From contig CAMPDV010000110.1 in NCBI GenBank assembly GCA_946699065.1, positions 310,001-374,000 on the forward strand: a stretch of DNA of 64,000 bases, in the 5' to 3' direction. A program made the position numbers and the translations under genes. The stretch is from Loxodes magnus (Eukaryota > Ciliophora > Karyorelictea > Loxodida > Loxodidae). Positions 1 to 64,000 of this stretch are shown one piece after another (position 1 is the first letter of the stretch; each line of letters begins with the position of its first letter). The notes under the pieces were generated by a model. The model was not told the DNA's origin. It ran no database searches and worked only from the letters and a program-made list of their open reading frames with translations.

Positions 1-136
1 AATAACATATCTTTTATCCTTTTTTTGCTTCATTAAGTTCTCTTTCTGTTACACCTTGTTCTTCTAACTAGAAATATTTATTTCTTGCAAAGCTTTTAGA
101 TTTGGCTTTTCTCAAAATTGATCTAATCTTTTTCAT
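1..136 (-). CDS. Partial ORF at window edge, unknown
   Basis: Frame open on the minus strand from ATG at 134-136 and running off the left edge. The visible part begins MKKIRSILRKAKSKSF and is lysine/arginine rich, followed by a short acidic helix. It is divergent from the ceramide synthase gene, with about 57 bp between the two starts. No domain recognised. Under this genetic code an open frame of 45 codons is weak evidence, and the call rests mainly on amino-acid composition and the divergent arrangement. Confidence 0.3.
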
Positions 137-193
137 ATTTTTTAGTCCTTTTATAAAGTGTTGGCATTTCCAAGAAATAGAAATACAAAAATA

Positions 194-1234
194 ATGTCAG
201 AAAGTTAAAGGGAAAACTAAATTTCAACTGAAAGTAACTAAGAAAAGAAAATTGAAGATGAAGCTAAAACGAAGAAATTTATGATAAGAGATAGAATCTT
301 ATAGGCAATAACTCTACTATCAGTATTTGTTTTTGCATTTTGTATTCCATTAATGAACGAAATAATTGACTAAATGAATAAAGAGAGACCTGATTATCCT
401 ATTCCTTAATGGAGTGATTTCTAGTACTCCTTTTACATGTGTGGAATTCTATTTGTTATTAAAAGAATTTTCAACTATATCTTTTTACCAATTCACTTAA
501 ATTTAGTAGATCCTAAATGAAAAGATCCAGCTGTAAGAAAGTAAAGAGCGAATAAAATGGTAAACTGTTTGTTTAAAGGACTTTATTTCGCTATTTCAGT
601 TTCAGTTGCTTATAATATATTATGAAAAGCTGAGTGAATGCCAAAAGATCTAGGATTTCCTAATGGACATAATCTTTATACTTTATGAATTGGTCATCCA
701 TTTTAATCCTTTGAAACTGCTCCTTTAGTTAGAGTTTATATACTTTACGAAACGGGATATCATTTGTTTTGAGGGTTTAGTATGCTATTTGACTTATAGA
801 GAATGGATCTTTGGGAAATGATATTGCATCACGTAGTCACTATAGAATTAATAGTAGCTTCTTATATAACAAACTATTACAGAGCTAATGTTGTGGTACT
901 TCTAGTTCATGGTATGTCAGATATCTCACTCTATTTCCTAAGATGGTCTGCTGAAATAGGTAATATAAGTCTGCTTAAATTTTCATACTATTCATGCATG
1001 GTAGTTTACGCCTATTTAAGATTATACGTATATCCTAAAGATTTAATCTACATCATCGCAAATGGAAGAGAGTCTTGCTTACACTGTGTAGGCTAAGCTG
1101 AGTTTATTGTTCTAACTTGCTGCTTGCTAGGTCTTAATATCTACTTTTACATAAATATGATTCTAATAGGTGTGGGATATTACAGAAAGGAAGGATATGG
1201 AGATCCTTCATATAAGGATGGCAAGAAGATTTGA
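194..1234 (+). CDS. Ceramide synthase, TLC (TRAM-LAG1-CLN8) domain
   Basis: 346 aa multi-pass ER membrane protein that should acylate sphingoid bases with fatty acyl-CoA. The Lag1 signature is visible: MDLWEMILHHVVT with the paired His near residues 211-212, followed by VLLVHGMSDISLYFLR. Length and order (charged N-terminus, several hydrophobic segments, TLC domain, short polar C-terminus ending YGDPSYKDGKKI) fit the family. Many Gln are TAA/TAG, and Trp codons include TGA (for example in DPKWKDPA and HLFWGF). The terminator is taken as the TGA at 1232-1234, because the conserved domain has ended and only non-homologous sequence follows in that frame. Start is the first ATG after a short divergent intergenic gap. 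The convergent kelch gene lies downstream. Confidence 0.85.
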
Positions 1235-1584
1235 GATAAATAAGAACTCTTTAAAATACTTATTTCACTATACACCTTGTAGTTTCCACATCTTTCATCT
1301 GACATCTTATTAACTAAATTGCTTCCTTCTTAAATCAATTAACATATCACTAAAATAATATTCTGCTTCTATCTAATTTAAACCTAATCAGTAAGACAAT
1401 CTATCCTAAAATTCATAGCTAGAGGTATTTATCTAACTATTGTAAGTATATTTCGACAGTTCTTATAATTTAGTGTATAAGACTATGTGATTATATTTAA
1501 TTTTGATGATGATAAGATAAAATAAGAGACTTATATGATGATATTCATAAAGGAAATTTATTATGGAACAATAAAATTAATAGT
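1235..1584. other. Unassigned gap between convergent genes
   Basis: 350 bp between the TGA of the ceramide synthase and the chosen TGA of the minus-strand kelch gene. Both strands can be read as open under this code. A minus frame containing SSYEFQDRLSYW is the most protein-like and could be a spliced extension of the kelch gene, but I found no 17-19 nt intron that joins it. Left unassigned. Confidence 0.4.
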
Positions 1585-2870
1585 TCATTCAATCTTATTC
1601 CATTTCTTATAACGAGAGTTATAGTTCCAAAGGGTGTTATTTGAATCATAGAGATACAATGAATTATTGAATATTCTAGGAGAACATTAAAAGGAAGAAT
1701 CCTCTTTTTTCCCAGGAAATTTCTTTGCCTATTTTATGAATTTTTAAGATTAAGTGTCGAAAACGTAAGTTTTGTCCAAATCTGCTCCGAAGACGAGTAA
1801 TTTGTTGCCTATAAAAGCGGTCATTAAATTCTCAGAGGGTTTAGGCAAAAATACATTAAGCTTTTCTCAAGAGTTAGAAAGAATATAATAAACTCATACT
1901 GAGCTCCTTTCTTAAGCGAAATTTCTTCCACCGAACATGTATATTTTATCCCCTGCAATTTCACTAGCGAAATTAATAAACTTTCCAGGTAGCTGCTATA
2001 AGCTCTAAACTACTATCTTATTAAGATTTACTTTTAATATCTAAAGATGCATTGAAGTTGAAAAAATAATGTAGAGGATGTTGTTCTTACAAATTATCTA
2101 TCAGGATTCCAGTTGGATATTGCCTTCAATTAGTATAAGCTCATTGTTTTAATTGAGGAGCTAGATTTGATTATTAAAGTAGAATAGATAATTAGAGAAT
2201 TGGTCATTCGTAAAAGTGTATATTTTTCTAATGAAGTGCATATTCAATTAGGTTTAAAAAGGACTTTCCTTCTTTTAATTTATTTCATTGTAGTACTATA
2301 TCCTTCAAAGCTACTAGTTCTGCTTTATTAATTTTTCATAGGGAGCATTCAGATAATAAAGATTCTGCATTACTTCATATTTTAGAATAAGTCAGGGTAT
2401 GCTTTTAAATCTTAACTAAGTTTACTTCTAAGTAGTAGGTCTAGACGTTTTATACACCCATAAAATCTTTTTGAGCTCTTCTCACTTATTAGTGCTACTC
2501 ATAAGATTCTACACTTTGATTTAGTATTCGAGACTTTGATCCATTTAGTAAATGTATACTATAAATAGCTTAATTAATTATTTATTTTCTATTGTTTTCA
2601 TGAAATTTCAATACATTGAATTAAAGCCTCTAATTCAATTTACTTCTATTCAAATCTTTTATTCCTGCTACATCTAATTAAAGTAATTGCCTTAGTTCTT
2701 CTCTACTATTTACCTTAATTATACTTTATATTCCTTTTAGTATCTAGCTTGCTTTCTAACCTTTGTCAATTATATCTTCGCTAGAAGAATAGAATTTTAA
2801 GTTAGGTTGTTCTAGCAAAAGGTGCTTATGTATACTTATTAGAAGAAGTTGAAAAAGGGTTAATAAAGTA
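1585..2870 (-). CDS. Kelch-repeat protein, 5' end uncertain
   Basis: Minus-strand protein with beta-propeller blades: GDKIYMFGGRNF, SNSWEKL, NKLLVFGADLDKTYVFD, YLYDSNNTLWNYNSRYKKW. The frame changes at a 19-nt intron (2013-2031, GTAAAT...GATAG); removing it gives a continuous SLDIK-IVQSLQQLPGKFINFASEIAGD reading. The upstream part is polar and helical (VESYEQHQQVRRAQKDF). No convincing initiator was found, so 2870 is a soft limit; protein-like sequence may extend further or be interrupted by another intron. The end is the TGA at 1585-1587 directly after the last blade (KKWNKIE). Plus-strand frames here also look open, but they lack any motif and are antisense shadows. Kelch proteins are abundant in ciliates, usually as scaffold or ubiquitin-ligase adaptors; no specific role can be assigned. 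Confidence 0.6.
2013..2031 (-). other. 19-nt spliceosomal intron
   Basis: Reads GTAAATCTTAATAAGATAG on the minus strand. Removal restores the kelch reading frame; retention shifts it. It has the same length and the same GTAA...TAG ends as the introns in VPS26C and the RING/B-box gene. Confidence 0.7.
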
Positions 2871-3148
2871 ACGTGAAATTAGTATTCAACCTATTTCCAG
2901 GGTTTAGGAAACTTTCCAAAACTTAGTGAAATAATTAAGAGTTTTGACTAAGTAAAGAATCAAAATTCTATAGTTAATATAGAAAGCCACTGTAAGGAGA
3001 AGATATAAAATCAATAGATTTAGTTTCAAAAAGTTATAAATTCATAGGATTGAATTAAATAAGCAAATTGAAGACATAAAGTATAAGAAGGTAGGAGATC
3101 AATTATATCTTTATACTTTACTAATTTTAATTATTGAGTTGATATAAA

Positions 3149-4100
3149 ATGTCTGTCTCTCCAACTGTATCCATTTAAGTGGACCGATATAACAAAATTT
3201 ATAGAGTAGGAGAAGAAATTACTGGTAAAGTTATCTTTGCTAATTTTGTTAATCCTCTTCCACATGAAGGAGTATATCTTGAACTAGAGGGAGTTTTACG
3301 AGCTTAATTAGGAGCCAAAGCAGTTGGAAGTTTTGATGCAGTATTTAGCACAATTTAACCAGTTTTATTGGCGAAGGAGACTATATGCATAGCTTCTTCT
3401 GGTAAATTGTAAGTAATTTACTTTTAGATCAAACGCTCATATTCCATTTAAAGTGCCAATAAAACCATAAGGAAATGTGTAAATTCTACAATCCGTAAAA
3501 GGTATTGACGTATAGCTGTTAGAAACATATACTGGAGTTTATATTAATGTTCAATATGTTCTCTCCATCAGTATTAATAAAAAGCCTAAAGGAGTAGCTG
3601 ATCCTGAGATACTTAAAATCACTGTTGTATAGGAACCTAAAAAGATGGAAGCGAAGCCTCTTGAGTTTACTCTTACTCCTGAGTCTCTAGTAAATGCAAA
3701 TCAGTTTTTCACTGGTGGCTAGGAAAATCTCCAGTTTTCAATTAAAGGATTTCTCAAAAATACAAATTAAAATCTAGATGAAGAATTTATGGGCTATGTA
3801 ATTATAGAAAATGCAGCTCTTCCAATAAGATCAGTAGATCTGCAATTATTAAGAATTGAATGGGTTCAACATGCTGATGGATGGTTAAATGAAACAACTG
3901 AAGTTTAAAACCTTTAGATGGCAGAAGGCGACGTTCTAAGAAATGTTGAAATCCCTCTCTACATGGTATTGCCTAGAATTTTTGCATGCCAAAACTTTTA
4001 GTTCCAAGGTTTCAAACTAGAATTTGCAGCGAATTTGCAAATAGTCTTCAGTAACGGTTACGCAGTCACAAAAAACATTCCCTTATTCCTTCATAGGTGA
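3149..4100 (+). CDS. VPS26C (DSCR3-type), Retriever arrestin-fold subunit
   Basis: About 310 aa after removal of one 19-nt intron (3409-3427). Arrestin-like retromer-related subunit; VPS26C with VPS35L and VPS29 forms the Retriever complex that recycles endosomal cargo. Recognised from the N-terminal strand pattern (DRYNKIYRVGEEITGKVIF), HEGVYLELEGVL, the middle IPFKVPIKPQGNV...YTGVYINVQY and the C-terminal FQGFKLEFAANLQIVFSNGY. Length is close to the human protein (about 300 aa). Ends at the TGA at 4098-4100 after KNIPLFLHR. Gln residues in conserved positions are TAA/TAG. The start is the only ATG before the first strand, 6 bp after an out-of-context TGA. Confidence 0.88.
3409..3427 (+). 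other. 19-nt spliceosomal intron
   Basis: GTAAGTAATTTACTTTTAG. Removal joins ASSGKL to SNAHIPFKVPI in frame; without splicing the downstream homologous frame is lost. Confidence 0.85.
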
Positions 4101-4840
4101 TTTAGTTTTTATTAACTTCTTTACTTTAATACACAATCCCTTCAAATCTAATTACAATTTAATCCTCTTTATTCTCCTTCTTGTCTAAAGAAACAGTTAA
4201 AGCATATTCCAATATTATTATAATCAAAACAGTATTTAGATAAACTAAAGCCTGATAATATATAAAGAGATAATTAAAGAATCACAGTTGAAGATGAGAA
4301 AGTAACAGTCTAGCAATAATGAAAAAGATGGTATTTTTAATTCTTATACCATATAATAAATATAAACTTTACTAAATATTAGCTAACATAATTACATATA
4401 GGCATTAGGAGTGAAGCATCTAACTTCTTCAATTAGTAGATAAGTTAAATCATATAAGTATATAAATTTATTAAGATATTCAACCTAAGTTTTATTAGAT
4501 AAGCAATATATATTTATAAGACTCTATACTTAAATAAGTTACAGCATTAAACTATGTCTAAGTAGAAGAGTGTATATGGAATAAGGATTTATTAGATATT
4601 TATGATAATATATCATCTATATCCTTCTAACTGAAGGAGCTTACCTTGTTTAGCAATTAATTGGTGATTCTATCAATCTAGTTTGAAAACTATGAGATAA
4701 TGCTTAAAAATGAAGCAAGATGAATAAAGAGTAAAATCTATCCATTAGCATAGTTCATGATATAGAATAATTAGATTAAATTAAAGTAGGATAAAGTGTT
4801 AGTTGAATGTTAGTAGATAGAGGTTGAAATAGTAAATTGA
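4101..4840 (+). other. Possible gene between VPS26C and RING/B-box gene
   Basis: Two plus-strand segments look coding: one around 4130-4310 (contains RITVEDEKVTVQQ) and one around 4410-4840 (contains KLKQDKVLVECQQIEVEIVN, then TGA at 4838-4840, 23 bp before the next ATG). The second resembles the long helical part of a BAR-type sorting nexin, but I cannot show it. They are in different frames and I found no intron that joins them. No start codon is clear. Confidence 0.3.
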
Positions 4841-4863
4841 GATAATAAATTAAGTTTAAAAGA

Positions 4864-6724
4864 ATGGTTGATATATCTACGTGTAGCATTTGTACTGAAA
4901 ATTATAACTAAACCGATAATGTTCCAATGAATTTGAATTGTGGCCATACACTCTGCAAAAAGTGCCTTGCCAAACTACATAATGGAGTTAAAATTTAATG
5001 TCCATGAGATAGAAATTTTGATAACAGAACTGTGAAGGAAATTCAGCCCAACTTTTTCGCTCTTAAAATGCTAGAAAGCAAGATTTTATAACTACCAGGA
5101 AATGTATTATGCAGGACTCATAATGTAGTCCTTACTTCATTTTGTAAAACTTGCCATATTTGCTTTTGCAAAAAATGCATTAGAAATCATATTAGCCATG
5201 ATGTCTTTGATTTAGAAGATGAAGAAATAATAGAGGACACTGATAAAATATTAAAATGTAGACTTGTAGATGCAGAGCATAATTTCCAATTTCTAAAAGC
5301 AGAATTTGACAAGCTAGATAATGTACTATAGAACCTAAATTAAGATTAGCAAGAAATGGCTAAAAAAATTGAATCGCAGTTTAAATAATGAATTAACTAT
5401 TTGAAAGAAAGAAAGCGTAAAATCCTGGAAGAGCTTTAAATAGTTCATAAGGATCAGACTTCTTAGCTTGAAGAAGAGAAAAAGAAGTTTTAAAGTTAGC
5501 TAGATTTATACTAGGTTAACTACTAATAAATACAAGACATTGTAAAAAAGTTTAATGCCAATAGAGACGTAGCTTAAGCATTGGAAACTTTACCCGATCT
5601 TTTGTAGCCATCTTAGTTTCAACGAAAGAGTAAAGCAGAGCAATTAGATATATTGTTCGAAGTTTAATAATAATCTTCTATTTAGGAATTTTTAGAGCTT
5701 GGTACTTTACGTAGTTTAAAAGACGACGAAAAGATTATCCAACTATATTAGTAACGGAAAAAAGTAATAGAGTCACATTATAGCAACTATAAAAATACGG
5801 AAATAGGAGAAAGGCAGAAATTTGAATATGCTAACTTCGCTTTGCTACTTAAAATGAACAATCTATCGGATATAGCAGACTGATATATTTTAGATATTAG
5901 TGCTAAAGATATTCTTGATCTTAGTCTTAAGGAGTTAGAAACTCAAAGATATCCTACTTTTTAGAAATTAGCAGAGCTAGATAAAGAATAGTTTCAACTT
6001 CCTTAAAATTTGATTTTTAGCGAACAAAATCAATCAAATATGATGAAGGTACTTGAAGAGTTTAAATTAAGACTTCAAGAATGTGTATCTCTTTGTTATG
6101 CAATTAACGCTATGATTCATAACAAGTGATAAGAAGCTCTATAAACATCATCTTGACTAATGAACATAGAAGGAGAAAGCAAACGTACAACACCAAGATA
6201 GATTATAAGGATTTTGTTTCTAAAGATATCTACATTAGCTTTTAAAACCGCATAAGATGGGGATTATAAATAGGCTATAAAATGGATAGATTTATTAGCT
6301 AAAAATGTAGGATTTTATTTGAAAAAAGGAGACGTTCATTATGAATAAATAAAGCATAATGTGCATTACTTATTCTGTTAATTAGAAAGCAACAAAAGTG
6401 AAATTTTTACTAATGAAATGAAAAATCAAAGAGAGAAAATATTAAACTATTTCTAAGAATAATAAGAGCAACCAAATGTTTGCCCTCCTCCAGTAAGATC
6501 TTTATATTTAGGCTTTAGAAAAACGACTAGAACTACTAAATAAATTAGATAAATACGAGTGATTGGAAGGATGAAATGAATATGGATACTCTTAACAATT
6601 CTCAAAAGAATTTTCTAGATTTAAAGAAAAAATGAGAACTTGGATAAATATGTACAATAAACTAATAAAAACAAATAGGATATTAGCAGATGAAGATAGA
6701 ATGCAACTAGAAAACTTATTATGA
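4864..6724 (+). CDS. RING / B-box (TRIM-like) protein
   Basis: About 613 aa after removing a 19-nt intron. An N-terminal RING is clear: CSICTENY (Cys 7, 10), then NCGHTLCKKC (Cys 26, His 28, Cys 31, 34), ending CPWD, where the eighth zinc ligand is Asp instead of Cys. A B-box-like zinc motif follows (CRTHNVVLTSFCKTCHICFC...H), then a long coiled coil (roughly residues 135-280) and a helical C-terminal region. This RBCC order is that of TRIM-type ubiquitin ligases. Trp in the RING loop is TGA. The end is the TGA at 6722-6724 (MQLENLL-stop), 70 bp from the convergent stop of the kelch gene. Substrate unknown. Confidence 0.8.
6493..6511 (+). other. 19-nt spliceosomal intron
   Basis: GTAAGATCTTTATATTTAG. 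Removal joins NVCPPP to ALEKRLELLNKLDKYEW and restores a continuous helical frame to the TGA at 6724. Confidence 0.8.
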
Positions 6725-6794
6725 AATATATTTGAACCTATTAATATAATTAGTCTAAATATGAATAATAACTAATATCGTTTTCAGTCGAATT

Positions 6795-7796
6795 TCAACT
6801 ATGGTCGCTTTCTTCAGACGAATTATAATCTCTTTTCTACGAACTATTTAAGGACATCTTCTCTTCTACGTTAACAACTATTTCCCATATTGATTTTTAT
6901 AAGTCAAAAGTATAGAAATTGTATTCGTCAAAGACATAAACTATTTCATTGATTTCAATAGGCTAAAAATATATTTCATCTCCCTTGTATTTAATTGAAA
7001 CTCTTTTCACGTAGTTACCATTAAATAAATATGTTCCGTCTAGAAAGTCATTTTCACTAAGATTAAAGAGAAGTAACTAATTTTAATAATTTCTAGAATT
7101 TAGCTACACACAACATACTTCAGATTCATTTGGTAGTTACATTTTAGATTATATCCAAAAATCTTGGGAAACGTTATAAATCTATATGCTGCTAAGATAA
7201 GAGTCATTAAACTCTCCTCCAAATATATAAATTTGCTTTTCTAACTATCCACATCCAAAATTTTGTACAGGCTGAGGAATATCTGATATCTGCTTAAAGG
7301 AATTAAATCTTAAATCAAAAAATTCGCATTTATGTTAAAACTATTACGTTGATTCTATATAACCTGAAAATATATAAAGCTTGAATTCGTTTCGATCATA
7401 AGATAGTCCATGGAAAACTCTTTAATGTGTCATTTCCAACTCTTAGACTTTCTCGTTATTTATAATAGTAAAGCGCTTTTCAGATTTTATTCCTCCCGTA
7501 ACTATAAAAACTTCAGGCTCAATTTATAGAATTTTAGAACCATATGTTACAATGTCTGTTACTAAAGGAGTTTAGCTAAATTGCTTAGTCTTTAAATTGA
7601 ATTTAAGCTTTTTCGATGTTCTATATTACAATGTTTGAATAAGCGTTCACTCTTAGGGATTAAAATTAGACTAGGAATAAGATTTAGCTTAAGACCTTAC
7701 TGATGCTTGATAGCTTTTATTTAGCTCTAGTTATTTGCTTTCTGTTGTAAATTCGTGACCAAATAGATCGCTGCAACTTTTGGCGCAATTACCCAT
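6795..7796 (-). CDS. Kelch-repeat protein, MGNC N-terminus (copy 2)
   Basis: 333 aa, intronless, ATG at 7794-7796 to TGA at 6795-6797. Starts MGNCAKSC, a pattern typical of N-myristoylation plus palmitoylation, so membrane attachment is likely. Kelch blades are visible: VFIVTGGIKSEKRF, FKLYIFSGYIES, QIYIFGGEFNDSYLSS, IVYVFDEYNFYTFD. The C-terminus is acidic and Ser-rich (NSSEESDHS). It is a tandem paralogue of the gene immediately upstream and shares its architecture. Function unknown; ciliate kelch proteins of this type are mostly uncharacterised. Confidence 0.78.
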
Positions 7797-7830
7797 TTAT
7801 ATGAAAATAATAAAATGAATAAAACAATTA

Positions 7831-8721
7831 CATTATATGTTAGGAAGTAGACTACAATTGTCTCCTAGTGGTTTTTAATTCTATTACCTTCCATTACTTT
7901 TTGTAGTAGTTAAACTTATATATTTTATCCTCTGCTATGACATATGCATTCCCTCTCATTTCTTTAGGTACTGTTTTCAGTTGCTCTTAAGTTATTGGAA
8001 ATTTTTCTCCATAAAATTCTACTGATTTGCCATTGAAAATGAGTGTCCCAGGAAAATTCTCAATGTTTTAGTTTTCACTAAATATCAATATGCATGACTC
8101 TGGAAATTATACTTTACAGCATTAAATTGACGACTTCTAAGGTAATTTAATAGGTATTTAGATTCACTGATCACAATCTGTTATATACTATAAAATTGTA
8201 TTTGTAGCACTTGAAAGCTATTCATTTTTCAATCCTCCAAAACAATAAATACAGTTATCTAGCATAGCACATCCAAATCTTTTTATAGGACTAGGAATAT
8301 CTAGAATTCTCTTAAATTTATGCTTAACTAGGTCATAATATTCACACTCTTTTATACATTGCTTATTCGAAAATCCTGAAATCAGGTATATTTTATTCAT
8401 GTTATCGTAGCATACCCCATGATAGCTTCTTTTATTGCTCATTTTTTTAATTTACCATGTTTAATTCTGAAGAATCGCAAACAAGCTTTCATTATTAACT
8501 CCTCCAGAAATGACTAAATTGTTAAGTGCAAATTGAATAATTCTGCAGCCTGGACTAATATCAGGAGATTCTAGGCTTTCTTCTTTAGTCTCTTGTGAGT
8601 TAATATTGAAGGAAATTAAAAGAGACTAATTGATAGTCATTATAGTGTTAGATATTTCTTAAATAGAGTACTCATTCATCTTCATTTCATTGTTTCCTTC
8701 AAAACATTTACAGTTTCCCAT
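7831..8721 (-). CDS. Kelch-repeat protein, MGNC N-terminus (copy 1), no TGA stop
   Basis: At least 297 codons from ATG at 8719-8721. Begins MGNCKCFEGNNEMKM, again a myristoylation/palmitoylation-type start. Blades: NLVISGGVNNESLF, MNKIYLISGFSN, NCIYCFGGLKNE, AYVIAEDKIYKFNYYKKQW. The last blade aligns with the end of copy 2, so the protein should stop soon after 7860. However, no in-frame TGA exists before the ATG of copy 2 at 7796. The first in-frame non-Gln-like candidate terminator would be the TAA at 7828-7830, otherwise the frame runs about 130 codons into copy 2. The end given here is the codon before that TAA. Confidence 0.72.
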
Positions 8722-9655
8722 TTTAAAGAAAAATTATCTTCGTCTAGATATTTAATTAAATACCCTTTACAATACTATATCTTAAAATAGTCCCTTTTAT
8801 ATATGATTGCTAGTAGGTGATTTAATACTTCATTACTATATAATCAATTTTAGCAAAAACTACATAGTCTATTAAGCATTCTTAAACATTATATTATCTT
8901 TATTAATGAACTTCCTTAACAGTACTAGTGTAAATTAGTTATAAAGAATAATAGAATCAAACAAGCTACTAAGCCTCAAATAAAAGTATACCTTTTTCAT
9001 GCTACTTTAGTTAATAAAATGCTTTATATTTTTAGTAGTTTTATTAAATTAATTAATGGATTTATTTTCAGTAAAAAGTGAATCTTTCTGCCTCTTTATT
9101 ATCAAATTACTATACTAAATCAGTATTTAATTTATCTTTTTCTATCTAATTTAAAACTTTTAGTCTAATAACAAAAGGTAGAGCTATTAAATCACCCTAT
9201 CACTTACCTATATTCTTACACTTATAGTCTAATATTGATTATAATGCTATAACTCTATCATCTCAATTCTTTACTTTACTAGCTTTTTTTAAGTAGATAT
9301 ATCAATATTCTGTTCAGTCTAAATATTATTTATTAATAGTGAAATTAGTAACTAGTATGCTGTCATAACTCTTGAAAAGAACTAAAGATGAATGCTACAT
9401 AAGTTAACTATTTCCTTTAAGTGACTATTAATATATAATTCATATTAATACTACTAAGATATTTAATACCTAACTAGATTTTATAGAGTATATTCAAATT
9501 TAAGTATTCTTAAAGCTTAGTTTACTATAACTTAGTAGCTAATAGAGTTAATAGTAATAGAATAGCCTGATTGATAGATATTAAGATGGTAAGAGTTGAT
9601 ATAATGGGGAATTTTAAGAAGTTTAGCAATATTTAAAGAAATATCAATAATAAAA
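8722..9655. other. AT-rich gap with one candidate membrane ORF
   Basis: Divergent intergenic region. A plus-strand frame at 8906-9391 (161 codons, one internal TGA) would encode a very hydrophobic protein, MNFLNSTSVNQL..., with three or four possible TM segments. GC content is low and there is no motif, so it may be chance. The rest holds nothing I recognise; it presumably carries the promoters of the kelch pair and of the secreted protein gene. Confidence 0.3.
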
Positions 9656-11098
9656 ATGAACTTTAAGATAGTGATTTAGTTCATTTATGTATCTGTCTTT
9701 TATGTGATAATGACTTAATCTAAGCCTATTTAAAACTATAAAAGATCTCATAAAGTCTGTACTGAAAACTTCTGTAATGAATATAATTTAAGCTACTACT
9801 AGTTGCAGCCCTGCATTAATATGTGCATGGATCCTATTTGCTTCGCGGGAGCTTATTCTGATATTTTAATGAGTAATTACTCTTTATACTATCCTAATTG
9901 AATCTAGAAGCTAGAGTTCTTTAATGATAGAGTTGCGCTTTTTAAGTAATGTGTTACTAGTAAAGAGGTATTTAAGTAAATTGATCATAGGCTTTCATGA
10001 TGTGAAAAGTAGTACTGTCGCTTTATCCTTGGTAATCAGAAAACTAGCTTTGGTGAAAGAGATCTAATTGATTTAGAAGTTTGCAAAGCTGTTTGCTTAG
10101 ATAGCGATTGCTTTTTTATGTCTCATTAGATGAGCTTTATTGAAGAAAAGGTATACAAGTTTGAGGCTATGAACTATTTAGTTGACGATGATCGCAAACT
10201 AGTCCTATGCTATAAAGATCATGTGCTTAGTATTTTAAATGAATCATAAAGCAGCTTCTGAGTAGATAAGTATCAACCTAAAAATTAATATATCATTGCT
10301 AGAGCAAATGTTATAAAGAATTCTAGGTGGATATACACAAAGAATAAGTACCTACTTGAGTTTTATATTCAAAAGCAACTGGATTCAAGATGCTACGTCT
10401 AAATCTACGAGCATTATTTTCCTATGTATATATTTTGGGAGGATGATTACTCTGAGAAAATTAAGTAGTATTGAAAAGACGAAGAGAGTGTATAGCAAGA
10501 TTTAGTTACATTCAGAAAAATTTTTTATAAGTGCTACAACACAAAATTTAACAATGAAACTTATGTTAAGGTATTTTATCAGTGCAAACAATAATGCTTT
10601 AACTATACTGATAAGCAAGAATACTAGTTATGCAGACATTAGTGTATGTCACCGCCATGTTTATATAACATTCAACTAAATATTAAAGGATGGGAATTCA
10701 AGCGTACTACAGTAATTTCTGATTATTTTGATCAATGTATTGACAATTTAGGGTTTTAAAATATAGAAGTAATCAAACGTAATAGAAATGTGCTTATAGC
10801 TCAAGAAAAAGCAAAACAATGTACTAAAGACTGTAAAGGATATCCTATTTACGACAACTTCAATAGAACAGAATGCATCTACTCTTGCATCTCACCTTAC
10901 TGCTATTCTTAGTCTTTTGGAACTTTAAATCTAAAGTAGATGATAGATAAGTTTATTCAATTAAAGTTCCAGTTCGAGCTTTTTCCCGACTATAAAAGTC
11001 AATTCTACAAATGTTACTTTGATCATCTCAAGCAAGTAGATGAAATTTTAAATGAAGAGGAGAAGTAGATGAAGCAAAATATTCGGATAGAACTTTGA
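9656..11098 (+). CDS. Secreted Cys-repeat protein, unknown family
   Basis: 480 aa, intronless, ATG at 9656 to TGA at 11096-11098. The first 20 or so residues (MNFKIVIQFIYVSVFYVIMT) form a signal peptide, so the protein should enter the secretory pathway. The mature part carries four copies of a C-x3-C-x4-C motif: CINMCMDPIC, CKAVCLDSDC, CRHQCMSPPC and CIYSCISPYC. They are spaced irregularly (roughly 50-240 residues apart) and further Cys lie between them, consistent with a disulfide-stabilised repeat. No TM helix after the signal. A frame starting at an earlier ATG (9604) is out of register. I do not recognise the family; extracellular matrix, surface coat or extrusome contents are possibilities. 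Confidence 0.65.
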
Positions 11099-11253
11099 TT
11101 TATATATTGAAAATATAAAATAACACTCTCTAATCTCCTTTAATTATACAATACAATAACATTTCTATATTTACCTTAAAATTACTTCCTTATCTTATAA
11201 GAGAAGACTTACTATTTATATAATTGTTTCCACTAATTCTTCCATTTGTAAAA

Positions 11254-14200
11254 ATGAAGCTTAATGAAATGCTTCAGAATTAGGATAAAATATATCTTTC
11301 GTTTAAGTAGAATAATAACATTCTAGGCGTGTCTAGTAAACTACGCCAGCCTTATAATTGCTAGCTTTATCCAGTGGCTTACTCTTAGCCTTTATAGCAC
11401 TTTTAAGAAAGATGCTTGTTTTAGATTAAATTGCTTGATAACGAGTAGCAAAAGACGGGGATAAGATATGGCTGAAGTGTGTTTTTATAGCATATTATGA
11501 GCGAGAAATATATAAGTGCTACTACAGAATTCGATAACTAAACTTCTTATTTCTAATGCAAATTACAGCAAAAACCAGATCTTACTTGCTTATGAATAAT
11601 CGAGCCTGGATTCAAAATAAGAATGGAAGGAGAGTTTGTGATATATGAAGATGCTATAATTTTGAAGTCTAAGCATAACTCATAGTATATGGACATTTCA
11701 ACCGAGTAAAAGATCATTACAAAGCGTATTAAACAACCCTGGCTTGTCAACTTTTTTTAAAGATATTAAGATAAAGACAAAGTCAAACCAGGAGATTTAC
11801 TCAGGCTTTATCATATAGAAGCTTAAGGTTAGCTTTATGCTCGTATTGATGACCTTCATTATCGTTATGATATTTAGGCATCATAAATGATATTCGATTA
11901 ATTGATTAGAAGTGGTTTCATTTAACTTCAGAAAATAATTCTTAGGAGATCCAAGGCTATAAAAGAGTCAAGAATGAGCAGTAATATAAATGCATTATGG
12001 TTTATTGAAAAGGAAAGTGAAAGAGATGGAAGTGATATCATTTCATAAAAGGATATCATAAGGCTTAAGCATGTTTTAACAGGAGGCTACCTAAGAATTC
12101 ATGAAGGGCTATTTAATTTAATCGAAAAGCCAGATAATAATTGCAACTTCATCATAATAAATGCAACAACTTTTCAAGAAGGCTAAATCAATTATTATTC
12201 AAACGTCATATTGAAGCATTAAGAAAGCTAAAAAATAATAACTAACTATTAAGATGAATCTGATGAAGAAAATGACTTAATGGATCTAAACATAGAAACT
12301 GGATCTTAAGCAAGTTTTATTGAAAGGTCTAGTGAAATAAGAACTAACTCATTTATCGGAAGAAGAACAACTCGAGCTAATTCAACTTTAAAATTTATTG
12401 ACAGTGATTCTAGTTCTTTTTTAATAAAAGAGCAAGCTAAGGAAGATTAGCTTTCTTGTTTGTAGGAAATCTCAGTAGGCCATGCTTTTAAAATAATCCC
12501 ACAATATTCTGGAAAAGTCCTTCAATCAGTTTTAATAAAGTAAAATATAATGTTTCAATTAATTGATTTCTTAATCTAAATTGAAAAGCCATACAATGTT
12601 TATCCCAGCTTTCAACAAATGTAGTTAGTAATAGACACATAAATAAAGATAATCAGCAAGATTTAGAATTAAAAATAGCTAACAATAGAATAGATAAAGC
12701 AAAATTACAGATTAGAAACTAAGAAAGCAAACAGCTATATAGCCAAAGTATATAAATACTGTTTCCTGATTGAAATTAATTATTACATCCTTAAACTTAT
12801 TTGGCAGAAGTATTTGCATAGCTTCTATAAAAAGAAGAACACTCAAGAAGTGTTGCCATATGTTTAATCTATGAAATAGATATGCGACTTGAGTCATATA
12901 TTTCTAGGTTCAATGATTAAATAGAGCTCTAGAAATCTTGAAGTAATTATTCAGCTACATGGATTACCTTTAATTATTTAGACTAGTAAATATGATTTTC
13001 TTACTTGCATAAAAGATTTACTCTAGAGGCTTGAAAGTTTTGAGTAAATTGAAGACACTCTTTCATATGATGATATTGACGACATCATATTCTAAATTGA
13101 CAATGAACTAGAACAGGGAATTTATCCTTTCTAACTTCTAAATCTTTTATCTGATTTAGCTATTCCAGGAAACACTGGAGATAGAATTGTATAGCAGAAT
13201 ATACTAAATTTATACATAGGAACTAAGACAGAATAATGAGATCCATTTAGCTCCAGCTTGATTTTCACTTTCGTAAAGCATGAAAATTAATGATGTATTG
13301 ATATTTCTAGAAAGGGTAAACTTAGACCTTTGAATGATAAATAAACATTCAATCCAACTAGCGGAGCAAATGACCCTTAAGAAACCATTATTTCATTTGA
13401 CAAAATAGAAACTTTGAGCACTTAAAAGGTGAACTTTCTGCTAGCTTAATTGTAACTCTTCTAGAACCTGTGCAAAGATGGCTTTATCTAAGGCTAATAA
13501 ACAATCTCTTATCTAATGCCTCCATAATTTTTCTTTTACTGCATGACAGAAGGGAAATAATATCTTCCAATATAACTGAAAGTAAAGATAATAGAGCTAT
13601 TTGAAGACCTCTATGTTAACTATCATACATCTGGTAAGCCTATCTTAAATGTGGGAAACTTACAGGTAGTACTATAAAATGATGATTAGTTCATGGAAGA
13701 AATAGAGAGATCTAAGATATTTGTGATGGAAAATTTCGATTAATTGGTTCAAATGACTAGTGTATTTGTACAAGAGAAGAATGTACCCATTTTCTAATAA
13801 ATACTTATCCTGAGGGTAACCCTCAAATAAGTACTCCTTGAGAATACATCTCTATGATCCATTTCACAAAAGACTTATAGTGAGGAAGCCTTGCTAGTTA
13901 ACTCTTATTTAAAGCTCATAAAAAATCTGTTTATAAGAGGATTTTTCAACAAAGACTATAATAAATACATTTTAAAGGTTTTGAAGCATTATAACTGTAG
14001 TCTTCCAAAGTAGCTTTAAGACTATGTCTAGAAGTAAGAAAATTCTCATGAACTAAGTGAGATCCAGATGCTATAATAAATCGTTATTGAAAGGCTAACA
14101 TAAATAAACCTATAACTTAATAATAGTCAAGACTTCATATAAGTTATCAAAAAGGCTGTCGAAATTTTAAATGCCATATAAGATGTTTTACAGGTAGAAA

Positions 14201-17200
14201 TCTGCCAGAAAATCTGGTAAAAATATCTTCCCTTCATAAAACAGTGGGCAAACGATAATCAAGTAGAAATTTAGCTAAAGGAAAGTAAAGGTTAATAAAT
14301 AAAAAATCCTTAATCTGAGTTTTGGGAGCCATGTAGTAAGATCAACTTTTAAAGATTCCTGCCAATAAAGTAAGAGTAAATAAAAATACTGCAAGATACA
14401 CTTCTAAATGACCTTTCAATAGAAGAATCTGAACTAATAAAATTCTGTAACTTAGAAAACTAATAAATAGTTCAGTGCTTTTAGAATTTACTTCAAACAG
14501 ACAACGAAATACTAATTAGGTAAACTCTGCAGTTGATGACTAAATACTTCTCTTTTCTTTATAACATTTAGAAAGAATATGGTAAAGCTGCTGTTTTCTT
14601 TGATTATGAGGATTAAATAACTTACTAAAAAATTGTAAAGCTAAAGAAGAGGTTTTAGTATTATACTTCTCCTTTAAGACTCTCTGATGATGCTTGAACT
14701 CTAAAATAAATAAAGTCTTGCTTCATAGGGGAAAAGGAAATGGGATTAAATGAATTATGCTTTAACAGAATCTACGAAGGGAAGCCGTTAAGCTTTTTAC
14801 TAGAAAGCGGATGCTACATTGAAAGTGAGTAAATTAACCAATTTTGAATAAGGTACGCTAATGTTCATGAATCAGTCTTAAAGTTCCTCTCTTAAAAGCA
14901 AAAATCAAGAGAGTTCAAATATTACACGCAAAATCCTTAATAGCTAGAAATATTTAGGCTTGCATACTAATTTTTAACAGTCTTCTCAGTTACATCTAAT
15001 GAAAATCAAACTGCGTTAAGTAATAAGAAGAATTTTACTTTATTTTGGAGTAATTTAGAAATAGACGAATTGCGAATCCAAACGATTCAATTATTAGTTG
15101 TGCTATGCAAAAACAACGATAAGGCTATTGATTGCATTGGATAAAAGAAGCTTAAATTGCTGATTGATTAGATCCCATTAGTTGACCAACTTTCAGAAAG
15201 CGTAAAGTATAATCATCTTACTGCTATTATACAGATATTAAAAGTACTTTGCCTTGTAGAAAACTAGCCAAAGGAATTAAAGCAAAGATAAATCTAAGAT
15301 ATGCTGCTATAACTAGACGAAAAAATAGTAAATGCAGCTACTTTTGTAGAAAAAAAAGAAAACAACGAATGAATTTTTCGGCCGGATTGACTTATGAGTG
15401 GGTAAAAAGAAAAAATATAATATCACTTATCTTTCGTAGATCTAGCATCAACTATATGCTATAAAAATGAATACACTTAACGATTCTTTAAGATGTTCTT
15501 CAAATTTGAGGGATTAGTTCAAATAATCTTCAGCGAGCATTTAAGTTCTGAAATAAAGTTTTAATACATCAGGATGTTTAATTCCATGTATTTCAAAAGC
15601 TAAAAAAACGTAAATCCTTAGTATAACTATACCATATTCGTAAACCATCCTAATTTCTTAAACCTTTTTAGCATCTTCTCGGATACTATAAATCAAACCT
15701 ATGTGAATAACGAAAAAATTCAGTTAGAATTGAATAAGAAGTGGGAAATGTAGTCAAGAGAGAATTGATAGCACAGAAAAAGTTAATTGTATTTAAAAAT
15801 ATTTGAAAATTAGTTTCAGAACAATGAGACACTATTAAAGAATTTATACACTAGAGATCAAGAACTCACTTACAGAACTTTCGAAGTAATACTTCCTTTT
15901 ATTGTCAACATTATGTAATGCCAAGTGCTAAACTAAGTTAATGAAAATGAGGAAGAAAGGGACAAAATATTAATGGCCTTGAGGTAAATTATAAATGATG
16001 TTATTAAACTGTAAGAATCAATAAGTTCTAATGACCTTCAAGTTAAAAGAAACTCCATACTTGCCTTTTTTAACTTCTTTATGAATAACAGAACATTATA
16101 TTCCCAATCTATCCTTACTTAAAGCATCTGTGAAAGAATATAAAAGATTATCAATGATTTGCTGCCACAACTAAATATAATGCCAAATTTGAGTCCGCAA
16201 ATATGAAAGTAGAACTAGAGAACTTTTAGATGGTGGGTGTTTAAAAACGTCCTTCCTTCGATGTACAGTATTTGAAAAGAGACTTTCTTCATTAAAATAC
16301 AAAACATGTTTTAGCTCAAAACGTATAAAACAGACAAAGCTGCTAACTAATTTGAAGAAAACTACAGTGATTTACTATCTTGGAGAAATAGCTTGCTTCT
16401 TGAACTAAAAATGGAAAATTGCTTGCCTGAGTTCATATCATTTGCTAAAACTATTGATAAAATATACAAATAGAGAAATGAAATCTCTTGCTAAGAAGAG
16501 GATCAAGAACTGTTGCAAAGCAGTTTATTGGCTGAAAAAACTTTTACTATTTAATAACTTTTTCGACTTGAAAGTTTTGAAAATGACCAGAAATAGAAGC
16601 AGCAAAGATAAAATAGGAATTACAAGTTTCTAAGTAATATTGTAAGCTAAATGAATTCTCTTGAACCTCATTCGCTGATTTATTATTTGAAAATATGATA
16701 AGCGTTGTTTATCAAAAGAGGTGCTTAAGTTCAAAGTAGAGAGTAGAGTTGCATCAAACTGAAGGATGATAATATTCCTGAAGAGCTAATTTAGTTCCAG
16801 AATGAATTAACTGATTTGAGAATGCATGAGATGATTATAAGACAAATATCATCAACTAAGTCTAATTACTTCTCTTAAAGCCATGAATAAAAGCAGCAGT
16901 TATTTGAGCTATTCTAGTTGGCTGTCTGCATGACTTCATATGGAAATTTAACTCCATAAAATGCATTCTTTGATGTTTACTTGTAGCAAACTAAAGAACA
17001 AAAAGTTGGAAGGTATTTTTTGATCCGTATTAAAGGAATTTTACAGCAAGCCAGGTAAAATTTAAAAGCTAAGGAAAAAGACACGTTCCTGCATAAAACA
17101 GCTCAAAGCATTTTAATCTTCATTATGAATCTCTGCGAAAATCGTAACATTAGATCATAAAATATATTAAGAGAACAGCCTCAAATAAAATGCCATTATG

Positions 17201-19434
17201 ATATCGTTTCCGAAATATGCTACTTCTAGAAAGCCTTCGCTGATAATTTCATGAGACATGCCATTTATATTAATTAGGATAAAATTAGCGATTTCTTGAG
17301 AAATGTGGGTTTTGGTTTACCCACGAATTAAAGATAGAATGTAGATCTGGTTGACTGGTTTAAAGTAAAGCAAATTCAAGACTTCGAAATGATTTAATTT
17401 ATTCAAATTTGAAGAACAATGTCAGAGCTATTAATAGGTCCTAATGAGGAAAATAGGAGAATTATGAGTTAAAACTAAGTTTATACTCCAGTGAAGCATA
17501 TTTTAAAGTTATTAGGTTCAATTTCCTATATACTTAATTAGAATAGATTAACCTAGACTTGGAAATAAAAAATTAAAAATCGCTTCAAAAAGAAAGCTAA
17601 ATAAGACCTAAATTTACATTAGCTTAACTCTGCTAACGTGAAGTAAGATTAGTAGAGTTAGTTGGCGAAGCCATTAATAGCAAAAAATAAGTAAGAAAAA
17701 ACAGATAAGCTACCCAATAACTTGCAGTTTACAAAATTCAATGGGAATTGTAATAAATGCCTTTATAAATTAATTAAGAAAGCTTGGCGTCTTGGATAGG
17801 CTTAAAATTATCGTGATGCTCTTATTGCATAAAAAGGTAAGATAAAGGAAAAGACAAACAGAAAGCTTGTTTACAAGCTTGAATTTGGAATAGCAGAATT
17901 TATGAATATATTCTTAGAAGGAATTTATGAATATCATATATTTGAGATACTAAACGAACATATTGACAAGGATGGCTTAATATGCAACTTGTAGCAATGC
18001 TTCGAAAAAAATTAAGTGGATCTGATTGATTAATACTATAGACTTCTTTTGATTTTACTTGATAATTGTCAAAATGAAATAGATTTCATGCAAAAGTTTC
18101 AAGGCTGAGTAACATATTATAAGAATAGACCAAATGACTACGTTTGTCGAATAGAAGTTTAAGATGAAAATAAGCAAGTTATTAGGTTTTATTTCTAAAA
18201 GCCAAGTCTTATTAAAAAATTCTGAAACTCGAAATACATAATCAACAAGAAAAAATAGCTAATCAATAAAATTAATAGAATCAACCCTGAAGCCAAACTT
18301 TAAGATTTCCAATTAGTTACATAAGAGCTAAACTAAGAACTTTAGCACATGAATTATTTATATCAATGGGGACAAAAATCTAAAACAAAAAAATTAGTGT
18401 ATTCATTGGTTATAGCTCATAAGCACGCTTTATTTAACTCAAAAATAATTTTAATTCTTGCAATCAATGTTTTAATTCTGGTTAATTACTATCACATTGA
18501 TTAGTTTACTCTAGCCAGATAAAGTATTACATTATCCAGGATTTAGAACTTTCTCGGAGCCATTCTGTCTTTTATTAGTTTTATCTGAATTATAAATCAT
18601 CTTTTAATGAGAACTTTGTAGGATTATCTTAATGGCTAGTTGAATTTAAAAGACTCCAACTTATGCTATAAATTATTTATTTTCACTGTGTCTATATTAG
18701 GACAATTTTGAAGCTGGTGATATACCTTAACTCTTGCAATGATAGTTGAAGAAGTGCCGACTATGAATATTGTGCTAGTTTCAATAACTTAGTAAGCTGA
18801 CAAGTTGATATTCACAGTTTTTTTGAGTTTTATTTTCCTATACTGATATGTGAGTTTCTTCTACTTTAATACAATCTATAGAGGAGCCTACTCCTTTGAA
18901 GACTAAAATGATTGCAGTTCTCTACTTAACTGCTATCGCACTCATTTAGATTATGGATTAGCTTCTCCCCCTATCTGAAATGAGCTAGGTCCAATACCTT
19001 GGGAAGTAGAAGTACTGAATTATTCATATGTACTCTTCATCAATTTCATAATGACTGCTGTTATTGCTGGTATTATCATAGATACCTTTGCTGATATGAG
19101 AAACTTGCAAGAAAAGATTAACGATGATCAACTAAAATTCTGCTTTATTTGCAATATTACTAGAGATAAGTTTGACAAAATTGGAGTTGATTTTGAGAAC
19201 CATGTAAAAAAATAGCATCCTATGTGATAATATGGATGGCTTAAGCTATATCTTAAAAATAAGCCAAAGGTAGAATTTACTGGCCTTGAAACTTACCTTT
19301 CCAAGCTTATTGAGGAAAAATCTATTAGCTACATGCCAATAAAAAAAAGTATATAGTTGCTTAAGATAGAAAAGGAGCATTTTAAAAAAGAAGCAGCTAA
19401 AAATTAGGATTCTAATATCGGGCAAGAAAGCTGA
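11254..19434 (+). CDS. IP3-receptor-like Ca2+ release channel
   Basis: 2,726 aa in one uninterrupted frame of 8,181 bp. N-terminal ligand-binding/MIR-type region (residues about 1-430), then long helical RIH regions, a RIH-associated segment near 1960-1995 (NLCENRNIRSQNILREQ), and a C-terminal channel from about 2380 with TM helices near 2395, 2433, 2470, 2516 and 2590. The pore helix end and gate TAVIAGIIIDTFADMR are typical of IP3 receptors, as is the following zinc motif (FCFICNITRDKFDK...HVKKQH, about 2630-2655). The selectivity filter is unusual: LASPPIWNELGPIPW stands where GGGVGD is expected. The stop is placed at the TGA at 19432-19434; reading that codon as Trp leaves the frame open for several hundred more bases. 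Likely located in ER or another internal Ca2+ store. Confidence 0.85.
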
Positions 19435-20623
19435 AGGGAACTCTATTAACATTTTACTTAAGCACTTAATAAAATTCTGCAAGCAATAAATATATAATAA
19501 AGCTTATCTATATAAATAAAAGCACTACTCTTAGAGTAATACCCCATTAAAGCTATAATATAAAGAAACTATTCCCATGTAATAATAATAATTAATCTTA
19601 AGTTAAATTATTCAATATAAAGTTGTACTAATTAAAGTAAGTATTAATAATCTCTTAGTCTTACATTATAGATAGTTAATATACAAGAATGTCTAAATAA
19701 ATCAGTTAAAATAGCTTTGCACTATTCACTAATTTTAAAATAAGCGTTATAATTACAACTCTATATTATAAACCTTCATCCTGTTAATAATACTCTAGAC
19801 TCATATTTTTAAAGTAGCGATAGATGTGAATATAATATAATGAAAGAAATCTTTAATTTAATCCAAGATTTTAGTAGAATCTGTCTGATCTAGTAGTAAT
19901 GATATCCTATGAAAATAAATTAATCAATTGATCTTCTTCAAAAAGGAGGTTTAGATAAGCTAGTATAATGCTACTTAACTTCATTTTTGGAGTTACTCTT
20001 AAACTATTTGCTAATAGTTGGATGTACAAATCCCCATTCTAACTTTAACAAATTTACTCTAGTAATATTTTATTAACTAGTTTGTTTTAGATATTAAAAT
20101 CCCCTAGCAGGTTAAAAAACAAAGTAAAAAAGGAGTTAAAGTTGGAAGAATATTGAAATAAAGCAAATATTTAATTAATAGATTTAAATCTCAATAATTA
20201 CTTGAATGTTACTAAAAGAGAAATAGGCTTTTTAAGACTAAGTTTAACCTTATTTTAATATTAGCTTTTTGCTATGAAGTTCAATAATATTAAGAAAGGA
20301 AATAGAACTAAATTAAGCGTTCTAGTTAAATAAGCTATCAATAAAACAAATATATTCTAACTATATTTGAGTGGATCAAGAAAACAAGTTATTATCTGGA
20401 AAATATTTAAGTTAAATATTAGTTTAGAATTAAATAGATGAATAGCTAGCTAAAAAGTAAGATACAATAACTATGAGCTTATAAAAATCCTAATCTAGTA
20501 AAAATATTAGATAGATGATCTAAACAATTCTGGTATTTAATAATAGGATAACTACTTAACGAGTAAGTTATATATAGTGTAGATATTTAAAAGAATAACT
20601 TTTATTTTTTAAGTTTATTGTTC
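19435..20623. other. Unresolved region between convergent genes
   Basis: Lies between the channel stop and the acyl-CoA synthetase stop. The channel frame stays open, with one TGA, to about 20210. A minus-strand frame starting near 20040 (MGICTSNYQQIVQ...) is equally plausible. Neither shows a recognised motif and composition does not separate them. I see no RNA gene or clear repeat. Confidence 0.4.
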
Positions 20624-22648
20624 TCAGATCTTGGCTTCCTAATACATCTGTTGAATTTTATCATGATACTTTTCTTGAACTATTTTTCTTTTGACTTTAA
20701 GAGTTGGAGTCATTTCTCCTCCTGGTATACTAAAATCTCTCTCAAGGAATTACCATTTTTAGATTCTTTAAGCTCTTGAAATGGAGTCATTTTAGTTATA
20801 GTTATCAATAATATTATCAAGATAGAGTTTTATTTCTTTGCTTTTAAGTGCTTCTTGAACTGTAGTTATTTTTACTTTTAAATGTCTCTAAATAAATTCT
20901 TAAGCTTCAGGAGTAAGTTCAAAAGTAGGTGATAAATCTTCCATATTTACATTAACTTTTAGTGTTAGAAAAGCAGTTAAAAACTTTTTATCATCACCTA
21001 TTACAAACACTTAGCTTAAAATAGGGCATTTCTCTTTTATTTTGTTTTCAATTAGAACTGGAGCTACGTTTTCTCCACCAGCTGTTATGATTAATTCTTT
21101 AAATCTTCCAGTTATATAAAGAACTCCATCTTCATCTAGGTAACCCTCGTCACCCGAATGTAGGAATCCGTTTTTATCAATTGTATTAGCTGTGGATTCC
21201 TCGTCTTTAAAGTATCCCATAAAGTTAAGTCTTCCCCTCCAGCAAATCTCTCCCTTTTAATTTGCTGGTAAAGGTTATCCTTCTTAATTCAAAATTCTTA
21301 TCTCAGATCCTGGAACCTGTAGACCTGCACTACCCAATTTAAAGTTTTTCAAGCAGTTTACTGTGATCGCACCTGAACTTTCAGACATTCCATAAGCATT
21401 CATTATTGGAATTCCTAAGCTCATAAAGAATTAGAAATGAGCTAGAGGCATAGGAGCTGCTCCTACGAAGAAAGCTTTGCATTATGTAAATCCTAGTTGC
21501 TATTTTATTTTTTTAACTAGCAAAGTGTTAGCTAAAAGGTATCCAAATGGCTGTTTCTCTAGACGAGTATAAGCTTTCATAGCTTCTGTAGTTTTGCCTC
21601 TGCTCCAGTTTATTATTGACTTCTTAAGTCCAGTTTCTTTTGCAAGAGCTCCTGCAATTTTTTCTAGCATTTTTTCCCATACTCTTGGAACAGCTAAAAA
21701 TACAGTAGGCTCTACTTCTTATAAAAATTCTGCCAAGCCTCCCTTTAAAGCTGATTCATTAGCAAACAAAACTTGACATCTTGCAACTAGTGGAGTAATA
21801 ATATCAAAAAGCTAAGCTGCTATATGAGAGAGAGGTAGGAAACTTAGAATTCTTTCATCATCAGTAATTTTTTCTCCAGTGTTAGCCATAATATGAGTAA
21901 TTATATTAGTAGCAAGCCATATTAAATTATCATGCGTTAGCATCACACCTTTTGGATTACCTGTTGTTCCTGAAGTGTAGATAATTGTCAAGCATGACCC
22001 TGGAGTTATATTTCTTTCACGCTCCTCAAGTAATTAGTCAGATAACTCTTAACCAATAGTTAAAAAGTGCTTCCATGAAAATATTGGACCTTATATTCTA
22101 AGTGCCTTTTTGCTTGCCTCATATACAATAACAGCTTTGAATTATTGTAGGAAAGGACGATATTTCCTTATGTGTTCTTCATTTTAAGCTACTAGAATTT
22201 AAGCTTCGGAGTGTTCAGCTACATATTTACAAGCTTCAGATTGATTAGTTGTATATATTCCTACTGGTACGCAATTAGCAAAGATAGTACCATAATAAGC
22301 AATTACCCATTCAGGACTATTAAATCCTATAATGTTAACGCAGGAACGTTCTGGAATATTCAAAGCTATTAAACTTTTAGCAAACTAAACAGCTTCAACA
22401 TAAGTTTACTCCCATGTCCAAGATATCCATTACTTTTCTCTCTTAACCGAAAGTGCTGGTTTATTTCTAGCAATCTTTGCGTTTTATCGAACAATCTAAG
22501 TTAATTTCATGGGAGCAATATCAGCTTCAGGAACAGTAGCAGATTTAATAGGTAGTTCATCATTAATGTTGGTTGCCCAATAAAATCCTTTACCGTTTTC
22601 GCTGCACAATTTTTTAAAAGCGTTAGAGCTGATTTGTACAACTTCCAT
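20624..22648 (-). CDS. Long-chain acyl-CoA synthetase, bubblegum (ACSBG) type
   Basis: 674 aa, intronless. Activates long-chain fatty acids with ATP and CoA. The P-loop-like AMP-binding motif [14 protein letters not shown] is near residue 225, the A5 region MNAYGMSES near 410, and the signature [20 protein letters not shown] near 485, followed by [19 protein letters not shown]. The GENVAP form and the overall length point to the ACSBG branch rather than ACSL. All Trp codons in the conserved parts are TGG, whereas Gln is often TAA/TAG. ATG at 22646-22648, TGA at 20624-20626 after QEAKI. Together with the ceramide synthase in this window it touches acyl-CoA and sphingolipid metabolism, but the two genes are not clustered. 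Confidence 0.92.
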
Positions 22649-23239
22649 TTATAAATATAAGATTAATATTTACAATTTAATGGCTGTAAATTAAACTTTT
22701 AGGATGATCTTTTGCTTTCCTTTCTTCCATTTTAATTAAATACTAAATAAGTTCTTATCTAATTCTATTCTCAACTATATCATTAATTGTACTCCACCTT
22801 CTACTACATTCCTACCTATCTTCCTCAAGTCATTGATAGCTGATATTTAAACCTTAGTCTTTTAAACTACTGTTTAACCTCTATCTTTTGTATATAAGCC
22901 CTTGCTCAAACTAGTTATTATACTAGCTTCTAGAAGAGAGAATATAGGAGATATTGATGCAATTAGGTACTATAAGCTTAAGTAATTTCATTTCTATTTA
23001 TTAATCACATTTGACTAAAAAGACTAATATCCTTAACATTTAAATAGCCTGCTTTAATACTCTAGCTTAACTATATACCTATATACCTAAAGGATTAGAA
23101 CATTAGCTAAATAAGAAATAGCAAGTACCTAGAGTCTACTAATACAGCATAAATAGGAAGAGACTGTAAAGGAACTAAGCGTATGAGTAATAAATATAAC
23201 TAAGATCTAGTTAATAAAGTCTAACTTATTAAAATTAAA
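22649..23239. other. Short gap with candidate 160-codon ORF
   Basis: The plus frame 22704-23186 (ATG to TGA, no internal TGA, 160 aa) has a mixed hydrophobic/charged composition (SRRENIGDIDAIRYYKLKQF) and ends KQEETVKELSV. It could be a small gene lying divergent from the acyl-CoA synthetase, but no family is recognised. Otherwise this is promoter-type AT-rich sequence. Confidence 0.35.
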
Positions 23240-25414
23240 ATGTAGTCTCATCCTGATAATCTTATTATTGAAGGTACCAAGTTCTTTAAACAGTAACCTA
23301 GCTAAGACTCTAAGTAAATAAAGTATAAATGTCTCAGTTGCAACTAAACTTTCAGTTAAGACTAACTCAGCAGTCATTCTTAGATTCATAAATAGAAAAC
23401 ATCGGATAATGAAGTGATGCTGGATGAAGTTCTCTTTAAACTGACTAATAATTAATATTAATGCACTCTATGCAACCAGAAACTAGGAAAAATCTATATG
23501 AAGGCACATGCCAAAGCTCATAAGCGAGGAGCGGCTGAAGAAGAAGTTGCTAAAACTAACTCTTAAGAGCAGAAGTAATAACAGCAGACCAATGAAGCTC
23601 GTAATGCTGATTAAGATTAGCTAAATACCTAAAAAATAAAATAAAAGCCAAAGGTTAGTCAACTAGCTTCTTAGAAAATGCTTATTAAGAGAAATTTAAC
23701 AGAAAACACTTAATAAGTTTAAAATAAGCCTTCTAGTTCTTAAGTTCAATAATAAAAATAGTAGTAAGAACCTGAGATAAAATAGACACAAAAGGATGAA
23801 ACTCAAGTATAAAGTTAGAATAATAAAGATTTTCAGAAGCCTAATAAAAAATCTACTTCTCAAAGCTAAGTGTAACAATCAGAAAGCTAATAAAAAAATA
23901 ACAAACTTGGGTAATAAAAGCCAGCAGAAAAAGTAAATGCTTAAGACCAAAATCAATAAAAAATAGTAACTTCACCTTTCCTTTTGAAACTTATCTAAAA
24001 CGGTAACGCTAAAAAAAAGAATTAGCAAAATAAAAATAACGAGAAGAAAGTAGAAAGTGAGTAATAATAGTAAAAATAGGATGATATTTAAAGGAATCAT
24101 AAAGTAATGTATCTCCTAAATAAAAACTAGAAAAAGACATATTAAAATGATGAAGTTCAAAGCTCACAAATATCTCAAAAGGATCAGCTTTAAAATAAGC
24201 AAAATTCAAATTAGAATAAGGAAATAGAAGAGAAATCATATAATAAGAATAAATAAAATAATAATAGAGGAGAACATTATGATTAGAAGATACTAGCTCA
24301 TACCTAAGAAACTAAAATATCTAGTTAATAACTAAAGAATTAAGAAATGGATATAGAGTAAAGGTAATTTAATAAAAGTAGTCAGAATGAAAATTCGTAA
24401 TTAATCATGAGTGAAGAAACTCAAAACGAATTCTAATAGCAGGAGAATTAATAAGAATCTCAAGTACTAAGTTTACAAAGTTCTCAAACTTCAGAGTTTC
24501 GATTTGAAGGAGGTTAAGGGATACAAGAAATGGATGAAAAAGCCTTTTAAAATAATAACTAGGAATAGAAGCTTTAATGGATTTAGCAAGTTGATTTATA
24601 ATGATTTGAGAACTAAAATTCTGAAATTTAAGAACTTGAACTTCCTCTTGGAGATTTTGATATTGAAAATATACAAAATAATCAGGCTTCATTAAATTAG
24701 AACTTGTAAAAATAAAACAACTTAGCAAACTAGCTTGACTTAAGTGAAGAAACGTTGAGAAAATCCAATAAATAATAAGAAAACTAGACTTAAAATAATG
24801 ACTAAGACTATTCTATTTCAATACTGGATGATAACGATGTAAGAGATTAAAAATAAATAGCTTTTCAAGAGGATTAAGTAGGTGATTCTCAGAAAAGTGC
24901 CTAAGCAAACAAGCCTTCTTAAAAATATAATAGGAATTCAAAGGAATCCTCAGAATCGATTTAAAGCATTGAACCATAGTTAAAGAATAACCTTAACTAA
25001 AAAGACTTAAAAGGTAAAGTTTAAAAAAAGTAAGAACTGAATTAATCCACAGAATAACAATCTAATACACAAAGAAAAGAGCTTTTAAAGTAAAATAAAC
25101 CACTATAAGTTAAGAAAAAACAGAATTCTTAAAATTAATCTCAAGTCTAGTATTAAAATTAGTCTAAAAATGATCAAGAAAACCAAATAAACTCTAAGAA
25201 AAATGATTCATAGTCAGGCTAAGACTTTTCGACTAATGAATTTCAAAGATAGAAGAGAAAAAGAGAAGAAATGAGTGGATAGCTATTTGATTATTAGTAT
25301 ATAAAACTATTTATAAGAAAATGTTCTAAACTAGAATTAATTGCTCTACGGTGTTCTCAAATAAAACTTTCATGGGGTTTCAAAGCGATTTTGACATAGT
25401 TAGAGGGAATGTGA
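23240..25414 (+). CDS. C2H2 zinc-finger protein with very long Q/N-rich tail
   Basis: 724 aa in one frame. Two C2H2-type zinc fingers sit near the N-terminus: YKCLSCNQTF...HSQIH (about residues 30-52) and YQCTLCNQKL...HAKAH (about 78-100). The remaining 600 residues are low complexity, dominated by Gln, Asn, Lys, Ser and Glu. Nearly all Gln codons are TAA or TAG, including runs such as TAATAATAG, so in the standard code this gene would look like shattered DNA. A disordered, possibly prion-like tail joined to nucleic-acid-binding fingers suggests a nuclear factor, but this is inference. One in-frame TGA reads as Trp (QVDLQWFENQ). The last 45 residues are more ordered. The 3' end is uncertain: another frame overlapping the end (ATG at 25372) continues downstream, and a short unrecognised intron could join the two. 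Confidence 0.7.
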
Positions 25415-26482
25415 ATGACTTTTTAGCTAAATAACCATTTTATTAAAAATTTAATTTTTCTCTTACTTTCTTTCTGATTCTCATTAACTCTTCATTTACC
25501 TACAGTTCTAACAAAACTTTTTAATCTTATCACAAGATTTATTTAGCTAGTCAATAATAAGGAAAGTAATAGTTTGTATAACATAAATATAGCTTTAAAT
25601 CAAGAAAACTAGAGTATTATTAGAGAGCACTGTAATAGTAAATAATGATTAGCATTTAGATATATTTATAAGCTAGTAATTTACTTCTAGAAATGATTAT
25701 AATATTATATTGTCTAAGACTATGTACATAGTAATATGAAATTATACTTTAAGCATTTTATAATGATAGATATTTATCCAGATACTTTGCTTAATATTTC
25801 ATTCAAGTTTTATTATTAAATAAAGCGAGCTAAATTGAGCTGCATATTTTTAATGAGATAATGCTTGAATACTTTAATATCTAACTATTTTTATTTTCTT
25901 GCTTCATTTTTATTAGTAGGTCTGACTAAAGAGTAACCCTTTTCTAGCAATTAATGATTGATAAATTTTTTAGTTTAATTCAAGTTGTTGAAAGGTATTT
26001 CATTTATTGTCGAAAAAAATATACTAGTCTATCGCATAATTTGGGTTATGCTCTAACCTAATCTCAATAAAAAATAGCTCATTAATTAAACTAAAAACAT
26101 AATTACAATTTCATCCCAGTATTTCCTTTACTTCCTTAAAATAGTAAAGCATTAGATATCTAAAGCTTATATTATAAACTATTAAAACAGCTTAATTAAA
26201 TAATATAAGACAGATATTAAGATAGCGGGAAATTATATCTAGAGAAGGTATTTTAAATTATAAGCTTCAAGTTTAATAAATATCCTACTAATGTACATTT
26301 AACTTAACCTTAAAAATCCTAATTAATCTGGATGCTTATCTTAAGAATCGTTTTTAAAATGATTATGAAGATTGATGGCTATTAAATGTTAGAATATCTT
26401 AAGGAGTTTTGATATTGGTGCTGAAAAGTTAACTAGATGGTTTGTATTAAATAATATAAAATTAAAAGTAGTTTTAGTTGAA
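25415..26482 (+). other. Candidate ORF downstream of the zinc-finger gene
   Basis: A plus frame runs from ATG 25372 to TGA 26479-26481 (369 codons). It has no TGA for the first 340 or so codons, fewer than base composition would predict, which mildly supports coding. It contains a hydrophobic stretch (NFSLTFFLILINSSF) and a charged C-terminal part. No motif recognised. It could be a separate gene or a spliced continuation of the zinc-finger gene. Confidence 0.35.
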
Positions 26483-27031
26483 TCATTTAGTTGCTCCTTT
26501 AAAAATAAGTGAAGTTGTAGAAGTGATAGATGTCAAGCAGAACCAGAATACTCCAATAATGATAATTCCAACCTTTACATAAAAAATTATCACCAAAACT
26601 TCTACAAAAAGCTTAAAATCAGGATCATTACATGTAACATCTTTCTCCCAAAGTATGTAGCTGCCATAAAAAGTTCAGGCAAGAGTAAATAGATAACTCA
26701 GATACCAAGATACATTGATACAGATCTAACATTTAGATAAGCCCTTTGAAACGAGAACTTCCTTTTCTTAGTTTTTGTTTTCCATTACTACTTTTTACTT
26801 TTATTTTTCATAAGATTTTGTTTTGTAGAACCATCTCGTTATGACTTGAGTAAATGAAACAATGCAGTAAATAATCAACCAAGTATGCAAGTGGTTTGAG
26901 CAGCGGATATCATGGAAGTTAAAAATAGCATAGATCATAGCTACTATTTCAACTAAAGTCTCGAACTTAAAGAATGTAAAGCAACAAGATATGCATTTCA
27001 AAGGTTTTCCTACTTCTTTCTCTCCAGACAT
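26483..27031 (-). CDS. Four-TM membrane protein, paralogue A
   Basis: 182 aa, ATG at 27029-27031 to TGA at 26483-26485. Cytosolic N-terminus MSGEKEVGKPLKC, then about four TM helices: around LVEIVAMIYAIF, TWLIIYCIVSFTQVI, LSYLFTLAWTFYGSYILW and FVEVLVIIFYVKVGIIIIGV. A charged loop (KNQEKEVLV) separates two helix pairs. It is the same length as the gene at 28137-28685 and shares CISCCF/CISNCF, F.DI.CSN.LH, FYGSYI and FVEVL. One Trp codon is TGA. Family not recognised; the sequence conservation between the two copies is strong evidence that both are real genes. Confidence 0.7.
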
Positions 27032-28136
27032 TTAACTTATTAATTAAACCTTCAAATAAATTTTAATTATCTTGATAAATCTCATTTAGCTAAGCTATTA
27101 AACCAAAAATATAAATCTTTACTAATACAAACTGCCTACTAAAATAGAAGCTAAAATAGTTAATCATAAGTTAATAAATCTAGCCTAGCTTTTATTTTAA
27201 TGAGTATCTATTCATATAAAGAATAGAGAGAAAGGGATATATAATACTTAAAATTTAAATAAATAATAAGAAGATATACAGTAAAGCTATCAAAAAGGGA
27301 CAATTAAGAACTATTATCCAAAGATTATTATCATTAAATTCCAGCCCATATAACGCTCTAGAGCAAAGTTGTGATGGGAGTCTGATAAGGAAAATATTTA
27401 AGAACGTAAATAAATTATTTAGTTAGAATAATAATGAAGAAAATAATAAAAAATACACTTCAAACTAAAAGAAAAGTAGCACTAGAGATTATTTATAATA
27501 ATAAGTAATAAAGTAATTTTATTATAATATCATAAACCATATCATAAGCAAAGATTAATAACTTAAGACTTTTAACTGAATCTAGTACAATTTACTAGTA
27601 TCTATAAAGTAAATTATTAAATTATAAGTCTCTTAAAGAGAGAAATAATCCTATTTTAGTTTAATAACCATTGCCAGCTTGAATCTTTCCTAAATTAGTT
27701 AAGAATATGATAATGATAAATAATTAATAAGCATATTGAATGACAATAGATATTTGATTTGAATATGATCATACGCTTATAAAGTATTAAAACATTTCGT
27801 TCTAATTCTTGAATTTAATATATTAACAGTAGGAAAATTATATAGCTCTAGGTTTTATTATTCTTCTGATTATTTTACAAATTAAAATAAATCTATAGAC
27901 TAAAAAGATTTGCATTAATCATCTATTTTTGCTTTTAAGGTACAAATAATTTTATAGATAAATATAAATTAAATTAAAGAAATGTAAAAGAAGAGCTTGA
28001 GGCTATTATTATTTATACCTGATTACTTAAGATGAACATATCTTCTTTTCAATAAAATTATGAAAGTTAATATGAAGAGCTTAGCGTTTGATGATTAATT
28101 AAAATGAAAAGAGTTTGAAATAAACTCTTTCTAGGG
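27032..28136. other. Spacer between the two paralogues, candidate ORF and hairpin
   Basis: The plus frame 27200-28063 (287 codons, five in-frame TGA) has protein-like composition but about as many TGA as expected by chance, so it is doubtful. Just downstream of the second paralogue's stop (28107-28131) there is an inverted repeat, AAAGAGTTT...AAACTCTTT, which could form a 3'-end hairpin. Confidence 0.3.
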
Positions 28137-28685
28137 TCAATTAAAAGCATCTTCTACAAGTTTCTTTACCTCATCAAATCCGGAAACTATTAAAAACCAC
28201 ACTAATCCAATGGCTATAATTATAATCTTCAAATAAACAATTGTAATCAAAACTTCCACAAATAGAACAAAATTAGAATCGCTGCATTTAACATCTTTCA
28301 GCAAAGTTATGTAACTTCCATAAAAAGCCCAGATAACACAGAAGATATAACTGAAATGCCACAATTTATTGATATATATTTAATAATAGGTTAGATTTGT
28401 TTGAACTAGTACTTCTCTTTCTTATCTTTCGTTATCAACCATAAAAACAGCTGCTTGTTTTTCATATGTTTTGTTCTTATAAAAGAATCTAGTAATTACT
28501 TATATTAATGAAGCTGCAAAGTAAATATTTTGTCATTCATGCAAATAGTTTGAGCACTAAATGTCTTGAAAATGGAAAAAAGCAAACAGCAATACTACAA
28601 ATTCAACTAAAAGCTCATAGTGAAAACATAAAAAGCAGTTCGAAATACAATTTAAGGGTTTAGTTCCTATTTGTTCTTCAGACAT
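28137..28685 (-). CDS. Four-TM membrane protein, paralogue B
   Basis: 182 aa, exactly the length of paralogue A and in the same orientation 1.1 kb upstream of it. Begins MSEEQIGTKPLNCISNCF. TM helices at LLVEFVVLLFAFF, IYFAASLIQVITRFF, FSYIFCVIWAFYGSYITLL and VEVLITIVYLKIIIIAIGLVW. Conserved with A at the loop Cys (SNYLHEW against SNHLHTW) and at the FYGSYI element. Ends TGA at 28137-28139 after VKKLVEDAFN. A tandem duplication whose copies have diverged considerably, so it is not recent. Function unknown. Confidence 0.7.
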
Positions 28686-31033
28686 TTTATTATATTATAA
28701 TGCAAAAATTCTAGTTAATACTTACTTTTATATATCCCCATTTTGATTGTTTAAATCATCTTACTTATTCAACTAAAAAATAAACCCCTAAAGAAAATGC
28801 TTAATACATTATGCTTATCTATTCAAGCTATTTCACTGGATACTAGCAGTATATTCTATTTATTTATATCTTCTACTTGATTATACTTTCCATGATTATA
28901 CGCTTTTCAGAAATGACTAATCTAACCATATTAAATAATAGAACAGTTTAAGAAATTGGTACTTTTCTAGTGCTTTTATCAGTAAAATTTTATGATTCAA
29001 AAATGCCAAATTTGCTTGAGGAATAATGGAACTAATTGGTATAATTAAAGCAGGTAGTACTTAAATGTGATTACTTAGGAAGTTGAACACTATATAATTA
29101 TTAATTTTTAACGTCATTCTGAAAGTTTTCTATACTGATTCTGCTTTTTGAAAATGAATTTAAACCTTTTAAGTCCAATTCTTATATCCTATTAGATATT
29201 ATGCTGACTTATTTGGAAAGAGATATTAGATTGGAAAAGAGAAATAGCATACAAAGAATGCATAAATTGCTATTACTATGTTATAGATAAAGGGTGAAAA
29301 GGAATAGCAAATTGGATAAAAAGCAGTAAGTTACTTAAGGAGAGATAAATATTTTCTATTTTATCTATATTTTACTATACAAGGAGATTAGGTGCATTTG
29401 TCATGTGTTTGAATATATAGAGATTATAGATCTAACCTTATGAAAAAATGAAATATATAGCTTGGTTATAAGATAACTATTAAATAGGCCAATCTCTAAT
29501 AGTTTAAATCAGATAAATGACTTACAAACATACAATTAAATCTACTTCTACTTTTTAATAGATAAATATAGCAAAAGGAGACAGGCTTATCTTATAGACT
29601 TTTATTACTTGTCATTAAGAAAAATATTAATAATCATTATTAGAAAACTTTTAGAGGCAAATATTATTAAGTAAAATAGAGGCAAATGATAAAGAAGAAT
29701 AAATGTCGTATAGAATTCTCACTAAAGTTAGCTTTATTCTAAGTAAAGAAAGCTTATCCTATGTTTGGATAAGAAAAAACACTAAAAAATAGAAAAAAAG
29801 ATACCTTAGAAAGTCATATAGAAAGGTAAAATTAAAAATATCTAAATAATAACATACTCTATTTTTCTAAGCTTAAGAAAGGCATAATAATTATTCTTAG
29901 AATAAGTGCTAATGAATTATATCTTATGAATATTTATATTTATCTAAATAAAATCTTAAAGTTAATATCAGATGAAAGTCTAAAAATTAAGTATTAAATT
30001 ATAATTAAATTAAAGTATTTCTAAACAACAAAATATAAGATAATGGATATAACTGTCCAAATATATAATTGATATTAGTTGGATGTAATTAATAAATGAA
30101 TCCAAATACAATAGATATAGAAGGTAGATAATTAAACTTAATTTTTCTTACTTAAATTAACTATATTAATGATAAATAGACATTAGAAAGAGTTTTCAAT
30201 CTTAAGTTAAAATAAGATAAAATCTTAAGTAAAGCTAAAATAAAACTAAAGAGAGATAATAGAAAATAAGGTAGATTATATTAAATTGGAGTAGTTTATG
30301 AAATATTAAAGGATAAAAGAGCAGAAAATACGATAAATTGATGTCAAAATTTATTATAATATCTCCTTAAAATTAATAATATATAGAGTTAGTAAATGAT
30401 ATACCTTATTCAATAAATGCACGTTATCTAATAATATTTTACTTATTAGTAGAGGATTATGTAATCTAGAGTATAGTTAGATCGTTAAGGCTTTCAAGAA
30501 AAGGAATCCAAAAAGAGGTAAAAAGGGTTTATACTTTGGTTTATGAGCAGAAAAAAGATTTCTAAATTAAAAATTAAATGAATGGCTGATAATTTGATCT
30601 AAGTAATTTGAACTAAAAATCTCATATAAATATAAATAAGAAACTAATTTTCTATTGTTTAGAGGATTTAAATTAAGTAAATATATAGAACCAGCTATTT
30701 AAATTAAAGATAATTTGAATTAATATTCTACTTAATTTTATATAGCCAGGTTATATTTAATTGAAGTATAACCTGAAAGATTAGACAGATAAGTAAATAA
30801 AAAGGCGGTAAATTTAAATCAGTAGTTATAAATTTATTAAGTAACTAAGCTTTTAATTTAATTTGATTTCTAAGCATTAAATATCGTAAGATCTACTATA
30901 AGGTTAATATAGTAATATAGATTGAGTTAAGTGATTTTATAGGGAATGAGAAGAGGATAAGAAGATTTAGAAGTTAAGAATTAACTTAATTTACATATTT
31001 AATAAAATAAAAAATTAATTTATTTCTTCAAGA
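28686..31033 (+). other. Low-GC region with two candidate ORFs
   Basis: Frame 28811-29929 (ATG to TGA, 372 codons, four internal TGA) would start with hydrophobic helices (YILFIYIFYLIILSMIIRF) followed by a basic helical protein. Frame from ATG 30043 stays open past 31000 with five internal TGA and ends against the convergent RBR gene without a clear TGA. Both have plausible composition, but TGA density is near chance and there is no motif. Treat them as unproven. Confidence 0.3.
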
Positions 31034-33244
31034 TCAGGAGAACATAGACATGGATTAAACTTGCTCGGCATTTCTAAATAAAAAATTACTTGCTGTATTG
31101 CAAGAACTTTTACACATGTAAATTAAGAAGGCGAAAGGAAATATTGCTATTGCAAAAGGATCTAAAGTTAGTCCTATCAAAAAGAAAAACACTAAGACGA
31201 TGCAAAACAGACAACCGTTAGAATTTTCTAATTTATCAATTGTCTATTTTGGACAGCTGTTTTCTCTTGCAATTCATACTTTGGGAAAACAGCACAGAAG
31301 GGTATAAACTATACAAAAAGGAATTAGGATTATCTTGCAGATAGTTGATTTGCAACTCGTATTTTTATTAAAAACCACACGAGTTATAGGACTATATTTA
31401 AATATTACTTATCGGAATATTTACAATTCATATAATGCTTTGATTTAGTATCAGTTCTGACTAAGAAAAATTACTTGCAAACATAGCAAAATTCAAAGCC
31501 ACAAAGGCATTTTATTCAGTCAATTTTGTTTTCTTTAATGAGTCGTAATTTGCATTTGGGACATATTACTTTAGTTTTACCTGCTAATGTTCATTTATTA
31601 TAATCTTGATCAGCTAATGCTTCGCATTTAAAATCTTAGTGCCAAGGTCGTAGGCAGTCGAAGCAATAAGATTTTTAGCATTTGTCACATTAAATTTCAT
31701 TAGAGTCTTTTCTTCTTTCTAAAACACTATTACAATTTGGTGTTTAGCATCACCTTAAAATAGAAAACTTACCTAGCATTTGAATTAGTGTTAACTTAAT
31801 TGTTCTTTTTAAAATATTAGAATTTATCTTTTCAATTTTGATCTAACATACTTAATATGCATTATTCTTCTAGGTTATTGTTACAATTTATATAAGGACA
31901 ACTTATTTCAAGCTGGCTCATTTATATATTCTCCTTAAGATAATTCTAAATGCATTATTTACAAAATTTATGCGAGCAGTCAAACTCATGGAAGTTTTAG
32001 ACCTTTTGCTTCTAATAGCAGATCTCGCATTCTAAATCTTCGATTTAAACCTTGATTTAAGACTAAGATAATTAAATTCTGTAGGTTTAGGCATTATCTA
32101 AATTGTTTTGCTACTATTAATCACTATTTTAAGAACTATGACTTGAGGTATTTTGAATTTAGATCTTATTTATTTTGCTTTCTTCTTATTCTTCCTAATT
32201 ACTCAATAAATCTGAAATATGAGATTAAAATGAATCATTCAAAAAGGAAATAAAAGTATTAGAACTTTACTACATGGGAGTAAAGAACGCTTCTGAATGT
32301 TGCTAAGTATTTTCACGAGATACTTTTAATTCGTAATTCTAGTCAGCTTAGTTATTTTTAGGAGTATGCCTTAAATTTACTTTTAGTTTCAATTTATCTT
32401 ATTTAGCTTAAGTTTTGTACATCTCATGACTTTCAATTTTTGGATCATAATTCAATTTTTTAGGAGGTTTGCCTTTTAAATTATCTTTCTTAAGAATTTA
32501 AGTTTTATTGCTTTCATTTTATTTTATATTAATAGTTTCTACCTCAGACGGAATTTTCTACTCTTCTTGATTTATTATTTTTAAAAGTTCTTAAGAAGTT
32601 TATTCTTGCTTTACAGAATTATTAATTTCTTCCTCATTTGCATCTAAATAAGTACTTTGTACTTTCTCTACCTCTGAATTTTCATTGCTAGCTTTGTCAG
32701 AATGAAATGAGAGTTTCATTTAGACGTGCAAAGTATTGCTAAGAAAACTTTTATTATCTTTTATTTATTCTTCCTAGTATTAAATATTTTACTCATTTTA
32801 ATCGCTAGGATTAGCTCGAAAACTCAAACTTCTTGTTTTTTTTAAAATTCCTAACCTTTAAAAATTTAAAGCATGCATCTCCTATGGCTATCTGCAAATT
32901 TAGCATTTTAACTATTTTTTAGCTTAATCTTCAATCTCCTAATTCTTATTATCTTCCATTTACATCTCTTTATCTGGGGGTTGAAATGCATGCACAAGTA
33001 AATTCTAGACATTTTTTTCAAGATATGGAACAACTTCGTGAGCATCAACAATTCCAAGATAATCTATTACATTTCTTATAATTACAGGTTAAAATCCCAT
33101 TTCTTCTAATTCTAAAGCAAGTGCTTCTTTAGGTCTCGTAGTTTAATTAAGGTTTGTAATAGGTGTCAGTAAGGCAGCTATAGAAGGATTTTTATCAACA
33201 TAATTTTTTTTGCTTATTCTTAAGCTATTAACTTTGTGCTTCAT
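31034..33244 (-). CDS. RBR (RING-IBR-RING2) protein with C-terminal TM helices
   Basis: About 724 aa after removing two introns (31754-31772, 19 nt; 31392-31408, 17 nt). N-terminus carries a UBA-like segment (RPKEALALELEEMGF), then a long acidic disordered region. RING1: CEICYQKQ...FDCSHKFCKQC...CPYINC. IBR: CQTPNCNSVL...CDKCQKSYCFDC. RING2: CPKCKLRLIKENKIDWIKC...CGFEFCYVC. Two hydrophobic segments follow, LIPFCIVYTLLCCF and LFCIVLVFFFLIGL, so the enzyme should be membrane anchored. The RING2 position of the catalytic thioester Cys (nine residues after CPKC) is Ile, with no Cys next to it. This predicts a non-catalytic or mechanistically different RBR. Start chosen at the first in-frame ATG upstream of the UBA-like part; TGA at 31034-31036. 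Confidence 0.85.
31392..31408 (-). other. 17-nt spliceosomal intron
   Basis: GTAATATTTAAATATAG on the minus strand. Removal joins HYMNCKYSDN to PITRVVFNKNTSC; the downstream TM-containing frame is only reached with splicing. Two nt shorter than the other introns in the window. Confidence 0.7.
31754..31772 (-). other. 19-nt spliceosomal intron
   Basis: GTAAGTTTTCTATTTTAAG on the minus strand. Removal is required to read the IBR zinc ligands (CQTPNC...CDKC) in frame with RING1. Confidence 0.85.
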
Positions 33245-35184
33245 TTATGGAACCTAAGTAATACTTTAATATTATTTTGATTTTGTTTTTTCTTTTTTCA
33301 GTTATAAATCGATTTTTTCTTTTTCCATATTTTAGAAACAATTTAATCGAAGAAAAGCTTAAATTGAATAAATAGCAAGGTAAATAATTAAACACACGGA
33401 GTATTAGATATTCATAACCTAATCTCTTATAAATTTGTTTTTATCATCTATACTAAATAAAAAAGTCCATAATAGTGGATTTAAAAGCTTAGTATTAGCA
33501 GTAGAGCTTTTGTTAATACTTCTTAAAGGGGATAGGGGATTCTATTTATTAGCCATATCAGACTTCCTTAATCCTATTCATTGCTCATTTATTTTAGATC
33601 CTTCAATTTATAAAATAAGCTTTATCTTCACTATTAGATAAGAAATCTATATTAGATAGCTAGCTAAATTATGATCACATAGGTGAAATTAGATATTCAT
33701 ATGTATATTTTTATTAGTTCCTACTTATTGCCTGTGCAGCTTATAAAATTACTAATTCTAATTAAACTAACAACTGGAATAATTCAAATGCCCTTATTAT
33801 GAAATCCTATAAACCAAAAACTGGAAAGTTTGATAAAATCATAATAATAGAAAAACGGAAAAAGTAGATTTGGCAGAAATAATTAAGTAACATTAATAAG
33901 ATGCTGATAAATGCGCTAAATACTTAAACTTTAATTATTCAAATAATATCCTTATGAAAAGAAATAAATTCAATCAATCTTTAGTGAAGCAATTATTTCT
34001 CTTTTTAAATAAGTATAAGGAAAATTAAATATCCTAGATAGATATGTTCATAATTAAGTACTCCTTAGGTATAACCCTATTTTAGACTGTGTTATTTAAT
34101 AACTATTATAAAATGAAATAAATAGCAGATTTAAATAACTTATGCTATTAAAGGCTAAGAATATAGAATGAAAGCTGATTTCAGTTACAATTTTATCTAT
34201 TTTAAATTAAATTAATACCTTAACTCTGCTTTGATAATATAAGTCTTTCTTTCTACTATTATAGAAATCATATTTTATATCTGCAATAGGAATTATCTAC
34301 TGTAAATATCCTTAATTTTTATTTTTCTAGCTAGATACTTTTTGTCTGGACTATAAGCTTACTTTAGTATTTTATTATTACTTATCTTTTAAACTTTATT
34401 TCATAAATTTCTTATAAGTTTGCTATGATTAAATTTAGTCTACCAATCATGTGAACATTAATGACTAATGTAATTATATCTAAAAGTTATATAGATATTT
34501 GCCTTTGATGCTATTTACTTAATTTATTTGCTATTAATGAACTTCATTGATTAATCTAATAAGGCTTATAAAGAAGTTGCTTGATATTTATATTTATTAT
34601 AAATTTGCTTCACTATTATCTTATAATCCCAATCTATTTAATTTAAGAATTGTTGCTTGAAGCTTTTTTTTAAATATTGCTAAAGTTAATTTTTAATTAA
34701 AGATATCTGATAATCTACTAGCTTATTTACATTTTTATTTATTGTAGAAGTTAAGAATTTATCTAGAATATTATTATATAGAATAGTCATTTATTAGAAG
34801 GTTATATTAACTTTATGAAATTAGTCTCAGAACTTTAATATTATACTTGCTCATTAAATATTTATTAAATTATGTAAAAAAGAGGAAATTAAACTAATAT
34901 AAAGCATTATGGTATAATGCTAAAATCGGCTTATGATAATTAGTAAATTGTGTCTTTAATTGGTTATTAATATCTGCACCATCCTTCGAATTTTTCTTCA
35001 TACTTATTTTATTTTTAAATAATAAAACAAAGTATAAATATTCCTACTACCATTACAATAAATTAAACTGGATTGCTTTAAAGAAAAATATTCAACTGTA
35101 GTAGCACTTTATTTGTAGTTTTGAATGCTTAGTTTCATATAATTTATTATCGTTTTAATAGCAAATCTGAATATTATCAATATT
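33245..35184 (+). other. Low-GC region, candidate hydrophobic ORF
   Basis: Downstream of the RBR start lies a probable promoter. The plus frame from ATG 33435 reaches a TGA at 34176-34178 (247 codons) and stays open beyond it to about 35050 if that TGA is Trp; the later part is extremely hydrophobic. TGA density equals the chance expectation, so coding status is unproven. A segment near 33890-34010 (KTEKVDLAEIIKQHQQDADK) is the most gene-like. Confidence 0.25.
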
Positions 35185-35679
35185 TCAACCGATATTCTCA
35201 CCTCCTGTATCAAATATATTTTTTATAATTTAAAAGCTCCAAAAGAACAAGGAGGAGTTATAGCATCTAAAACGGGTTTAAAATTCATTCATCAGGATTA
35301 AATACTTCACATTATTCGATTCAAGGATTGCATCCAGATAAAGCCAACTCTTTTCCATTTTATTAGTCAAAAACAGTTCTTCGAAGGTATCTACTATGAC
35401 CCTTTTTATATTAATTAATTTCTCCTCTGAAAAATGTTGAGAATTTATATTCATAAAAAGTTCCTTCTGAAATAGTAAATTATTGTTCTCTAATTACTCT
35501 ATTTGAAAGTAATTTCCAAATTATTCTTAAAGTTTTATCTCTTCAATATAAAATTATTTTTCTCCAAACAAATAAGATTTTAGTTTTAGTCTGCTAAATT
35601 ATGGTAGTATTATTCATTAAATTATTTCATCAGATTTATTATATTGAAGATTGGTCTTTCTTAAAAATGAAATATCCAT
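35185..35679 (-). CDS. Hypothetical 164-aa ORF behind decayed kinase
   Basis: ATG at 35677-35679, TGA at 35185-35187. Begins MDISFLRKTNLQYNKSDEII and contains an ordered stretch, VDTFEELFLTNKMEKSWLYL, and KYLILMNEF. It starts 5 bp after the TGA that closes the kinase-like frame. It may be the remnant of the kinase's partner domain in another frame or an independent small gene. No family recognised. Confidence 0.35.
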
Positions 35680-35683
35680 TGTT

Positions 35684-36505
35684 TCATTTTTTTATTAATA
35701 AATTTCTTAGTATAAATCTTGAGTTCATTCTGCTTTGTTTTACTTGATATCTTACATTAAAACTCTTAGTTCTTAAAAAAGACTTTATAGATCTATTCTT
35801 TAATTTGCATCTTATTACCAAGATTAGGTAATTAAATATGTTCATAGCAGTAACTTTGGATCTTTTATTATTTTTAACTAAATTAATTAATACCATTTTG
35901 CTGGTATTTTTTCAAGGTACTTGTCTCGAAACTATTTCCTATAAAATAATTCCTAACGCATAAATGTCAGATTATCTACCATAAACTTCTTCATTAAAAA
36001 TTGAAGGAGCCATTTATGCAGCTGTACCTCCTAATCTTTTAATTTATATTTAAGAATTTTCTTTAAAATGAGCAAGGCCGAAGTCACTTATTTTAGATTA
36101 TAAATTTTGTGTATGGGAATATTTTTAATTTTTATGACTCTTCAAATATTAATTTTGATTAATAAATTATAATCCTCTTACAATATCCAAGGCTAATTAG
36201 CAGCGTATATTAACTAAAGTATCACCATTTTAATGCAAAAAGATAAATAAAAATTAATTCATTAATTTAAGTTCAAAATTTTCATTTATGGACAATAACC
36301 ATGCATATTTGCTATCTATTCACTCTATAATGAGAGAACAATTTTTAGTTCTTCTTAAAAAACTTAATTCTCCTTAACCTCTTTTATTGCTACTTCTTAA
36401 TTGTTTCATTTTCCGTTGCAAACAACTGCCTAACATCCGCTTCCAATCCCATTCTCTTTTTGTAATCTTAATCCTCAATAATTATTACCTTAGATTCCTA
36501 AGTTC
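35684..36505 (-). pseudogene. Decayed protein kinase
   Basis: Minus-strand kinase fold recognisable from GIGSGCQAVV (glycine loop), EVAIKEVKEN (VAIK Lys), KISDFGLAHF (DFG) and SDIYALGIIL (subdomain IX). It is clearly damaged. A frame change without a usable intron follows HGYC. The HRDLK catalytic loop reads HKNQK, so the catalytic Asp is Asn. The APE motif reads MAPS, and the Trp expected before MAP and in IILWEI are Gln codons (TAA, TAG). The C-lobe is eroded (CKLKNRSIKSF for a CW..RP.F pattern), and no initiator ATG is found. Nearest in style to tyrosine-kinase-like (TKL) kinases. Either a pseudogene or a strongly diverged pseudokinase; the frame break favours pseudogene. Confidence 0.65.
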
Positions 36506-37289
36506 TTTAAATAAACAAGAAAGTTTTGCTTAATTATAAAATAAACTAAAATATTAATTCTAAGTTTAAATTATAAATAATACTTTGCTAAACTATTGTT
36601 ATAACTACATTTATATAACATTCAATGATTAAATTATAAACATTCCAAATATATTTAAAATTAGTTAAAATTTCAAACTTCTTTAAAAGTAATAGTCTTG
36701 GAAAATATAATATAATTTAGATTCATTTTTTATGATTTTTAATTATTTAATGTAAGAATAAATATTTTGCTGATACTAATATAATATTTATGCTAAAAGT
36801 TATTAATTTCACCAATATAAAATTAATTTTGCTATATTAAATAATTACTTTATGCTTTTCTTATTCTTATTTTTTTATAAAATAATTCGCAATTTTTCAC
36901 TCTTTTTTGATAAATAAAATTTGTTACATAAAAAGAAAAAATTACATTTTAAACTAAAAAATAAATTTTAGCTAAATTATAATATTTTATTTAAAATGTA
37001 TATAATGAATTTCACAAATTAATATAAATTGCGAAAGAAAATATTTTTATGCAAGATTAGTTTGAAATATTCTTTTATGAATTGTAAATTTCATTTAAGC
37101 AATATCAAAAGTTAATTGCTGTGTAAGATTTAGTTAATTTAATAAATTTTAGATTTTATTATTTTGATAATCTTTTTATTTCCAAATTTTTTATTTAAAT
37201 TACTTTAATTTTATCTTAAAATTGCTTAGCTAAATAAAATTTTGTAATTTTAAAGTATATATATAATAAATTAAGGTGTATATATTATT
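36506..37289. other. AT-rich spacer
   Basis: About 780 bp of very AT-rich sequence with no gene, RNA or clear repeat that I can support. Confidence 0.6.
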
Positions 37290-37630
37290 AATTAAGCGGG
37301 TCTACCATTATTTGGTTAACTATTGTTTAAATGCTCAATACTGATAAATAAATATCTCTTTAAAATGGATTCATGCAGGTTGCATCTCTCGAAACTATCA
37401 AGGCAGTATTCACATGTCATCCCAAGTTCTATTTAAGGTCGCCATAGCCGAAGATCATTCTGTTTCTAGGTTACGAAGATAAATTAAAGTAGTGGAAAAC
37501 ATAATCGATCACGGGTACTTAATTCAACAACTTCTGTTGAAGCCATCCTTTTCTTCCTCCTTCGATTCTAGCTCTAGTTCCTTCAGAGATTACACCAACT
37601 AAAGCAAACTAAATTTTTGGGAACCTCCAT
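37290..37630 (-). other. GC-rich island, possible RNA gene or ORF fragment
   Basis: A 340-bp patch of much higher GC than its surroundings. On the minus strand it opens with CAAGATGGAGGTTCCC and contains a strong hairpin (TTCAACA-GAAG-TTGTTGAA, about 37508-37532). One minus frame reads continuously with a varied composition (for example VISEGTRARIEGGRKGWLQQ and RNRMIFGYGDLKQNLGW), but it has no start, no flanking exons and no recognised family. In AT-rich genomes such islands are often structured RNAs; both readings are kept open. Confidence 0.4.
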
Positions 37631-39166
37631 CTTGAAAAATAAATATAATAAATAAATATTTTTCTGAGTTTATATTAAGATTTAAATAGTTGAAAAATTA
37701 GATTATAGCACTTTTTTACAATGAAACAGATCCATAATTATTATAAAGCTATAGATAATTAAAAAGAATTAATTAAATTTTATGAAGTAAAAGAAAAAAG
37801 TTATATAAATCTAAAATTTTTTAATTTAAATAAAAAATTTTATTTTATCTATTTGTTTAAACGTCTTAAAACTTTTGCTCTTAACTATTTATATAGCACG
37901 TCAAATGTTTTAATAAAATCTAAAGTATAAATAATTTAACTATTATAATTAAATTAATTAATATCTTATTTTAAATGGTTTTCCTTTTTTTAGGAAATAA
38001 ATTAAAAAATAGACTTAAATTATTTAAAGTCTATTTTATTATTATTTATTATAAAAAATAATTATAATATTAATTAATATATTTAAGCTTTATTTCCATA
38101 TAGGTTATAAAACTGTATTCACATTTCATTTATCAGCCCCAGCTTATATTGCTATTTATTTTCTATTTCTTCTAATTTTTATGCTTTTTCAATCTATCCA
38201 GATCTTTCTATCATTGTAGTAATTTTTTTTAACGTAAGAATATAAATTTTTCTTCTCAGTAGTTTTTAGTGAAAGCTTTTAATTCTTAAATCGAATTTTT
38301 AAACTGCCTTTAAGTATGAAATTTAAGACTAAGGCAGCTTTTGTTGTATGTAACATATTTAAAAAATCATTATTTTTTAAGTCTTAAAATTCCCAAATAA
38401 GATCTTTCAGGTCTTCACATAATTAAATATGCAAACATTTATCTAAGTCTTCACAGATGAAAATTTCAAAGCTTCTAATTTTGAAGAGTATTTATTATAA
38501 TTAATATTAGAAATTATTACTAAAGTTTCTAAATTTGCATTTATATTTTATTTCTCCTATCTTTAATTTATTTACTTTTTAATGTATAAATTAAAAATTA
38601 TCCCATTTCATTATCAATCTCTTCAAATCAAAAGCATTCATTTTACATCAATCTCATCTAATCTGTAGCATCTTAAAAAAACCTTTTTTAATTTTATATA
38701 AAACTTTATTCAAGAGATTTTTTAAGTCTTATTATAATAAAAATAATACATTTAATAATAATTAAAGCAGAAATAAAACTTTATAATTAACTAATAAAAA
38801 CATTTTACATTAAGTACATTTTTTACTTTTTCAGCTTTTATATCAAAGGATCAATTTTAAAAGCAAACTTATCCTTAGTATTTTTAAATATAATATAAAT
38901 AATGATTTAAAGTTTTGATGCTTTTTTCTAGATATATTAAATATTAATAAAGACAGTTTAGTTAAGGTAATTAAATATTTTCATTCCATAGTGTGGAATA
39001 AATAGTGATTTTTTATAATTGGGTACTTAGAAAATACTTATATATTGTAATTCTAAAATTTAAAATATATTTATTATTTAGCTAGCTTATTTTAAATATT
39101 TATCTTTAAACTTTTTTAAATCTTGTGTTAATTAATTTCAATATTTCCTTGTATAATAAATTTAAG
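37631..39166. other. AT-rich region with coding remnant near 38.1-38.5 kb
   Basis: Mostly very AT-rich. On the minus strand, 38126-38490 has a higher-GC segment reading CEDLDKCLHIQLCEDLKDLI and KTTEKKNLYSYVKKNYYNDR, ending at TGA 38126-38128. Further upstream pieces (NANLETLVIISNINYNKYSS) are in another frame. It looks like a short or decayed gene; no family recognised. Confidence 0.35.
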
Positions 39167-39925
39167 ATGGAACCAAAACAACTAGGAATAAAACTAAGTG
39201 CTAGCGGTAATAAGCCTAAAGAGTTCTATGCAAAGGAAAAGTAGTTTTCGAAATGTTTATACCTGAGAAAGGTACTTAAGAACAAAAAAGACAACTAAAC
39301 TCTTTATCATTTAATTCCTTTACTCCTAAATAAATACGAAATTTTAGTAAACATTTGTTATAACAATCCTTATTACTTACTACTAAATAAATATAGTAAA
39401 GATAATAATCCAAAATACGTAAATATTGTTTACTTGCAAGTAAAAATTAAAGAGGAAGATCAGCATTTTATTGTTCTTGGATTGTTTAAAGATGTTCCCA
39501 AAACTAGTGAAAATTTCAGAGCTTTATGTACTGGAGAGAAAAAAAATAGCAATTAAAAGCCCCTACATTATAAAAACTCCATTTTTCATAGAGTTATTCC
39601 AGATTTTATGATTTAAGGAGGTGATTTTACAAAATTTAACGGAACAGGAGGAGAAAGTATCTATGGAACAAAATTTGAAGATGAAAATTTTATTTACAAG
39701 CATGATAAAGTTGGAGTTTTATCAATGGCAAATGCTGGAAGAAACACTAATGGAAGCCAATTTTTCATAACTCTTGTATAATGTCCTTGACTTGATAATA
39801 GACATGTAGTTTTTGGAGAAGTAATTGAAGGAATGGAGGCAGTTAAAGCAATAGAAAGTTAAGGATCATAATCTGGTAATACAACGACAAGAGTTGAGAT
39901 AATTGATTGCGGCCAGTTTAAATGA
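39167..39925 (+). CDS. Cyclophilin-type peptidyl-prolyl isomerase
   Basis: 252 aa. The C-terminal 170 residues are a complete cyclophilin domain: [39 protein letters not shown] (catalytic Arg; the conserved Gln is TAA), [41 protein letters not shown] and the C-terminal [10 protein letters not shown]. The conserved Trp that contacts substrate and cyclosporin (residue 208, codon 39788-39790) is encoded by TGA, and the gene ends at TGA 39923-39925. It is the best internal proof of the genetic code. The first 80 or so residues are a basic extension ([20 protein letters not shown]) not typical of small cytosolic cyclophilins. Catalyses cis-trans isomerisation of Xaa-Pro bonds in protein folding. 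Confidence 0.95.
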
Positions 39926-40016
39926 GGAGGATTTTTAAATTTTAAATTTTAAATCTGAAAAAAATATTTAATAAAGTTATTTTTTAACTAAGAAGGAAGT
40001 TTTTTGAAAAAAAAAA

Positions 40017-40909
40017 TGGTAGAAGGTTTCAAAAAGGGCTTCTATACCACCTCTTTCTAAGCTAAAAAGGAAGCAAGAAACATAAATTTCTAAACACCAC
40101 ACGTCATCTTCCAAAACCAAACCTTCTTCTTAAACCATATAGGAACAACTCTAAGCAACACCCTCCAGACAACCCTAGAAACACTAACATGCAACAATAT
40201 CGACTGAGGACCTTCCCAAGAAGCAAAAGATTAGTAACTTTCAGGCCTAGATTAGGACATTCAACCCCTACATGGACCTCGGAGATCTCAATAAAGAACA
40301 AATCTTAGGAATGACGAAGGAGGAAATGGCTAAGCTTATCTTAGCATTAATAGGAAAAAATAAAGATCTGGAAAAACAGATTGAAGAACTAGCTTAAGAA
40401 CAGCAAGAGCATTTAGAAGATGAGGAAACCCATGCTCCTAGAAACTTAAACCAGGCTGCAATGAATATAAGAATTGACGAATTCGATAGGCAGCTGGAAC
40501 AATTATACGAATCGAATGAAAATATTCATATCAAATTGGAAAAATTAGAGACAAGTGTAAAATAATAGGCTATGCAATCTATCCCAATGGAGATCGAATA
40601 AGAGAATAATAAGCCAATTGAACAAACTAAAGAGAAATATTTTAGGAAAAAATGTTACATCTGCAGGAGAACAGATCACCTATGGAGACGATGCTGGAAG
40701 AGAAAGGAGATTTAATAGAAAATATGGAATGACCTAACCTAATTTTACCCAACCAGGAATGGAGAAATTTATAAGAAGAAAGCAAGCTATATGAAGAGAC
40801 AACCATTCCGAAAACTTGACAGTGAAGGGAGGAGAAGACCACCTAGAGATCAAGTTCCTATTGGTTGGATAGGGAAGTAGGAAGCTTTTAAGTAGACGAT
40901 CCTTCTTTA
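40017..40909 (+). mobile_element. Gag-like ORF copy 1 (coiled coil + CCHC), frame-broken
   Basis: Starts ATGGTAGAAGG..., giving EGFKKGFYTTS, which matches GGFKRGFYTTS of copy 2. The main frame then shifts once near 40060. The protein has a basic, Pro/Gln/Ser-rich N-terminus, an amphipathic coiled coil (DLEKQIEELAQEQQEHLEDE; DEFDRQLEQLYESN), the segment SIPMEIEQENNKP, a CCHC zinc knuckle at 40653-40694 (CYICRRTDHLWRRC, spacing C-x2-C-x4-H-x4-C), then FYPTRNGEIYKKK and a basic tail ending IGWIGKQEAF. This is the architecture of retroelement Gag/ORF1 proteins. Immediately downstream is a (TTTAA)n tract. No reverse transcriptase, RNase H or integrase motif follows. GC is higher than in the flanks. 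Confidence 0.7.
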
Positions 40910-41817
40910 ACACTTTAATTTAATTTAATTTAATTTAATTAATTTAATTTAATTTAATTTAATTAATTTAATTAAATTTAATAAAAAACTAAGAAGAAAA
41001 TATGTATTTTTAATATAAAATTTAAAGTAAAGACTAGAAATCCAAATAATAAACTTTAAAAATTATAAGGAAACATTTTTAACTCATTATATTTTATTTA
41101 TCATTACAGAGTTAAAAAAAATTTGAACGTTTTACATCTAATAATTAATTTATAAAATAAAATAAAAAAGAAAAGAAACAATAAAAATAAAAATCACATT
41201 ATAATTAAAAATGAAAATAATTGAATAGAAAAAATTATGATAAATTTAACAAGATTAAATAATATATCAATTTTATCATATTAACTTAATTTAATGTAAA
41301 CTGCAAATTGAATTAAATATAGAAAAAAAACTTAAAATAATTAAATAATAAAGTAGAAAGTGTTGAAAATGAATGAGAACTATTTTATAACTTCAGATTG
41401 AAGAGAGTATTTTTAAAACAAAAAATAATATAATCTAGTAATTTTTTAAACTCTTTATTAATTCATTATAAAATATTTTTGCATATCACTAATTTCATTA
41501 TAATTCTTAAATTTATTTTATAAAGTTAATCATATTTTTAAATATAATTTTATATAATAAATGTATATGATGATTATTATGCTATATCCAATAAGCTAAA
41601 TCTAATAATTTTGCAAATTTGTAAATTTCTTTCTATTAATGATAATCTTACTTGCTATAATGGTTTAAATGTATAACCTAGATAATATTTCAAAAGTTAT
41701 GCAATTTTTCTTAATGTTATAAGTTTTTTTACTAAGTTAAATTATGTTATAAAATGATTTCTTTTAAAATTTCTAGTCAAGATAGTATAAATTCAAAGCA
41801 GATTCTAAAATTATAAT
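40910..41817. repeat. (TTTAA)n microsatellite and AT-rich spacer
   Basis: 40911-40985 is a pentanucleotide tract (TTTAA units with occasional TTAA interruptions) directly after Gag-like copy 1; a short version also occurs at 54703-54721. The tract could be the element's 3' tail or a pre-existing target. The remainder to 41817 is very AT-rich with no recognised gene. Confidence 0.6.
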
Positions 41818-44800
41818 ATGGAACTAAAATAGTCGGAAGTTAGTTTGAGCCAAGAACTATAAGTAGTAAACAGCAAATAAGAGCTACTAATCCAAGAAAT
41901 TCCAGTGAAAAGCAATGCTTTTTTAATTTTAGATATTTTACTAAAAGAGCAATATGTAACAACATAAAATAATGCTTATAACCAAAATGCTATTAAATTG
42001 TTCTTTTTCAATTACTTGGTTAATTTCATAACTAATCCCTTATCGTAAAAAATTAACTATTTATGGAATCTATGAAATGATAAAAAACTTAAACATCAAG
42101 AAGTCTAAAATATAATTGACTGGAAGGATGAAGGTTTGATTTAGTCTAAGGAAACAAATGATTTTTTCTTTAAGTTATATAAATATGATGCACATATGAA
42201 TTAGAAATATGAGTAATCAATTTTGGATAAATCAAATGACATTCAAAATAAATAGAAAAATAATTATGTAAATATAATGTTAAAGCCAGAAATTAAAACC
42301 TGGGAAATAAAATAGTGAGGATCATTATAAAATAAAACTAAGTAAGTTTTGCTAACTTAATTAAACATTCCTTAGTTAGATGAAGATTCTAAAATTCTAA
42401 TTAGCAGAGCTAAATTACCTATTTATTAACTAGAAAGAGATTTCGATAACTAAAATATAATTAAAATAAGAAAAAAAAAGTTTATAAAAGAGCAATTACA
42501 AAAATAGTTTTATGATATTAAGCAGTCATAAGAATTATATCAAGAATTTACAGACTTGCTTGAAAGAAAATTTGATATAGTTCAGATAACTTATGCTTTT
42601 CTCATTAAAAATTAGCTAGGATTAAATAATTATAAATTAATTAAAATAAGCAACAAATTTCCTTAACAAATACCTTAACAGCAAATCTATTAATACAATG
42701 CTAAAGATAATTTAGATAGAGAGGAAGATTTTTAGAATCAACTTAAAAATTTAATTAATCATGCAGACTTTAAAAGCATATTTTACAGTAAACAAATAAT
42801 CTAATATGAAATCATACTTTAAGGTTTTTGGATAACATCTACTATAAAAAATTAGTAATAGTAAGTATAATAAGGATAAACTAAAACAGAATTCATTATA
42901 TAGAAATCGGAAATTATAAAGGTAGTTAACTATTTTTTTGAGGTTTCATTTTAACTTAAAAGCACTTTATTAGAAGATTAATTTTTATTATAAGAAAATT
43001 AACTCTTTGATCAATAGAATGTTATCTAAAATAAATAGAAACTATTGCAAATGAAATAAAATGAATAAATAAAAGACCGAAGTATAAAGCTTTAATAAGA
43101 AGGACAATAAGAAATACCCTCTAGTTGTTATGAAGACTTCAATGAAAATAAAGAATATCAATTAAAAGAAAAAGAAATTCCTCAAGGCTTTATAGTTTAC
43201 TAAATAGTTAATTATTCAAATAATCCAAAGGAATGAACTCACTATAAAAGCATTTCAACTAAAAGAATTTTAGAATTTTGTGAGAAAATATTTAAAGATA
43301 AAAGCTAAGCATAAGATTTTGCAAATAAATTAGATCATTTTAATGTAATTTAGCTTATTTATCTAAAGATGTTTGAAAATGTAAAAGGCTTTAATTAATT
43401 TGTTACTTCAATAAGCATACTAAGTAATTTAAATGATGGTATTAACAAAAATGTTATAAGAAATCTAATAGAAGAAAATTAAAACAATTTGATATACCAT
43501 TAAATTGAAAGAAGCTTATGCTAAATATTAGAAAATATAAAATATATTATTATAGTTGATAACGAGAAACTTATTTTTTGAATGTAACTAGACTAAGAGA
43601 AATAAATAATAAGTTCACCCTATATACAAAATTAGATCAGTTAAAAAACATTTGAAGAGATAATTTAGAAATCTAAGTCAAACTGAAATAAATTAATAAT
43701 TACTGTTGAAGATAATAGAATAAATTAAGGGTGATCACTATTCTCTTATTGGGTGGATTAATAAATGAAGATATATTTTAATGAAAATAATAAATGCAAT
43801 ATAAAAACTAATTTAGAATTTTGGAAATGATAGCATAAATTTCCTTAATGTATTTTCATAAAAGACATATATGAAAAACCTGACGAAAAGGCATAAAATA
43901 AAATTTAAAACAAATAAGAAATCAAAGATCATACTAAAATTATATTAGTTTAAAAAGGATAATAGAAAAGAGTAATAAAACTAGTGAAGTATAATAATAA
44001 TCCTAACTACATAGAGCAAATTATACAGAAATTAAGGCAAAATGAAAATTATAAAAATTACTGTTGTGAGATATTTAATTTCGAAATTAATAAAGAAGAA
44101 AAATACTATTGAATTGAAATGGAATACTGTGAAAAAGGAACTTTAGATTATTTTATCTAAAAAAGACAAAAAAGATAATTTAGTTTAGAAGAAATTTATA
44201 ATATGGCTTAACTTTTAATAAACGCTTTTGCTTTTCTTTAGGATTTAGAAATTTATCACTCAGATATTAAGCCAAAAAATATTTTCATAGATTCTTTAGA
44301 TAATTTCAAGATAGGTGACTTTGATTTTTCAGATCCGCAGCAATAACTTTAAGACTAAAAAGAACAAGCATATACACAAGGGTATTAATCTCCTTAAATA
44401 GAATAAAAATAAAAAAGAAATGCTTACAAATCAGATGTTTACTCTTTAGGAATGACTTTACTCGAAATAATCACTCTTAATACTAGATACTAGCATTAGT
44501 AGTTAAACTAATAAAACTCGCTTAATATTTCTCTATATATAAAACTTTAAGCTATAATTGAACCTTTTTAAGATAAAAACCTATTATTTCTTCTATTTAT
44601 AATGCTTTAGGGAGATGAAAATTTAAGAAAAGACTTTTAAGAACTACGAAATTTAAATATAAGGAATCTAAATTAGGATTTTTAAATGTATGGACTATAC
44701 TAAGAATAAGAAAATTAGCTGATTGATATTTAAATGATATAGAAAGTATATCAAGAAGTTAAATTGATTTAATAAAATGACTTTTAATGTTATGATATAA

Positions 44801-46911
44801 AAAGTTCTTAAAAATGCAATAGAAGTTAATTTCTATCTTCCAGTTTTTTCAGTTATAACTCTAGATCTATGAATCAAAGTAATTAAAATTCTAAATAATA
44901 ACCAATTAAAACACAGGCTAATTAAATAAGCACTTAATCACTTAATAAACATAATGAAAGTATAAAATGAGATGAAATTCCTTATCTATAACTAGAAGGA
45001 ATTAAAAATAAGTTCAAAAAGAAATTTTACTTAATAGAGATAATGTAACAAAAGCTATATGCTAAAAGAGAGCATTGGCAAACAAATTTTCAATAAATTT
45101 AATATTAAAATAAAGTTTTTATAGGTTAATTAAATGAAAGCTAAACTCCAGATGGATTAGGTAGAATACTCTAAAAAAATTAGTACTATGAAGGTAATTT
45201 CAAGTAATTTAAATAAGGAATAGGTATCGAAATAGATTTAAATGATGAAAAAGTACTTTATGTGTAATATGAATCTGGAGAGATCAAGAATCAATTTCTT
45301 ATTATGAAAAAAAATGATGAAAATCAATGTCTTTTACTAAATCAAAATATCAGAATTCCTTACTTAAAAACGAAACCTGGTCTTGATATTTTAATGAATA
45401 ATTAATAAGAAATGTGAACAGATATTCACTAAGATAGTTTATATTTCGTCTATTAATATTAAAGTGATTAATCAATTTATACCGGGTAAGTAAATAATAA
45501 TAAGTAACCACATGGAAAAGGAAGATTATTTCATTTTTTTAAATAATTCTATTATGAAGGAAACTTTAATAATGGACTAAAAGATGGTAAAGGAATTTTC
45601 ATAGACTTATAGAGAAAAAGAATTTTTGTTGCAAGTTTTGATTAAGATTATATGAAATGTTAATAAGACTTCTAAATAGAAATAAAAAAAGAAAATTTAT
45701 GTTGCTAAGTGTGTAAAACCAAATAATGCTATCTTGCTAATGACTGCAATTGCCATTCCTTAAATATAACCAAAGAAGAAAAATATATTTAGACATTGAA
45801 AATTTAAAATCAACTGAAAAGAGATTTAATTACTAATAATCTATATTTTAGTAAACTAAAATTAGAGTAAAATACCACTTAAAGAGATATATAAAACACG
45901 TAGATGTAATTTACTCAGTTTTACTAACTACAAGAGTATATTAATTTAGTTAATTGTAGTACAGATCATTAAAAATATAGACATAATATTCTAGCAAAAG
46001 GAAATTTTATTTACTACAAAGATTAAGAAAAAAGCAAAATAAGTTGCTATGATATTCAATCAAGATAATCCTATTAGTATTATCAAAATAAAAGTGAAAA
46101 AATAGAAATGCTAGCATTTGATATTTATGATCCTCTTAGATTAATAATGTTTTTCACTAAGTAAGGATATTTATTCATTATTAAGGATAATGAAATTAAG
46201 TAAAAAAAACTATATTAATAGAATGACTTTGATGCTTTAAGTCATATTTAGTTTACAAAAGTAAATTAAGATTTAAAAATTTTAGGAAATTTTGGCAGAT
46301 AACTTTTAATTAGAGATTTAGAAAAGCTACATATATAATATTTTTTGTTTAATGATATTTTTAATCATGCTGCTATCTCTCCTGATTCTAAATTAATTGC
46401 TTTAGTTGGAAATTAATAAGAACCAATTTTGATTGATTTTGAAAGCAACAAATAAATTTCTAATTTTGGAATCAATTATAAAAATAATTACTTTACTGTT
46501 GATTGGAATTAAGCTAATTAATATTAATTTGCAACTGCTTGTGAAGATGGAACTTGTAAAATATGAGATATAAAGATGACTAGCTAACCGTTAAAAATTC
46601 TATATGCAGATTGTGAAAGCGTGTATAACTGTCAATTCTCTAAGTGTGGTTAGTTTCTTACATTATCTGAAGATTTCTTTTTGCATATATATGATACTTA
46701 AAATTATAGTAATTACTAAAGAATAGAGCAATGTGGAAGTATAATAGGATTTGCTTATTCGGAAAACAATGAATAAAACCTTTGAATTGGAGTAAAAAAT
46801 GAAGAACAATAATTTTTAGTAGAATATCGGAAAAGTAAATATTCTTAATATTGGGGATAAATTTAGGGAAGAAAAGAATAGTTTCAACAAAAGGATTTAT
46901 TTTAAGAGTGA
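41818..46911 (+). CDS. Protein kinase / MORN / WD-like fusion protein
   Basis: 1,697 aa in one frame from ATG 41818 to TGA 46909-46911, intronless. The N-terminal 700 residues are helical and Gln/Asn/Lys rich. The kinase domain covers about 714-940: KRVIKLVKYNN (VAIK-like Lys), EMEYCEKGTLDYFI, YHSDIKPKNIFI (catalytic Asp present, HRD Arg is Ser), GDFDFSDP in place of DFG, and SDVYSLGMTLLEI. MORN-type repeats follow at about 1095-1280: YYEGNFKQFKQGIGIEID, PHGKGRLF, YYEGNFNNGLKDGKGIF. The C-terminal part has WD-like blades (FATACEDGTCKIWDI, CQFSKCGQFLTL). At least a dozen internal TGA read as Trp, including the WD Trp. The DFD variant suggests altered Mg2+ binding. Low GC for a gene of this size, yet the domains are unmistakable. 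Confidence 0.82.
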
Positions 46912-49165
46912 AAAATAGCAATCTATACTTTTATATTTAAAAATAAAATAAAAATTTATTAAATATTAATTAATAATAATCAAAACTTAACTATATTTAA
47001 TTTTTCTTTTCTTTTTAATTTATATATTCAAATATATTTACAATTAAAAATATTTATCTTACTGTGCTAGCAAGTTCTATATTTTTAAAATTTTGTTAGT
47101 TAATGATTGCTATGCTTCAAAAAAAGATATTGATTTGGGTATTTCTAAATTAAATTATAGATTTTTTGTTTATTCTTAAGAAACTCTGAAGGATAAGAAC
47201 ATAAAATATTTTTCCTTTTTATGTTGAATTTTTGACTTTAAACAATTTGTTAGAAGGAAGATATATAATTAAAAGAATATCTTTAATTTAATAAATTTGA
47301 AAAAAATTATCAAAATATTTAAATATAAGCAATTTAAATAAAGATTAAAACTACCTTATATAGCAATTTATCTAAAGAAAATAAATTTTCTTAAATATCA
47401 GCTTTTAATATCCTAATAATTTTATATTATTTTTAGTTCTTTAATTTTAGTCAATACATTTTTTAAAATTAAAAGAAATAATTAATTCTCAACATGATAT
47501 TTAATTCCTAAAATATTTTATTTATATAATATATATTTTAAAGAAGAGATAATTTTAGTGTTTATAATATCACTTATTAATAAATATTTCATGCAATATT
47601 TCTAAATAATTATATTAAAAAAAGGAGAATATTTTTTATTTCTAGAATAACTTTTTTTATTTTAATAATTTTTCTATTATAAAAGACACTTATTTAATTA
47701 TAATTTAAGATTAAAATTTTGTATTTAAAAAGAAATAAATGTTTATATAAAAACAGTTAATTAGATTCTAAGTTTAACCTTAATAATTTTATAAATAAAA
47801 TGTTAATTTTAAGGTTTATTCTTATCTAATATAATTTAGAAATAAAAATAGGAAGCTTTTAAATGCATAATCTTACATATTTGCATAATATATTGATTTT
47901 ATTTTTATATAATATTTTCATTTTAGATCTTACTATATAATAAGTAAATATTTATTATATATATTTTAGTAATCATCTACCATTTATATTAAAAATGTAA
48001 TTATAAGTATTAATGCTTATAAAAGATACTGAAATTAATTTAAAATTAAAGATTTAAAGAAATAAATTTTTAATTTAAATCCTTCTAATTTTTAGTTAAT
48101 TTTTGTCTTTTGATTTTTAAATTAAAATTAGTTGAGATTCTATGCTACTTTTAAAAGAAATTATTAACTACTTATATAAAATTTCTTAATCTTGATAAGC
48201 AAAAATCCATTCAACTAAGAATAAAGCAAATAATACATTTGTGAATCCATAATAGTATTAGTTTGTTAGGTTATTAATTTAATTTTTATGCCTTTATAAA
48301 GTAAAATTTTAAATAATATATAAAAGATACAAGAAATTTTATTATGCTAAATTTTCTATAAGAAAGAGGATTTTTTATTTAATATAGGAAGTAAATATTT
48401 AAAATTAGAGAATTTAGTCACAAATTTCATTAAAGAAATTAAAAAAAAGTTTTCATTAAATGTAAACCGAATAACTACAAATTTACTTTATTAGAAATTA
48501 TCTTTTTGAAAGATATTATTAAATGAATAATATTTAGCCATATTTCTTTTTAAATTTTTTAATTCTGAGATTTAAAAATATAAGAATCTAGCTTTATCAC
48601 ATAGAAATTAAGATTAAATTATAATATTCTTATCTTAAATTTTTAATTAATAGTTCTTATAAAAATATGAAATTTGTTTAATACTTTGATGATTTTTAAA
48701 ATTAAAATAATAATTAAAAATAAATTTAAAATTGTTTTAAATATAAAACAGACTATTATAATTAACTAATACCGTGGTTTTTAAAAAATTTACTTCAAAA
48801 ATAGTTTTCAGATAAAATTAATTCAATAAAATTTATAAAGATTGTAAATTATGAAAATTTTAATAATCTAAATATTATTAAAACAGTTGAATTTTAATTG
48901 AGCTTTAAATAGAAAAACAATTATCAAAATGAAATAAAAAAATAAATTTGTTGCAATATAATTATATTTAGTTATACATAATTAATTCAAAAATGTATAA
49001 TTTTTTATGATAGTTAAATAATTAAATATTAAGAAAAATTAAATGGAATTATCCAGAGTTCAAATTAGGTACATTATACTAAGAGCTTTTCTATAAACAA
49101 TTTTATATTTATAATACTAATTTGACTAATATTAATTTATTTTAACATTATAGTAAATTTAAAAC
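46912..49165. other. AT-rich spacer, no gene seen
   Basis: About 2.25 kb of extremely AT-rich DNA with homopolymer runs and no motif-bearing frame, RNA gene or clear dispersed repeat that I could detect. Confidence 0.65.
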
Positions 49166-49480
49166 TTTAATAATTGAAAAGATGGTGGGAGCTGAGAATG
49201 ACCTTCGTGACAACACTTTCTGGTTTTATGGCTAGGAACAAGTTCCTTTCCTGTCGCTGAGAAAGTCCCTGGTCAGAGTCATTTTCTGAAGGGAAAACTG
49301 TCTTTTAGATTATCCGCTCTTGGTAGGGGTTTGAAGCCTGGCTGTTCATAGGGATGGAGCTCCCTAGCAGCTGTGCCTTGAGCACAACAGGATATCCACG
49401 TTATTCCATAAAAAGAGAACGTTGGGTCGTGCAATCGGAAACTCCTTTCCGGTCCAAAAACTTTTTTAGTTTAAATTAAT
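49166..49480 (+). repeat. 315-bp GC-rich structured repeat, copy 1 (RNA candidate)
   Basis: About 94% identical by eye to 63147-63461. Both copies begin TTTAATAATTGAAAAGATGG and end GGTCCAAAAACTTTTTTAG, a T-run compatible with a Pol III terminator on the plus strand. The 275-nt core is GC-rich and self-complementary. GGGAGCT near the 5' end can pair with AGCTCCC near 49358. A GGAA-CAAG-TTCC hairpin (copy 2: GGAA-GAAA-TTCC, a GNRA loop on the plus strand) and a CGGAAA....TTTCCG hairpin near the 3' end are present. The nearly invariant core and loop changes favour an RNA gene or a Pol III SINE-like repeat. I tried RNase P/MRP and SRP RNA signatures and could not establish either. Confidence 0.65.
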
Positions 49481-49541
49481 TAATTAAATTTTAGTCTTTA
49501 GATAAATTTATGAAACTAGTAATTATTATATAAAATATGGA

Positions 49542-49705
49542 TGTCGGCCGTGGTCGGAAGAACTAGTTGGTAATCTATTGTAGTGTGTACTACATTGCAA
49601 GTAATCAAGCACTAGATGCCACCACTGGAAAAGGTGGATAAGCTCGGAAGAGAAAGTCTAACTTGCCCAAAGATTCTCGCTAGCAGTATGAACGTTTGTC
49701 CGACA
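49542..49705 (+). ncRNA. Unidentified 164-nt structured RNA candidate
   Basis: The ends pair (TGTCGG at 49542-49547 with CCGACA at 49700-49705) and enclose several hairpins: TGTAGT-GTGT-ACTACA, CCACC...GGTGG, CTC-GGAA-GAG with a GGAA tetraloop, and GAGAA...TTCTC. GC content is far above the flanks. A T6 run follows at 49731-49736. The two ends, the hairpins and the terminator all suggest a Pol III transcript of about 165-190 nt. It is not a tRNA, 5S rRNA or a spliceosomal U RNA by sequence. I see no telomere-template-like segment. Strand is inferred from the tetraloop and T-run. Confidence 0.5.
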
Positions 49706-49746
49706 AGCCTTCTTATTAATTACTAATTCTTTTTTGGATCTTATTC

Positions 49747-49872
49747 AAGAAGACTGGAACATTTGGTTCTAACATCAAGAATAATCTTTAAAAGCAGATT
49801 CTCCATTTGGATAAGCAGACGTGATTCATTGGACGAATAAAATGTCAATAAGAAGTATTGGAATACTTTTTT
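49747..49872 (+). ncRNA. Possible small RNA with terminator-like hairpin
   Basis: 126 nt of intermediate GC directly after the previous candidate. Contains GAAC-ATTTG-GTTC, AGAAT...ATTCT and TCC-ATTT-GGA pairings, and ends with the perfect hairpin AAGTATT-GG-AATACTT (49853-49868) followed by T residues. Could be a separate small RNA or the 3' part of a longer one. No snoRNA C/D boxes or other signature found. Confidence 0.3.
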
Positions 49873-50042
49873 AATATTAAATATTAATATTGAAAGATTC
49901 GCATGCTAAGGAGGTGCTACACACTTAATAGTTAAAGTTAAAAATTAAAAAGCTTTGTTAAAGCCTTAGTAGTCAGCCATCTGACCTATTCTATCAGCTT
50001 GTCTCTATTAGTTTGTCTTGAATTCCTACTAGGCTTAGTTAG

Positions 50043-51105
50043 GCGGTGTAGCACTTCATTAGTGCACCATCCTTTAATATTCGGAATGGTTTTGGTCTTG
50101 CACTTAGCGTTCCTAATTATTTATCCAACGATTAAGATTTGAATTAAAGAATTTTTTTCCATAAATTTTTCCGCTTTATGTTGGATATATCCTAAATAGT
50201 TTTCTAAACACATCTTATTTATTCTTTCTTTAAATTTCGCTTAGTTAGTAGCAGTATTTTCATTGGTGTTATTTATTGCACAAGTAGCATTTTATTCTTT
50301 TTTTAAACTATTATTCCTGTAACACTTATTTAATTTAAATTTACTACTTATTTTAAATAAACGTTTACTGTTTATTTTAATTTGAGGCTTCATTTTCTAT
50401 TTCCATAGGATCTGATTAATTCTGTTAAAACGAAAATGGCGTTAACTGAATTTATTATTAAATTTAAAGAATTATTTGTTCCAGTTTGTTTTCTATTTCT
50501 TATGATTATTAATATTGCTTCTCAAGTAAAGACGTTATTAGTTTTTCTAATTTTTCTACTTTATCAGTGAGGTATCTATTTTTAAAAATAAACTCTTTTA
50601 ATGACTTAGATAATATTTCTATTTGAGTTTGTGTCGGAAGTTTTTTTAATTCTGGATTTCCAAGTGGTTAATGTTCGTCATATCAATCATATTTCTCACT
50701 TTCACTCATATTAATTATTTCGCTTTTTTATTTTTTAGAGAATTTTCCTGCTTAAATGTTTTGTTCAAAGTTCTGTTATTCCTAGAAGCAATTTTATTAT
50801 ATATCAATAATAATATTTATTTATTTTAATATTTTTAATTTAATATTTATTTTTATCTTCTGATATTATTTATCTATTTTTAATAGTTAAAATCACATTT
50901 TTTAGATGATTATTAATTTGTTTAGATTAAGAAAGCAAATTTTTTTAATAATTAATAGTGCTTAAAATAAATAGAGATTGAAAAATAAAATATCTAATCT
51001 TAAAACTAGTTACAGAAATAAAAAGATATTAAATTAAAAGTAAAATATCTTAAAATAGATAAATAAATTTGGTTTTGGGGCGCGTAGCACCCCGTTGGTG
51101 CGCAG
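50043..51105 (-). mobile_element. Intact Gag-like element (copy 4) with terminal hairpin repeats
   Basis: The intact Gag-like ORF at 50056-50709 is bracketed by two copies, in direct orientation, of a 25-bp hairpin motif. One is at 50043-50068 (GGTGTAGCACTTCATTAGTG) and one at 51080-51103 (GCGTAGCACCCCGTTGGTGC). In each, GCACY...RGTGC forms a stem, and the two copies differ by paired changes (GCACT/AGTGC against GCACC/GGTGC). The ORF's TGA stop lies inside the left copy. Further 3' of the ORF, AAGCCTTAGTAG (49961-49972) and CTACTAGGCTTAG (50026-50038) form a long stem, and GTGCTACAC at 49914 is an inverted match to GTGTAGCAC at 50046. Boundaries are inferred from these repeats; no target-site duplication was established. 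Confidence 0.5.
50056..50709 (-). CDS. Gag-like protein, copy 4 (coiled coil + CCHC), intact
   Basis: 217 aa, ATG 50707-50709 to TGA 50056-50058. Order: acidic start MSESEKYDW, basic coiled coil (TDKVEKLEKLITSLLEKQYQ and ENKLEQIILQ), SDPMEIENE (matching SIPMEIEQE in copy 1), a Gln-rich linker, the zinc knuckle at 50251-50289 (CYLCNKQHQWKYC, C-x2-C-x3-H-x4-C), then IYPTQSGKIYGKKF, which matches FYPTRNGEIYKKK in copy 1, and a basic tail. The Trp in the knuckle is TGA. The intact frame and two conserved blocks outside the knuckle show common descent with copy 1. Expected role by analogy: RNA binding and assembly of a ribonucleoprotein or capsid. No catalytic ORF adjoins it. Confidence 0.68.
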
Positions 51106-51110
51106 CTCTT

Positions 51111-51708
51111 TATAATAAAATTTAACTTTTAATGTAAAAATTACATGTAATAGAATTGCTCAAATTTTAGTCTATTTTTAAATAGTAATGATTTGAAAAT
51201 TTGAAAATCATCTCAAAGTCTGTAAAATATTAAGCATAAGTATCTAAATAATTTAATCTTCAATTAATTGATTTTAATCAGATAAGAAATTTTTGTGCAA
51301 TATTTTCTCTAGATTTCCTTTTTTAATTTTTTCTCATTTTTAAATCTTTATAGTTTAACAAATATAAATATAAAATATAGCCATAAGAATAGTAATAAAT
51401 TTATAGATTTTACTAAAATAATAATCCTTTTATTTAATATTTTACATTTTATTTTGGTTTAAATAGTTTAAAATTTAAATTATTTCCTGTTTATCTTAAT
51501 TAGTGTTATACTTACTGCTTTCAAAAATTGATATTTTTCTAATATAAAAACCAAAAGGGATGCTTTATTTATCTATACTATAATATAAAAAAGGAAAAGA
51601 TGATAATTAAATTTATAGTGTGTTGCATTATTTATTGAAATAAAATTATTGAGAAAAATTTAAATAATTAAGCCTTTGTTTAAATAAAAAGTAAACAAAA
51701 TTTACTAA
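51111..51708. other. AT-rich spacer upstream of tRNA-Met
   Basis: No gene or repeat recognised. Confidence 0.6.
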
Positions 51709-51781
51709 GGACTTATGGCGCAATGGTAGCGCGGCAGTCTCATAATCTGCAGGTTGGAGTGTTCGAATCCTCCTAAGTCTA
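51709..51781 (+). tRNA. tRNA-Met (CAT), elongator type
   Basis: 73 nt including discriminator A. Acceptor GGACTTA with TAAGTCT (G-U at the end), D-stem GCGC/GCGC, anticodon loop CTCATAA with CAT at 51741-51743, and T-arm GGAGT-GTTCGAA-TCCTCC region. The anticodon arm GCAGT/TCTGC with a T-T mismatch at the loop end is the usual elongator Met form. No intron, no encoded CCA. Followed at once by a T6 Pol III terminator. Outside the anticodon arm it is identical to the tRNA-Trp gene 0.8 kb downstream except for one T-loop base. Confidence 0.95.
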
Positions 51782-52483
51782 TTTTTTATAATAAAATAAA
51801 ATTTATTAAAATTAACTGTTTAAAGAATAAATTAAAAACTAAAGCATTATGAATTATTTATATAATTATGATAATAATACCTAAATACTTGCGGTATAGT
51901 TAAAAATGTATCTTTTTAAATTTAAAATTGACCAAATTTTAAAGTGATTAAAGTTAAAAAAAGGTTTTTAAAAAACTAATATATCAGAAAATAAAATAAT
52001 AGTCATATTATATAAAAATAAATTTCTTAGTTAATTAAATTAAATTAAAATGGAAGGAAGGAAGGAAGGAAGTTAAAAAATTTTAAAGATTTTCTGTTTA
52101 AGAAATTTAATTTGTAAGATTTGTTAAATGCTCATGAAATTTTAAGAGAAAGTCGTAAAATTTAGTATAAATCTAAATTTTCTCTAACATAAAATTATTT
52201 ATTAAGCTGAAAAGCGAACATTATAGAATTTAATTTAGTTTAATTTCTCTAGTATAAAACTAATAAGATAAAGCATTTTTTAAGCTTAGTTATGCTAATA
52301 TATCTGATTTAATGAAAGATACATAAAATTTTACATGAATCATGCGAAATATCTTCTATAAGCAATAAAAATTTAAAATTAAATTATATATCATAAAAGA
52401 GAAAGGATTTATTTTAGTAAAAAGTATATAAAGAATTACAACTAGTAATTCCATTTAAAAAATTCAAAAAGAAAAACCTCTAA
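51782..52483. other. AT-rich spacer between tRNA genes
   Basis: Contains a short (GGAA)n run near 52051-52071 (GGAAGGAAGGAAGGAAG). Nothing else recognised. Confidence 0.6.
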
Positions 52484-52556
52484 GGACTTATGGCGCAATG
52501 GTAGCGCGTTCGACTCCAGATCGAAAGGTTGGAGTGTTCAAATCCTCCTAAGTCTA
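52484..52556 (+). tRNA. tRNA-Trp (CCA)
   Basis: 73 nt including discriminator A. Anticodon CCA at 52516-52518 in loop CTCCAGA; anticodon stem TTCGA/TCGAA has the full 5 bp. D-arm GGCGCAATGGTAGCGCG and T-arm as in the tRNA-Met copy. A T4 terminator follows at 52559. It reads UGG by standard pairing. In this organism UGA is also Trp, so either this tRNA reads UGA by wobble or a separate tRNA-Trp(TCA) exists elsewhere; none is in this window. Confidence 0.95.
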
Positions 52557-53185
52557 AATTTTATCTTAAACAAATATAGATTTTCATTTAATTTTTATTA
52601 TTTAGTTTTTTTTATTTATTTAACTATCTAATAGTCTCTTTTATAAGGAGAAAACTGTCAAGAATTTATGTAGACAAGGATGGAAGAATATTTAGAAGGA
52701 GGTTTTTTCAAGGGAGTACAAGAAATTTTATTTTAAATTTCATGGAACAAACACTGGAAATATGTATTGAAGGGGTTTAAAATCCCCGGATATACGAGTA
52801 CTTTAATTTAGTATAATATTATTATTAGTCTCTTTTATAGATTTTATCTCTGATATTTGAATAAATTTTTTTATTACTATCCTAAAAAATTTGAATTATA
52901 GAATAATGATTTTCTAGTTTTATGTTATATATTTCATTTTGAAAATTCCAAGATCTATAGAGAACTAGTTAGTCATATTTTGGTATAATTTTGTTAATAA
53001 ATTTAAGTTTATTTCTTTAAAAATGTTTATACTTTAATGTAAAATTTTTAAGCATTATTCTTTAAACTTTTATTAATAATATTGATAGATTTATCTAAAC
53101 TTAAATTATAAGATCTTTAAAAAATTTTACTTAGAAAATAATAATAATAATAGGATAAATTAAGTTTAGCAATTATTGAGGATTT
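52557..53185. other. AT-rich spacer
   Basis: No gene recognised. A slightly richer patch at 52645-52790 (AAGGAGG, CCCCGG) shows no structure I can support. A TAA trinucleotide run occurs near 53140-53153, next to the 3' end of Gag-like copy 2. Confidence 0.5.
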
Positions 53186-54086
53186 TCACCTCTTCATGCT
53201 AGACACCAGATTGCTCCGGCGTTAATAATAAAGTTTTAAAGGTCTCTCTTCCTCTCTCCTCCCACTGCTCATGTCATTTCCAATTCTATCTTCATTTCTA
53301 ATCAGATTTTCTCTTGTAGATGAAACCTAATTAATTTAGGTATAATCTCTCTCTGATTTGTCTCTATTTCATTTGTTTTTCTTCCTCTGCTGAGCTTGTA
53401 TTCTTCTTTATTTAATCCAATACTACGTCTTGAAATTTTGGAATTTCATGCAGCGTCTTCACAAGTGTTTTGTCGAATTGCAGTAGTAACAATTCTTCAC
53501 TACTTTTTGTAGTTAACCCTAGTCTTCATGTTGGTCTCTTCAATCATCATTTGATCTCCCCTTTGTTCATCTAGCTTCTTTTCTAAGTTTTCCAGTCTGT
53601 AACTCAGATCAGATTGTTTCTGAAGCTAGTTTTGGGATTAGTTTATTTGGTCTTAGGATATGTATCAGAAAGCGCTTATTTCTCTTTCTTAGGACATAAG
53701 TCTGGATTCTATTCCTTCTGCTAGGCTGAGTTGTTCAGTAAGCTTCTCATTATCCTTCCTCAGTTTCCTAACTTCTTCCTGGATGTTCAGTACCACTTTG
53801 ATGAGCTACTCCATGCTCATCTGGCCAGAAGGATTAAATTCTGACACATCCTGGTGATGAGCAGACTTCATCTACTTTCTTGGCTTTTCCTCCGATGTAG
53901 GATTTATTACTTGAGTTGCTTTCTAGGATTTCTTTTGCTCTTCATATCCTTTTTGAATTTCAGGTTGTTAAGATTAAGAAGAAGGTTAAGGTTAAGGTTA
54001 AGAAAAAGACGACTGGCCAAGATTGGATTCAGGTTTCCTCTCCAACTTTTTGGAGGTGGTGTAGAAACCTCTTTTGAATCCTCCAT
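53186..54086 (-). mobile_element. Gag-like ORF copy 2 (coiled coil + CCHC), frame-broken
   Basis: Minus strand, GC-rich relative to flanks. Starts just after ATGG with GGFKRGFYTTSKKLERK, closely matching copy 1. Then come a Gln/Pro/Ser stretch (SFSQPQPQPSSQSQQPE), the coiled coil (LIKVVLNIQEEVRKLRKDNE; DLSYRLENLEKKLDEQ) and, in a shifted frame, the knuckle at 53450-53491: CYYCNSTKHLWRRC. This shares HLWRRC with copy 1; here that Trp is TGA, there TGG. The basic tail ends SNLVSSMKR at TGA 53186-53188. At least one frameshift separates the coiled coil from the knuckle, and the ATG is out of register with the conserved block, so this copy looks inactive. Confidence 0.68.
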
Positions 54087-55549
54087 TTTTTATTTTACTT
54101 AGAAAATTAATTATAGTTTAAAATATATAAAAACATTGCTGCTATGAAATTTATTCCAGATGTTTGAATTTTAGTAAAATAAATTAAATAGATGAAGAAT
54201 AAATAAAAATATTTTCTAATAATATAAAATAAAATATAATTATTATAAACTAATAAAAATAATATAAAAACACTAAAATTATATTTTAAAATCATTATTT
54301 AAAAAATCAATTTTATTAAATATTTTTAAATTTAGTATTAAAAAGATTAAGTTTTATAGCAAGAGTTAATTTCAATTTTATTTTATAAAGAAAATATTCA
54401 AATATAGAATCCGATTAAGAATACTTTATTACTAAATAATTTATTAATGTTTATAAGAAAAAGAAAAGCATAAAAGTAATTTTATCCTTATTTTATTTCG
54501 AGTGGAAATAAATATTTACATTAATTTATATAAATAGTTTTATTTTTTTAATTAAAACTTAATTTATTATAAAGATAACTTTATTCATTCTTAATGCTTG
54601 CTAAATTTATTTTTAAGTTGATTAATAAATAGAACTAGATTAAATGAGCCTTTTATTTTATATATTTAGTCAAAAAAATAATTTGTGAAATAGCTTTAAA
54701 ATAATTTAATTTAATTTAATTAAGGTTGCAAGTAAAAGATCTAGAAACTAGAGAAAGATAAATTAATAAGATTAAAAGAAATTACAAAAGCATTTTTTTA
54801 ATTATTGATAAAGAAATTAAATTATTATAATATAAAGTAGAAGATATACTTAATTTTTTAATTTTCTTTATATTAAGTTTGTTTTATAATTTCACATATT
54901 AATACTTCTATAATTATATATTTCATCTTCACAAGTTTTATTCATAGAATAACCTAATAAAAAAAGTAAGCTAAGTTATTTTTAAATTATTTATCTCTTA
55001 AATTATTTTTCTTTATCATATTGGTAATATTTTGTATAAAATAGAGATATAATATTTTTATCGTCTTTTAGATTTTTGTTATATATCATTTTTATTAATG
55101 AAATTATATTTAAAATATTTTGCTTATAATTAATAAAATTTAGTTTATCCATTTATCTATTTATCTATTTATTTAAATTTATAAAATTAAATTCAAATTT
55201 AGATTAAATGGTAGAAAGAAACTAGCTCAATTTAAATATAATTTATTTTATAGTAAATATTACTTATTAAAAGAAAACAAGATAAATACACATTTTTATA
55301 ATTAACAAATTGAATGATTTTTTTAATTTAACTTAATTTTTTTATGTTCTTTAGTATTATATTTCAGATTTTTTAAACTTTTAATTTTAAATAATTTCTT
55401 TGGAAAATATTAACTCTGTGAATGAATATTTGGTGCAAGTTTATAGAAATAAGTTATAATTAATATGTTTTATCTATTTAAACATTATAATAATATATCA
55501 TCTTTATTTTTATTTAAATCACCCTTATTATTACTAAAATTTATTTGCG
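54087..55549. other. AT-rich spacer, no gene seen
   Basis: Very AT-rich with TTTAA-type and TATC-type short repeats (54703-54721; 55154-55174). No recognised gene. Confidence 0.6.
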
Positions 55550-56137
55550 TCATATAATATTAACTTATTATAAAATAAATTTAATTCTATTAAAAACATC
55601 AAATTAAGGAGCATTTAAATTGTCAATCTAAAATCGATCTCGTCTTTATTACCTTCATTTATGAAATTATTATTGTTTAAATCTTTCAAAATATTATAAA
55701 GTAAATTCTCGATAATTAAAGTGAGCCATTTTAAAGTTTAAAGGATCAGCAAATTTTTTTTCTATAACAATTTCATAAAACTTGTTACTATTAAATTCTT
55801 AAGGAATAAATTATTTTATAAATAATTGTCTTTATAGATAACTTTTTTCTATTTTACCTTTTAAATTATTTCTTTATACTGTTTTCACTGTCAAAGCTAC
55901 AAAATATTATTAATAATAATAAGTAACCATATAATTATGCCTCTATTTCCTATTTAGCAGCAAGATAAATAATTATATATCTATTTATAATTTTTCTACC
56001 TTTTTCTTTTCTTTCATTTATTCATAGTAGAACTATTTACAAAGTGATACATGAGTATAGATATAACATTAATTCTTTGAAATCAGCTTTAAACTAGGAC
56101 TTTAGTATTAAATTTTAGATTTACTTGTCAAATGCAT
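55550..56137 (-). CDS. Hypothetical 195-aa ORF
   Basis: ATG 56135-56137 to TGA 55550-55552 with a single internal TGA. The C-terminal half is protein-like with aromatic and charged residues (KFYEIVIEKKFADPLNFKM, HFNYREFTLQYFERFKQQQF, FQIDNLNAPQFDVFNRI); the N-terminal half is basic (EQMKEKKKVEKLQIDIQ). The frame may extend further 5'. No family recognised. It lies 0.45 kb downstream of the RING-H2 gene on the same strand. Confidence 0.35.
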
Positions 56138-56591
56138 AAACGATTTACAGACTAATGATTTATTTTTGATAATTGATAGCTATTTTAAATTTAAGTTTAT
56201 AAAGATTGTTCTGAAATAAATTTATTAGAAATATTAAAGGATACTAATGAAGGGATTATACCAAATGACTAATTAAAATTCAAATAAGCACCTTTTAAAA
56301 GTCTTTAAATGAAAAAAGAGTGTAAAAGGATATTTGCTTTAATATAAGTTAAAATTAAAATTCTACTTAGAAAGTATATTCAAAATCTAATTTACAAATA
56401 AACTACCAAAAGTTAAAAAATCCTTTAGATATTTAGATATTCATATTTAATTATTCTTAAGCTAATAATAATTTACTTAATCAATAAGTAATTTTCTATT
56501 AATTTTACGTATAATATAAATTTGTAATATTTTGGAAATGCTTCTAAATAATCTAAATCGTATAAACAAATTAAATAAAATTTTAGCTTCA
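56138..56591. other. AT-rich spacer
   Basis: Between the hypothetical ORF and the RING-H2 stop. Nothing recognised. Confidence 0.5.
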
Positions 56592-57839
56592 TCATAGTTT
56601 GATTAAAATCTCTTTTTATTAAAATAACTTCTATTTAATTATTATTTTGATTTAATTCGCTATTAAAGTATGAATATATTAAAAAATTTAATGTCGGATT
56701 TAATAATCTACAGCTACATTAAATGAAACTGGCAAATCCGATATATTTTATGAAGATTCAGTTTGAATTTGGTGATTTCTAATATCTTTATCCTTTTCTT
56801 GATTGTTCATATAACTTCTACGACAAATGCAACATGTCATATACTATTTAAATCACTAATCTATGCACTCTTTATGGTAAAAATGTTTACAAGGTAATTT
56901 TCTTATTTAAGCTCCGTTTTTAAAATTACTTAAGCAGATGATGCACTCTTGATATTGCTTATTATTACTATCTGAAACATATTCAACTTCTGGAAATTGC
57001 AAGTGAATTTTTAAGTATTCGACTAATATTTTATTATCAATATCTTGCATCTAAATTTATTAATCTAAATTATTAAGTTCCAATGGATTGCACTCTTTAA
57101 CTATTCAGTATAATATAAATGATATATCTATAAGAGCCATTCCTATTGCAAACCACATAGCTGTAGTTATTCTAAATTTCTTATTTAATTCTAGATTTAA
57201 TTCTATATTTTAAGTTTTATTTTAGTTATTTACTATCTTCAAATTTCAAACTCCTTTCTTTAGTTTTATTTCTGTGCTAAAATTTCGATCAGTAGATATG
57301 TTTTTTTGGTATGTCTAAAAATCAGGTAAAACTTCTTCTTCATAATCTTAACTTCTAAAGAAAAGACTTATATTCTTTGATGTTTTAATGGATATTCGAA
57401 GAATATCAGTTTCTTCTTATATGTTAAAAACTAATCATTAATATGAGGAAGAAGTTAAATTTATATTATATCAATATCCAAATTCTATTTCTTATCCTTT
57501 AATACTACAATCATAATCTAACCAAGGCAATTTACACTAGCATTTACAATTTTAGTCATTATATCCATTGGTGCTACAGTTGTTAAGGCATTTTTTCTCT
57601 TAAGAGAATGTAAAAGTTAAATTATATTCTAAGAGATGCTGCTTTTCTCAGTTCAAGTTATTAATAGCAACCATCAAATTTTAAAAAGGTAAATAAACTG
57701 TTATATTTTGATGATTTCTGTGCAAGGCTACATTATATCAATCAATAAGCTAAATCTATTATTCTTATTTCTATTCTTTTATACTGGAATTATGCTAAAT
57801 TGACATCACGCAATTTCATTCTTTACTTATAATATTCAT
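56592..57839 (-). CDS. EGF-like / TM / RING-H2 protein
   Basis: 415 aa, ATG 57837-57839, ending in two consecutive TGA codons (56592-56594 and 56589-56591). The N-terminal luminal/extracellular region has an EGF-like Cys cluster (KKCLNNCSTNGYNDQNCKCQ, then CKLPWLDYDCS). A TM helix near residue 250 (TTAMWFAIGMALIDISFILY) is followed by a canonical RING-H2: CIICLSNF...LPCKHFYHKEC...CCICR, with the Trp before the seventh ligand (DQWF) encoded by TGA. A RING-H2 after a TM helix is the layout of PA-TM-RING/Goliath-like ubiquitin ligases, here with an EGF-type instead of a PA ectodomain. No obvious cleavable signal peptide, so the N-terminus may be incomplete. The last 50 or so residues are a basic low-complexity tail. 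Confidence 0.82.
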
Positions 57840-57949
57840 CTCTATAGTCAAATGCTTATACTAGTCAAATGCTTACACAAAAGTCTGACTCAAAGACAAA
57901 ATAGAACTACTTAAATTAAGGATTTATTAAGTCTAAAATTAATAAAAAA

Positions 57950-58825
57950 ATGGAAATGGAATAGAATATTCGACTATCTAAAAATTAGGCAAGGAACGCA
58001 AGAAGAAGAGCTAACAAAGAACTAGAGAAGAAGTAGAAATCAATGGAACACTTATCAAGCTCCTCTTCAGAAGGCAAAGTAATGGTTGGACAAGTTAATG
58101 AGAGCACTTCGCTTTCAATTGAAATGGAAAAGATGAAAAAATTAATTTCTAAATATGAAGAAGAAACATATAATCAAGGAGAAAGAATTAGAGAGCTTAT
58201 GAATAACATTGAGGATCAAAATAACGAACTATTAATTCTTAGGAAATAGCTTATATAAAATAATATTGTGACAGAACAATAGCTCTATACTCAGTCTTAA
58301 AATAATTTCAAACAAGGGGTAAACATGAGTATTGAAGTCCTCCCTTCTTAAGCAAAAGATTAAGAAATAAATATAGAATAAAATGTTGATAAAAGTTTAA
58401 TTAAAAGAATAGAACAAATAGAAAAATTAGTTTTGCCTTAGTTGAATAAAAAAAAATAGACAAAAAATTGTTGATGTTGTAGGTCGAAATATCACTTATT
58501 AAAAAATTGTTAAAAATGATAAAAATTGAAAAAAAGAGAAGAAATAAAAACATGAAGGATGTTAAACAAACTTTGAATAACCGACTCAGGAATTTATAAA
58601 TAGAAATTATTTAGTGGTAACATGGAAAATTCATTGTGGTAGCCACCCACATTCAAAAAAAGGCCGTGGTATACATCCACGTTAAAAAAAAGGCGGAGCG
58701 AAATCGGTTGGAATCCCGAAGAACTCCAAAACTCTTAACATTTAGTTTACATTATTATTATTATTAAGTCTAAAATTAAGTAAATTAAAACTACAAGTGC
58801 TAAAGGTAATAAGCATGTGCTGTGA
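57950..58825 (+). CDS. Gag-like protein, copy 3 (coiled coil + CCHC), open frame
   Basis: 291 codons from ATG 57950 to TGA 58823-58825, one frame. N-terminus basic (RLSKNQARNARRRANKELEK), Ser-rich linker, coiled coil (EMEKMKKLISKYEEETYNQG and RIRELMNNIEDQNNELLILR, then IKRIEQIEKLVLP), CCHC knuckle at 58469-58510 (CWCCRSKYHLLKNC, C-x2-C-x4-H-x4-C, its Trp is TGA), and a basic tail. The tail holds an in-frame tandem duplication of about 30 bp (58636-58664 and 58666-58693) giving two W..PT/ST..KKR units, then EIGWNPEELQN, similar to IGWIGKQEAF of copy 1. Same order and spacing as the other three copies. No polymerase ORF follows. Confidence 0.65.
58636..58693 (+). repeat. Tandem duplication with GTGG/CCAC hairpins
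   Basis: Two units, GTGGTAGCCACCCACATTC and GTGGTATACATCCACGTTA, each followed by AAAAAAAGG. Each unit can form a GTGG...CCAC stem. It lies in frame within the tail of Gag-like copy 3 and adds about 10 residues. Confidence 0.6.
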
Positions 58826-60157
58826 TTGAAACAAGAATAAAAGTTAATAAAGCATAAGACATTTTTTATTAAGTCTATTTTAAAGCTTAATTTAAACAAT
58901 GTGTTTACACATTAAGTTTTAATAGTCTAAGAAATGTTTATAGCTTCTACATGCTAAATTAATTATAATTAAAGTATTTAGCTTAATAACTTCTATTGCT
59001 TAAGCTTTCTGAAATTATTTTAGCATCATTACCATCAAATTAAATCAATCTAAGAAGTTTCAAAAGTATTTTGCAAAGCGTCAGAATTATGTAGAAACAT
59101 AAAAGAACTAGAGTAGATACAGGAAAAAAAAATCTAGCAAGATATTAAAAAAATAGAAATAAAATTGAAAGAAATAGTTATAATAATAAATATTGTTGAA
59201 TGATTATAGCAAAATTATAAAATAAAATATAATAGTTAACTATATTTTAAAACTAAGAAAGGCTAAAATAAAGTTATTAAAATATTATTTTATGATATTT
59301 TAAGATAGATCATAACTTCTATCTCAGTATTAAAGAAATAAAATAATAAAATAAAATTTAAGCTTTAGTAACGAAAAAGAAGAAATAGCTTAATCTTAGT
59401 AAATTGTTAGGGATCTCAACTCTAATTATTTTAAATATATCCCATTTAGTACCTGAAGACTAAATATTATGAAAATGAATTTATTATATTAAAAGAAATA
59501 TAAAATTATTAAATTTATTTAAAACTTAAAATAGTAATTAAAATTAGATATAAAAAGAAGAATAGGAACTACTGAGAAAATTATAAAAGAATAGATAGTG
59601 ACAAGAATAATTAATGAAGAGATAAAATTTAAATTAAAAAGGATAGTCGTTTAAATTGTATTAGCTCAAGATATTATTTAACCAGAAAGAAAATTATTGC
59701 TATTTTACATATAAATAATAATAAAAATATTTTTTTAAATAAATCGCATTTTGCTTATATCTTATTATTATAAAGGTGATATATAGCAATAAGTAATAAA
59801 GGAATATATATCTAATTTTAAAGAGGATGATAATAATGACTATTTATAAATGAACTTAGGCTTTTAAAAATTAAAGAGCGTTACTTATTTCTTAATTAGA
59901 GATATAATTTATTAGTTTTATGAAAGTATTTCTAAATTTCTCAAAGTGTTATTTAAAAAAGAATAAATTTTAAATAAACAAACATAAACAATTTAAAGAT
60001 AATTAACTTAATTAAAATTATTCTTAAAAAAAGTATGAAAAGGTTAAAAACAATAGTTTTTTAATTAATGAAGATTAAATTTTTATTATTTTTAAATTAA
60101 AATTAAGTTAAATTTTTTTTGGACTTTCTATGAAATTTATAGTTATCCGCTGCTACT
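58826..60157. other. AT-rich spacer
   Basis: Very AT-rich, no gene or RNA recognised. Confidence 0.6.
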
Positions 60158-62500
60158 ATGTCCTTAAGTGAAATATTAAATTTTAATTTTCTATTTATAA
60201 AGAATAAGTTTTCTAATTTGCTAATTCTTCTATGAGATACTTAGAAGAATAATTACAGGGTGGCAAAACTTAATAACTTATATACTTTTATTAACTTAAT
60301 TTTCTTTTTAATTTTTTAAATAAAAATATTATTCTTAAATTATTTAATTCTAAAATTGAATGATATATCTAAATTAATATTTATTTTCTTTTATAAATTT
60401 TTTCAGGTTGAATTAAAAATAAGTATTAACTAATTTTCTCTTTAATTTTTAGGTGTAAAACTTCTTAAAGATTTATTTATTTCTAAATGTTATGCTTATT
60501 AGATATCTCATATTATAAATTTTACACAGATCTTTGCTTTAATTTAGATTCTTTATGCTATAACATTTTTAAATTAAGATAGTCTAGTCGAATCTTTTAA
60601 AAAATTGTTAAAGGAAACAATTAAATTTAATCTTTATATCACCATTTGTATCCCTTTATCTTTTCTAACTCAATGCTTAACTACCTATTTTAAAATACAT
60701 AAAGTTAATTTTAATTTTAAATCGATATGTCTTTAATTACAAGTATGTTTAAAAATAATTGAATTTATACAAAAAAAGAAAAGCTTTAGATATATTGTAA
60801 CTTTCCTAATTCAAATAAGACCTTTAACTATTAAGGTTTTTTAGAAATTTAATAATTAAGAGCTTCTTAATCTACTGCCAGCTAAATAAATGTTTCTTAT
60901 TTCTTTCCTACTAAATCTCATTTTCATTTATTGCATTAAATATCTTTACATTTTAAAATTTAAGACTTTAAATAGTTAGTTTCCTTAAAATTCCTTGCAT
61001 GCATTAAATTTTATTTAACTAAGCAAATACTAACTAATAAATTTTAATGCTAGTGACTGTTTATTAGTTTCTATTTTTATTCTTCTAAATGATTAATTAC
61101 TTCATTTTAGGAATTTTTTCATTTTTTGTAGAAGGATTTGTAATTTATAGTAAATAATAAAAATTAAGGAGATGCTATTAAAATTAATTTGGCATGATAC
61201 TAGCACCCATATCGTTTATGTAGACTCATTATAGCATTCATTCAAAGACTAATGAAGAAATTTTTGAGGTTTAAGGTTTAATAATCTTAGATATATTCTC
61301 TCCAAAAAATAAATTAAGTCAGACAGCAAAAAAATGAACACGGAGATATATAGAGTCCAAAATATAAAGAATAGTAAACTATATGATTGATAAAATGCAT
61401 ATATTCTGCAATAAGGCTTTTAATTCATAGATCCAGGAACATCAATAGATAATATGCTGTAAAAAACATCTCAACATATTTAAATATCAATTAAAAAAAC
61501 TAAAATCAACAAAATATGAAACAAACTCCGATTAAGTTAGGAATAAAATTAAATTAACTGTGCAGTAAATTTTATCATAGGTAGAAAAATTTGATTCTAG
61601 ATTTATCTTAAACTTTTTAATAAAGCAATGCTAGCTAAACAAGGAGTTATTCAACTAAAGTTTATAAATAAAAAGGAAGAAAAATAAACTTTAAAAACCA
61701 AGATGAGTAACAGGAAGCTAAATTGAAAAAATTAGCTTGGAGGTTACTTAAGCGAATCTCTATTTGTTAAATTCTTAAAAAGTTATAACTATATCATGAA
61801 ATTTAAAGACGAAGAATTAAGTTTTAAAGGAGAATTAGTAACTTTTGAACTCATAAAGACTATAAATTTAACGAAAATAAAATAAAAGGAAGCTCTCTTC
61901 TTCGTTTGCTGCTTAAATATCAGCTCAAAAGTATTAAATATATAATGAAGGAGAATAAACTAGATCTGATGCCGATTTCTAAATGAATTTAGATAAATTA
62001 TAATTAGCAGTTAGGAAAGTTTTAAATTCCGCCCTAATCTCATTTTAATAAAGCTCAAGAAATCTATTTAAGTTTACAAGTCAGATTTTTTTTAAAATAA
62101 ATAAAATCAAAATAGAAAAGCTTCATGAGCTTAGTTAATTAGCTAAATAAATATTTTAGGATTTAAGTTTAAGAGCTTTGGAAAGCTTGATTTAATTTAA
62201 ATCAAAAATTAGAAATGTTTAGCAGTGATAACTTGATCTTTCTTCTTCAAAATTTTAGACACTAAAAAGATAAATTTAGCTTTATTGTCTACCTCACAAA
62301 TGAAGCTGCATGTTAGACAGGAATCTATGAGTAGAATTTTGAGCAAGTATCTATAACCTTATTATCCAAAGTAAAAATGGAAGCTTTCTTTTTTATTTTA
62401 GAAAATTGTAGAAAAGTAATAGCAAATCTTAAGCAAAAGACTTAAAAAAATTTGAATATATATCTCTTAAATTTTATATAAAAAAAGCAACTAAAATAAA
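60158..62500 (+). other. Candidate low-GC coding region, unknown
   Basis: A plus frame from ATG 60158 stays open into 61900 with few TGA. The part before 61170 is hydrophobic and very low in GC (doubtful). From ATG 61172 it becomes more varied (HDTSTHIVYVDSLQHSFKDQ, QQGFQFIDPGTSIDNM, QLGGYLSESLFVKFL, FKDEELSFKGELVTFELIK). Beyond 61880 other frames take over (RSDADFQMNLDKLQLAVRK; FSFIVYLTNEAACQTGIYEQ), which would need introns or indicates decay. No motif recognised. Confidence 0.3.
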
Positions 62501-63146
62501 GATCTTAAATTTTATTTTAGTGCTTTTAACAAAAAAATTCAACATTTAAATAAAGATCATTTAAAAGTTTGAATAGCTTAATTTATTTCACTCTAGATTT
62601 AAAGAAAGGATTTTCAAAATATTATGCAACTGTATAAATCAAAAATTTTAAGTTAATTTAAAGATAAAAAATAAAAATATAAAAATCAACCTGCTAAAAA
62701 TTAAGAAAATAATCATTATTAAATTTATAAAAATAATAAAGTTCTAGATATTGAGCAAACGTAAATAGACTATTAATGTGCTTAATTTTAAATTAGAAAT
62801 ACTAAAGAATAATTTTTAATCTAAAGATACCAGGTAAAGATAATTTATTATTGAGCTAAGTGATTGAAGCTTTTTATAAAACTGCTTAAATATTTATTCT
62901 ATTAAATCGCTAATAAATTCTTTAAGTTAATTAATTATATCTATTTAAAAGATTTAGGTAATCTATTTAATTCTAATGTGCTTAGAAATTCCTATTTATT
63001 AAAAATCAGAATAATAAAAAGAAAATATTATATTATTATATTTAAGCCTAAATATAATAAATTATTTGTTTAAAGTTTAAATAAATTTTAAATTCTTAAA
63101 TTTTATATATTTATCATATATCAAATATATCATCTAAAATAAAAGA
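62501..63146. other. AT-rich spacer
   Basis: No gene recognised. Confidence 0.55.
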
Positions 63147-63461
63147 TTTAATAATTGAAAAGATGGTGGGAACTGAGAATGACCTTTGTGACTAAACTTT
63201 CTGGTTTTATGGCTAGGAAGAAATTCCTTTCCTGTCGCTGAGAAAGTCCCTGGTCAGAGTCATTTTCTGAAGGGAACGCTGTCTTTGAGATTATCCGCTC
63301 TTGGTAGGGGCTTGAAGCCTGGCTGCTCATAGGGATGGAGCTCCCTAGCAGCTGTGCCTTGAGCACAACAGGATATCCCCGTTATTCCATAAAAAGAGAG
63401 CGTCGGGTCGTGCAATCGGAAAGGAGTTTCCGGTCCAAAAACTTTTTTAGTTGAAATTAAT
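63147..63461 (+). repeat. 315-bp GC-rich structured repeat, copy 2 (RNA candidate)
   Basis: Second copy of the 49166-49480 element, same orientation, about 18-20 substitutions and no net length change. It keeps the upstream TTTAATAATTG, the GC-rich core, the terminal hairpin and the T6 run. The terminal hairpin has a GGAG tetraloop here, where copy 1 has its complement CTCC. A minus-strand 72-codon frame in this copy is a by-product of the GC-rich sequence and is not supported. Confidence 0.65.
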
Positions 63462-64000
63462 CTAAAATAAAGGATTTATTTATAAGAATAATTTTTAACT
63501 AGATTTTTAGATATTTAACTAAATCAGTAGTCATTTAAGGAACTAATAATGCTAAATATAAACTTTTAAAATTTTATTTTACTACGAAAGTTTAATAGGT
63601 AAGAAATGAGAATTCCAAACTTTTAATTAATGTATAGTATTAGATACTTTTATTATTAACTCTTTTCTTCGGAAAGGTCTAATTTAAATTAGCTTTTTCC
63701 ATTTGTTTCTGCATTTAGAAACTTTCTAGGATAATAAAAACTTTAAATGTATCTTTTAAGAGTACTTAATAAAGATTAATAATAATTATATATCACATTA
63801 AAAGAAAAATCTACAATATCAAATAAAGCTTTGATAAAACTTACAAAATCAAATAACTTTTACTCTTTAGCTTAAATGCACAACTATACTAGAAATTAAT
63901 TATATAAAAGATAAAAAGTATACTGATAATTATATATCTAATAGCTATTTTTAAGTTCTTCTTTAAAAATATTAAATGTACTATAATAGATATAATTTTA
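63462..64000. other. AT-rich spacer to window end
   Basis: No gene or repeat recognised. Confidence 0.55.

Follow-up and report, generated by a model that had tools for sequence, protein, structure and literature searches.

Very short retroposon families of the ciliate Loxodes magnus carry a single zinc-knuckle protein gene and no reverse transcriptase

The HeT-A element of Drosophila is several kilobases long. It carries an ORF1/Gag-like gene only, takes its reverse transcriptase (RT) from another element, is telomere-specific and has its promoter in the 3′ UTR (PMC4700185). HAL1 of mammals is a non-LTR retroposon that encodes ORF1p only and receives RT in trans, and in guinea pig its open reading frame (ORF) remained coding over long periods (PMC5753468, PMC3627910). 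In the karyorelict ciliate Loxodes magnus, the LINE families rnd-1_family-27 and rnd-1_family-19 are 5–6 kb long with endonuclease (EN) and RT, and most interspersed repeats are unclassified (757 k copies, 366 Mb; PMC11441545). Here we describe four families of complete retroposons of 0.82–0.98 kb from this genome, F1–F4, which like HeT-A carry a single Gag-like gene without RT but are short and dispersed, and which like HAL1 are of non-LTR type, have no ORF2 and keep their ORF by selection. They differ from HAL1 in being shorter than 1 kb with almost no UTR, in forming many families, and in encoding a protein unlike the ORF1 of the L. magnus element LINE-A apart from an N-terminal module shared in some families. 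With SINEs they have in common short length, high copy number, LINE-like tails and target duplications, but they encode a selected protein and have no RNA-gene-derived head. The F elements are best read as a variant of the ORF1-only retroposon mode known from HAL1 and not as domesticated genes, being HAL1-like in mode with derivation from a LINE ORF1 seen only at the 5′ end of some families. The main text of PMC11441545 makes no mention of protein-coding CCHC nonautonomous elements of this type, and no such element in a ciliate appears in the open-licence literature at the level of titles and abstract openings. The F elements may be among the published unclassified L. magnus repeats, in which case they give a name to one coherent protein-coding group of them.

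The window analysed here is a stretch of 64,000 nucleotides, C110:310001-374000, of a 705.7-Mb assembly of 7843 contigs, which was the genome searched. In translation table 27, UAA and UAG encode Gln. In L. magnus, UGA is the sole stop close to the poly(A) tail and encodes Trp at a distance from it (PMC11441545). The window agrees with this code, the same HLWRRC motif having TGG in F1 and TGA in F3; in an RVT_1 search of the genome, RT domains were readable only with several TGA codons read through. An earlier, sequence-only reading of the window had reported four knuckle-bearing ORFs at 40017–40909 (+), 50056–50709 (−), 53186–54086 (−) and 57950–58825 (+). Under table 27 all four are real, a knuckle is found in each, and each belongs to a high-copy repeat of its own (F1, F2, F3 and F4, respectively). 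The shared motifs of that reading are likewise real, but its copy numbering fits only in the order 40017, 53186, 57950, 50056: FK.GFYTTS and HLWRRC are common to the 40017 and 53186 ORFs, PMEIE and YPT.xG.IY.KK to the 40017 and 50056 ORFs, and IGW to the 40017 and 57950 ORFs. With the order so corrected, the two copies described as open are the 57950 and 50056 ORFs.

The F1 copy of the window (40006–40986, + strand) consists of an A-run, an ATG at 40016, an ORF that is frame-broken near its start and encodes the CCHC knuckle CYICRRTDHLWRRC (40653–40694, +), and a (TTTAA)n-type tail. It is flanked by the target-site duplication AACTAAGAAG (39986–39995, second copy 40987–40996), which is imperfect beyond 10 bp and was found by looking, the automatic flank test having missed it because the tail is longer in this copy. 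The F2 copy (49925–50800, −, ends approximate) has 3′ hairpins, a (TTTTAAC)n-type tail, no target-site duplication and a CCHC-like knuckle, CYLCNKQHQWKYC (50251–50289, −), with TGA read as W; its original start codon, about 83 nt further upstream of the 50056–50709 ORF and intact in other F2 copies, has been lost. The frame-broken F3 copy (53140–54091, −) ends in a (TTA)n tail, lies between the two copies of a 16-bp target-site duplication (54092–54107 and 53124–53139) and carries the CCHC knuckle CYYCNSTKHLWRRC (53450–53491, −), in which Trp is TGA where F1 has TGG. Its coding sequence is spread across at least three frames. The single frame of 53186–54086, earlier taken as one protein, is not the coding frame for the first part, and we reject the single-protein reading, since at least two frame changes are needed to follow the coding sequence. 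In the F4 copy (57943–58762, +) the ORF is open from the ATG at 57950 through the (TTA)n tail, with no TGA after the Trp codons around the CCHC knuckle CWCCRSKYHLLKNC (58469–58510, +), and the target-site duplication is 17 bp long (57926–57942, second copy 58763–58779).

Across their copies the families follow one layout, namely an A-rich leader of about 10 nt, the ATG, a coiled coil, the CCHC knuckle, a G-x-IY-xx-K motif and a tail of short repeats that varies in length, and in each family the ORF fills nearly the whole element. The tail is (TTTAA)n in F1, (TTTTAAC)n in F2 and (TTA)n in both F3 and F4. Both ends are sharp and the flanks unrelated in the 8–10 loci compared per family. F1, F3 and F4 have target-site duplications of variable length, 12–18 bp. 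When the longest exact match between the two flanks was compared with that of mismatched flank pairs, matches of at least 12 bp were present in 4/7 F1, 7/8 F3 and 6/8 F4 copies (17/23 together), and the mean matches of 11.6, 14.2 and 12.5 bp stand against 5.9–6.3 bp in the mismatched pairs. We consider F2 to be without a duplication because 0/10 copies reached 12 bp and the mean was 6.3 vs. 6.0 bp; its 5′ flanks are TTA-rich. Five loci (L004, L013, L018, L023, L028) were dropped from the duplication, within-family selection, terminal-stop and flank-composition tests because their flanks repeat another locus. One F4 copy (L022, duplicated in L023) sits inside the RT gene of a LINE-C, and the gene resumes beyond it.

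DNA searches gave 40/40 scored matches for each family, the window's own copy included, out of 1678 (F1), 1712 (F2), 4523 (F3) and 2023 (F4) first-look candidates, and identity among the scored matches was about 98% in F1, 97–98% in F2, 90–96% in F3 and 98–100% in F4. Pattern counts allowing up to two mismatches yielded 407, 696 and 300 dispersed 5′ ends genome-wide for F1, F3 and F4 and 286 3′ ends for F4, and reversed-pattern controls yielded 0 in each count. A domesticated gag gene, as the sequence-only reading had also proposed, would occupy one or a few fixed loci, which is not borne out by these counts for F1, F3 and F4 or by the 40/40 scored matches of F2. The 300 5′ ends of F4 are nearly matched by its 286 3′ ends; these counts give no hint that 5′ truncation is heavy, nor are F4-type 3′ ends in excess, as a LINE with the same 3′ end would lead one to expect. 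Ends were paired for F4 by exact matches, among the matches listed, using 87 of 100 5′ ends (up to contig C526) and 100 3′ ends: 49 listed 5′ ends have a listed 3′ end 776–817 bp away and 38 do not, and 51 of the 100 listed 3′ ends are without a listed 5′ partner, so truncated or diverged F4 copies also exist. Of the 49 paired copies, 21 have the same length modulo 3 as the open copy in the window.

We think it likely that each of the four ORFs is the only gene of a family of very short, RT-less retroposons of non-LTR type, whose protein acts in cis and whose RT is provided in trans. An mRNA-like transcript would start about 10 nt before the ATG and be translated into the coiled-coil and zinc-knuckle protein, which most probably attaches in cis to the RNA that encodes it, as chaperone or nucleocapsid, and a LINE-encoded endonuclease/reverse transcriptase would then copy the F RNA into new sites by target-primed reverse transcription. 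Probable sources of the RT are rnd-1_family-27 and rnd-1_family-19, which reside in the same genome and, unlike the F elements, have EN and RT. APE-EN/RT LINEs are abundant elsewhere in the genome: 150/150 scored RVT_1 candidates, out of 3403 first-look candidates, exceed the cut-off, LINE-A carries Exo_endo_phos_2 and RVT_1, and LINE-C-like DNA occurs in more than 100 places (the query being an off-frame translation of the RT region). It is possible, though we lean against it, that another enzyme serves as donor, from an unsampled LINE clade or the host, with F1/F3/F4 and F2 using different machineries, a variant compatible with our main reading. Long target duplications without a 3′ hairpin in F1, F3 and F4, set beside the 3′ hairpins (z −2.1), missing duplication and TTA-rich 5′ flanks of F2, speak for it; against it, no such RT was seen among the 150 scored of the 3403 candidates. 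The hairpin z values are −3.4 for LINE-A, −1.3 for LINE-A2, −1.1 for LINE-B, −0.7 for F3 and +0.8 for both F1 and F4. Three LINE-A copies have flank matches of only 7, 8 and 11 bp, the 11-bp one in a TTA run, and these, set beside the long duplications and missing hairpin of F1, F3 and F4, count against our main reading. F2 resembles LINE-A (at these three loci) in its 3′ hairpin and in the lack of a clear target duplication. Since F1, F3 and F4 do not, there are perhaps two mobilisation routes.

The 3′ part of the ORF differs between families in its stop codons. From a conserved C-terminal anchor to the element end, 55–65 nt in F1 and 169–178 nt in F4, an in-frame TGA is present in 0/7 F1 and 0/8 F4 copies; the first such codon beyond the end is reached 2 to 1044 nt into the flank, and F1 copies that are open lack an in-frame TGA over their whole length. 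All 10 F2 copies have an in-frame TGA 122–132 nt before the end, and in the seven F3 copies with an anchor (one further copy had none) the last TGA lies 132–140 nt before the end in four and 44–55 nt in three. The median 3′ UTR in L. magnus is 41 bp (PMC11441545). A ribosome on a UGA-less F1 or F4 ORF might run into the tail and stall, and the freshly made RNA-binding protein would thereby stay on the RNA that encodes it, close to the 3′ end from which reverse transcription begins. That the F elements are founding members of a class of protein-coding short retroposons, with a nucleocapsid-like lineage of their own in place of a cut-down LINE ORF1 and with cis preference via the missing stop, seems to us doubtful.

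The absence of RT holds for the window and for the sampled copies alike. In the window, where the sequence-only reading had seen no RT, there is no match to LINE-A ORF1 or ORF2 protein at E 1e-3, and the only traces left by DNA pieces of LINE-A, LINE-A2, LINE-B and LINE-C overlap a single LINE-type 3′ end, roughly 67 bp long (51053–51119). Its proposal of a gag-only family without a polymerase of its own is upheld by defined-end, separately inserted high-copy elements, 0/38 of which are followed within 1.5 kb by LINE EN/RT in the same orientation (queries were the proteins of LINE-A, A2, B and C, with EN from LINE-A only). LINE matches occur in 5/38 flanks, on the other strand in L005, L022, L023 and L025 and as an ORF1 upstream of the F2 copy in L035.

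These flanks bear on the alternative that the F ORFs are ordinary ORF1 pieces of full-length LINEs with an F-type ORF1, shortened by truncation or by deletions inside them. The genome has thousands of LINEs (150 scored of 3403 first-look candidates), their ORF1s also bear a CX2CX4HX4C knuckle, and the first ~75 nt of F1 (MVEGFKKGFYTTS), F3 and two further related types, F5 and F6, match the LINE-A 5′ end, beating 1000/1000 shuffles; F5 is identical to LINE-A at 64 of its first 75 nt, and at 95 when the comparison is extended to 120 nt. The module was not found in F2 or F4 and is at most weak in F7 (54/1000 shuffles). We nevertheless regard this alternative as unlikely. Similarity stops at the same two ends in the 8–10 loci per family, with 33 of the 39 other F4 matches listed stopping at 814–824 of 876 query bases and the rest by 841, the tail and target duplication come directly after the ORF, and 0/38 copies run on into EN/RT. 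The LINE-A ORF1 starts with MVSFKKGFYTTS and continues as a longer protein with CCLCKVKGHTDQQC, whose middle is RRM-like by eye and matches no Pfam model; past residue 25, the likeness of 6/6 F proteins to its body is within that of shuffles. The ORF1s of LINE-A2 and LINE-B look by eye like that of LINE-A, i.e., like a longer protein of another kind. The objection anticipated by the sequence-only reading, that each ORF belongs to a full-length element with RT, thus does not apply in the sample, where the ORF1s of three LINE families look different, and the F protein is not the ORF1 of a parent LINE in the manner of HAL1 as far as LINE-A is concerned, only the 5′ ~75 nt being shared. At one locus, L043, LINE-A sequence runs directly into the final part of an F3 element, tail included; as the longest flank match found is 8 bp, its reading as a LINE–F3 chimera by template switching is ambiguous.

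The F ORF is under purifying selection, clearly so for F4 relatives, more weakly for F3 and weakly within families. In the same DNA alignment, pN/pS between F4 and a divergent copy in L037 is 0.40 in the ORF frame, compared with 1.01 and 1.02 out of frame, and between F4 and the divergent L010 copy it is 0.34 vs. 1.11 and 1.00. The contrast is weaker for F3 and the L070 copy (0.46 vs. 0.68 and 0.69), and F1–F6, with 33 codons and two frames only, gives 0.23 in the ORF frame and 0.97 in the second. For F1–F3, F3–F7, F1–F7 and F1–F2 silent sites are saturated, yet 28–37% of aligned residues are identical. Within families, in a small set, 71/208 private variants and 12/20 variants in two or more copies are synonymous, the expected fraction being 0.27–0.33, and private changes seem close to neutral, which is what one would expect of copies once inserted. 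Read by eye, 6/8 F1 (two of the six duplicates of each other), at least 8/10 F4, at least 5/10 F2 and at least 2/10 F3 copies are readable end to end. Because selection has kept the protein in RT-less elements, it is suggested to act in cis and probably helps its own RNA to be copied by borrowed enzymes. The F elements are therewith a test case for why an RT-less element keeps a gene, and could allow cis preference to be examined in ORF1-type proteins separately from RT; if true, our reading adds a ciliate to the hosts of ORF1-only parasites, here in many families whose elements consist of the gene and little else. SINE-like retroposons with an accidental ORF would account for the size below 1 kb, the short-repeat tails and the high copy number, but the frame-specific purifying selection already contradicts an accidental ORF, domain order and motifs are constant across six aligned families, TGG and TGA interchange at a conserved Trp, and instead of the RNA polymerase III-derived head and missing coding capacity of a SINE there is a selected ORF, and nothing in the elements reaches the gathering score of an Rfam model, so that we give this explanation very little credence.

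Protein pairs were compared against 1000 shuffles each for the whole protein, the part before the knuckle and the part after it. Whole proteins, knuckle included, beat 1000/1000 shuffles in 6/6 pairs. The sequence-only reading had named failure to align outside the knuckle as one of its refuters, and alignment there is found for some pairs and parts and is weak for others: before the knuckle F1–F3 aligns (0/1000 shuffles reach the score), F1–F4 is weak (12/1000) and so are the remaining pairs (62–109/1000), and after the knuckle F1–F2, F1–F4 and F2–F4 align (0, 3 and 1 of 1000) and all three pairs that include F3 are weak (50, 56 and 125 of 1000). The label Gag-like is warranted for the knuckle and not for the rest: no Pfam model, capsid included, passes the cut-off on F proteins, and a low-confidence AlphaFold2 model of the window F1 protein (three-sequence alignment, mean pLDDT 53.2) shows no capsid domain ahead of the knuckle but has long helices at 101–187, a helix at 223–241 and two short strands at the G-x-IY motif. 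TR-GAG is a gag-only LTR-type derivative, and an origin of the F elements as such derivatives, or as relics of a retrovirus-like element, which the coiled coil, the CCHC knuckle and the non-significant best solved-structure matches of the F protein to HIV nucleocapsid knuckles (E 0.09) would fit, is scarcely credible and already contradicted by ends that consist of an A-rich leader with ATG and a variable short-repeat tail in place of long terminal repeats. Target duplications varying from 12 to 18 bp and the lack of a capsid match in Pfam and of a visible capsid in the low-confidence model also speak against it.

A profile of six families found no homologue at E 0.01 among 3750 candidates from 5.8 billion proteins. 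Within the fetched loci, a scan with the F proteins found further relatives in L010/L013, L012, L027/L028, L031, L034, L037, L040, L043/L072, L070 and L073, and the fetched flanks hold at least six further related types (F2b, F4-like, F5, F6, F7, F8), mostly known from one copy each, the F5 5′ end occurring in two loci. Six aligned families share the invariant C, C, H, C and G-x-I-Y-x-x-K, often with PM-x-IE before the knuckle.

TTA-type runs of at least 8 nt were found no more than 40 nt upstream of four of the ten F2 copies, the RT-less retroposon family without target-site duplications (5' flanks of loci L029–L038), and of none of the 23 copies of the related families F1, F3 and F4, against a background rate of 2.0% of 2863 stretches. 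Judging by these TTA-rich 5' flanks, it is as if F2 landed on tails of the F3/F4 type, which are (TTA)n, or on similar tracts. Upstream of the window's own F2 copy there is, on the minus strand, a 67-bp piece of the 3' end of LINE-A, hairpin included (51053–51119), and at two other loci (L039, L073) F2-type elements likewise begin ~80–100 nt downstream of LINE 3' ends.

At locus L043, taken with L072, a 5'-truncated LINE-A lacking its final ~65 bp is fused to the last part of F3 and its tail. This fusion is possibly a template-switch chimera; the longest match between its flanks is only 8 bp. In the RT search of the assembly, tandem RT matches with a period of 2504 or 2532 bp were found close to the ends of contigs C5131 and C20; either LINE fragments are arrayed there or the assembly has produced an artefact.

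By eye, the 3' end of a cyclophilin-type gene (38906–40010) lies immediately upstream of the F1 insertion and on the same strand, and F1 could therefore be transcribed by riding on the transcript of this gene. DNA comparison revealed a 327-bp repeat in two copies 93% identical (49154–49480 and 63135–63461), also matched by loci L006 and L070. An Rfam search of this repeat returned no match, and it is probably another short dispersed repeat; at L006, an F1 copy lies inside or adjoins it. A direct repeat of about 0.5 kb, 67% identical by DNA comparison, occupies 26541–27042 and 28195–28697. The window further carries genes for tRNA-Met (CAT; 51709–51781) and tRNA-Trp (CCA; 52484–52556), the latter in a species where UGA also encodes Trp.
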